Of a stretch of DNA of 39,661 bases, positions 1 through 39,661 are shown piece after piece. Positions within the stretch are counted from its first letter, which is position 1; the number at the start of each line of letters is the position of its first letter. The position numbers and the translations under genes were made by a program. The notes below the pieces were generated by a model, which had not been told where the DNA came from, did no database searches, and was given only the letters and a program-made list of their open reading frames with translations. Source of the DNA: Rhodobiaceae bacterium (lineage in GTDB: Bacteria; Pseudomonadota; Alphaproteobacteria; Rhizobiales; JAKPQE01); NCBI GenBank assembly GCA_028278505.1, contig JANQEG010000044.1:1-39661 (forward strand). The letters are read 5' to 3'.

Positions 1-22
1 CGCACGCCCGGACGGCACTTTC

Positions 23-99
23 GGCGGGGTAGCTCAGCTGGTTAGAGCAGCGGAATCATAATCCGCGTGTCGGGGGTTCAAGTCCCTCCCCCGCTACCA
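23..99 (+). tRNA. tRNA-Met (anticodon CAU)
   Basis: A complete 77-nt cloverleaf with encoded CCA. The acceptor stem GGCGGGG pairs with CCCCGCT (first pair G-U). The D arm is GCTC/GAGC (32-35, 45-48) and the anticodon stem GCGGA/TCCGC (50-54, 62-66) encloses loop ATCATAA, giving anticodon CAT at 57-59. The T stem GGGGG/CCCTC closes loop TTCAAGT. CAU is read by elongator Met; initiator Met and lysidine-modified Ile2 share this anticodon, but the first acceptor pair and general sequence fit elongator Met best. The part from 56 to 99 is duplicated at 18891-18934, so the 3' half was probably supplied by an integrating element. Confidence 0.95.
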
Positions 100-154
100 A
101 ACTTCCTCAGATATTGCAGGTGGTTAGGTCTTGCGGCGTGCAAGCGCGCACATG

Positions 155-399
155 ACACGACACAGACGTCATCACCACCACCTCTCCATCGTCACCACCC
201 GGCTTGTCGGGGTGGTCCATTGGCCCGTCGACTTGCCGACGCAGTGGTGAAAGAACTCAAGCGCTTCTGAGCGCCGGCAGGCCATTGGATTGCCCGCATG
301 AATGAAGCGGGCAATGACGAAGGAAGAGGGGTCGAAAACGTCCCAAGATGCCAAAACCGGAAAAACCCCGCAGTACGGAATTACGCTGTTGTGTCGTGT
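155..399. repeat. MITE-like mosaic repeat, copy 1
   Basis: This 245-bp unit begins ACACGACACA (155-164) and ends with the exact inverse TGTGTCGTGT (390-399). Inside are a hairpin with a CACCACCCGG...GGGGTGG core followed by CCATTGG, and a second hairpin around ATTGCCCGC...GCGGGCAAT. The same order of parts is found at 18495-18746 in direct orientation and, more diverged, near 21535-21836. No coding capacity is seen, so it looks like a non-autonomous element or a composite intergenic repeat. Confidence 0.7.
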
Positions 400-762
400 A
401 GTGTATGCGCGCTGTTGACCCTAAGCCGACATCGTGCACGCCCTGAACGATGATCACCCACCATCAGTCCTGACCGCACTGCCCGAACCCGGCAATGTGG
501 GGAAACTGATACTGCCGTCCGAAACACGGTAATCACACCGCCGCCTTGGTGCGAAGGAAGGCGTGTCGGCGAGGAACGTCCTATAACCCCAGAGGACATG
601 TGTTCCATATTCGTTCGCTAACTTTTCCTGGATGTTGGTTCACATTCGACAACGGGCGAAATGTCAGGTCGACGAATTCATTTCGATGCCCGCACAGAGC
701 CGCTGCATTTGATATTCATTCAACCCGAATTCGAAGAAAATTGCTCTAAATATCAACAATCT

Positions 763-792
763 TTGGCGGATTTCTGCGAAAAATGTTATAGT
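763..792 (+). promoter_or_regulatory. Candidate sigma-70-type promoter for the sensor operon
   Basis: TTGGCG (763-768) and TATAGT (787-792) are separated by 18 bases in the AT-rich stretch ahead of the binding-protein gene, leaving a leader of about 130 bases. Such matches arise by chance, so this is only the best candidate in the gap. Confidence 0.3.
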
Positions 793-927
793 TCATTTAT
801 GGGGAGGAATGACGCGAAATATCTTCGTTCGCGTCAGGCGTGGCGTCGCAGATCAATCGAGCGTTCAGATTGGACGCCCGACGAATAACAGAAATACGTG
901 CTGCCACGGCTTCAACGGGGACCATCC

Positions 928-1821
928 ATGCTGCGCAAGCTCGTCCTGGCGTGCTTGGCGGTGCTCATGGCAATAACTGCCTATGCCGCCGACGAAAAAC
1001 CGATCAAGTTCGGCCTGACTGCCGTCGTCGTTCGTGACAATCTTCGCTTCTTTGACGAAATGGCCGGCTATCTGTCGAGCCATCTGGATCGCTCAGTGAC
1101 ATTCGTGCGGCGAAAGAGCTATCGCGAAATCATGGAATTGCTGGCGAGCGGCGATTTGGATTTCGCTTGGATCTGCGGTTATCCCCTCGTCCAAAAACGG
1201 GAACCGGAATTTCTGACTTTGCTCACGGTACCCGTCTACAAGGGCAAGCCGTTCTACCGGTCCTACATTATCGTCCACAAGGACAGTAACCTGAACAGCA
1301 TCGAGGATCTGCGCGGCAGGGTCTTTGCCTATTCGGATCCGGACTCGAACTCCGGCTATCTCTATCCGCGGTACCATTTGGCAACCAAGGGATACCGGCC
1401 CGACAACTTTTTCCGTCAAACGTTTTTCACCTATAACCATGCGGAAACCGTCGAAGCGGTCGCCGCGCGTTTTGCCAATGGTGGCGCTGTCGAATCCTAT
1501 ATCTGGGAGTTTCTTCAGATCACCAATCCGGAACTGGTCGGCCAGACCCGCGTCATCCATGCGTCATCCGAATTCGGTTTCCCGCCGATTGTCGCCCGCA
1601 ACGATTTACCGCCTGAACTGATCGGCGGAATGGCGCGCGCATTCGCTGGAATGAAATCGTCCGCCGATGGCCGACGTCTGCTTGGCGCGCTCCACCTTGA
1701 TGGTTTCGGCAACTATCACATTGATCTCTATAACGATATCCGGGTCATGGCGGCACAGATCCGCAAACGTAGCGACATCTCCGCCGTATCTCGTCGGCGC
1801 AATGGCGGGAAGGAGAGATGA
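928..1821 (+). CDS. PhnD-like periplasmic substrate-binding protein (sensor input)
   Basis: This 297-residue protein has a signal peptide (MLRKLVLACLAVLMAITAYA, cleavage after AYA near residue 20) and then a type-2 periplasmic binding fold of the phosphate/phosphonate (PhnD) class. The family hallmarks are FGLT near the mature N-terminus, the LASGDLDFAWICGYP segment, and the EDLRGRVFAYSDPDSNSG hinge region. ATG 928 is chosen because GGGGA lies about 8 bases upstream and the signal peptide starts there. There are no ABC permease or ATPase partners, and the next gene is a histidine kinase overlapping by ATGA. It therefore probably presents a periplasmic ligand to the kinase rather than feeding a transporter, as is known for three-component sensors of arsenic- and sulfur-oxyanion respiration. 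The ligand is not identifiable. Confidence 0.85.
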   Translation: MLRKLVLACLAVLMAITAYAADEKPIKFGLTAVVVRDNLRFFDEMAGYLSSHLDRSVTFVRRKSYREIMELLASGDLDFAWICGYPLVQKREPEFLTLLTVPVYKGKPFYRSYIIVHKDSNLNSIEDLRGRVFAYSDPDSNSGYLYPRYHLATKGYRPDNFFRQTFFTYNHAETVEAVAARFANGGAVESYIWEFLQITNPELVGQTRVIHASSEFGFPPIVARNDLPPELIGGMARAFAGMKSSADGRRLLGALHLDGFGNYHIDLYNDIRVMAAQIRKRSDISAVSRRRNGGKER

Positions 1822-3322
1822 GCGCGGCGCCGTACCGGCTCAGGAGCCTCTCGGTCGCGTTCCCAATCGCAATAACGGCGATTATCGCCGGCGTCGGTTT
1901 CACGATCGGCGCCGCCGTCATTCTTCAAGACTGGTTTCGCTTCCGCGAGGCGCTGGAGGAAAAGGCGTTGTTGCTGGCGCGGTCGATTGCCATTTCCGCG
2001 CCCGAAGTCATTCTGCAGAACGATTCCTGGACGCTTTTCAAGACGCTCCGCGAGACGGCGTCGAGCTCGCTCGACGGCATTCCCGATACGCGCATTCTCT
2101 CCGGCATGGTGCTCGATCCGCATGGCGTGATCCTCGCCCATCTGGAACCCGCCTCGCACCCCGTCGGCCTCGTCATCTCTCCGCGCGAGGACACCGAACG
2201 GCGCGTTCTCGACAAGGTTCTCAAGCTGAAAACCGCCGCGGTCATTCACGATAGCAGTTTTATAAACGAGACCTTCATCGAAGGGATTGTCCCGGTCTAT
2301 TCCGACGAGAAGAAGATCGCGATCGTCCGCCTGCGATTGTCGACCGCTGATCTCGTCTCGCAGGCCTGGAACGGTGCGATTACGGTGCTCGGGATCACCG
2401 TCGTCTTGGTCATCGTCGGAAGTGTTTTCGGCACGCTGATTTCGCGCCGCATGGTGCGGCCGATCGCGGCTCTCGCCCGCGGCATGGAATCCGTCGGCCG
2501 CGGCCACTTCTCCGACTTGCCGCCGATCGACACCAGAAATCGCCGAGACGAAATCGGCCAACTCGCCGCCTCGTTCGAGCGTATGGCCTCCGAGCTTGAG
2601 GACAAGAAGCTGCTCGAGCAGGAAATCGCTGCAAACGAGAAAATGGTCGCGCTCGGCCGTATCGCGGCCGGCGTCGCCCATGAAGTAAACAATCCGCTTG
2701 CCGGTATCTTGAACTGTCTAGACACGATCAAGAAGCGGCCTACCGACGGCGAGTTGTTGACACGGTATCTGCCGGTGATCGAAAACGGCCTTCACCGCAT
2801 TCGGCTTATCGTTGCCGGATTGCTCGGCGGTCTGCGTGTGGAGGGCGCCCAGGAGTTGGCCGGTCCGCAATGTCTCGATGATTTGCGTGAGATCGCCCTT
2901 GTCGAGATCGGCGACCGGCCGATCGATCTGGTCTGGAGCAACCGGCTTTCTACAAACGTCGCCCTGAACCGGCAGCGGGTCCAACAGGTCATATTCAATC
3001 TCTTGAAAAACGCGTTTCAGGTTCTCCAGGACGACGGCACAGTGAGTTTCCGGGCCTTCCAAGACGGTCATTGCGTGATCTTGGAAGTCGAAGACGACGG
3101 CCCGGGTATCTCGGCAGACCATCGCGAGCGATTGTTCGATCCCTTCTTTACAACGCGAAGCGACGGTACGGGTCTTGGCCTGTGGATCGTTTATCGCCTG
3201 GTGCGCAGCATGAACGGACAAATCGAAGTTGAAAGCGTCGAAGGAAAGGGCGCCCTGTTTCAGGTCTTCCTCCCGGCCCGCGCGGACAGTGATCGAATCG
3301 CCGATATGCGAAAGGTTGGTTG

Positions 3323-3323
<1 letters not shown>
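1818..3323 (+). CDS. Membrane sensor histidine kinase
   Basis: A 501-residue kinase. A first membrane segment lies at about 12-35, a periplasmic sensor region at about 36-186, a second membrane segment at about 187-208, then HAMP (about 209-262), HisKA with phosphoacceptor His288 in the AHEVNNPL H-box, and HATPase_c with N-box (VIFNLLKNAFQ), VEDDGPGI and TRSDGTGLGLWIV. Start ATG 1818 overlaps the binding-protein stop (ATGA), with AAGGAGAG in front. The stop overlaps the regulator start (TGATG), so the three genes are translationally coupled. The catalytic core is complete. It most likely reads ligand occupancy of the preceding binding protein and phosphorylates the following regulator. Confidence 0.93.
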
Positions 3324-4693
<1,370 letters not shown>

Positions 4694-4765
4694 TACCAAG
4701 GGCAGACAATTGTGACTCATCTGAAATGGGCCAGAATTATCGGCCCTTCGTATAAGGTGATCGGC

Positions 4766-5419
4766 ATGGCGGCCAGGCCGGAAAGACGCATCCTTCCAAT
4801 GGTTGTCTCGGCGATTTTGGGCATTGCGGCAATCCTACCGGGAAGCGCTGCCCAGGCATGCGGCTGGGGCGGCGACGGCGAGATGTCTCGTGAGGATATC
4901 GCCGGTTTTCCGACATTTGACGGGGAACCTCTGCCGGAAACGCTGTCATTGGCGACGGCGTGGCTTCCCAATCGGATGGGATTCGGCATCGCCGTCCCTG
5001 AACCCGGCCGCGCGATACCGTATCTTCAGGCGACATATGGGCGGCGGCCTAACGCAATCGGGGAATTCAAGGCGTACGGTTTTCGCGCCGTTATCGATAT
5101 TGGAACGCCCACCGCCAAGGCGGCACGACATCGCATCGAAGCTGAACTCGCCGGAATGTCCTATTTCAATATCCCCGTCGCCGGTGAGATGCCGAGCATT
5201 CCGGAGACGCAGCATTTCACGCGGCTCGTGCTGCAAACGGCCGATGACTCCCTGCTCGTCTATTCCTTGTCGCCGCAGCTCCTGGGCGTCATGTGGGCCT
5301 CGCACCGGATCAATCTGGGATCGCCCGTGTCGTTTGCCATCGCCGAAGCCCGGCTGCTGGGATTGACCGAAGAGCAGGAAGCGTTGCTCCGCAGACGCGC
5401 CGGTGCAGGGACGAATTGA
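4766..5419 (+). CDS. Secreted DUF442/DSP-like pseudo-phosphatase
   Basis: A 217-residue protein with a signal peptide (positive n-region ARPERR, hydrophobic 11-27, cleavage AQA before Cys32) followed by CGWGGDGE. The body resembles the DUF442 / dual-specificity phosphatase-like fold: AIPYLQ...GEFKAYGFRAVIDIGTP, then YFNIPV, then a region matching the P-loop and following helix. The P-loop, usually HC-x5-R, reads YSLSPQL here (166-172): Ser167 replaces the catalytic Cys and Leu172 the Arg. It should therefore be inactive as a Cys phosphatase and may bind a ligand or partner in the periplasm. ATG 4766 has AAGGTGA just upstream; a GTG at 4712 in frame lacks a good site and would bury the signal peptide. 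It sits 72 bp after the regulator on the same strand. Confidence 0.7.
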   Translation: MAARPERRILPMVVSAILGIAAILPGSAAQACGWGGDGEMSREDIAGFPTFDGEPLPETLSLATAWLPNRMGFGIAVPEPGRAIPYLQATYGRRPNAIGEFKAYGFRAVIDIGTPTAKAARHRIEAELAGMSYFNIPVAGEMPSIPETQHFTRLVLQTADDSLLVYSLSPQLLGVMWASHRINLGSPVSFAIAEARLLGLTEEQEALLRRRAGAGTN

Positions 5420-6079
5420 TCAGACCGTTTCGGGCACTTCGCCGCCGATCGTCTGCTGCTCGAATTCCAGGACGTTTTTGGCAAGCTTGGCCATCGCCGC
5501 ATAGAAGGGCAACTCCGCCTTGTCGATCACGGCGTCGCATAGTCTCGGAATCCAGTTGACCATATGTTCGGCGAGAAATTTCCCTTGCACGCGACGGCAC
5601 CAGTCCGCACGCTCCGTTTCTCCGCCGGACAGAAGATCGGCCTCCGCCGCGGCCAGTTTCTGCATGAACTCGAACGCGACGCTGACGTGATCGGGAAGCC
5701 CGGTAAAGTTCTGTTCGTACGTGAAACCGGCCGTTTCGATGAACTTCTTCACTGCCACGGTCCTTTCGCCCCACAGACCGCCTTCGCCGCCCTCGACATT
5801 GGCGAAGATCGATTCATGCGGCGAAAGATGGGATCCGGGACCGATGAATAGTTTTGTGAATTCGACGGACAATTCCTGAGCCAGATCTTCGGGTGGTGCC
5901 TGATGAAAAGCGGCACCGAGAGACAGATCCATAGCATCGAGCGTCTCTGTGAATCCGGGCGCCTTCAGCATCCGGACAAGCGCCTGTGTTGGCGCCGCCC
6001 GGAAGATCGCGGCCAACAGTCCATACACTTGCATGCGGGCACGCGCTTTGTCGGCCAAGTCCTTCCGGGCGGTATCCAT
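5420..6079 (-). CDS. TorD/DmsD-type molybdoenzyme maturation chaperone
   Basis: This 219-residue, all-helical cytoplasmic protein lacks a signal peptide. The family signature is SVEFTKLFIGPGSHLSPHES near residues 90-110, matching the E-x-x-x-L-F-x-G-P-x-x-P-x-x-S core of TorD-like chaperones. These bind the Tat leader of a molybdoenzyme and hold it for cofactor insertion. It begins 25 bases after the Mo-enzyme stop with GGAG ahead of the ATG, so it is the last gene of that operon. Its stop codon directly abuts the stop of the convergent pseudo-phosphatase (TGA then TCA, no bases between), leaving no room for an intergenic terminator. Confidence 0.88.
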   Translation of the reverse strand: MDTARKDLADKARARMQVYGLLAAIFRAAPTQALVRMLKAPGFTETLDAMDLSLGAAFHQAPPEDLAQELSVEFTKLFIGPGSHLSPHESIFANVEGGEGGLWGERTVAVKKFIETAGFTYEQNFTGLPDHVSVAFEFMQKLAAAEADLLSGGETERADWCRRVQGKFLAEHMVNWIPRLCDAVIDKAELPFYAAMAKLAKNVLEFEQQTIGGEVPETV

Positions 6080-6104
6080 CTTTCTGCTCCTTCGGTATTG
6101 CGGA

Positions 6105-8639
6105 TCAGGCCTTGGCGACCCGAACCACGTTATCCATCCAACGCATCGTCCCGCTGATCGGATCCGACCAGTTGGCCATCAGCACGTTGGGGTGGACGCC
6201 GTGTTTATCCCACCATTTGTTCTTGGCGTCCGGATCTGCCGCGCCGCCGCCGGGTGTCGGCGAAGCCTTGCCGGAACCGTAGACACCGGACTGCTGGCGA
6301 CCGAGGCTGTGGGAAATGGCGATGATGCCGGGAATGATCCCCTCAGTGACGTAGGCTGTCGTGGCGATTTCACCAGTGCCGTTGGTCACCTTGATCGCAT
6401 CACCGTCCTTGATGCCGCGTTCGGCCGCGGTCTTGGAATTGATCCAGGCCGGATTGTCGTGCTTGATCTCGGACAGCCATTTGCAGTGCGTCGTCCGGGA
6501 GTGCGTGTGCACGGCGGTCTTGTAGGTGGTGAGGATCAGTTCGTCGTCGGCCTTCTTCGTGTGCTCCGGTATCGGTGTGTATGTCGGGAACGCCGGAAGG
6601 CCTTTTTCGGCGAAGTTGTCGGAGTAGAAGTCCAGGTACCCCGCCTTGACGAACTTCGTATTCGGCGGATAGGCGAGATAGGCTGTGCCGTCAATATCCT
6701 GAGCCACGTAGCCTTTCTTGGCGCCCGGCGTCTTCAAATAGCCGACCGATTTCGCTTCCGCCTCGTCCTTGGCGCCGGATTTCTTCCAGTTCCAGTAGAC
6801 CCCGGTTTCATCGTCGAGGATGACCCCATCGCCGGAGGTGTCGACCGTCGCCTCGTAGAAGCCGTAGTTGGGTTTGGCGTTCGGATCGTGCCAGACGCCG
6901 TGCTTCTTCATGTACTCGAAGCCGCCAGCTCCCTTGACCCCCGGCGTCATTTCGCAGGACTGGCGGACGAAATCCTCCTTGCTTGAATAGGCAAGCTCGA
7001 AGCCGATGCGTTTTGCCAGTTCCGGCCAAACATCGCCCTGACACCGTGCCTCGCCAAGTGGCTTGACCAGCGGTTGCCGGATATAGAACTCGGCGATCTG
7101 ATTGGCAGAGACCATGTCCTCCCAATCCCACCGTTCCAGATAGGTGACGTCCGGCAGGATGATGTCGGCATATTGCGACGACTCGTCATAGACGATGGTG
7201 GTGCAGATCTGGAACGGGACGATGCTTTCATCCGCCATGATCGCGGCAACGCCATTGTTGTCGCCGTTGATGAAGGCCGGATTGTAGCAACTCCACCAAT
7301 AGACCTTCGGCCGGCCGTGCGAGCCGTCCTTGATCATCGGCCAGACCTGATGGCTGACGTGATGGGTCGGATAGGCCGCCTCACCGGGGAAGCCGTCATT
7401 GATGTTCAGCGATTTATGCACTTCAGCCACCGGCGATGACGGATGCTTCCAGCCGGCGCCAACGCCCATGACCCGGCCGCCGGCGCGGTCGAGATTGTTG
7501 GTAATGGCGGCAAGCAACATGGCCGCGCGTTCCTGATCGGCGCCGTGATAGTGCATGACGGTGCCGCGATAGGTGACCAGGCAGGCCGAATTCGCCTTGG
7601 CGAAATCGCGCGCGATCTGCCGGATCTTGTCGGCCGGAACGCCGCTCTGCTCCTCTGCGAATTCGGGCGTGAAAGCAGCCACCTGAGATGTGACGGCAGC
7701 GATCCTGTCGTCCACCGAGGCCTTATAGTCCTTGGTCACGCGCATGAATTTGAAATGGTCCTTTCTGAAAAGACCCTCGTTCATGATGACGTTGCACATG
7801 GCCAGCATGACCAGGCCGTCATGGCCGACATTGATGGGTACCCACTCCGTCGACATGGCTGCGGTATTGGTGAGCCGCACGTCGAAGGTATAGACCGGCA
7901 CATTGCGCTGAACCTTGGCCCGGATCAGCCGCTGCGCGGTCGGTATGTGGTTGGTGTGGGCCTCGAAATTGTTCGAGCCGAAAATGACAACGAAGTCGGT
8001 GTTGTCATAGTCCCAGTTGTCGTACATGCCGCCCCACAGGCTTTCCTGGCCGACCCATTTGCCGGCCTCGCACACCGAGGTGTGGTTGCCGATGGTCTTG
8101 GTGCCGTAAGCGGCCATGAAGTCGTACATGGTTGCGGCCTGAGACGCCTTGTGCCGGCCGTACTGGTACATGAACAGCTCCGGCGTGCCGGCATCGCGGA
8201 GTTCCTTGAGCTTTGCGGCGATGGTGTCGAGCGCCTCATCCCAGGAAATCCGTTTCCATTTGTGCTCGCCGCGTTTACCGACGCGTTGAAGCGGATAGAG
8301 GATCCGGTCCGGGAAGTAGACCTGGTTCACACCGGCCTGTCCGCGCGCGCAGAGTTTGCCGAGCGTGCGGATCGAATTCGGATTGCCTTCGATCTTTCTC
8401 AGCCGGCCGTCTTCGACGTGGCCGATGATGGAATCCCGGGTCACGCACTGCCAGCAGGCGGACGGAATAGCCTCGAGCTGCTTGCCGGTTGTCGGCGAGA
8501 AATCAATCCCGGACGCCTCCTTGGAGGGGATATCGGCGGTTCCGGCAAGGGCCTGACCGCTTGCTCCGGCCCCCGCCGCCAGCGCGGCGCTGCTCGCGCC
8601 CGCCAATTTCATGAAGTTTCGACGATCTAGTCTGGTCAT
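6105..8639 (-). CDS. Periplasmic molybdopterin oxidoreductase, DMSO-reductase superfamily
   Basis: An 844-residue catalytic subunit. The leader carries a Tat motif (DRRNFMKLAG, 5-14) and an Ala-rich region ending near LAG 31-33. The N-terminal FeS motif is C62-W-Q-C65-V-T-R-D69 ... C97, with Asp69 where the third Cys is usual. The MGD-binding domains follow, and HTSVCEAGKW places Cys190 as the likely Mo ligand, as in the sulfur-oxyanion and arsenate reductase branch. The C-terminal molydop-binding domain includes THCKWLSE and AISHSLGRQ. ATG 8639 is chosen because GGAGC precedes it and the Tat motif starts there; an upstream in-frame ATG adds 16 residues without a site. It lies between the FeS gene (28-bp gap) and the TorD gene. 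The substrate is unknown: thiosulfate, polysulfide, tetrathionate, arsenate or another oxyanion all remain possible. Confidence 0.9.
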   Translation of the reverse strand: MTRLDRRNFMKLAGASSAALAAGAGASGQALAGTADIPSKEASGIDFSPTTGKQLEAIPSACWQCVTRDSIIGHVEDGRLRKIEGNPNSIRTLGKLCARGQAGVNQVYFPDRILYPLQRVGKRGEHKWKRISWDEALDTIAAKLKELRDAGTPELFMYQYGRHKASQAATMYDFMAAYGTKTIGNHTSVCEAGKWVGQESLWGGMYDNWDYDNTDFVVIFGSNNFEAHTNHIPTAQRLIRAKVQRNVPVYTFDVRLTNTAAMSTEWVPINVGHDGLVMLAMCNVIMNEGLFRKDHFKFMRVTKDYKASVDDRIAAVTSQVAAFTPEFAEEQSGVPADKIRQIARDFAKANSACLVTYRGTVMHYHGADQERAAMLLAAITNNLDRAGGRVMGVGAGWKHPSSPVAEVHKSLNINDGFPGEAAYPTHHVSHQVWPMIKDGSHGRPKVYWWSCYNPAFINGDNNGVAAIMADESIVPFQICTTIVYDESSQYADIILPDVTYLERWDWEDMVSANQIAEFYIRQPLVKPLGEARCQGDVWPELAKRIGFELAYSSKEDFVRQSCEMTPGVKGAGGFEYMKKHGVWHDPNAKPNYGFYEATVDTSGDGVILDDETGVYWNWKKSGAKDEAEAKSVGYLKTPGAKKGYVAQDIDGTAYLAYPPNTKFVKAGYLDFYSDNFAEKGLPAFPTYTPIPEHTKKADDELILTTYKTAVHTHSRTTHCKWLSEIKHDNPAWINSKTAAERGIKDGDAIKVTNGTGEIATTAYVTEGIIPGIIAISHSLGRQQSGVYGSGKASPTPGGGAADPDAKNKWWDKHGVHPNVLMANWSDPISGTMRWMDNVVRVAKA

Positions 8640-8667
8640 TTTCGTTGCTCCTGTTCCGGCGGCCGGC

Positions 8668-9519
8668 TCACGGAATCTGGTCCACATAGTGGTCCAGCTT
8701 GCCCTTTTCGCGCTGCTTGTAGACGGTCTTCATCACGCCATCGGGATCGAGATAGAAGACGTGCGGATTGGTGCCTTCTTCGTGCAGCAGCACGTAGTCC
8801 GGCGTTGCCAGATTGTGCTCCTTGACGAGCATGGAGACTTCGCTTTCGGGATCGTTGAGATCGCCGAATATGCGGGCACGCCCCTGGCAGGTGTTGACGC
8901 AGGCCGGCTCGACGCCGTTGTCGACGCGATGGGCGCACATATCGCACTTGTCCGCGGCCTGTTCGGTCGGGTCCTTGCCGGCCTTGACGAACGGATCGAA
9001 CGAGCGCACGCCGTACGGACAGGCATCGAGGCATTTGCCGCAGCCGATGCACAGCTCTTTGTCGATCAGGATCAGCCCGTCGGGGCGTTTATAGGTCGCG
9101 CCATGCCGATAGCGGATCTTCTCGCCACTCGGAATGGTCCATTTGCGCCGCTCGCCGGGATATTCCGGACAGGCCGTCACGCAGGGCGGAACCTTGTCCT
9201 TCTCATTGCCCGCGCAGTGATTGCACATGATCGGCAGGAACCGCTTCTTCGTCTCCGGGAACGTTCCCCAGGTCTTCTCCTGGACGACGGTGCGGAACCG
9301 CCCGAGCGAAACGTCGTTCTCCGCCTTGCAGGCAACCGTGCAGGCGCGGCAACCGATACAGGCGCGAAGGTCCATCACCATCGCCCAACGCGGGGCCTTG
9401 GCGGCGGCCTTCGCTTCGCTCGCAGGTACGGCGACCGCCACGGCACCGACCGCGGCCGCGCCGCCGGCACCTGTCAACACGTCACGCCGGTTGACCATCG
9501 GCGCTTTTGTTTCAGTCAT
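8668..9519 (-). CDS. Tat-exported four-[4Fe-4S] electron-transfer subunit
   Basis: This 283-residue protein carries a Tat-like leader (NRRDVLTGAGG, 10-20) and is of the DmsB/PsrB/TtrB type. Sixteen Cys fall in four groups: 54/57/60/64, 99/102/113/117, 157/160/163/167 and 192/195/207/211, the full complement for four [4Fe-4S] clusters. It should form a periplasmic wire between the molybdoenzyme (next gene) and the multihaem cytochrome (previous gene). The ATG at 9519 has a strong GGAGG 9 bases upstream. No NrfD/PsrC gene follows, unlike the usual three-subunit arrangement, so electrons probably pass through the cytochrome. Confidence 0.93.
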   Translation of the reverse strand: MTETKAPMVNRRDVLTGAGGAAAVGAVAVAVPASEAKAAAKAPRWAMVMDLRACIGCRACTVACKAENDVSLGRFRTVVQEKTWGTFPETKKRFLPIMCNHCAGNEKDKVPPCVTACPEYPGERRKWTIPSGEKIRYRHGATYKRPDGLILIDKELCIGCGKCLDACPYGVRSFDPFVKAGKDPTEQAADKCDMCAHRVDNGVEPACVNTCQGRARIFGDLNDPESEVSMLVKEHNLATPDYVLLHEEGTNPHVFYLDPDGVMKTVYKQREKGKLDHYVDQIP

Positions 9520-9593
9520 GCTGGTTTCCTCCCTTTCGTTTCATGTTCGCTACGCCGCCCGGTATCCGCCGAGCAGTTGGCGCCGGTGCGCCG

Positions 9594-11180
9594 TTATCCT
9601 TCGCTGTCGATGCGGTCGATCGCGTCCTCGAACTTGGTGAACGCCTGATCGAGAATCGTGATTGCGTATTTCTTGTTGTGGACGCCGTTGCCGAAGCGCA
9701 CGATGTTCAGGAATTCCTGACCTTCGGCGATAATCTTTTCGAGCTCGAGGAAGGTTTCGCCGGTGAGCTTTCCTTCGGCGCCCCTCAGCGCGTCGAGCGC
9801 TTCCTTCTCGATGTCCTCGACATCCCGGACCTCGCGGGTGACCGCCTGCTTCCAATCGTCGAGCATCTGGTTGTGCTTCGGCGTGTGGCAGGCCGCGCAG
9901 GTGTCACCGGCCGCGGTTCTGACCGCATGACCTTGGCTCAGCGTCTTCTTCTGATGACACGCCATGCAGTTGACGTTGACGTTGAACATCAGGTGTGGGG
10001 TCGATGAGACGTCCTCATTGATCGGCGTGCCGGACAGAAGAACCTTCTGGTACTTGTGCTGATCCTGGTGGCAGAGGCCGCAATCCTCGCGCACGAAATC
10101 GAGGTGATCGGTGCGGTTCTTGTGCTCGATGACGCTGTGGCAGTCGAAGCAATCGGCCTTTTCGGGAACGTGCTTGCCATGCATGAGCACCTTGTCCTTG
10201 GCCTGCTCGAGCAGTTCGGCGCCGCGGTTGTGGCAGGTCAGGCAGCCATTGGCGACGACGTTGCCGGTATTGACCTCGCCATGACCCTTGACGACCTCGA
10301 AATGACAGCTCTCACATGGCACGCCGGCGCGCTTGATGGTCTGATGAGTGATCGCCTCCTTGAGGGAGTCGCCGGCCTCCAATTGCGCTTGCAGGGATTT
10401 TGTCGGGATCTCGTGGCAGATGTCGCAGCGCGATGCGCCTTGATTGAAGTCGATGGCGGCGCGGTTCTTGAAGCTGATGGTAAAACTCGGCGGCGCCCCA
10501 TTGCCGCCCATCAATCCGCTCATACCGGCCATGCCGCTCATGATCATGACGCCGGTCGCCGTAACGCCCTTGTCCTGCGGTTCGCCGACGCCGACAACGG
10601 CCTTTTCGAGCGTTGGTTTTTCGAGTTTCAAATGGCACAGGAAACAGATGTCCTTCGGCACCTCGAAGTGCTTCTTCTCGGTGACCTTGAAATGGCAGGT
10701 GTCGCAGGTGATCGTGTGGCCATCGAGCGCCTTGTCGCCGAAATGAACCTTGTGCTTGAACCGCGATTTCTCGGTGAATTTCAGTTCGGTGTCTTCGAAC
10801 TTGGCCTTGTCGTGGCAACCAGACCGAAGGCAGGCGCCGTCCTTAATCACCGGTCGGATCGGCAATGGTGCGTTCTTGTCGTAGAGATAGGCCGCCAGAT
10901 GCCGAAGCCCCTCCCATTTTGCCTTCAGTGATCTGTGCGCGCCGGGCAGGAAGTGGCAGTCGATACAACCGGCCTCCTTACCCTCGGCGTTCTTGCTGGC
11001 GTGGTGTTTGTTGTTCTTCCAGGCCACATATTGCTCGGTCATGGTGTGACATGAGCCGCCGCAGAAGCCGGACGTCGCCGTATAGGATTCGACGCCCGCC
11101 CAGGCACCGAAAACGAGGACGGCCACGATCGCCAGTCCGATGAACAGGCCTTTCAGCGTCAGGCTAAATCGCAGCGCCAA
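9594..11180 (-). CDS. Membrane-anchored dodecahaem cytochrome c with NapC/NirT-like N-terminus
   Basis: A 528-residue protein. A single membrane anchor (about 8-30) is followed by GFCGGSCHTM, like the first haem of NapC/NrfH quinol dehydrogenases. Haem-binding motifs: CX3CH at 40, CXXCH at 72, CX4CH at 117, then CXXCH at 159, 179, 252, 289, 313, 344, 367, 405 and 428, twelve in all. A Met/Gly-rich loop (about 211-228) separates the first five from the rest. The last ~95 residues are haem-free and helical. The start is taken as TTG 11180 behind a GGGGGGA stretch; no ATG precedes the anchor. As first gene of the - strand operon it is downstream of the sigma-54 promoter. Likely role: move electrons between quinone and the FeS/Mo subunits. 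Confidence 0.88.
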   Translation of the reverse strand: MALRFSLTLKGLFIGLAIVAVLVFGAWAGVESYTATSGFCGGSCHTMTEQYVAWKNNKHHASKNAEGKEAGCIDCHFLPGAHRSLKAKWEGLRHLAAYLYDKNAPLPIRPVIKDGACLRSGCHDKAKFEDTELKFTEKSRFKHKVHFGDKALDGHTITCDTCHFKVTEKKHFEVPKDICFLCHLKLEKPTLEKAVVGVGEPQDKGVTATGVMIMSGMAGMSGLMGGNGAPPSFTISFKNRAAIDFNQGASRCDICHEIPTKSLQAQLEAGDSLKEAITHQTIKRAGVPCESCHFEVVKGHGEVNTGNVVANGCLTCHNRGAELLEQAKDKVLMHGKHVPEKADCFDCHSVIEHKNRTDHLDFVREDCGLCHQDQHKYQKVLLSGTPINEDVSSTPHLMFNVNVNCMACHQKKTLSQGHAVRTAAGDTCAACHTPKHNQMLDDWKQAVTREVRDVEDIEKEALDALRGAEGKLTGETFLELEKIIAEGQEFLNIVRFGNGVHNKKYAITILDQAFTKFEDAIDRIDSEG

Positions 11181-11210
11181 TCCGATCGTCCCCCCGCTCC
11201 GCCGAGCACC

Positions 11211-11262
11211 GCTTCGCTTGGATCAAACGATCCACCGGCGGTTCGTCCCAACGCAGCGAAGC
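11211..11262 (-). promoter_or_regulatory. Nested hairpin in the cytochrome operon leader
   Basis: GCTTCGCT (11211-11218) pairs with AGCGAAGC (11255-11262), and inside it TGGATC-AAAC-GATCCA (11219-11234) forms a second stem. It lies between the predicted sigma-54 start (~11361) and the TTG start at 11180, so it would be in the ~180-nt leader RNA. Function is unknown; no riboswitch class is recognised. Confidence 0.35.
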
Positions 11263-11372
11263 AATGCCTCGATACGTTGGATCCCGTACGGTTTCCCCCT
11301 CTGCCCCCGGCCGTGACGAGAATTGGCCGGCCATCGCCCGGGAGTCCGGTCCCAGGCAGTGCAGCGCTTCCG

Positions 11373-11387
11373 GCAACTTTCGTGCCA
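11373..11387 (-). promoter_or_regulatory. Sigma-54 (-24/-12) promoter of the cytochrome/FeS/Mo operon
   Basis: Read on the - strand, the sequence is TGGCACGAAAGTTGCC. It matches the sigma-54 consensus TGGCACG-N4-TTGC with the invariant GG and GC exactly 10 bases apart. Transcription would begin near 11361 and run toward the cytochrome gene at 11180. It sits in the 543-bp divergent gap 11181-11723 that otherwise holds no gene. The island encodes an activator with an intact GAFTGA loop. Confidence 0.78.
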
Positions 11388-11460
11388 GCGCCTTAAGTGA
11401 TTGGAATTGCGAGGATTACGGAAATCCCGGTAACTTCCGGACCAATGCAGGCTACTGATC

Positions 11461-11478
11461 CGTTACTGATCCGTAACG
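11461..11478. promoter_or_regulatory. Proximal dyad, candidate upstream activator site
   Basis: CGTTAC-TGATCC-GTAACG, an 18-bp dyad whose arms are identical to those at 11554-11571. It lies 74-91 bases upstream of the -24 element, the distance range expected for NtrC-class enhancer sites. A partial direct repeat of TACTGATCCG abuts it. Confidence 0.55.
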
Positions 11479-11553
11479 CCGCGCGTTTTGGTCACGACAT
11501 CGCAAATTGCGTCGGCAGGCGAGATAGTTAAGGCAAAGATACACAGATCGCGA

Positions 11554-11571
11554 CGTTACCGTACGGTAACG
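11554..11571. promoter_or_regulatory. Distal perfect palindrome, candidate upstream activator site
   Basis: CGTTACCGTACGGTAACG is a perfect 18-bp palindrome sharing the CGTTAC/GTAACG arms of the proximal dyad. The centres are 93 bp apart. It is about 167-184 bases upstream of the sigma-54 promoter and about 150 bases ahead of the divergent HlyD gene, so it could serve either side. Confidence 0.58.
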
Positions 11572-11723
11572 CTATGGGATTGTTCGGACCTTGTAGGGGC
11601 GTACGAGTTTATTTCGCAGCGCAAAATTTGTAGGTTGCCAAATGACATTGTGGAATGTGCTGTTTGGTTTTTCCAATTCGATCAACGGAAATTCTGAATA
11701 ACGAAACTGCGGAGTAAAAGCCG

Positions 11724-12731
11724 ATGCAGTGGAAGCGATTGGGTTTAATTGCCGCCGTTATCGTCCTTGCCGTCGGTGCAGGCCTGGCTCTTTTCAGGAG
11801 CGGCAAAAGCGATGTTCCTGAGGGCATCGCCTACGGCAATGGCCGTATTGAGGCCGTTCAGGTCGACATCACGACCAAGATTGCCGGACGCGTGCAGGAC
11901 GTGTTGGCGAAAGAAGGCGATCTGATCGAAAAGGGCGACAAAGTCGCGATCATCGACTCGGCGCAGTTGCGTGCTCAATTGCTGCGGGCCAAGGCCGAAA
12001 TCGCCAGCGCCGAAAGTCAGGTCGCCGTGGCCAAGGCCTCTATCGCACAGGTCAAGGCACAACTCATCTTGGCGGAACAGGAGCTGGATCGCGCCAACCA
12101 GCTCCTGGAGAAGGGGCATGCGACCCGCGAGACCTACGATACACGGGTGAGCCAACGTAACATTGCCAAGGCCAACCTGGCGGCGGCCGAGGCCACAATG
12201 ATCTCACGCGAACGCAGTGTCGATGCAGCAAAGGCTGCGGCTGAAGAGATCCAAACACAGATCGACGACTGCACGCTCATTTCGCCCACAATCGGCCGTG
12301 TTCTTTATCGCCTGACCGAACCTGGCGAGGTGCTGGGCAGCGGCGGCAAGGTGCTGACCATCGTCGATCTCTCCGATGTCTATATGGAGTTCTTCCTGCC
12401 ATCGGCACAGGCGCACCGTGTATCGATCGGCAGCGAGGCGCGCATCAAGCTGGATATTCTCGACGTGGCGGTCCCGGCCAAAGTGAGCTTCGTCTCGCCC
12501 CGGTCGCAGTTCACGCCAAAGCAGGTGGAAACGCCGAGTGAGCGCGAAAAACTGATGTTTCGCGTCAAGGTACGCGTGCCGCAAGAATTGGTGATGACAT
12601 ATATCGATCAGGTCAAAACCGGCGTTCGCGGCGTCGCCTATGTGCCTCTCGGCGTCGATCCCGAACCACAATGGCCCGCTTTCCTGCAAAACCTGCCTCC
12701 TGAAACCGCCGAAACGACGAGCACGAACTAG
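11724..12731 (+). CDS. HlyD-family periplasmic adaptor of an ABC exporter (YhiI type)
   Basis: A 335-residue adaptor with an N-terminal signal anchor (about 5-24), the split biotinyl-lipoyl domain (QVDITTKIAGRVQDVLAKEGD, about 46-66, and its partner around 205-225), an Ala/Gln-rich coiled-coil hairpin (about 80-175) and a beta-barrel region. ATG 11724 is preceded by GGAG at a slightly long spacing. Such proteins bridge an inner-membrane ABC transporter to an outer-membrane channel. The ABC ATPase and permease follow. Its TAG stop (12729-12731) lies inside the terminal repeat of the inserted element at 12728-13003, so the original C-terminus may have differed. Confidence 0.88.
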   Translation: MQWKRLGLIAAVIVLAVGAGLALFRSGKSDVPEGIAYGNGRIEAVQVDITTKIAGRVQDVLAKEGDLIEKGDKVAIIDSAQLRAQLLRAKAEIASAESQVAVAKASIAQVKAQLILAEQELDRANQLLEKGHATRETYDTRVSQRNIAKANLAAAEATMISRERSVDAAKAAAEEIQTQIDDCTLISPTIGRVLYRLTEPGEVLGSGGKVLTIVDLSDVYMEFFLPSAQAHRVSIGSEARIKLDILDVAVPAKVSFVSPRSQFTPKQVETPSEREKLMFRVKVRVPQELVMTYIDQVKTGVRGVAYVPLGVDPEPQWPAFLQNLPPETAETTSTN

Positions 12732-13003
12732 AGCCTTTCATGGTTTGCTTGAACCATTCTGACGGAGCGATTTTGCCCCAAGGTCAAGCCGCGTCGCGCA
12801 CGGCCATACCGGGCGAATGGTCAAGCGGCGCGGCGCCGGAATTGGCGCAAAAGCGCCCGTCCCTTCGGGTTTCCGATTGGCGGGCATCCGCCGGCAACCC
12901 GCTCTTGCCCGATGCCCCACATCGACCGGTGAGCGGCTCACCGGCGGGCTGCCGCGCCAATCGAGAAACAGAATTGATTCAGACAAGCCATGAAAGGCTC
13001 TAG
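12728..13003. mobile_element. MITE-like 276-bp insertion with ~34-bp terminal inverted repeats
   Basis: The left end begins CTAGAGCCTTTCATGG (12728-12743) and the right end is its exact inverse CCATGAAAGGCTCTAG (12988-13003). Similarity continues inward with mismatches to ATTCTG/CAGAAT, giving inverted repeats of about 34 bp. The interior is GC-rich with no gene. It splits the HlyD and ABC ATPase genes of one operon. No clear target duplication is seen apart from the CTAG ends themselves. No second copy is present in the window. Confidence 0.72.
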
Positions 13004-13019
13004 CACGCAGAGAAGAAAG

Positions 13020-15764
13020 ATGGCCGAACCGGTTTCATGGGTCGCGAAGGTCGGGGACGTTACCCATGTCTACAAGAAGGTGCGCGCGCTTGCCCACGTA
13101 ACCCTCAACGTTCCCTCCGGGCAGATGGTCGGTCTGCTCGGCCCGGACGGGGTCGGCAAGTCGACATTGCTCGGCCTGCTGTCCGGCGCCCGCACATTGC
13201 AGCAAGGGGACTTGCAGGTGCTGGGAGGCGACATGTCGTCAGCCATGCACCGCCGGAAGGTCGGTCCGCGCATCGCCTATATGCCCCAAGGGCTCGGCAA
13301 GAACCTCTACCAGGAACTGAGCATCCGCGAAAACCTCGATTTCTTCGGCAGTCTATTCGGTCAGGGCAGAACCGAGCGCAAAGCCCGCATCGACCGATTG
13401 ACAAGGGCGACGGGTCTACACCCGTTTCTCGACCGTCCGGCCGGCAAGCTTTCAGGCGGCATGAAGCAAAAGCTCGGTCTGTGCTGCTCGCTCATTCACG
13501 ATCCGGATTTCCTCATCCTTGATGAGCCGACCACGGGCGTCGATCCCCTGTCGCGACGTCAGTTCTGGGAGCTGATTGACGCCATACGCGCGGAGCGACC
13601 GGCCATGAGCGTGCTGGTGTCCACCGCCTATATGGACGAGGCCGAGCGTTTCGACTGGCTGGTGGCCATGGATGCAGGACGGATCCTTGGCACGGGAACC
13701 CCGAAAGACATAAAGGCGCGGACCGGCACCGACAATCTGGAAGCCGCTTTCGTGCAATTGCTGCCGGAAGATCAACGCGACGGCAGGGCCGCGCTCGAAA
13801 TCCCGCCGCTCGAAAAAGTCGACGGAAATCCGGCCATTGTCGCCAAAGGACTGACACGTCGGTTCGGAGATTTTACCGCTGTCGACAAAGTCAGTTTCGA
13901 GATTCAGGAAGGCGAGATTTTCGGTTTTCTCGGTTCCAATGGCTGCGGCAAGACGACGACCATGAAAATGCTCACCGGTCTGCTCCCGGCCTCCGAAGGT
14001 GAGGCGTATTTGTTCGGACATCCGGTCGACGCCCATGACCTTGAGACCCGAAAACGGGTGGGTTTCATGTCGCAATCCTTCTCGCTCTACGGCGAGCTGA
14101 CGGTTGAGCAAAACCTGATCCTGCATGCGCGTTTGTTTCACCTGACGCGTGAAAAAACGGGGGAGCGAATCGAGGCACTGACCGAGCGTTTCGGCCTTGC
14201 CCGGCACATGGATCAGCTCGCCTCCGCACTGCCGCTCGGCATGCGCCAACGTTTGTCGTTGGCCGTCGCCATCATCCACGAGCCGGAAATGCTCATTCTC
14301 GATGAGCCTACCTCTGGTGTCGATCCAGTGGCCCGCGATGAGTTCTGGCAGCTGTTGATCGAACTTTCACGCAACGACAAGGTGACGATCTTCATCTCCA
14401 CACACTTCATGAACGAGGCGCTGCGCTGCGACCGCATCTCGCTGATGCATGACGGGCAGGTGCTGGTCTACGACGAGCCGGACAAACTGGTCGAGACCAA
14501 GGGCGCGGAGACTCTGGAAGAGGCGTTCATCTCCTATATCGAGGAGGCCATCATTGAGCCCGTCGATAACGGCGAGGCAACAGCGACGCTCTCCGCAGCG
14601 CCCGTGCAATCGGTGCAAGATCATAAGGAGTTGCACCGTTTCAGCATTACCCGCCTTCTCGCCTACAGCTATCGCGAAATGATGGAGGTGATGCGCGATC
14701 CCGTGCGGCTCGCTTTTGCTTTTCTGGGAAGCGCGATCCTGCTCATCGTGATCTCCTATGGCGTTTCGACCGATGTCGAGGACCTGAGTTTTGCGGCGTT
14801 CGATCTCGACAGAACGCCACAGAGCCGTGCGTATTTGAGCAATTTGTCCGGTTCTCGATATTTCGTCGAACGGCCTGATCTGCAAAGCCGGGACGATCTT
14901 GAAAGACGTTTGAAGTCCAACGACATCACGCTGGCCGTGGAGATCCCACCGGGATTTGGCCGCAATCTGAAAAAGGGCATGACCCCCACCGTGTCGGCGT
15001 GGATCGATGGCGCCAATACCATACGGGCAGGCACCATCGAGGGTTATGTTTCGGGCGGCCACGAAGTCTATATCTCCGACCTCGCACGTGATGCAGGCAT
15101 TGATCTGGCGGCCACGCTGAACGCCACCATTGAACCGCGTTTCCGTTACAACCCCTCTTTCGAGAGCATCTACGCTGTCGGACCTGCGGCCCCGGCGCTG
15201 CTTCTGTTGCTGTTTCCGGCCATTCTGATGGCGGTCAGCATCGCCAGGGAAAAGGAAATCGGCACGATCACCAATTTTTACGTGACACCGACCAACCGGC
15301 TCGAATTCCTCATCGGTAAGCAGCTTCCCTATGTCGTCATCGGCATGGCGAACTATGTGATCCTGACGCTTTTGGTGTTGCTCGTTCTGCAGGTGCCCTT
15401 GAAGGGCAGTATTCTGGCACTCTCGCTTGGCGCCGTCTTTTATATCGGCGCGTCCACGGGATTTGGCCTTCTCGTCTCGTCGCTCACCAGAAGCCAGGTG
15501 GCCGCCGTCTTCGCCACCGCCATCCTCTCCATGCTGCCGACCATGCAGTTCTCCGGCTTCATTCGCCCGGTATCGACGCTCGAAGGCGCCGGCCAGTTCA
15601 TCGGTTCGCTGTGGCCGACCACCTACTACATGCATCTGAGCAAGGGGGCCTACACCAAGGGACTGAACATCTTCGACCTTGCAAACGACCTCTTCGCCCT
15701 CGCGCTCTTCGTCCCCGTCTTCATCGTCATCGCGGCGCTGTTCCTGAAGAAGCAGGAGGCCTGA
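13020..15764 (+). CDS. rbbA: RbbA-type ABC exporter: two ATPase domains fused to an ABC-2 permease
   Basis: A 914-residue fusion. ATPase domain 1 has Walker A GPDGVGKST (41-49), signature LSGGMKQK and Walker B FLILDEPTTGVDP. Domain 2 has Walker A GSNGCGKTT (about 308-316), LPLGMRQRLSL (a form usual in this class) and MLILDEPTSGVDP. The C-terminal ~360 residues are an ABC-2 membrane domain with a first helix near FLGSAILLIVISYGV, a large extracytoplasmic loop and several C-terminal helices. Length and order match the RbbA/YhiH family. ATG 13020 is used, with AGAAGAAAG upstream; an ATG at 12990 lies inside the inserted element's terminal repeat. It is coupled to HlyD upstream and the permease downstream. 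The exported substrate is unknown. Confidence 0.9.
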   Translation: MAEPVSWVAKVGDVTHVYKKVRALAHVTLNVPSGQMVGLLGPDGVGKSTLLGLLSGARTLQQGDLQVLGGDMSSAMHRRKVGPRIAYMPQGLGKNLYQELSIRENLDFFGSLFGQGRTERKARIDRLTRATGLHPFLDRPAGKLSGGMKQKLGLCCSLIHDPDFLILDEPTTGVDPLSRRQFWELIDAIRAERPAMSVLVSTAYMDEAERFDWLVAMDAGRILGTGTPKDIKARTGTDNLEAAFVQLLPEDQRDGRAALEIPPLEKVDGNPAIVAKGLTRRFGDFTAVDKVSFEIQEGEIFGFLGSNGCGKTTTMKMLTGLLPASEGEAYLFGHPVDAHDLETRKRVGFMSQSFSLYGELTVEQNLILHARLFHLTREKTGERIEALTERFGLARHMDQLASALPLGMRQRLSLAVAIIHEPEMLILDEPTSGVDPVARDEFWQLLIELSRNDKVTIFISTHFMNEALRCDRISLMHDGQVLVYDEPDKLVETKGAETLEEAFISYIEEAIIEPVDNGEATATLSAAPVQSVQDHKELHRFSITRLLAYSYREMMEVMRDPVRLAFAFLGSAILLIVISYGVSTDVEDLSFAAFDLDRTPQSRAYLSNLSGSRYFVERPDLQSRDDLERRLKSNDITLAVEIPPGFGRNLKKGMTPTVSAWIDGANTIRAGTIEGYVSGGHEVYISDLARDAGIDLAATLNATIEPRFRYNPSFESIYAVGPAAPALLLLLFPAILMAVSIAREKEIGTITNFYVTPTNRLEFLIGKQLPYVVIGMANYVILTLLVLLVLQVPLKGSILALSLGAVFYIGASTGFGLLVSSLTRSQVAAVFATAILSMLPTMQFSGFIRPVSTLEGAGQFIGSLWPTTYYMHLSKGAYTKGLNIFDLANDLFALALFVPVFIVIAALFLKKQEA

Positions 15765-15766
15765 CG

Positions 15767-16891
15767 ATGCGCACACTGATCAACATCTTCTGGCTCGGCA
15801 TTAAGGAATTTCGAAGCGTTTTCAGCGACATGATTATGCTGTTCCTCATTATCTGGTCGTTCAGCTTCTCCATCTACGAGCAGTCGAGCGCCATTGGCGA
15901 GACCGTCAACAACGCTTCCATCGCTTTCGTCGACGAGGACCGCTCGGCTTTGTCCCGCAAGCTGCGGGGTGCGCTCTTTCCACCCTATTTCCAGACGCCG
16001 CAACTGATCGAATCGACGGACATCGATGAGGGCATGGATCAGGATCGCTATATGTTCGTCGTCGTCATCCCGCCAGACTTTGAGGCCGATATACGCAAGG
16101 GGCGTCAGCCCAGCATCCAGCTCAATATCGATGCCACCACTGCTGAGCAGGCAGGCCTTGGCTCCGCCTATATTCAGAATATCCTGACCGATGAAATAAA
16201 CAGGTTTACGGCCCGCGCCGACGCGACAACAGCCTTGCCCGTGGACCTCGTCATCCGCCGTGCGTTCAATCCCAACGGCACCCAGAAATGGTTTCAGGCC
16301 ATCGTCGCGCTGCTCGATCAGCTCTCGATGCTGACCATCGTCCTGACCGGCGCCGCGCTGTTGCGTGAGCGCGAGCACGGCACCATCGAACATCTGCTGG
16401 TCATGCCGCTGACCTCGTTCCAGATCGTCATGTCCAAGGTGTGGGCCAACGGCTTTGTTATCCTCGCCGCTTTCACGCTGTCGGTTTTTTTCGTTGTCGA
16501 ACGCTCGCTCGACGTGCCGATTGCCGGTTCGAAAGCCTTGCTGCTGGCCGGCACCACGGTTTATCTGTTCGCCGCCGCCGCCATCGGCATTTTTCTGGGC
16601 ACCATCGCCCGCACGATGGCGCAGTTCGCCATGTTGATGATGATGACCATCATACCGATGAACATGTTGTCGGGCGGCATGACTCCGATCGAGAGCCAGC
16701 CGGAGATCGTGCAGTATATCACCTGGTTTCTGCCGTCCCGCCACTACATGGCGTTTTCGCAGGCGGTCGTGTTCCGCGGCGCCGGTATTGATATCGTCTG
16801 GCCGCAATTCCTGACCGTCTCCGGGCTCGGCTTCATCTTCTTCGTTGGCAGTTTGGCCCTCTTCCGCCGTTCCATCACGGTGAGTAAATAG
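15767..16891 (+). CDS. ABC-2 type exporter permease (YhhJ type)
   Basis: A 374-residue membrane protein. One helix near the N-terminus (about 18-36, MIMLFLIIWSFSFSIYEQ), a long extracytoplasmic region (about 37-180) and five or more helices in the C-terminal half, including LSMLTIVLTGAALLREREHG and the conserved MNMLSGGMTPIESQPEI loop. ATG 15767 is 2 bases after the stop of the fused ATPase-permease, with AGGAGG upstream. The order HlyD, fused double ATPase, permease equals the YhiI/RbbA/YhhJ set. It probably pairs with the ABC-2 half of the preceding protein to form the channel. Confidence 0.9.
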   Translation: MRTLINIFWLGIKEFRSVFSDMIMLFLIIWSFSFSIYEQSSAIGETVNNASIAFVDEDRSALSRKLRGALFPPYFQTPQLIESTDIDEGMDQDRYMFVVVIPPDFEADIRKGRQPSIQLNIDATTAEQAGLGSAYIQNILTDEINRFTARADATTALPVDLVIRRAFNPNGTQKWFQAIVALLDQLSMLTIVLTGAALLREREHGTIEHLLVMPLTSFQIVMSKVWANGFVILAAFTLSVFFVVERSLDVPIAGSKALLLAGTTVYLFAAAAIGIFLGTIARTMAQFAMLMMMTIIPMNMLSGGMTPIESQPEIVQYITWFLPSRHYMAFSQAVVFRGAGIDIVWPQFLTVSGLGFIFFVGSLALFRRSITVSK

Positions 16892-17134
16892 GTCAATGCC
16901 CGAAGCTGGCACGGTAGCTCTGCCCCGCATTGCCGCCGAGCACCCTTGTGCGATGTTTTCGCTCGCAGCGAATGTCCAAATCCAGGGCTGTACCTGAAAT
17001 CATTTAGAACATTAACAGATCACATATGTTCGGCCCAATTTCCATGTGCAACGACCGCCGAAAATTCGGCTATTATTATCAACGACTTACAAATTCTCCA
17101 TATTGTCCGTGACGCATGAATTGGACATGGTTGG

Positions 17135-18301
17135 TCATTGCGCGGTTTGAGCGAGCTCATCCATCAGGCTTGAAAGCGGCAAAACTGTTATGTCGTCTCG
17201 GAGCCGGTAACGCTCCTCTCCCGCATAAACCACCCATTTTGCGGTCGGTTTGATATCCTCGCATGCGATATGAAATCCGCGTCTGAGTTTTGGGGCGGTG
17301 GTGCGTTTGATCTCGATTGCCCAGAGTTCTGAGCCGAAACTCAACACCAGATCGATCTCCGCTCCGGCGGCCGTGCGGTAGAAATAAGCGTCAACGTCGG
17401 CAGGCGCGGCGGAGAGGATGTTTTCGATCACGAATCCTTCCCAGCTCTCCCCGAGCTTCGGATTGCCGAGCAGGCTTTCGAAATCCTGGATACGCAGGAG
17501 ATTGTGAAGCACGCCGCTGTCCCGGATATAGATTTTCGGCGACTTCACCAGCCGCTTGCCGACATTGGCGTACCACGGCAGCAGACGCCGCACGAGAAGC
17601 AGATCGACCAGCAAGTCCATGTAATTGGTGATGGTCTTGTTATCGACTTCGAGACTGCGGGCGAGGCTTGCTGAATTCAGCAATCCACCGTGGACATGGG
17701 CAATCATCGTCCAGAAACGACGTAGCGTTTCGGCCGGAATTCGCGTCCCGAAATCCGCAACGTCACGCTGCAGGTAAGTACGGATGAAATCCGCTCTCCA
17801 GGTATGACTCAACCGGTCGCTTGACTGCAGAAAACTGTCCGGAAACCCGCCCCGCAGCCAGAGCTTTTCCAGATTCTCGCTGCCGACTTCGGAAACGTTG
17901 AATGGAAAAAGTTCCGTATAGGCGATCCGCCCGGCAAGCGATTCCCCGGACTGGCGTAAAAGGTCGATGGATGCCGACCCGAGGATCAGATACTGGCCGG
18001 TACGACGTCCCTTGCGTCTTCCCTCGTCGATCAGGCCGCGCAGAGTCTGAAAAATCTCCGGAACCTTATGGATTTCATCCAGCACCACCAGCTTGTCCTG
18101 ATGCTGGCGGAGATAGTATCCGGGATCGGCAAGCTTTGCCCGATCGTCCTCGGCTTCCAGGTCGAGGTAATTGGATTTACGGCTTTCGGCGATTTCCCGC
18201 GCCAGGGTGGTCTTTCCGACCTGCCGTGGCCCGAGAATCGCCACGGCGGCGAAACCGTCAACGAGTTGCGTGATATGGGAGAGCTGTTGACGTCGAATCA
18301 T
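17135..18301 (-). CDS. AAA_14/DUF4143 family ATPase
   Basis: A 388-residue protein with an N-terminal P-loop ATPase (Walker A GPRQVGKTT, about 24-32; Walker B KLVVLDEIHKVPE; sensor-like YLILGSASIDLL) and a C-terminal DUF4143 region (RDSGVLHNLL, then EGFVIENIL, and the nuclease-like strand EIDLVLSFGSELWAIEIK). The E-x-D-x-V ... E-x-K array resembles a PD-(D/E)XK core, which is seen in this family. Function is not established; the genes are common in accessory DNA. ATG 18301 (MIRRQQL) is preferred over an in-frame TTG at 18328, which would lie inside the dyad at 18302-18338. It is the last gene of the island and opposite in strand to the exporter. Confidence 0.85.
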   Translation of the reverse strand: MIRRQQLSHITQLVDGFAAVAILGPRQVGKTTLAREIAESRKSNYLDLEAEDDRAKLADPGYYLRQHQDKLVVLDEIHKVPEIFQTLRGLIDEGRRKGRRTGQYLILGSASIDLLRQSGESLAGRIAYTELFPFNVSEVGSENLEKLWLRGGFPDSFLQSSDRLSHTWRADFIRTYLQRDVADFGTRIPAETLRRFWTMIAHVHGGLLNSASLARSLEVDNKTITNYMDLLVDLLLVRRLLPWYANVGKRLVKSPKIYIRDSGVLHNLLRIQDFESLLGNPKLGESWEGFVIENILSAAPADVDAYFYRTAAGAEIDLVLSFGSELWAIEIKRTTAPKLRRGFHIACEDIKPTAKWVVYAGEERYRLRDDITVLPLSSLMDELAQTAQ

Positions 18302-18338
18302 CCTTGCAATTATGGAATTAAAATCCAATTTTGCAAGG
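18302..18338. promoter_or_regulatory. Inverted repeat at the start of the DUF4143 ATPase gene
   Basis: CCTTGCAA (18302-18309) and TTGCAAGG (18331-18338) are perfect inverse arms, with a further TGGA/TCCA pair inside. The dyad touches the chosen ATG and includes its AGG ribosome site. It could be an operator or a translation-blocking hairpin. Confidence 0.4.
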
Positions 18339-18890
18339 AAATTGCCAGAATCTCGCTTGCCAGACCGTCGAAATTGCGGGGAAGCGGCAAAATCGGCTTT
18401 CGGTTTTGGCGAGAAACAGGGGACATGAACCGTTTCTCTCTTAACTCGTTGATTTATTGAGGATTTGCAACGCCGCCACGGGGGAAATCACACTACACGA
18501 CACAAACAACATCACCACGACCCTTCGCTCGTCACCACCCGGTTTATCCGGGTGGTCCATTGGCTTGTCGACTTGCCAACGCATTTGTGAAGAAATTCAA
18601 CGCTTCTAGGTACCGGTAGGCCATTGGATTGCCCGCTTGGGAGCGGGCAATGACGACGCAAGAGGGATCGAAACCATCCCAAAATGCCTAAATCGGATAG
18701 CGTTGGGACAAACCCGGCAGGACCGAAATATCCGGTTGTGTCGTGTAATTTGGGGGAAAATAGCAACATTATCCATGAGTTTTGGTGTGACCGCCTGCCA
18801 TTTCGGAATTGGCACGTTATCTGCCACGTTTGTGTGATTAATTCTAATTTATCCATAAATATCAGATCATTAATAAACGGCGCACGCACA
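18339..18890. other. Gene-free island right end
   Basis: No gene is supported here. The stretch contains repeat copy 2 (18495-18746) and then an AT-richer segment (18747-18890) leading up to the tRNA fragment. No integrase or excisionase is seen. Confidence 0.65.
18495..18746. repeat. MITE-like mosaic repeat, copy 2
   Basis: This 252-bp unit is bounded by ACACGACACA (18495-18504) and TGTGTCGTGT (18737-18746), the same ends as 155-399. It has the same internal parts in the same order: the CACCCGGTTTATCCGGGTG hairpin, CCATTGG, and ATTGCCCGC...GCGGGCAAT. Extended ends match CACTACACGACACAA. It lies 144 bp inside the right tRNA fragment and in direct orientation to copy 1. Confidence 0.72.
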
Positions 18891-18934
18891 TCATAATCCG
18901 CGTGTCGGGGGCTCAAGTCCCTCCCCCGCTACCA
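18891..18934 (+). repeat. Isolated tRNA-Met 3' fragment (right attachment-site copy)
   Basis: 44 bases identical to 56-99 except for T to C at 18912, the first base of the T-loop. It runs from the anticodon loop to CCA. Nothing resembling the tRNA 5' half precedes it, so it cannot be a functional tRNA. It is read as the 3' end displaced when the island inserted, which marks the right junction. Confidence 0.85.
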
Positions 18935-18980
18935 GATAAATCAAAGACTTGGCAGGTTCTCGCAAGACCTGTCGCAGATC

Positions 18981-18998
18981 GGCGGGTCTTGTCCCGCC
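18981..18998 (-). terminator. GC hairpin downstream of marR
   Basis: GGCGGG-TCTTGT-CCCGCC forms a 6-bp GC stem 19 bases beyond the MarR stop on the - strand. No T-run follows, so intrinsic termination is uncertain. Confidence 0.35.
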
Positions 18999-19017
18999 GC
19001 CTTGACGACGCCGGCCG

Positions 19018-19476
19018 CTATCCGAATCTCGCCGCCAGAAGCCGGTCCAGAATGGCGATCAGCTGTTGCCGCTGTTCTTCGCCAAGCGCGCCGAGCAGCC
19101 GTTCGTTGACCTGCCGGACTGCATTGAAGAGTTCCGGCGCCTTTGCCTTGCCGCGGTCGGTGAGATAGAGCCGGTGGCTCCGCCTGGACCGTTCGTCCGC
19201 GCGCCGTTCCAGGAACCGCTTGTCTTCCAGCGCGTCGATCGTGCGGGTCATGGAATAGCCGGGCATGGTGATGATCTTGCCGACCTCGGCCTGCGTCATC
19301 CCCTCCTGTTCGAGCAAGGTCATCATCACTGCGAACTGGTTGAGGTTGAGGCCGATCCGCCGAAGCTCCTCGCCCATGTCCACATCGAGGCTGGCGCAAA
19401 GCCGTTTGAACCGCCAGCCGGCGCTGCCCTGGCGCACATCACGCGCATCGGAATCGGTTTCTGTTTCGCTGCCCAT
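19018..19476 (-). CDS. MarR-family transcriptional regulator
   Basis: A 152-residue winged-helix protein. The MarR fold is clear: dimerisation helix at the N-terminus, LNLNQFAVMMTLLEQEGMTQAEVGKIITMPGYSMTRTIDALEDKRFLERR as helix-turn-helix and wing (about 42-92), with the typical wing sequence DERSRRSHRLYLTDRGK, then C-terminal dimer helices. The gene is divergent from cytochrome b561, with an ATTGCA-CT-TGCAAT dyad in the 103-bp gap. It probably autoregulates and controls that neighbour. It is the first gene outside the inferred island. The ribosome site ahead of ATG 19476 is weak, so the first residues are less certain. Confidence 0.88.
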   Translation of the reverse strand: MGSETETDSDARDVRQGSAGWRFKRLCASLDVDMGEELRRIGLNLNQFAVMMTLLEQEGMTQAEVGKIITMPGYSMTRTIDALEDKRFLERRADERSRRSHRLYLTDRGKAKAPELFNAVRQVNERLLGALGEEQRQQLIAILDRLLAARFG

Positions 19477-19512
19477 GCCGCGATAATGCCGGTTTTTTCC
19501 GCAAATGCAAAT

Positions 19513-19526
19513 ATTGCACTTGCAAT
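19513..19526. promoter_or_regulatory. Candidate MarR operator
   Basis: ATTGCA-CT-TGCAAT is a perfect 14-bp dyad in the AT-rich gap between the divergent marR and cytochrome b561 genes, with further TTGCA half-sites on either side. MarR proteins commonly bind such dyads. Confidence 0.5.
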
Positions 19527-19579
19527 AATAGCGATTGCAGTTATTTTGCGCCGAAACTGATTCCTGCAGGAGTGGGCCG

Positions 19580-20116
19580 ATGTCCCGTTACCATCCGATT
19601 CTCGTGGTTTTGCATTGGCTTCTGGCGTTGATGATCGTCATGGGTCTGATCATGGGCAGCCAGGTGCTCGCCGCCACCGCCAACGCCGATCCGCAAAAGC
19701 TGTTCTATCTGCGGATGCACATGTCCATGGGGCTGATCATCCTGGCCTTGATGATCTTTCGCCTGTTCGTGCGCCTCGTCACGGCCAAGCCGCCGCGCGC
19801 CGACATCGGCAACGGCGTGCTCAACCGGCTCGGCCGTCTCACCCATTATGCGTTCTATCTTGTCGTGATCGCACTGGCCGCAAGCGGCCTGGCGATGGCC
19901 AACATGGCGGGCCTTCCGGCGATCGTTTTCGGCGGGTCAGGCGCGCCGCTGCCGGCAAGTTTCGACGCGTTGCCGCCGCGCGCCGCCCATGGCGCGCTGG
20001 CCTTCGTGCTGATGCTGCTGGTCGCCGGCCATGCGCTGGCCTTCCTCTATCACCAGTTCGTGCGCAGGGATTCCCTGTTCTCACGCATGTGGTTCGGATC
20101 GCGGTCGCAGACGTAA
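19580..20116 (+). CDS. Cytochrome b561-family membrane protein
   Basis: A 178-residue, four-helix membrane protein with haem-ligand His candidates in the right places: YHPILVVLHW (helix 1), FYLRMHMSMG (helix 2), and AAHGALAF...VAGHALAFLYH (helix 4). This matches the bacterial CybB/b561 group, di-haem quinol-reactive proteins of about this length. ATG 19580 is chosen because AGGAGT sits 9-10 bases upstream; an earlier in-frame start would add 15 polar residues. It is divergent from marR and followed 48 bp later by a small membrane protein on the same strand. Confidence 0.88.
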   Translation: MSRYHPILVVLHWLLALMIVMGLIMGSQVLAATANADPQKLFYLRMHMSMGLIILALMIFRLFVRLVTAKPPRADIGNGVLNRLGRLTHYAFYLVVIALAASGLAMANMAGLPAIVFGGSGAPLPASFDALPPRAAHGALAFVLMLLVAGHALAFLYHQFVRRDSLFSRMWFGSRSQT

Positions 20117-20164
20117 GGACGGCACGGATTTCCGGTCGGCGGGGTCGAGGCGGGCGAGACGATT

Positions 20165-20638
20165 ATGAAGAAGCTGCTGGGTTTCGTCCACGAAATCGGG
20201 ACGATCATGTATGTCGGCGGGATCCTGTCGCATATCGTCATCGGCATTCTGTTTGCCCATGCCGACCCGCAGACAACCGTCACGGTTTACACCTACAAGG
20301 CTGAGAGCGCCTATATCCTGATCCTGCCCGGCCTGGCCCTCAAGATACTGGTCGATCTGACGTTGTTCTTCTTCTTTGAGGAGCGGGCCTGGTGGATGCG
20401 GATCAAGCTCGCCATGACCGCGTTCCTGGTCGTCAACGCCTTCGTCTTCCTGGTGCCGATGATGCCCGACCTGCTGGCCCTTGCTAGAGCCTCGGTTCCC
20501 GCAGGAGAGCTAAGTCCGGAATTTCTGGAGCTTGAGGCCACCGAACAACTGGTCGGCATGTCCAACGTCATCCCGCTGATCACCGAAATGGTGATGGGAA
20601 CGTTTCGTCCGCCTCTCTTCGGCGAAAGGCGTCGGTGA
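20165..20638 (+). CDS. Small integral membrane protein (DUF2269-like)
   Basis: A 157-residue protein with about four hydrophobic helices: near 7-30 (HEIGTIMYVGGILSHIVIGILF), 50-72, 80-102 and a weaker one near the C-terminus. The FVHEIGTIMYVGG start resembles small membrane proteins with one conserved His in helix 1, such as the DUF2269 and CopD-like groups; the assignment is tentative. It follows cytochrome b561 on the same strand, so the two may work together. It ends 16 bp before the stop of a convergent membrane-protein gene. Confidence 0.68.
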   Translation: MKKLLGFVHEIGTIMYVGGILSHIVIGILFAHADPQTTVTVYTYKAESAYILILPGLALKILVDLTLFFFFEERAWWMRIKLAMTAFLVVNAFVFLVPMMPDLLALARASVPAGELSPEFLELEATEQLVGMSNVIPLITEMVMGTFRPPLFGERRR

Positions 20639-20654
20639 CGTTTGCGGCAGTCGA

Positions 20655-21428
20655 CTATTGCGGGCGACGCCGCAGATGCGCAGCATTGGCGAAATCGGGC
20701 TGCAGGAAGCTGCGCGCAAGGGTGGTGGCGTGAAACGCCGTCCACACGAAGATGCCGAAAAACTTCGCGCTGTCCTCCAGATACACGATCGACGATGCGA
20801 GGCTGTGCAGCACGGTATCGACACCGACGCTGACGCCGAGTGCGCCAAGCGCCACAAGCAGCAGCACCGGATCGCTCGCCAGCAGCAGCCGCCGGTTGCC
20901 GACGAGATACCACAGCGTCAACAGGACGTAGGAGGCAAGCACCGCATTCTGCGGCACGCCAAGCGCCGGCATCACCACCTCATGGACCATGAAGGCGTCA
21001 TCGAGCGCCAGGATGCCGGTGAGCAATCCGGCCGACAGCGCAAAGCGCGTGATCGGCGCCTTCGCCGCCCAGATACCGTAGATCACACCGCAAAACAGGC
21101 AGAAGGCCGCCGTCGCCGACCACAGCATCACGCCGGCCGTCGACACGAACCCGAAATAGACATGACAGCAATCGCCGGAATGCTCCGCACTGGCCAGCGG
21201 ATCCAGAAACATCCATTTCGGCTCGGCCCAGGGCTGAAGCAGCACGATTGCGAGAAACACCAGCGGTACGATCAGCACGACCGCGCGAATGGGCTGAACC
21301 GGCCAGTGCTGCAAAGCGCTGTGCCCCTCACCGGCAGCCCGCCGCGCGCGCGGGCGCTTGGCACCGATGCGCGTTTTCCCGGCAAAAATCCGCTGTCCGG
21401 TCCAAGACGGTTCTCGCGTGGATGGCAT
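20655..21428 (-). CDS. Six-helix membrane protein of unknown function
   Basis: About 257 residues with six hydrophobic segments (AVVLIVPLVFLAIVLL; GVMLWSATAAFCLFCGVIYG; SAGLLTGILALDDAFMVHE; AVLASYVLLTLWYLV; LLLVALGALGVSVGVDTVLH; FGIFVWTAFHATTLARSFL). LDDAFMVHE combines Asp, His and Glu in a membrane segment, hinting at metal or proton handling, but no family is recognised. The start is uncertain: ATG 21428 has a GGGG stretch upstream, and the first ~45 residues before the first helix are Arg-rich. The frame stays open for 850 codons, but beyond this start it runs antisense to the ATP-grasp gene and is not believed. Confidence 0.65.
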   Translation of the reverse strand: MPSTREPSWTGQRIFAGKTRIGAKRPRARRAAGEGHSALQHWPVQPIRAVVLIVPLVFLAIVLLQPWAEPKWMFLDPLASAEHSGDCCHVYFGFVSTAGVMLWSATAAFCLFCGVIYGIWAAKAPITRFALSAGLLTGILALDDAFMVHEVVMPALGVPQNAVLASYVLLTLWYLVGNRRLLLASDPVLLLVALGALGVSVGVDTVLHSLASSIVYLEDSAKFFGIFVWTAFHATTLARSFLQPDFANAAHLRRRPQ

Positions 21429-21534
21429 CCCATACCCCGGCGTCACGAACCCAAATATTGCACCCGCTAGGGTAAATAAACGGTATCGACCGGGCGCAGC
21501 GCCCGCCGGCGCGCTGAGCCGGAAGGCACACAAA

Positions 21535-21836
21535 ACGACCAAAATGTCGTCACCGTCCTCTCCCTCCTCACCCCCCTCTCCTTGGTCACCGCCCTCTCCC
21601 GCCTCACCACCCTCTCCTTCGTCACCACCCGGTTTATCCGGGTGGTCCATTGGCGGTTCAGCAAAAGCGATGATATCGCCCAAGAAAATCCGGCGCTCCT
21701 GCACACCGAAAAGCCATTGGATTGCCCGCATGAAGCGGGCAATGACGACGGTGAAGGGTCCGATGAACGGCAAAACACCGCTTGACCGGACGACAAAGGG
21801 CCAAGCCGGGTCATGACGACTGTGTCGTGCCGTGTG
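21535..21836. repeat. Mosaic repeat, diverged copy 3
   Basis: The central hairpin and CCATTGG region (21621-21652) is base-for-base the same as in copy 2, and AAGCCATTGGATTGCCCGCA with GCGGGCAAT follows at 21711-21743. The right end TGTGTCGTGC (21821-21830) resembles the TIR of copies 1 and 2. The left end is replaced by the 18-bp tandem array. It lies outside the inferred island, so the repeat family is not island-specific. Limits are approximate. Confidence 0.55.
21555..21626 (+). repeat. Four 18-bp tandem repeats
   Basis: Four consecutive 18-base units of the form nnCCTCTCCnnnnTCACC (21555-21572, 21573-21590, 21591-21608, 21609-21626), expanded from one part of the mosaic repeat. No spacers, so not a CRISPR array. 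Confidence 0.75.
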
Positions 21837-21956
21837 GCCGCAAAGCCGAAATCCGCGGACACTTAAAAAAATTAAAAGGATTAGCGGGCACTCTGGCGCG
21901 GATGACCCGGTCTGAACGGTCGATGTCGAGAGGCGAAACGATCCCTGCGAGGTGAG

Positions 21957-23204
21957 ATGAGGAAAACGCGCGACAAAATCCTGCTGCTCGGCAATTACCG
22001 GCCGACGATCACCCTGGCGCGCACCTTCGGGCGGCAGGGTTACGCCGTAATCGTCACAAGCGGCGGCGGCGAAGGCCTGTCCGAATATTCCCGTTACGTA
22101 TCGGGGGTGTGGGACGAGCCCGATCCCGCCGACGGCGAATCCGAATTCATCGCCGCGCTCTCCGCCTACCTCGCCGAGCATCCGGACATCACCGTTATCG
22201 TTCCCGTCACCGAGCGCTATGCCATTGCGGTCGCCCGGCACCAGAGCGTTTTGCCCGGCGACCGGCTCGTCGCCAGCCCCGATGCCGATCTCGTCCTCTC
22301 CACGCTCGACAAGCCGAAACTGTTCGAGCGGGTTCGTGTGCTCGGCGTTCCGATCGCGCCGTTCAGGCGCGTCGAAAGCCACGGCGCCCTGCTCGACGCC
22401 GCCGACGACATCGGCACGCCGATGGTGATCCGGCCGCTCAAATCGGAAGTGCGTCTTCTCGGCAAGAAGGCGCTCACCGTCGGCTCGAAGGCCGAACTCA
22501 TGTCGATGCTGCCGGCATGGCCGCAGGAACATGCCGGGCTTCTCGCCCAGCGCAAAGTCCCCGGCCTGCGCCACAATTTCTACTTCGCCGCCGAAGCCGG
22601 CCGCATCGTCAGATCGGTCGAGACCAAGATCCTCGACACCGATCATGCCGACGGCTCGGGCCTGGCGACGGACGGCATGACCATCGAAACGACGCCCGAG
22701 ATCGCGCAATACACCGCGACGATCCTGGAAGACCTGTCGTATCAGGGCATCGGCTGCGCCCAATATCTCGTCGACGGCGCCACGGGGGCGATCAACTTCC
22801 TCGAAATCAATCCGCGGATCGCCGGCAACCACGCCGTTCCCGAAGCCGCCGGCCTGGAGCTTGGCCCGGTGGCGGTGCGCCTGGCGCGCGGTGACGCGCC
22901 GCCGGTCCCCGTACGGGCGGGCCATGTCGGGCTGCGCTATAGCTGGACATATGGCGCCGTGCGCGCGCTCAGCGCCCAGCTCTCGAACGGCGAAGCGACA
23001 TTTGCAACGATCCCGAAAAAACTGCTGCAGATCGTCCGTTCCTGCGTCCTCAGCGACGTTCACATGACCTGGTCGATCAGCGATCCGCTGCCGACGATCG
23101 CGCTTTTCGCCAAACAGTTCGCACCGGCGCTGATCCGCCCGCGCACACCTGAACCGGAGCGATCCCGGCCGCTCGTCGAAACGAAAGGCACGCCACATGC
23201 TTGA
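21957..23204 (+). CDS. ATP-grasp family ligase
   Basis: A 415-residue protein with a Rossmann-like N-terminal pre-ATP-grasp domain (ILLLGNYRPTITLARTFGRQ, near 8-27), an ATP-grasp domain with MVIRPLKSE (nucleotide-binding Lys) and the metal site FLEINPRIAGNHAVPEAAG (about 281-299). ATP-grasp enzymes join a carboxylate to an amine or thiol through an acyl phosphate. It belongs to the CarB-like group often found with polysaccharide genes. ATG 21957 has GAGGTGAG upstream. It overlaps the next gene by 8 bases, and the following two genes are also coupled. The substrate is not predictable. Confidence 0.85.
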   Translation: MRKTRDKILLLGNYRPTITLARTFGRQGYAVIVTSGGGEGLSEYSRYVSGVWDEPDPADGESEFIAALSAYLAEHPDITVIVPVTERYAIAVARHQSVLPGDRLVASPDADLVLSTLDKPKLFERVRVLGVPIAPFRRVESHGALLDAADDIGTPMVIRPLKSEVRLLGKKALTVGSKAELMSMLPAWPQEHAGLLAQRKVPGLRHNFYFAAEAGRIVRSVETKILDTDHADGSGLATDGMTIETTPEIAQYTATILEDLSYQGIGCAQYLVDGATGAINFLEINPRIAGNHAVPEAAGLELGPVAVRLARGDAPPVPVRAGHVGLRYSWTYGAVRALSAQLSNGEATFATIPKKLLQIVRSCVLSDVHMTWSISDPLPTIALFAKQFAPALIRPRTPEPERSRPLVETKGTPHA

Positions 23205-24324
23205 TCTCCGCACTCAGGGACCGGCGATGCTGTCTCCGGACGTCGATGCGCCACGCGTGCAGGCCGCAAGTTTCGGGCCGGAGATCCAATGGCGCGTCGA
23301 TGCGGCCGACCGGCAAGCGTGGGATGTTTTTGCGGCCCAATTCGACGACGTCAACCACGACCAGTACGCCCTCTACACCGAGCATCAATGGCCGGGCCGC
23401 ACCTGCCGTATACAGATTTTCGAGAACGGTGCACCGCTCGGCGGTGCGATCGTCGTTCTGTTGATCCCGCCCCTCTTCCAGTCCGGCCTTGCCTACGTCA
23501 AATTCGGCCCCCTATGGCGTCCCGCGGGCACATCCGCGGATCCCTCGCGCTATGAAACCGTGGTGCGGGTTCTGATCGAAGAGTTCGTCAACCGCGGCGG
23601 CCACCAGCTCGTCATTGTCCCGCGGCCGACACCCGAAATCCTGGCGCGCGAAGAAACCGTCCTGCGGCGGCTGGGCTTTGTCGTCAAACGCGCAACGCCC
23701 GATCCGAACCGGTATCTCGTCGACTGCACGCTTTCAAAAGACGATCAGCTCAAGAGCCTGGCGCAGAAATGGCGGTACAATCTCCGTAAATCCTGGAAGA
23801 ACGAGATCACGGTCCGCTCCGGCGCAAGCGAAGACTATGTGCGGGTCTTCACCGAACTCCACAGCCAGATGAAGGGCCGCAAGCAGTTCGGCGATCATGA
23901 ACCGGTCGACCTGGTGCCCGAGCTCATTCGCAAGATGCCGCCGGCGCTCGGCTGCACCGTCTACCTGGCCAGTCACAAGGACACACCGGTCGCCGGGGCC
24001 GTCGTCACCCGCCAGGGCGACAGTGCCTTTTACATGTTCGGCGCAAGCGCCGACAGCGCGCTGCCGCTGAAAGCGGGCTACGCGCTGCAATGGGCGATTA
24101 TCGACGACCTGCGCGAACAACCCGTGCGCTGGTACGATCTCGGCGGCGAGGCGGGCGACCAGGGGCTGAAGCAGTTCAAAAAGGGACTGGTCGGTCGAGA
24201 GGGCCACGTTCTCTGCATGCCGGGCGAGTTCGAACTCAAGGGCAGCATGGCCGGCTCGATCGCTGCCGAATTGATTTTCGCCGCCCGTGCCGTCAGCCGG
24301 ATCGTCAAGGAGCGGCGCCGATGA
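23197..24324 (+). CDS. FemAB/GNAT-like (BioF2-type) acyltransferase
   Basis: A 375-residue protein. The C-terminal half has the signature of FemAB-related Acetyltransf_6 proteins: LAQKWRYNLRKSWKNEITV (about 187-205), the VAGAVVTRQGDSAFYMFGAS strand pair, GYALQWAIIDDL, and WYDLGGEAGDQGLKQFKKG (about 312-330). Such proteins transfer aminoacyl or acyl groups to cell-wall or surface-glycan precursors. ATG 23197 lies inside the end of the ATP-grasp gene, and its stop overlaps the flippase start (ATGA), so the three are made together. The context suggests modification of an exported glycan or lipid carrier. Confidence 0.82.
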   Translation: MLDLRTQGPAMLSPDVDAPRVQAASFGPEIQWRVDAADRQAWDVFAAQFDDVNHDQYALYTEHQWPGRTCRIQIFENGAPLGGAIVVLLIPPLFQSGLAYVKFGPLWRPAGTSADPSRYETVVRVLIEEFVNRGGHQLVIVPRPTPEILAREETVLRRLGFVVKRATPDPNRYLVDCTLSKDDQLKSLAQKWRYNLRKSWKNEITVRSGASEDYVRVFTELHSQMKGRKQFGDHEPVDLVPELIRKMPPALGCTVYLASHKDTPVAGAVVTRQGDSAFYMFGASADSALPLKAGYALQWAIIDDLREQPVRWYDLGGEAGDQGLKQFKKGLVGREGHVLCMPGEFELKGSMAGSIAAELIFAARAVSRIVKERRR

Positions 24325-25673
24325 CGGCGGACGCGACCGTCCAATCGTCGCCCTGGGCGATCTGGTCGCTACTGGCCGCGCATCTGAAGAAGCCGGCGCT
24401 GATCACGCTCGCGCGCCTGGCGGGCGCGGCGCTGGCGTTCGCGCTGCAGCTCATCCTCGCCCGCTCGCTCTCGCCCGACCATCTCGGCCTCTATTTCACC
24501 GGCGTCAGCGTCGCGACCCTGCTCGCCACCTTTGCCGCCATGGGATATCCGAACGCGATGGTCCGCTTCGTCTGGCGCTACAAGGCCAAGGATCGCGAGG
24601 CATGGCGCCGAAGGTTCATGGCGAACGCGCTGCGCGATACCGTGCTCCTGTCCCTGTTCGGGTTGGTGCTGCTGATCGCGATCGCGCAATTCGTCCTGCC
24701 CGCCAGCGATCTGGGCTGGGCGCTTGTGCTCGTCGCACCGCTCATTCCCGCGATCGCGCTGATGCGGATCGCCGGCGGCTATGCCATCGCCCACAACCGG
24801 CCGTTTCTCGGCTATCTGCCCGACACGCTCGGGCGTCCGTTGCTGCTGTTTCTGTCGGTGGCCTTGCTGGTTCTGCTGCAATCCGACATCACGCTGACCA
24901 AGGCCGCAGTGCTGACCACCCTGTCCGGCGCCGTCCTGGCCGCCCTGCAGCTCTATCTCCTCGGCCGCGCCCTTTCGTGGAAACGGTCCGACGCGCCTGC
25001 CGAAGACCCGCCCGGACAGTTCAAACGCCTCGACCGGGTGTGGCGGAGAACGAGCATAGGCCTGATCCTCCCGGCCCTGTTCGCGGGCCTGCTTGTGGAG
25101 GTCGTGCTCGCCTGGTCGGCCGTCTTCGTGACGCCCGATTCGATCGCCATCCTGGCGATCACCGCCAAGCTCGCCTTTCTCACCGGTTTCGTCGGCCAGG
25201 CGCTGTTGCAGATCGACATGCCGAAGATCTCCAAGGCGTATTTCGCCAACGATACGCGCAGCTTCCGCCGCACCTGGACGCGCAGCGTCACCATATCGCT
25301 GGGTCTTGCCCTCGCCGCACTGATCTTCTTTGCATTGACCGGGCGGGCCCTGCTCGGTCTCTTCGGTGACGACTACGTGGCCGGCATGTCGCTCCTGATC
25401 GTCATGAGCGTCGCGGTCCTGGCCCGGATACCGGGCATGTATGCGGTTCAGGTCCTGACGCTCGCCGGCGAACAGCGATTGATCAACCGCGCACTGGTGC
25501 CGATCATCATCGCCGCGCTGCTGCTGATCGCCCTTCTGGCCGCCGCGTTCGGCGTCATCGGGGTCGGAATCGCAACCGTTCTGGTGCTGCTCCTGCATTC
25601 GACCGTTTTTTCGGCATTCGCCTATACCCGGACCTGGCGGCGGCGGTCGATGTCGGAAGCGCTCTCGACCTGA
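24321..25673 (+). CDS. Polysaccharide flippase-like membrane protein (Wzx/MATE superfamily)
   Basis: A 450-residue protein with about 12 or more hydrophobic helices and the layout of oligosaccharide flippases: ITLARLAGAALAFALQLILARSLSPDHLGLY at the N-terminus (the LARxLxPxxxGxY motif of the family) and a charged central loop around RSDAPAEDPPGQFKRLDRVWRR before the second half. Start ATG 24321 overlaps the FemAB-like stop. With the ATP-grasp and FemAB-like genes it forms a three-gene surface-glycan or lipid-linked precursor operon. The exact cargo is unknown. Confidence 0.85.
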   Translation: MTADATVQSSPWAIWSLLAAHLKKPALITLARLAGAALAFALQLILARSLSPDHLGLYFTGVSVATLLATFAAMGYPNAMVRFVWRYKAKDREAWRRRFMANALRDTVLLSLFGLVLLIAIAQFVLPASDLGWALVLVAPLIPAIALMRIAGGYAIAHNRPFLGYLPDTLGRPLLLFLSVALLVLLQSDITLTKAAVLTTLSGAVLAALQLYLLGRALSWKRSDAPAEDPPGQFKRLDRVWRRTSIGLILPALFAGLLVEVVLAWSAVFVTPDSIAILAITAKLAFLTGFVGQALLQIDMPKISKAYFANDTRSFRRTWTRSVTISLGLALAALIFFALTGRALLGLFGDDYVAGMSLLIVMSVAVLARIPGMYAVQVLTLAGEQRLINRALVPIIIAALLLIALLAAAFGVIGVGIATVLVLLLHSTVFSAFAYTRTWRRRSMSEALST

Positions 25674-25989
25674 GTCCTCCCGGCACCCCCAGGGCAATCG
25701 CATTTGGGCAGTTGGCTTCGGCGCAACGTCCCCTTGCGATGGCCGAGGAAAACGGCCGGCTGCGCACGGCCTCCAAAGCCCTCTCCCCTCCGGGGAGAGG
25801 GCCCAAGTGAGGGGGGATAAACAACTAGCCCCGATCACCCTCACCCGACTTCGCCCAACGGTTCGGCTTCGCCTCACCGGGTCTCCGTTGCCCTCTCCCT
25901 CAAGGGAGAGGGTGAGGTCCGAGGACTTCGCATATGCAATAGCCTTGCCGGCACCCCGGCCATCAGGCTTCCGCGGCTAAAGTGTCCGC
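25674..25989. other. Intergenic region with paired hairpins
   Basis: The gap between two convergent transcription units (flippase, + strand; 3-hydroxyacyl-CoA dehydrogenase, - strand) holds CCCTCTCCCC-TCC-GGGGAGAGGG (25779-25801) and CCCTCTCCC-TCAA-GGGAGAGGG (25891-25912). They resemble dispersed intergenic repeats of proteobacteria and may end transcription from both sides. No gene is seen. Confidence 0.6.
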
Positions 25990-27051
25990 CTAGGCGTGGG
26001 CGGCGCGGATCGAACCGACAAGTTCGTTTGCCGCCTCTTCCCCCATATCCGCGAGCAGTTTTCCCGGCGTATTGGTGAAGCGGAAGGCGAGGCTCGCGCC
26101 CTTGTCGATATCGTCAAGCGTGGTGACGCCTTCGTCCAGTTCCTCGCGAACCGGAAGCAGCACGGCGGCCGTCAGCCGGTCAGACATTTTGCGGACGATG
26201 TCGGGATCGAGCGTGTCGGGCGTCTCCTCGATCTCCCAGGCGGCGCCGCGCTCGCCATGGTCGATCAGCCCCTGCGCCGGCGCATAGAACGGGCCGAGCG
26301 GGGCGAGATTGCGCACCGCGTTGAGATTGGTCGCGGTGCCGACGATGTTCATGACCGCAAAGGGCCCGAGCGCCAGGCCGAAGGTCTCCTTGGCGACGAT
26401 GTCGATCTGGCCGGTGGTGGCCAGCCCCTCATCGAGCAGGCGCACGGCCTCATTGGTGTAAGGGCAGAAGAAGCGGTTCAGCGCAAACCCGTTCTGGTCC
26501 TTGCAGGCAATCGCTTCCTTGCCGGTCGCCGACAGGAAGGCGCCGGCCTTCTCCAGCACATCGGGCGCCGTTTCGGGGCCGCGGATCAGCTCGACCACGG
26601 GATTGATCTCGGCCGGGCTGAAATAGTGCAGGCCGCAGAAGCGCTGCTTGCGGCGCAGCGCCGCCGCGATCTCGGCCAGACGCAGGCAGCTTGTATTGCT
26701 GGCGAGGATCGCGTCGTCCGAAACGATGCCCTCGATCTCGGCGAAGATGGCCTGCTTCAGATCGAGGTTTTCGAACACCGCCTCGATGACCAGATCGCTG
26801 CCGGCCAGCGCCGCGTTTTCCGTGGCCGCGGTGAGGCGGCCGGCGATCCGGTCGGCTTCGGGCGCTGCGATACGCTCTTTCTGCACCTGCCGCGCAAGAT
26901 AGGCGTCGAGCTTGGCGCGCGCGCCGTCAAGCGCGCCCGCACTGCGATCGGTCAGCACGACATCGAAGCCGTTCACCGCGCAGTTGATCATGATGCCGGC
27001 GCCCATCGTCCCGGCGCCGACAATCCCGATCCGTTCGATCATTCGATTCAT
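25990..27051 (-). CDS. 3-hydroxyacyl-CoA dehydrogenase
   Basis: A 353-residue NAD-dependent enzyme of beta-oxidation. Rossmann motif GIVGAGTMGAGI (9-20), the LVIEAVFENLDLK and SNTSCL segments, and active-site HYFSPAEINPVVELI and GFALNRF follow the family. It is longer than short-chain forms (about 290) and has a second C-terminal helical domain, like the dehydrogenase part of FadB. ATG 27051 overlaps the thiolase stop (ATGA), so the two are coupled. An upstream in-frame start would extend into the thiolase gene. It converts 3-hydroxyacyl-CoA to 3-ketoacyl-CoA, the substrate of the thiolase. Confidence 0.92.
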   Translation of the reverse strand: MNRMIERIGIVGAGTMGAGIMINCAVNGFDVVLTDRSAGALDGARAKLDAYLARQVQKERIAAPEADRIAGRLTAATENAALAGSDLVIEAVFENLDLKQAIFAEIEGIVSDDAILASNTSCLRLAEIAAALRRKQRFCGLHYFSPAEINPVVELIRGPETAPDVLEKAGAFLSATGKEAIACKDQNGFALNRFFCPYTNEAVRLLDEGLATTGQIDIVAKETFGLALGPFAVMNIVGTATNLNAVRNLAPLGPFYAPAQGLIDHGERGAAWEIEETPDTLDPDIVRKMSDRLTAAVLLPVREELDEGVTTLDDIDKGASLAFRFTNTPGKLLADMGEEAANELVGSIRAAHA

Positions 27052-28232
27052 CCCGTCATGTTCTCGACAATCAGCGCAATGCCCTGACCGCCGCCGATGC
27101 ACATGGTGGCCGCGCCCTTTTTCGCGCCGGTACGCTTCATTTCGTAAAGCAGCTTGGTGGCGATGATCGCGCCGCTGGCGCCGATCGGGTGACCGATGGC
27201 CACCGCGCCGCCATTGGGATTGACCTTCGCCGGATCGAGGCCGAGCTCTTTGGCCACCGCGCAGGCCTGGGCCGAGAAGGCCTCGTTGGATTCCACCACC
27301 TCCAGATCGTCGACGGTCAGTCCGGCCTTGGCCAAGGCGTTCTGCATGGCCGGCACCGGCCCCATGCCCATATAGCGCGGATCGACGCCGGCATGGCCGT
27401 AGGCCAGCACCCGCGCCATCGGCTTTACGCCCCGTGCCTCCGCCGCTTCGGCGGTCATCAGCACGAGCGTGGCCGAGCCGTCATTGATGCCGGAAGCATT
27501 GCCGGCCGTCACCCCGCCATCCTTCTTGAAGGCGGCGCGCAGCTTGGCCATGTTTTCCACGGTGGCATCGGCGCGCACATGTTCGTCGGTCTCGAACACG
27601 GTATCGCCCTTGCGGCTCTTGATCACCATCGGCACGATCTGTTCCTTGAACCGGCCCTCATCGATCGCCCGCGCCGCGCGGTGATGGCTTTCGACCGCGA
27701 ACGCGTCCTGGTCTTCGCGGCTGATGCCGTATTTGTCCGCCACGTTCTCAGCCGTGATGCCCATATGGCCGTGGCCGAACGGATCGTGCAGCGCCGCCGT
27801 CATCATGTCGACGAGCTGGCTGTCGCCCATGCGCTGGCCCCAGCGGTTCGACGGCAGCGTATAGGCGGCCCGGCTCATGCTTTCGGTGCCGCCGGCGATC
27901 GCGACATCGGCATCGCCGAGCGCCAGAACCTGGATCGCCGAGGCGACCGCCTGCAGCCCCGACCCGCACAGCCGGTTCACCGTCAGCGCCGGCGCAGCTT
28001 CAGGCACCCCGGCCTCGAGCGCGATCGTGCGCGACACATACATATCCCGCGGCTCGGTGTGGATCACATTGCCGTAAAACACCTGCTGGATGTCGCCCGC
28101 CTCGACGCCGGCGCGTTCGATCGCCTCACGGGCCGTCGCCACGCCCAGATCGGTCGGCGTGAATCCCTTGAGCGAGCCGCCGTAATCCCCGACGGCCGTG
28201 CGCGCGGCAGAAGCGATAACGATATCTTTCAT
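27048..28232 (-). CDS. Acetyl-CoA acyltransferase (thiolase)
   Basis: A 394-residue thiolase, the usual length. Active-site Cys89 lies in VNRLCGSGLQAV, the His motif is NPNGGAVAIGHPIGASGA, and the second Cys is in TMCIGGGQGIAL. It cleaves 3-ketoacyl-CoA or runs in reverse for acetoacetyl-CoA formation; which one cannot be told. ATG 28232 has GGAGGAAATA just upstream. First gene of a two-gene operon with the coupled dehydrogenase. Confidence 0.94.
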   Translation of the reverse strand: MKDIVIASAARTAVGDYGGSLKGFTPTDLGVATAREAIERAGVEAGDIQQVFYGNVIHTEPRDMYVSRTIALEAGVPEAAPALTVNRLCGSGLQAVASAIQVLALGDADVAIAGGTESMSRAAYTLPSNRWGQRMGDSQLVDMMTAALHDPFGHGHMGITAENVADKYGISREDQDAFAVESHHRAARAIDEGRFKEQIVPMVIKSRKGDTVFETDEHVRADATVENMAKLRAAFKKDGGVTAGNASGINDGSATLVLMTAEAAEARGVKPMARVLAYGHAGVDPRYMGMGPVPAMQNALAKAGLTVDDLEVVESNEAFSAQACAVAKELGLDPAKVNPNGGAVAIGHPIGASGAIIATKLLYEMKRTGAKKGAATMCIGGGQGIALIVENMTG

Positions 28233-29443
28233 GGGTATTTCCTCCTACAACGATGATCAGAGCCACTCATTCCGGATAGATAGATAGGGAGGCGGCGGCC
28301 GGAGTGGACACACTATACGGAAATCCCCGTCCGCCCTATTGCCGATTTTCGACGACGCCGACAAAAACGCCTTGGGCCGGGCGCCTATCCGGGCCCTGCG
28401 CGGCTTCCGCCGGTGTCCGGCTTGGTTGGCCGAGGTCGTCATAGGCTTATTGTCGTGATGGCGCTTTGCGACTGAAGTGACGCTTGGACATGGCGGCTGG
28501 CCTCTCGTCTCGACGTCACCACCCAACCCCTCTCCAGTGACCACCTGGTTTATCCTTGTGGTCCATTGCCCGCGTCGAAGGTGCCGGATTGCGCATGTGC
28601 TTCAAAATCCGCACCTTCCCCGCGAAAGCGCTAGGGGATGCACACTTCTTGCCGATCTGCGCCGCTCCGGGCGCGAGAAATCTGCGCGCGAGGACAGCCT
28701 TTTGGCACCTCACCCGCGAAAGCGGGTGCCCATTGGCTAATCCGTCCTTATTGGCGCTTGTTTTGTCAGTCGATTCTTCAATCCACAACAGCCAAGGACA
28801 GTGCGTATCGAGAGGATAATTGGATTCCCGCTTCCGCGGGAAAGGTGGACAAAGGCACGGTCGCGCTAATCGGCCATTACATCAATTCGGCGACGTTCGA
28901 ACAGGGATATGTCCTGAAATGCAACGCGTCAGGCGATCGATCGATGTCGTGCCGGTATGCGGCTTTTTGAGATCTGTGCATACCCTAGCGCGAAAGCGGG
29001 GAACCATTGGCACGGGCGACAAATCCCTGGTCCAACTAATAAATTCGAGGCGTCGCCCGGATTGCAGCCGACAACCCGTGCTGAGCGGGGCAACAGACTC
29101 CCGCTTTCGCGGAAGCGGCGGGTGGTGTGGGCGTTTACGTGAACGACGCCGCCGCCCCATCGTCGTCATTGCCGGGCTTGTCCCGGCAATCCTGTGACTC
29201 TGTTTTCAGACGGTCAGGCCCCATGGATCACCGGGACAAGCCCGGTGATGACACGGGAGAAGGCTGCGAGAGCGCGTGCAGGAGCCTCACCCGGACATCA
29301 GTGGCGGCGGCCGGGCAATACAATCCAAGGCCGCCCGCCGCCCCGAACCGGCTCACCGCCACGGCGAGCGCAAAGCCCGATGCAAGTGTTCCGGACGCGG
29401 CGCGACACAGGCCCCGCCGCTCATCGGGAATCAAGCAACCGGT
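28233..29443. other. 1.2-kb gene-free region rich in hairpin repeats
   Basis: Open frames here are short, on both strands, and lack family features. The stretch includes a rearranged piece of the mosaic repeat (GTCACCACC...GGTTTATCC...GTGGTCCATTG, about 28515-28567), stem-loops CACCCGC-GAAA-GCGGGTG (28711-28728) and TTCCCGC-TTCC-GCGGGAA (28825-28842), a related GC stem near 29098-29123, and the paired unit at 29168-29249. It probably collects dispersed intergenic repeats. Confidence 0.6.
29168..29249. repeat. BIME-like pair of inverted hairpins
   Basis: ATTGCCGGG-CTTGT-CCCGGCAAT (29168-29190) and ATCACCGGG-ACAAG-CCCGGTGAT (29227-29249) are two stem-loops that are inverted relatives of each other, their loops CTTGT and ACAAG being exact complements. 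This matches intergenic REP/BIME-type units common in Alphaproteobacteria. Confidence 0.7.
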
Positions 29444-29719
29444 TCAGTCGACCGACAGCCCGCGCTGGGGCTGGATTTCGGTGGTCACCGGTTTCCGCTT
29501 CTGCGTCCGCTGCCCGTCACCGCCGGGGATCTCGATCGGTGTGGCAAAGACGTTCCCCTGCCGGTTTCCCTGTGGATCGGTTGTTTGCCCGCCGCCACCG
29601 GGGATTTCGATCGGTGTGGCGAAGACCGTTCCCGGTCGTTTGGCTTCCTGCGCACTGGCCGTCGCCGCCGCCGCAACAACAGCGACCGCGGCGATGGCAA
29701 TCAAGGTTTTCCCTAACAT
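29444..29719 (-). CDS. Small secreted protein with a duplicated VFATPIEIPGG motif
   Basis: A 91-residue protein: signal peptide (MLGKTLIAIAAVAVVAAAAT, cleavage after ASA near residue 24), then two copies of G-x-VFATPIEIPGG-x-GQ (about 31-46 and 55-70) separated by TTDPQGNRQ, and a basic tail. No known family is recognised. ATG 29719 has GGAGAGGGG just upstream, and the signal peptide begins there. It lies 257 bp downstream of the podJ-like gene on the same strand. The repeats could form beta strands or bind a partner; function unknown. Confidence 0.68.
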   Translation of the reverse strand: MLGKTLIAIAAVAVVAAAATASAQEAKRPGTVFATPIEIPGGGGQTTDPQGNRQGNVFATPIEIPGGDGQRTQKRKPVTTEIQPQRGLSVD

Positions 29720-29902
29720 TGCCCCTCTCCAATTTCGGGTGGATACCTGACATGTAAGTCGTGCCGACGGGCGCACAACAACGATTGCCGGATCGCGCTG
29801 CGGCCAATGCACGCAAGCGGCGCATGAAGGCGGCGATGGCCGCGCACGGGCGCCGCCGCCGGCTGAAGATTTCACTGATTTTCAGGCGTTCACCGCCCTT
29901 TG

Positions 29903-29928
29903 AGGAGGCGTTAAAGCGACCGCCTCCT
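29903..29928 (-). terminator. Candidate hairpin terminator after the podJ-like gene
   Basis: AGGAGGCG and CGCCTCCT are 8-bp inverse arms around a 10-base loop, about 50 bases past the stop on the - strand. There is no clear T-run, so it may equally be a stabilising hairpin. Confidence 0.35.
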
Positions 29929-29976
29929 TGCCGTGATCATCACGACAAGCCGGCCGAAGACCGCGCCAGACAGGCT

Positions 29977-32900
29977 CTAGACCCGCTCCGATTGCAGCGC
30001 CCGCAGCAGAACCGGCCCGATCTTGCCGGTCTCCGGCAGGCTGTTGCTGCGCTGGAACGCCCGCACCGCCTCGCGGGTGCGCGGACCGGCGACGCCGTCG
30101 GCGGTGCCGGCATCGAAGCCGAGCCGGTTCAAGAGCTCCTGCGCCTGGCGGATCATCCCCGGCGTTTCGACCGATGCCGTGTGATCGGGCGCGTCGCCCC
30201 AGCCCTCGGCCGGCATGTCCGCCTTGTTGGCCTTTGGATTGGGGTTCTGGCGCTGCCAGGTCTGGAACAGCAGGCGCGCCTCGGCGAGCAGGCCCTCGTC
30301 GAGCGCATTGGCGATCGCATCGCGTTTCTTGGCCGCGTCCTCGTCGCCCTGCGCCGCGGCGAGCGCGAACCATTTGTAGGATTCCCGGAAGTCGCGATCG
30401 ACCCCGATCCCCTTGGCGTAGAGAATGCCGAGATTGTACTGGCTGTCCTTGAGGCCGTAATCGCCGGCGGCAAGGAACCATTTCAGCGCCGAATCCAGAT
30501 CCGGCGTGCCGTCGGCGCCCTCGGCGTAGATGACGGCGATGTTGTGCATGGCCTTGACGTTGCCCTGCTCGGCCGCCTTGGCGTACCAGCTCTGCGCGAT
30601 CGCCAAATCCTTGCCGACCCCCTGGCCCTTCTCGTAAAGGCTGCCGAGCCGGTACTGGGCGACCGCGAGCCCTTGCGCGGCGGCGCGCTCGTACCATTCC
30701 GCCGCCGTCTTCAGATCCTGCGCCACGCCGCGGCCTTCGGTGTAGCGGGCCCCGACCTCGAACTGGGCCGACGGGTTGCCGCGGGCAGCCGCGGTGCGCA
30801 GGCGAAGCGAACCGATCTCATCGGGCGGCATCGGCGCCGTCTTCAACTCGCCGCCGGGCGTATCGAAGGTCTCGGCCGCCGCGGTTTCAACCGAACCCGC
30901 AGTATCGGCGGCCGGCGTCGCCATCCGCATCGGCGCAGCACTGCCGTCATCGTCGGCCACGAGGCTGGTCGGCATATCCTGGCCGCCGGCCTGAGGCGCG
31001 GCAGGGCCCTCGGAGGTCGGCGTACCCTCGGGCGTATCGTCGATCACGCCGGTGGCGGCGTCGACGCTCTCGTCGGCCGGCTCCGCGGCCGCCTCGGCGG
31101 CGGCATCCTCCGCCGCATCCTCGGGCACCGCGGCCGGCGCCTGATCGCCATTGCCGAGCGTCTCGGTCGGCGCACTGGTCTCGGCGACTTCGACGATGCC
31201 CTCGTCCTCGGCCGGGCCGAAAAGCTGCAGGGCGCCGAAGGCGAGCACGACGATCGCCAGGGCGATCATGAGCATCCGCCGCCGATCGCCGGTCACCTGA
31301 GCGAGGCCGAACCGGCCGCCGCCGTCATTCGCGGGCGTCTGGACCGGCCGTTCGTCGGCTCTGGGCGCCTTGACCGCCTTGTCGCCGCGCTTCGGTCTTG
31401 CGGCCGGCTTTGCCGCCGCCTTTGATTCCCTTTTCGAGGATTTCGGCGACAATCTGTTGCGAATCGCCGCCCATCTCCCGACTTTCGGCTGATCGCCCTC
31501 CTCGGTCATTTCGCTCGCGGCAACCTGCGCGGCGCGACGCGCTGCGGCAATGAAGCTGGCCTTCGGATCGTCGGCCTCGGCCGCACCGCCGGCCGCCGCC
31601 CCGGCCTGCATCCGCGGCTTGCCCGATCCCGGCTCGAGCGGGCGGGTGTCCTCCGACCAGTCGGCCGCCGGCACCTCATCCCGGCCGGGCGGCGCCATCG
31701 ACGCGTCGTCCGGACCTCTCGGCGGCATCGGCGCCTGCCGGTCGGACCGGCGGCGGCCGTCGCTCTCATCGGCGACGTCTTGCGGCAGTTCGGCCGGTGG
31801 CGGCGGATCGGCCGCGGGAACCGCGGACCCGGCGGCCGGTTCGGCCACGGTTTCGACTTCCGATTCCAGCGCCGACAACCGTCCGGCAATGGTCTTCAAG
31901 GTGTCCTGCACGGCCTGCAGCGTTTCGATCGTGCGCCGGTCGGAAATGCTGGCGGCATCCTGCAGCGACCGCATCTCGTCGCGCAGCGCCTGCACCATCG
32001 ACTCGGCGCCGGCCGGCGAATTTGCCGGTCGCTCGCCGAAATCCTGCACCGCCTGCCGGGCGGCTTCGCGCGCAGCATCAAATGCGCCATCCTGGGACGA
32101 GGCGACAAGCGCCTGGATTTGCGCGAGGTTTTCCTCGATCCGCGCCATGTCGGCGAAGCGCCGGTCGGCCGATTCCAGACGTTCCGCCATGCGGCCGATC
32201 TGCGCTTCAAGCTGGGCCAGCACGCCGGACTCGGCGCCGGAAGGCCGGCCCGTCTCCAGCCGTTCGGCGAGATCGCGGATCTGCTCCTCGAGCGCTTCGG
32301 TATCGCGCGCCGGCATCGCCGTCATCACCTGCCGGAGGCCGGCGATCTCTTCGGTGAGTTCGGCGAAATCGGGCGCCGGCGCACCGGCGGCGCTGTCGAG
32401 CCGGTCGAGCAGGCCGGCAACCTGCGCCTCGATCCGGTCCACCGGAAGCTGTCCGGCCTCGGGTTTGCGTTCGAGCGCCTCGTTGAGCCGGGCGACCTGG
32501 TCGGTCAGCGAGTCCAGCGACGGCAAGGCCGCCTGGCCGGGATCGATGCGGTCGAGCTTGTCGGCGATTTCGACGACGCGCCCTTCCAAAGCCTGGACCG
32601 CCTCAAGGCTGGCCGGATCGGTGATCGCCCGCTGCAACTGGTCGAGGCGCCCGGCGATTTCCGCCGACATGCCCGAATCGGCCAAGGCGTCGCGGCTCTC
32701 CAGCCGGTCGACCTTTTCGGCCAGGTGCGCGACGCGGGCGTCGAGCACATCGAGAAGATCGCGCACGTCGAGCCGCTCGATCGCCTGGCGCAGGCCGGCG
32801 AGGTCGCGGTGGATTTCGTCGAGCGCCGCCGTCGGTCCGACCTCGGTCTGCACCGAATCGAGGCGCTGCACGATCGAATCATAGCCCGCCTGCAGCCGAT

Positions 32901-34662
32901 CGAGCTCGCGCACGATTGGCGTCATGTCGATGGCGCCGCGGAGCATGGCAAGCTGCTCGCGGAATTCGTCGAGCACCGCGCTGTCGGCGCCGATGCGCGC
33001 CGCCATGTCCAGTTTCGACGACAGCCGGCTGATCTCGGCCCCGAGCGTGTCGAACGCCTGGGTCATGCCGTCGCCTTCGATTGAGTGGCGCAGGGCGCTG
33101 ACATCGTCGCGCAATTCGGCGATATCCCGGCCGCCGCTCGCCGCGCCGATCTCGTCGAGTTTCGCCGCGAGCGTCGCCACCGCACGATCGATGCCGTGAT
33201 CGTTTTCCACCTGCGAGCGCAGACCGGCGACCTCCGCGGTCAGCATTTCGATTTCGGAGGACTGCGTCGGCCGCTGCGCCAGTTCGTCGATACGCGCCGA
33301 CAATTGCTCGATCGCGCCGGCCGAAGCGCTGTTGCGGTCGACGGTTGCCCGGAGTTTGGCAATCTCCGCCATCAGCCGCGCCGAGCCGTCGTCGCTGCGT
33401 TCCCGTTCGAACAGGGTGTCGATCTTCTCGGCAAGCGTTTCGATGTGCCGCCTGGTTTCGTCGGTTCCGGCAATGGCACCGCGCAACTCCACGATCTCGC
33501 CGCGCAGTGCGTCGATCTCCCGAGCGCTGCGGTCGTCTTCGCGCAATTCCTCGATTCTGCGCGACAGCGCCATGAGCTGACGGTCGACGGCCGGCTCCGC
33601 TGCTTCCTCCACGCGCGCCGAAGTTTCGCCGTCGAGCGCGCGCTGCCGCGCCGCGATTTCGTTCACCAGATCGCCATTGGCGCCGCCCGCCGGCGGCCCC
33701 TCTTGAGGAGTGGCGGCGGCAACCGGAGTGGGCCGTTGCGAACCGTATTCGATCGCCGCCGTGCGGCCGGTCAGCTCGGCGAGCCGGGCTTCGATCCGGC
33801 GGAAGCGTTCGTCCTGCACGGCGTATGCGCCGGCCGGCGCGGGATTTGCCGCGACGTGTTCGGGCGCGGCCGCCGGCGTCTGCGAGGCGGTCAGGGCGCC
33901 GATTCGCGCCGCCAGCGCGCCCAGCGAATCGGCGACCGACGCGGTCTGGTCGCCCTCTTCGGCACCGACCCGGCGGCGCAGCCTGTCGATTTGCCGGCGC
34001 AGGCCGCCCTGCTGCTGGCGACCGCCGTCGCGGCGCGCCCGGCTCGCCAGGCGCTCGATCTCGCCGAGGCGCGAATCAAGGTCGTGGATCGCGCCCAGCA
34101 CCTCGTCCAGGCGGTCGTCGTCGCGGCCGTCCTGCTGCATCCTGCCGGCGCGATCGCGCAACGCATCGATCGTCGCCCGGTTGATGGCGTCGCTGCGGTC
34201 GATCTGCTCGGCAAGCGCCTCGGTCAGGCGCGAAAGCGCGTGCACGTCGTCATTCTTGCCGGCGCGGTCGCGGCGCGATCGCGGCGGTCCGGCCGATTCG
34301 ACGCGGTCGAGACGGTCCATGATCTGCTCGAGGATGTCGCCGGAGCGCGCGCGGCTCTCCTGCACGCGATGGGCCAGCAGCGCGACCGCCTCGGCGACCT
34401 CGCCGATTTCATCGGCGCTCTCGCGCTCGCCGAGTTCGTCGATCCGGTCGGTGATCTCGTCGAGCCGGCGGCTGAAGTCGTCGCGGCCGCCGGCGGCCTT
34501 GCGCCGTCGATCCGCCGTCCGCGGCCAGTCCCACCCGGCCTGGTCCTCATCATCGGTTACGACGTCGTCGAGCCATTCGGCCAGCGACATGCCACCTCGC
34601 CGCGCGCCGCCGCGTTGGCGTGATCCCGAATTGCGCGCGTTCCAAGGATGTCCAGATCTCAT
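29977..34662 (-). CDS. podJ: PodJ-like polar localization factor
   Basis: A 1561-residue protein. A basic N-terminus precedes a very long Glu/Arg/Asp-rich coiled-coil region (about 60-950) full of heptad-like RIDEL, LAGLR and IDRLE units, then a Pro/Ala-rich stretch. A single membrane segment lies near 1127-1147 (MLMIALAIVVLAFGALQLF), followed by an acidic Ala/Glu linker. Four Sel1 repeats (about 1290-1455, such as AAEWYERAAAQGLAVAQYRLG) and a C-terminal peptidoglycan-binding domain (LLNRLGFDAGTADGVAGPRTREAVRAF, about 1505-1531) complete the layout. This order, cytoplasmic coiled coil then periplasmic Sel1 and peptidoglycan-binding parts, is that of PodJ, which organises a cell pole in Caulobacter and rhizobia. 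It is longer than Caulobacter PodJ (974 residues). ATG 34662 has GAGGT upstream. Codons are strongly GC-biased, which gives long false frames on the opposite strand. Confidence 0.88.
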   Translation of the reverse strand: MRSGHPWNARNSGSRQRGGARRGGMSLAEWLDDVVTDDEDQAGWDWPRTADRRRKAAGGRDDFSRRLDEITDRIDELGERESADEIGEVAEAVALLAHRVQESRARSGDILEQIMDRLDRVESAGPPRSRRDRAGKNDDVHALSRLTEALAEQIDRSDAINRATIDALRDRAGRMQQDGRDDDRLDEVLGAIHDLDSRLGEIERLASRARRDGGRQQQGGLRRQIDRLRRRVGAEEGDQTASVADSLGALAARIGALTASQTPAAAPEHVAANPAPAGAYAVQDERFRRIEARLAELTGRTAAIEYGSQRPTPVAAATPQEGPPAGGANGDLVNEIAARQRALDGETSARVEEAAEPAVDRQLMALSRRIEELREDDRSAREIDALRGEIVELRGAIAGTDETRRHIETLAEKIDTLFERERSDDGSARLMAEIAKLRATVDRNSASAGAIEQLSARIDELAQRPTQSSEIEMLTAEVAGLRSQVENDHGIDRAVATLAAKLDEIGAASGGRDIAELRDDVSALRHSIEGDGMTQAFDTLGAEISRLSSKLDMAARIGADSAVLDEFREQLAMLRGAIDMTPIVRELDRLQAGYDSIVQRLDSVQTEVGPTAALDEIHRDLAGLRQAIERLDVRDLLDVLDARVAHLAEKVDRLESRDALADSGMSAEIAGRLDQLQRAITDPASLEAVQALEGRVVEIADKLDRIDPGQAALPSLDSLTDQVARLNEALERKPEAGQLPVDRIEAQVAGLLDRLDSAAGAPAPDFAELTEEIAGLRQVMTAMPARDTEALEEQIRDLAERLETGRPSGAESGVLAQLEAQIGRMAERLESADRRFADMARIEENLAQIQALVASSQDGAFDAAREAARQAVQDFGERPANSPAGAESMVQALRDEMRSLQDAASISDRRTIETLQAVQDTLKTIAGRLSALESEVETVAEPAAGSAVPAADPPPPAELPQDVADESDGRRRSDRQAPMPPRGPDDASMAPPGRDEVPAADWSEDTRPLEPGSGKPRMQAGAAAGGAAEADDPKASFIAAARRAAQVAASEMTEEGDQPKVGRWAAIRNRLSPKSSKRESKAAAKPAARPKRGDKAVKAPRADERPVQTPANDGGGRFGLAQVTGDRRRMLMIALAIVVLAFGALQLFGPAEDEGIVEVAETSAPTETLGNGDQAPAAVPEDAAEDAAAEAAAEPADESVDAATGVIDDTPEGTPTSEGPAAPQAGGQDMPTSLVADDDGSAAPMRMATPAADTAGSVETAAAETFDTPGGELKTAPMPPDEIGSLRLRTAAARGNPSAQFEVGARYTEGRGVAQDLKTAAEWYERAAAQGLAVAQYRLGSLYEKGQGVGKDLAIAQSWYAKAAEQGNVKAMHNIAVIYAEGADGTPDLDSALKWFLAAGDYGLKDSQYNLGILYAKGIGVDRDFRESYKWFALAAAQGDEDAAKKRDAIANALDEGLLAEARLLFQTWQRQNPNPKANKADMPAEGWGDAPDHTASVETPGMIRQAQELLNRLGFDAGTADGVAGPRTREAVRAFQRSNSLPETGKIGPVLLRALQSERV

Positions 34663-34794
34663 TTTAGACCTCGTCCGCGGGGGCGCTGCCGGAGCCGCGG
34701 TAACCGGATGGAGCAACCGCCGGCGAAGCGCACGCGCTCCTTCATGCCGGTCGTGCCAAGTCAATCGTGGTCGTCAGAGATTTTCCGAATAGGG

Positions 34795-34809
34795 TAAACA
34801 GACGGTTAA
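34795..34809 (-). promoter_or_regulatory. CtrA-like box upstream of podJ
   Basis: Read on the - strand: TTAA-CCGTCTG-TTTA, one base away from the CtrA full site TTAA-N7-TTAA. It is about 133 bp upstream of the podJ ATG. PodJ expression is cell-cycle controlled in Caulobacter, and CtrA is conserved in this class, so the site is plausible, but short motifs recur by chance. Confidence 0.4.
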
Positions 34810-34940
34810 TCGACCCCCCGAAACCTGCCGAAATCGCCGCCGCGACAACCCTTTGCCGGCCTGTGCCCGAACCGCCCCCGGGCGGTGGTGTTTCCGCTCA
34901 CGCGAATTTCACTGGAAAACAGGGGAAATGGACTTGCCGC

Positions 34941-34954
34941 TTACGTTAACGTAA
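34941..34954. promoter_or_regulatory. Palindromic operator candidate for the MerR regulator
   Basis: TTACGTTAACGTAA is a perfect 14-bp palindrome just after a -35-like TTGCCG (34934-34939) and 18 bases before the merR start codon. MerR regulators bind dyads lying between the -35 and -10 boxes. The TTACG/CGTAA arms resemble sites recalled for LiuR-type regulators of branched-chain and fatty acid catabolism. Confidence 0.6.
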
Positions 34955-34972
34955 TATACCTATGGAAACAGC

Positions 34973-35464
34973 ATGAAACCCTTCCCCTCCGACCGGAAAC
35001 CGGTAATGCCGCACCCCCAATCAGAACCGACGACCGACCCCGCCGCACACGCGACATCCGAGCCCCCGTCGAAGACGGTCTTCACCATCGGCGACCTCGC
35101 CCGCGAATTCGACATCACGCTGAGAACACTGCGCTTTTACGAGGATCGCGGCCTGCTCAATCCCCGCCGCCAGGGCCAGCAGCGGCTCTACGGCCGCCGC
35201 GACCGCGCCCGCCTCGACCTCATCCTGCGCGGCAAGCGGGTCGGTTTCTCGCTCAACGAAATCAAGGAAATGCTCGACCTCTACGATCTCCGCGACGGCC
35301 AGGTGACGCAGATGCGCGTGGCGCTCGGCAAGTTCGAGGACCGCATCGCCGCGCTTCGGCGCCAGAAGCTCGATATCGAGGAAGCGATCGTTGAACTGGA
35401 GCGGACGGTCGAGATCGTCACCGGCATCCTGCACGAAAAGGAAAGGCAGGCCGAGGCCGGCTGA
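34973..35464 (+). CDS. MerR-family regulator of an acyl-CoA catabolism operon
   Basis: A 163-residue protein with a ~34-residue Pro-rich N-terminal tail, then the MerR helix-turn-helix and wing (FTIGDLAREFDITLRTLRFYEDRGLLNPRRQGQQRLY, about 37-73) and a C-terminal coiled-coil dimer helix. There are no Cys residues for metal sensing, so an organic ligand such as an acyl-CoA is more likely. The start is uncertain: ATG 34973 has GGAAAC upstream at short spacing, ATG 35006 has no clear site. It is 39 bp ahead of the acyl-CoA dehydrogenase gene and carries a palindrome in its promoter region. It resembles LiuR-like regulators by context. Confidence 0.86.
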   Translation: MKPFPSDRKPVMPHPQSEPTTDPAAHATSEPPSKTVFTIGDLAREFDITLRTLRFYEDRGLLNPRRQGQQRLYGRRDRARLDLILRGKRVGFSLNEIKEMLDLYDLRDGQVTQMRVALGKFEDRIAALRRQKLDIEEAIVELERTVEIVTGILHEKERQAEAG

Positions 35465-35503
35465 GCGCCGATCGCGCCGGCGAATCGAACGGAGAAGCAC
35501 GCC

Positions 35504-37297
35504 ATGCCCAGCTACAAGGCCCCCGTCGACGAGACCATGTTCCTGCTCACCGACGTGCTCGGCTATGAGCGCTACGGCAATCTGCCGGCCTTCGCGGAGG
35601 CCGCGCCCGATCTTATCGAGGCGATCCTGACCGAGGGCGGCAAGCTCTGCGAGGAGGTGCTGCAGCCGCTCAACCTGCCCGGAGATGCGGCCGGCTGCAC
35701 CCGCCATGACGACGGCCGCGTCACCACGCCGGACGGCTTCAGGGACGCCTATGAGGCCATCGCCGAAGGCGGCTGGATCGGCCTGGCCGCCGATCCCGAA
35801 TATGGCGGCCAGGGCCTGCCGCACACCCTGACGGTGATCATGAACGAGTATATGTGCTCGGCGAACCTCGCCTTTGCCATGTATCCGGGCCTCTCCCAGG
35901 GCGCCTATGCGGCGCTATTGCTGCACGGCAGCGACGCGCAGAAGAGGACCTATCTGCCGAAGATCGTCAGCGGCGCCTGGTCCGGCACCATGAATTTGAC
36001 CGAGCCCCAATGCGGCACCGATCTCGGCCTCATCCGCACCAAGGCCGTGCCCCGCGACGACGGCAGCTATGCCATCACCGGCAGCAAGATCTTCATCTCC
36101 GCCGGCGAGCACGATCTGACCGAGAACATCGTCCATCTGGTGCTCGCCCGCATCGACGGCGCGCCGGCGGGCACCGACGGGCTGTCGCTGTTCGTCGTGC
36201 CGAAATTCCTGCCCGACGACGACGGCAATGCCGGCGCCCGCAACGGCGTCTCCTGCGGCGCCATCGAGGAGAAGATGGGCATCCACGCCAACTCCACCTG
36301 CACAATGAATTATGACGGCGCCACCGGCTGGCTGGTCGGCACCGAGAACAAGGGCCTCAGCGCGATGTTCACGATGATGAACCACGCCCGGCTCGGCGTC
36401 GGCGTGCAGGGCCTGGCGATCTCCGAAGCGGCCTATCAGAACGCCGCCGACTATGCCCGCGAACGCCTGCAGGGCCGGTCCATCAGCGGCACCAAGGCGC
36501 CGGACAAACCGGCCGACCCGATCATCGTCCATCCCGACATAAGGCGCATGCTGATGACCATCCGCGCCTTCAACGAGGCCGCCCGTGCCCTCGTCATCTG
36601 GACCTCGCTTAAGGGCGACGTCTCGGTGCTGGCCGAGGACGAGGACGAGCGCGAGCGGGCCGAGGACCACCTCGCTCTGCTCACCCCCGTCATCAAGGGC
36701 GTGCTGACCGATACCGGCTTCGCCAATGCGGTTCTGGCCCAGCAGGTGTTCGGCGGCCACGGCTATATCGCCGAATCGGGCATGGACCAGTTCGTCCGCG
36801 ATGCCCGCATCGCCATGATCTATGAAGGCGCCAACGGCATTCAGGCGCTCGACCTGGTCGGCCGCAAGCTGCCGGCCAATGGCGGCCGGGCGCTGCGTGC
36901 CTTCTTCAGGGAAATCGACGTGTTCCTCAAGGAAAACGGGGACAACGAGACGCTTTCCCCCTATCTTTCCGGGCTGAAGGCGGGCCGCGACGATCTGGAA
37001 AAGGCGACCATGTGGCTGATGCAGAACGCGATGGCCGATCGCGACAATGCCGGCGCGGCGGCCACCGACTTCATGCACCTGTTCGGCCTGGTGGCGCTCG
37101 GCCTGATGTGGGCGAAGATCGCCAAGGCCGCGGCGGCGAAATCGGGCTCCGGCGACGGCCGTGACGAGGTCTACGCCGCCAAGCTCGTCACCGGGCGGTT
37201 CTTCATGGAGCGGATGATGCCGGAGACGGCGGCCCATCTGGCCCGGATTTCCGCCGGCGCATCTTCGATGATGGCGCTTCCCGCCGAGGCATTTTGA
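35504..37297 (+). CDS. Acyl-CoA dehydrogenase, ~600-residue form with C-terminal extension
   Basis: A 597-residue flavoenzyme. The FAD/substrate motif MNLTEPQCGTDLGLIRTKA lies near 163-181, the catalytic-loop motif IAMIYEGANGIQALDLVGRKL near 436-456 (Glu in the YEG position, as in MCAD-type enzymes), followed by an extra C-terminal domain of ~130 residues found in the large bacterial class. It oxidises acyl-CoA to trans-2-enoyl-CoA, passing electrons to ETF. ATG 35504 has GGAGAAGC upstream. It follows merR and precedes an NmrA-like reductase by 26 bp. Confidence 0.93.
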   Translation: MPSYKAPVDETMFLLTDVLGYERYGNLPAFAEAAPDLIEAILTEGGKLCEEVLQPLNLPGDAAGCTRHDDGRVTTPDGFRDAYEAIAEGGWIGLAADPEYGGQGLPHTLTVIMNEYMCSANLAFAMYPGLSQGAYAALLLHGSDAQKRTYLPKIVSGAWSGTMNLTEPQCGTDLGLIRTKAVPRDDGSYAITGSKIFISAGEHDLTENIVHLVLARIDGAPAGTDGLSLFVVPKFLPDDDGNAGARNGVSCGAIEEKMGIHANSTCTMNYDGATGWLVGTENKGLSAMFTMMNHARLGVGVQGLAISEAAYQNAADYARERLQGRSISGTKAPDKPADPIIVHPDIRRMLMTIRAFNEAARALVIWTSLKGDVSVLAEDEDERERAEDHLALLTPVIKGVLTDTGFANAVLAQQVFGGHGYIAESGMDQFVRDARIAMIYEGANGIQALDLVGRKLPANGGRALRAFFREIDVFLKENGDNETLSPYLSGLKAGRDDLEKATMWLMQNAMADRDNAGAAATDFMHLFGLVALGLMWAKIAKAAAAKSGSGDGRDEVYAAKLVTGRFFMERMMPETAAHLARISAGASSMMALPAEAF

Positions 37298-37323
37298 GGC
37301 GGGGCCCGAAGGGAGGCGGGGCC

Positions 37324-38177
37324 ATGGGACCGATATTCGTAACCGGCGCGACCGGGGCGCTCGGCGGCCGCATCGCCGACCGGTTGCTGGACGAAGGCGC
37401 CGACATCATGATCGGCGCGCGCCGACCCGACATCGCCGAAGGGCTGATCACCAGCGGCGCCGAGCCGCGCCGCTTCGACTATGACGACCCGGTGACCATG
37501 GTCAGCGCGCTGAAAGGCGCCGAAACGGTCGTCCTCGTCCCCACATTCGCCCCCAACGCCCACCGCGTGCGCCAGCACGACAACGCCCTTGCCGCAGCCC
37601 GCGAGGCCGGCGTCCGGAGGGTGCTGTTCGTCAGCTTTTTGGCGACGTCGCTCGACTCGGTCTTCATCGTCTCCCCGTTCATGCTGTTCGCCGAAGCCGC
37701 GACCCGCCAGAGCGGCATGAGCTGGACGATCCTGCGCGACGGCCTCTACCTCGATCCGCTGGCGGAGTGGATGCCGGAGATCATCAGGATGGGCCGCATC
37801 CCCTACCCGGCCGGCAGCGGCCGCCTCGCCTATGTCTCGCGCGACGACATGGCCCGCGCCATTGCCGCCGCCGCGCTCAAGCCCGAGCATGACGGCAGCG
37901 TCTTCCGGCTGACCGGCGAGAAGCCGCAGGACTTTGCCGAAATCGCCGACATCATGTCGCGCCTGACCGGCAAGCCGATCCGCTACGACCCGGCGTCGGA
38001 TGAGGAATTCCGCGACATGTGCCTGGAACCCGGGCTGCCGGAATACGTCCCCGATGCCCTGCTCAGCCTTTATCACGCGGTCGCCGCCGGCGAATTCGAT
38101 TTCGCCACCGGCGATATCGAGACGCTGACCGGAACGCCGCCCGAATCCGTTGTCTCCTACCTTGAAAGACATCTGCC

Positions 38178-38181
<4 letters not shown>
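37324..38181 (+). CDS. NmrA-like NAD(P)-binding protein (atypical SDR)
   Basis: A 285-residue protein with an N-terminal dinucleotide fold (FVTGATGALGGRIADRL, about 5-21) and the NmrA-like layout of quinone-oxidoreductase or sensor proteins: AAREAGVRRVLFVSFLA, WTILRDGLYLD and the C-terminal FRLTGEKPQDFAEIADIMSRLTGKPIRY segment. The usual Tyr-x3-Lys catalytic pair of classic SDRs is not obvious, which is common in this group. ATG 37324 is chosen for the GGGAGG upstream and because the fold begins there. Its stop overlaps the start of the next acyl-CoA dehydrogenase (ATGA). Confidence 0.85.
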
Positions 38182-39335
<1,154 letters not shown>

Positions 39336-39661
39336 TCGTGGCCGACCTTCGTCTACTTATAGGAACGACGATCGCTTCCCCCTCACCTGCAAAGGCGGGA
39401 CTTCTGCGAGGACGGACCGCAAACACGGTCGCCCGCGGTACCGCCCCAATGGACCCCCGCCTTCGCGGGGGTGACGGAAGAGTAGGTGGGGGTGACGGAG
39501 GAGTAGGCCGGGGTCACGGCAGAGCGTGCGGGTTGTCGGAGCATACCCCGCGCGCTCGTCATTCCCGCGAAGGCGGGAATCCAATAAGGCCTGACCACCA
39601 GTACGTCCGGCTGCGGCCGCCGCACCCATGGACATTCGCCTACGCAGAAGAACCCGCGAAG
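39336..39661. other. Intergenic tail with hairpins and 21-bp tandem repeats
   Basis: No gene is seen to the end of the window. It holds stem-loops ACCCCCGC-CTTC-GCGGGGGT (39453-39472) and TTCCCGC-GAAG-GCGGGAA (39562-39579). The latter matches the widespread 'cattcccgcgaaggcgggaat' type of intergenic repeat. Between them two 21-bp units (39467-39487, 39488-39508) and a partial third repeat GGGGTGACGGnnGAGTAGG. Confidence 0.65.

Follow-up and report, generated by a model that had tools for sequence, protein, structure and literature searches.

The operon analysed here, carried on an 18.8-kb genomic island of a Rhodobiaceae bacterium, seems on balance to encode an arsenite oxidase induced by arsenite and belonging to a molybdoenzyme family of its own, wired by haems to the quinone pool or to a soluble cytochrome c. 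The window (the whole stretch of 39,661 nucleotides that was analysed) itself gives the genes, the subfamily of the sensor and its pocket, the sequences of operators and promoter, the enzyme's clade and a layout conserved among its relatives. Because the molybdenum enzyme adjoins a sensor of the arsenite type, with switch sites on the DNA to match, an arsenite-oxidising enzyme of a third, hitherto unassigned kind is likely. An earlier note on this DNA had described a haem-wired enzyme without an NrfD subunit, an island and dedicated sensing, all of which hold; it had also considered the substrate not identifiable from motifs. On this last point we differ, as the sensor subfamily, the regulator type, the sigma-54 promoter, the operators, the ArrA/ArxA-like catalytic columns and the ars neighbours of related loci point to arsenic oxyanions.

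Layout of the island and the operon

The features of the locus are as follows.
23-99: tRNA-Met(CAU), containing the left repeat copy of the island
55..99, plus strand: left copy of the island flanking repeat, within tRNA-Met(CAU); 45 bp, 44 identical to 18890-18934
898..1821, plus strand: AioX/ArxX-type periplasmic sensor (X), from the AioX match (4e-62), pocket and tree placement
1818..3323, plus strand: sensor histidine kinase with HAMP (S), from family searches
3320..4693, plus strand: NtrC/AtoC-type sigma-54 response regulator (R), from family searches
4712..5419, plus strand: ORF235, a conserved protein whose N-terminus has a hydrophobic segment, from sequence relatives
5420..6079, minus strand: TorD-type chaperone (Nitrate_red_del family)
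6105..8687, minus strand: molybdoenzyme catalytic subunit, 844 residues from the likely start, twin-arginine signal (Molybdopterin/Molydop_binding)
8668..9519, minus strand: FeS protein with 16 Cys, TtrB/DsrO/ArrB-like (Fer4)
9594..11180, minus strand: NapC-like membrane cytochrome with 12 haem motifs (Cytochrom_NNT plus cytochrome c3/c7)
11373..11387, minus strand: sigma-54 promoter-like site TGGCACG-N4-TTGC, 0 mismatches, from a pattern search
11462..11477, no strand: palindrome GTTAC-N6-GTAAC, fitting the AioR consensus GTT-N10-AAC, from a pattern search
11555..11570, no strand: second palindrome GTTAC-N6-GTAAC, 93 bp from the first, from a pattern search
18890..18934, plus strand: right copy of the tRNA-Met 3' part and right island end, from the repeat match

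The island location is borne out by the 45-bp tRNA-Met repeat at both ends (44/45 identical) and by a shift in G+C content, which is 0.53-0.62 up to about 20 kb of the window and mostly 0.63-0.71 beyond. The four operon genes, for TorD, the molybdoenzyme, the FeS protein and the cytochrome, are all present and lie contiguous and back to back on the minus strand, which confirms the operon, and the dedicated sensing module (periplasmic binding protein, histidine kinase and NtrC-type regulator) occupies 898-4693 on the plus strand. For comparison we used 80 related loci (1.23 Mb) and searched 44 genomes, all chosen for carrying this enzyme. The contiguous order cytochrome-FeS-Mo-TorD recurs in 33 of the 80 loci, so the arrangement is not due to chance. 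ORF235, which has no Pfam family above its cut-off, has relatives in 10 of these loci.

The sensor, the regulator and their candidate DNA sites

Among solved structures, the sensor matches AioX best (213 bits, 4e-62), with ArrX at 137 bits and PtxB at 61. The AioX pocket residues Y88, C106, Y131, S161, N162, S163 and H192 are kept, and D210 is replaced by Glu; the best match, Cys106 and this oxyanion pocket place the protein in the AioX/ArxX/ArrX subfamily. The arsenite-binding Cys106 is present in all 33 locus X proteins of at least 230 residues. In the X tree, the window protein and 23 locus proteins group with AioX, ArxX and the KH32C sensor, and 10 locus proteins group with ArrX; the window sensor, which has the hydrophobic loop, is on the AioX/ArxX side. 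An X-type sensor (E<=1e-20) is found in 38 of the 44 genomes, as a single copy in 32 of those 38. The relevant passages of PMC5908839 state that AioX and ArxX bind arsenite and no other oxyanion tested, including antimonite, thiosulphate and tetrathionate, that pocket residues alone do not decide between As(III) and As(V), and that Aio and Arx regulators are AtoC-type and ArrR is CitB-type. ArrX keeps the same pocket as the AioX-type sensors. The window regulator is an NtrC/AtoC-type AAA+ protein according to family searches. Desulfobacterota relatives pair ArrX-side sensors with sigma-54-type regulators, so the rule linking sensor to direction is not clean. These comparisons suggest that the window sensor is likely of the arsenite type, a predicted As(III) binder.

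Upstream of the operon, one perfect sigma-54 site is accompanied by two GTTAC-N6-GTAAC palindromes. No other site in the window matches the sigma-54 pattern perfectly, and only the perfect match counts, since sites with up to two mismatches (21) barely exceed expectation (17.9). Of the 12 loci where the palindromes are paired, 8 have the exact sigma-54 pattern. The two perfect palindromes, against 0.19 expected with up to one mismatch in the window, are the sole copies in the whole 3.35-Mb assembly. Across the related loci, 72 such sites occur in 30 of 80, whereas any of 59 permuted half-sites gives at most 10. One copy lies in the KH32C locus and one in the Sulfuricella arx locus, where it falls within the annotated first gene; a genuine aio locus, L142, has no GTTAC palindrome and carries a GTTCGG-type site instead. 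The palindromes fit GTT-N10-AAC, given as the AioR consensus in the part of PMC5335332 that describes it. This looser pattern is common in the window (9 versus 4.6 expected), so the consensus alone is weak evidence. The AtoC-type regulator, the sigma-54 site and the candidate GTT-N10-AAC operator together correspond to AioR/ArxR-type regulation.

The molybdoenzyme and its predicted haem wire

The molybdoenzyme reading frame has 860 codons from the first ATG, or 844 residues according to relatives and a database record, and both this protein and the FeS protein carry a twin-arginine pair at the N-terminus. Magnetovibrio sp. PR-2, a relative that seems to be cultured, has an enzyme (P0031) with 78% identity. 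The best curated family is PhsA (NF012032), at 332 bits with a cut-off of 694; lower are DmsA (274 of 778), ArrA (NF041714, 154 of 1600), TtrA (102 of 1750) and AioA (TIGR02693, 31 of 359), all NCBIfam models whose cut-offs lie above these scores. We note that the Arx reference is likewise below the ArrA cut-off (431 bits versus 1600). Two trees place the family apart from the ArxA/ArrA, PhsA and TtrA rows, with ArxA and ArrA-like rows forming their own supported clade (trees without an AU test). This agrees with the proposal that the enzyme stands outside characterised ones, and tight clustering with one characterised enzyme using the same partners is not seen in the trees, where ArrA is represented by ArrA-like rows, TtrA by TtrA-like rows below the curated cut-off, and verified PsrA, SrrA and SoeA are absent.

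The ArrA columns R165, H189, C193 and Y210, which we take to line the arsenate site, correspond to R162, H186, C190 and Y206 in the 844-residue numbering; ArrA Lys198 has no aligned counterpart. Among 85 family rows, 78 have R-H-C-Y, three R-H-C-F and four another set. R-H-C-Y is common to ArxA, Arx-like and ArrA-like rows, and is absent from Psr, E. coli PhsA and one TtrA-like row; at the R-H columns PhsA has K/H and Psr has H/P. A single-sequence query ranks Psr/thiosulfate reductase first among solved relatives (174 bits; ArrA 149), whereas a family-profile query ranks ArrA first (233 bits; Psr 223). With the structure model, which is of middling quality (pLDDT 67.9) and poor in the active-site stretch, Foldseek puts Arr at the top by E-value, with Psr ahead of it in TM-score, and VIA-align gives Nap the top rank, closely followed by Arr, formate dehydrogenases and Psr; the structural comparison thus does not discriminate between these enzymes.

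As had been claimed, the operon has a putative haem wire in the place of an NrfD/PsrC subunit: PF03916 has no match on the window's contig, and the three matches of the genome are on contigs C27, C21 and C102. Of the 12 haem motifs of the cytochrome, ten are CX2CH, one is CX3CH and one is CX4CH, and none of them varies across 33 aligned homologues. The protein has a single N-terminal hydrophobic segment. It passes Cytochrom_NNT (54 bits, cut-off 24.1), which with the N-terminal membrane helix makes it a NapC/NirT family member; it is below the cut-offs of the NCBIfam NapC and NrfH models, has no PDB match by sequence, and its structure prediction is of low quality (pLDDT 46.5). In the molybdoenzyme tree, haem-wired and NrfD-wired branches are separated by two changes among 69 labelled rows.

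Several known systems resemble the locus in part. The Sulfuricella denitrificans skB26 plasmid locus (L125), which PMC6549141 calls an arx cluster, has the organisation ArxB'ABCD-ArxXSR and likewise combines an XSR module with a Cys-type molybdoenzyme, an FeS protein, TorD, a GTTAC-N6-GTAAC site and the R-H-C-Y columns. The window enzyme, however, is in a separate clade (Mo subunit local identity 27-33%), and Arx has NrfD and a second FeS gene where the window operon has a dodecahaem cytochrome. Azoarcus sp. KH32C pAZKH (L124), the nearest named outside branch, shares XSR and the palindrome and its enzyme is 37% identical, but it is NrfD-wired and has Ile at the Tyr column. AioXSR/AioBA shares the sensor subfamily, the AtoC-type regulator, the sigma-54 promoter and the candidate operator; the window enzyme, in contrast, is Cys-ligated, whereas the AioA molybdenum has no amino-acid ligand according to the portion of PMC10100899 on this site. 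The Pfam matches of the operon include no Rieske domain. AioA works with a Rieske partner. NaoABC antimony oxidase, which groups with NapA and carries a Rieske subunit according to PMC11521347, was set aside.

In Shewanella, CymA feeds ArrAB. An arsenate reductase of this style, in which quinol would pass electrons through the NapC-like cytochrome to the FeS and Mo subunits with As(V) as respiratory acceptor, is unlikely. The NapC-family N-terminus of the cytochrome, the R-H-C-Y columns, the family-profile match to ArrA, the pocket shared with ArrX and the ArrX-side sensors of Desulfobacterota members are in line with it. The window sensor is nevertheless on the AioX/ArxX side with its hydrophobic loop, the regulator is AtoC-type rather than the CitB type of ArrR (PMC5908839, in the passages above), and the 12-haem cytochrome lies inside the operon, unlike the separate tetrahaem CymA. 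The role would also better fit a separate ArrA-like gene of the same genome (C83) together with the ArrX-side sensor and LuxR-type regulator found where C52 ends, if C83 and C52 abut.

Arsenite oxidation, the reading we prefer, would proceed as follows; what we infer here is the substrate, the direction, the cellular regulation and the electron acceptor. As(III) would bind the AioX-type sensor, and the kinase would phosphorylate the NtrC-type regulator, which may then bind the two GTTAC-N6-GTAAC operators and drive the sigma-54 promoter before the cytochrome gene. TorD would mature the Mo subunit, which Tat would export together with the FeS subunit. The Cys-ligated molybdenum would oxidise As(III), and electrons would pass from the Mo centre through the iron-sulfur clusters to the 12-haem NapC-like cytochrome, the putative membrane link instead of NrfD, and from it either to the quinone pool or to a soluble cytochrome c.

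Arsenic genes among relatives and the wider family

An ars operon adjoins the KH32C and L037 loci, arsD-arsA lies beside L052, and ACR3 is found in L024, L030, L032 and L085. Five ACR3 matches over the cut-off occur in all 80 loci (1.23 Mb) against about 0.2 expected; not all five are independent, as three lie in loci of Desulfobacterota or related deltaproteobacteria. The ACR3 enrichment from the genome search (P about 4e-7) is biased because the 44 loci chosen for it out of 80 included those with already known ars matches. In the window's own genome, which is 84.9% complete, ACR3 has no match. No gene passes the ArrA cut-off in any of the 44 genomes among the up to 16 candidates scored per genome, so that an Arx gene may escape in candidate-rich genomes; the AioA model is passed in eight, once at 1075 bits and seven times at 350-422. 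Among NrfD-labelled loci, 20 of 23 show no X gene within the stretch covered. A literature search, mostly outside subscription papers, found no paper joining Thiodiazotropha with arsenite or KH32C with arsenite oxidase, and among the matches listed for novel, new, third or putative arsenite oxidases, nothing in the titles and abstract openings was recognisable as this clade.

The sensor might answer to arsenite while the enzyme uses a different thiophilic oxyanion or else a compound of sulfur, the candidates being antimonite, thioarsenate, selenite, thiosulfate and polysulfide. We hold this to be improbable, about as much so as arsenate reduction. Many hosts of related loci are named as sulfur-oxidising symbionts or Desulfobacterota, PhsA and Psr are the best curated and single-sequence solved matches, and regulators and enzymes have separate evolutionary histories (PMC5908839, in its treatment of both); yet the PhsA cut-off is missed, the R-H-C-Y set is absent from Psr and PhsA, and ars genes and GTTAC palindromes occur in several subclades. 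That the enzyme is a thiosulfate or polysulfide reductase of the ordinary kind, paired with an unusual partner, is very improbable and was rejected: PhsA is the best HMM, Psr is among the closest solved folds and both share the Cys ligand, but the score stays under the PhsA cut-off, the catalytic columns differ, identity to E. coli PhsA is 27% in a separate clade, PhsABC and PsrABC have a PhsC or PsrC membrane subunit where this contig lacks an NrfD-type gene, and the regulation is arsenite-type.

For the family as a whole, we tentatively suggest a third respiratory arsenic molybdoenzyme family after AioA and ArxA/ArrA. It would oxidise arsenite in Alpha- and Gammaproteobacteria, where control is of the AioXSR type, and reduce arsenate in Desulfobacterota with ArrX-type sensors; in one large branch a dedicated NapC-like wire of 10 to 12 haems would have replaced NrfD. 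As the swap is confined to few branches, the family offers a clean test of a haem wire substituting for the NrfD subunit within one enzyme family. Arsenic respiration is surveyed via aioA, arxA and arrA. Should the enzyme act on arsenic, such counts overlook an entire lineage of arsenic metabolism, and if the third-family reading is true, sulfur symbionts, marine Rhodospirillales and Desulfobacterota would harbour an arsenic cycle hidden from these surveys.

The operon and its island

The window carries on its minus strand the four-gene molybdoenzyme, FeS, TorD and cytochrome operon claimed in the earlier note, and domain searches concur. The four operon genes below rest on gene calls and domain searches.

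23-99: tRNA-Met gene, its 3' part duplicated at 18890-18934
898-1821: periplasmic sensor, followed by kinase and regulator genes
5420-6079, minus: TorD chaperone
6105-8687, minus: molybdoenzyme
8668-9519, minus: FeS protein
9594-11180, minus: NapC-like cytochrome
11724-16891: ABC exporter set, on the island

The molybdoenzyme is 844 residues long, counted from the likely start, and twin arginines are found at the N-termini of both this protein and the FeS protein. The cytochrome contains ten CX2CH motifs, one CX3CH and one CX4CH, all invariant among 33 aligned homologues, and its N-terminus holds a NapC/NirT domain and a single hydrophobic segment, in agreement with the earlier description of a NapC-like membrane cytochrome with about 12 haems. 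We infer that the CX3CH and CX4CH motifs also bind haem. The NrfD subunit, described as missing, is indeed without a match (PF03916) on the window's contig.

The tRNA-Met duplicate spans 45 bp, of which 44 are identical, and G+C is 0.53-0.62 to about 20 kb and 0.63-0.71 over most of the remainder. The repeat bounds 18.8 kb of lower G+C, consistent with the proposed island location, and therefore the sensor genes, the operon and the ABC exporter set share one 18.8-kb island; no integrase stood out on it in passing. The exporter set comprises an HlyD-type adaptor, a fused ABC ATPase-permease and a second permease, without evident link to arsenic.

Enzyme family and catalytic columns

The molybdoenzyme reaches none of the curated cut-offs for PhsA (332 bits, cut-off 694), DmsA (274, 778), ArrA (154, 1600), TtrA (102, 1750) or AioA (31, 359). 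As a single sequence it scores highest in the PDB with Psr (174 bits), followed by ArrA (149), and a family profile reverses this order (ArrA 233 vs Psr 223 bits). Relatives number 1835 among 7998 candidates scored. We surveyed 80 loci, the best 80 of 553 relatives from a scan of named genome contigs, among which the closest relatives are mostly from Rhodospirillales/Kiloniellales-type Alphaproteobacteria and Thiodiazotropha or lucinid-symbiont Gammaproteobacteria.

The phylogeny suggested earlier separates the enzyme's clade from ArxA, ArrA-like, E. coli PhsA and TtrA-like rows in two trees, both of quicker kinds and with long branches among rows. In the FastTree tree of 113 rows, 88 form one clade (support 100) apart from these and other reference rows. 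In the mixture-model tree of 35 rows, a 22-row clade (support 98) includes the Azoarcus sp. KH32C plasmid enzyme, and the ArxA/ArrA-like rows form their own five-row clade (support 99).

Residue columns were read from an alignment with ArrA and Psr sequences. Family residues R162, H186, C190 and Y206 (numbered on the 844-residue protein) align with ArrA R165, H189, C193 and Y210, which, like K198, reportedly have roles assigned in the ArrA structure paper. Over 85 rows the set is R-H-C-Y in 78, R-H-C-F in three and other in four, one of them a fragment; in the KH32C enzyme Ile occupies the last column. The R-H-C-Y set is shared by the ArxA, Arx-like and ArrA-like rows; in its place stand H/P/C/H in Psr, K/H/C/- in E. 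coli PhsA and P/H/C/H in a TtrA-like row. ArrA K198 is unaligned, as the Lys lies five residues past the Cys in ArrA and four in the family.

Sensor, promoter and palindromes

The earlier proposal of dedicated sensing is borne out by an AioX-like periplasmic binding protein and an NtrC/AtoC-type regulator on the same island as the operon. The binding protein is closest to AioX in the PDB (213 bits; ArrX 137, PtxB 61). According to PMC5908839, the AioX pocket consists of Tyr88, Cys106, Tyr131, Ser161, Ser163, His192 and Asp210, hydrophobic loop residues of AioX are absent from ArrX, and, of the oxyanions tested, AioX and ArxX bound arsenite alone. The window's sensor keeps all pocket residues except Asp210, which is Glu, and its loop reads GLTAVVV vs GLTPVFL in AioX. 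Cys106 is kept in all 33 locus sensors of at least 230 residues. The sensor tree splits cleanly: one side holds the window's protein, 23 locus proteins, AioX, ArxX, the Jhaorihella AioX-type protein and KH32C, and the other ArrX, 10 locus proteins and the second sensor of the window's genome. Aio and Arx regulators are of the window's NtrC/AtoC type, unlike ArrR. The sensor/regulator rule is not clean, as ArrX-side sensors are found in 10 loci and nine of these also encode a regulator akin to the sigma-54-type one of the window (36-49% identity).

The window's only mismatch-free sigma-54 site, TGGCACGAAAGTTGC, is located upstream of the cytochrome gene and is preceded by two GTTAC-N6-GTAAC palindromes 93 bp apart. 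Both match the AioR consensus GTT-N10-AAC, as given in PMC5335332. The loose form is common in the window (9 found vs 4.6 expected), and the two GTTAC palindromes are the sole copies in the 3.35-Mb assembly. Over the loci, 72 GTTAC sites occur in 30 of 80, and 59 permuted half-sites give at most 10. In 12 close relatives the pair sits between sensor and cytochrome genes with a spacing of 91-93 bp, followed in eight by an exact TGGC-N7-TTGC. KH32C has a single palindrome between sensor and operon, and the Sulfuricella denitrificans arx locus a single one within the annotated first FeS gene. The genuine aio locus (L142) has zero GTTAC palindromes and six loose sites vs 1.5 expected; one of the six is of the GTTCGG type, as is the AioR site known from footprinting.

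Gammaproteobacterial double clusters (L050, L056, L061, L074) contain two enzyme-family members, an EB_dh-domain protein and a 303-residue protein that, as read in L057, has GGGIHN/GKGIHN motifs and belongs to no Pfam family. GTTAC palindrome pairs, 42-44 bp apart, occur there at several places.

Wiring, arsenic genes and predicted reaction

In the search for the same four-gene order that the earlier note had suggested, cytochrome-FeS-molybdoenzyme-TorD recurs contiguously in 33 of the 80 related loci. Automatic labels give 41 haem-wired loci, 23 NrfD-wired and 16 neither, the last including cut contigs and missed labels (NrfD is present in L056); two changes on the tree suffice for the 69 labelled rows. 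In several Desulfobacterota loci TorD is followed by an octahaem cytochrome, and some of these loci have a second FeS and NrfD gene. In six Desulfobacterota-type loci (L030, L032, L033, L039, L077, L085) an 11-haem cytochrome precedes the enzyme and octahaem cytochromes follow TorD, with further FeS/NrfD genes present; the L033 octahaem cytochrome matches 6i5b and, weakly, MccA. Dihaem cytochrome c genes in six related loci (L017, L021, L022, L023, L027, L038) suggest a soluble electron exit. ORF235 (4712-5419), with an N-terminal hydrophobic segment, has relatives in 10 of 80 loci and a faint resemblance to phosphatases (Pfam PTP-NADK at E 0.079, under the cut-off).

We surveyed 44 genomes, namely the window's own and 43 reached via 44 hand-chosen loci of the 80. 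An AioX/ArrX-type sensor (E<=1e-20) is found in 38, with one copy in 32 and two in six. With at most 16 candidates scored per genome, ArrA exceeds its cut-off in 0 of 44, ArrA-like genes at 1100-1313 bits occur in four, and none of the matches listed comes near the Arx reference's 431 bits. AioA exceeds its cut-off in eight, at 1075 bits in one and 350-422 in seven, which we take to be possibly iodate-reductase-like. The Jhaorihella thermophila genome holds both an enzyme-family stretch (L064) and an AioA gene (1075 bits, one in-frame TAG) with an AioX-type sensor (L142).

ACR3 exceeds its cut-off in 29 of 44 genomes; the window's genome has no such match. Near the enzyme it does so in five of 80 stretches (L024, L030, L032, L037, L085), about 0.2 being expected over all 80 loci; the enrichment figure of 4e-7 overstates, as the chosen 44 took in loci with known ars matches. 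ArsC, ArsA, ArsD, ACR3 and ArsR-like matches lie near the enzyme in L037 (bacterium BMS3Abin06), where they follow the molybdoenzyme-haem locus; arsD-arsA does so in L052, and arsC-arsD-arsA-ACR3 with a helix-turn-helix gene in KH32C. Elsewhere in the window's genome, one contig (C52, L138) carries near its end an ArrX-side sensor, a PAS kinase and a LuxR-type regulator, and another (C83, L127) starts with a multihaem cytochrome, a cytochrome b561-like protein, an ArrA-like enzyme (1099 bits), FeS and TorD. If the two contigs adjoin, as we infer, they possibly form a second arsenic-type module.

The regulatory logic of the window's locus is that of arsenite oxidation. Because this logic goes together with an enzyme whose catalytic columns resemble those of ArrA/ArxA and whose clade is separate, we chose arsenite oxidation as our reading. 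From sequence, we commit to the prediction that the enzyme is an arsenite oxidase, with substrate, direction and electron exit all predicted: arsenite would be oxidised at Mo, and electrons would pass through the FeS protein and the haem wire, with quinone or cytochrome c as acceptor. The Desulfobacterota branch, with its ArrX-side sensors, may run backwards as an arsenate reductase.
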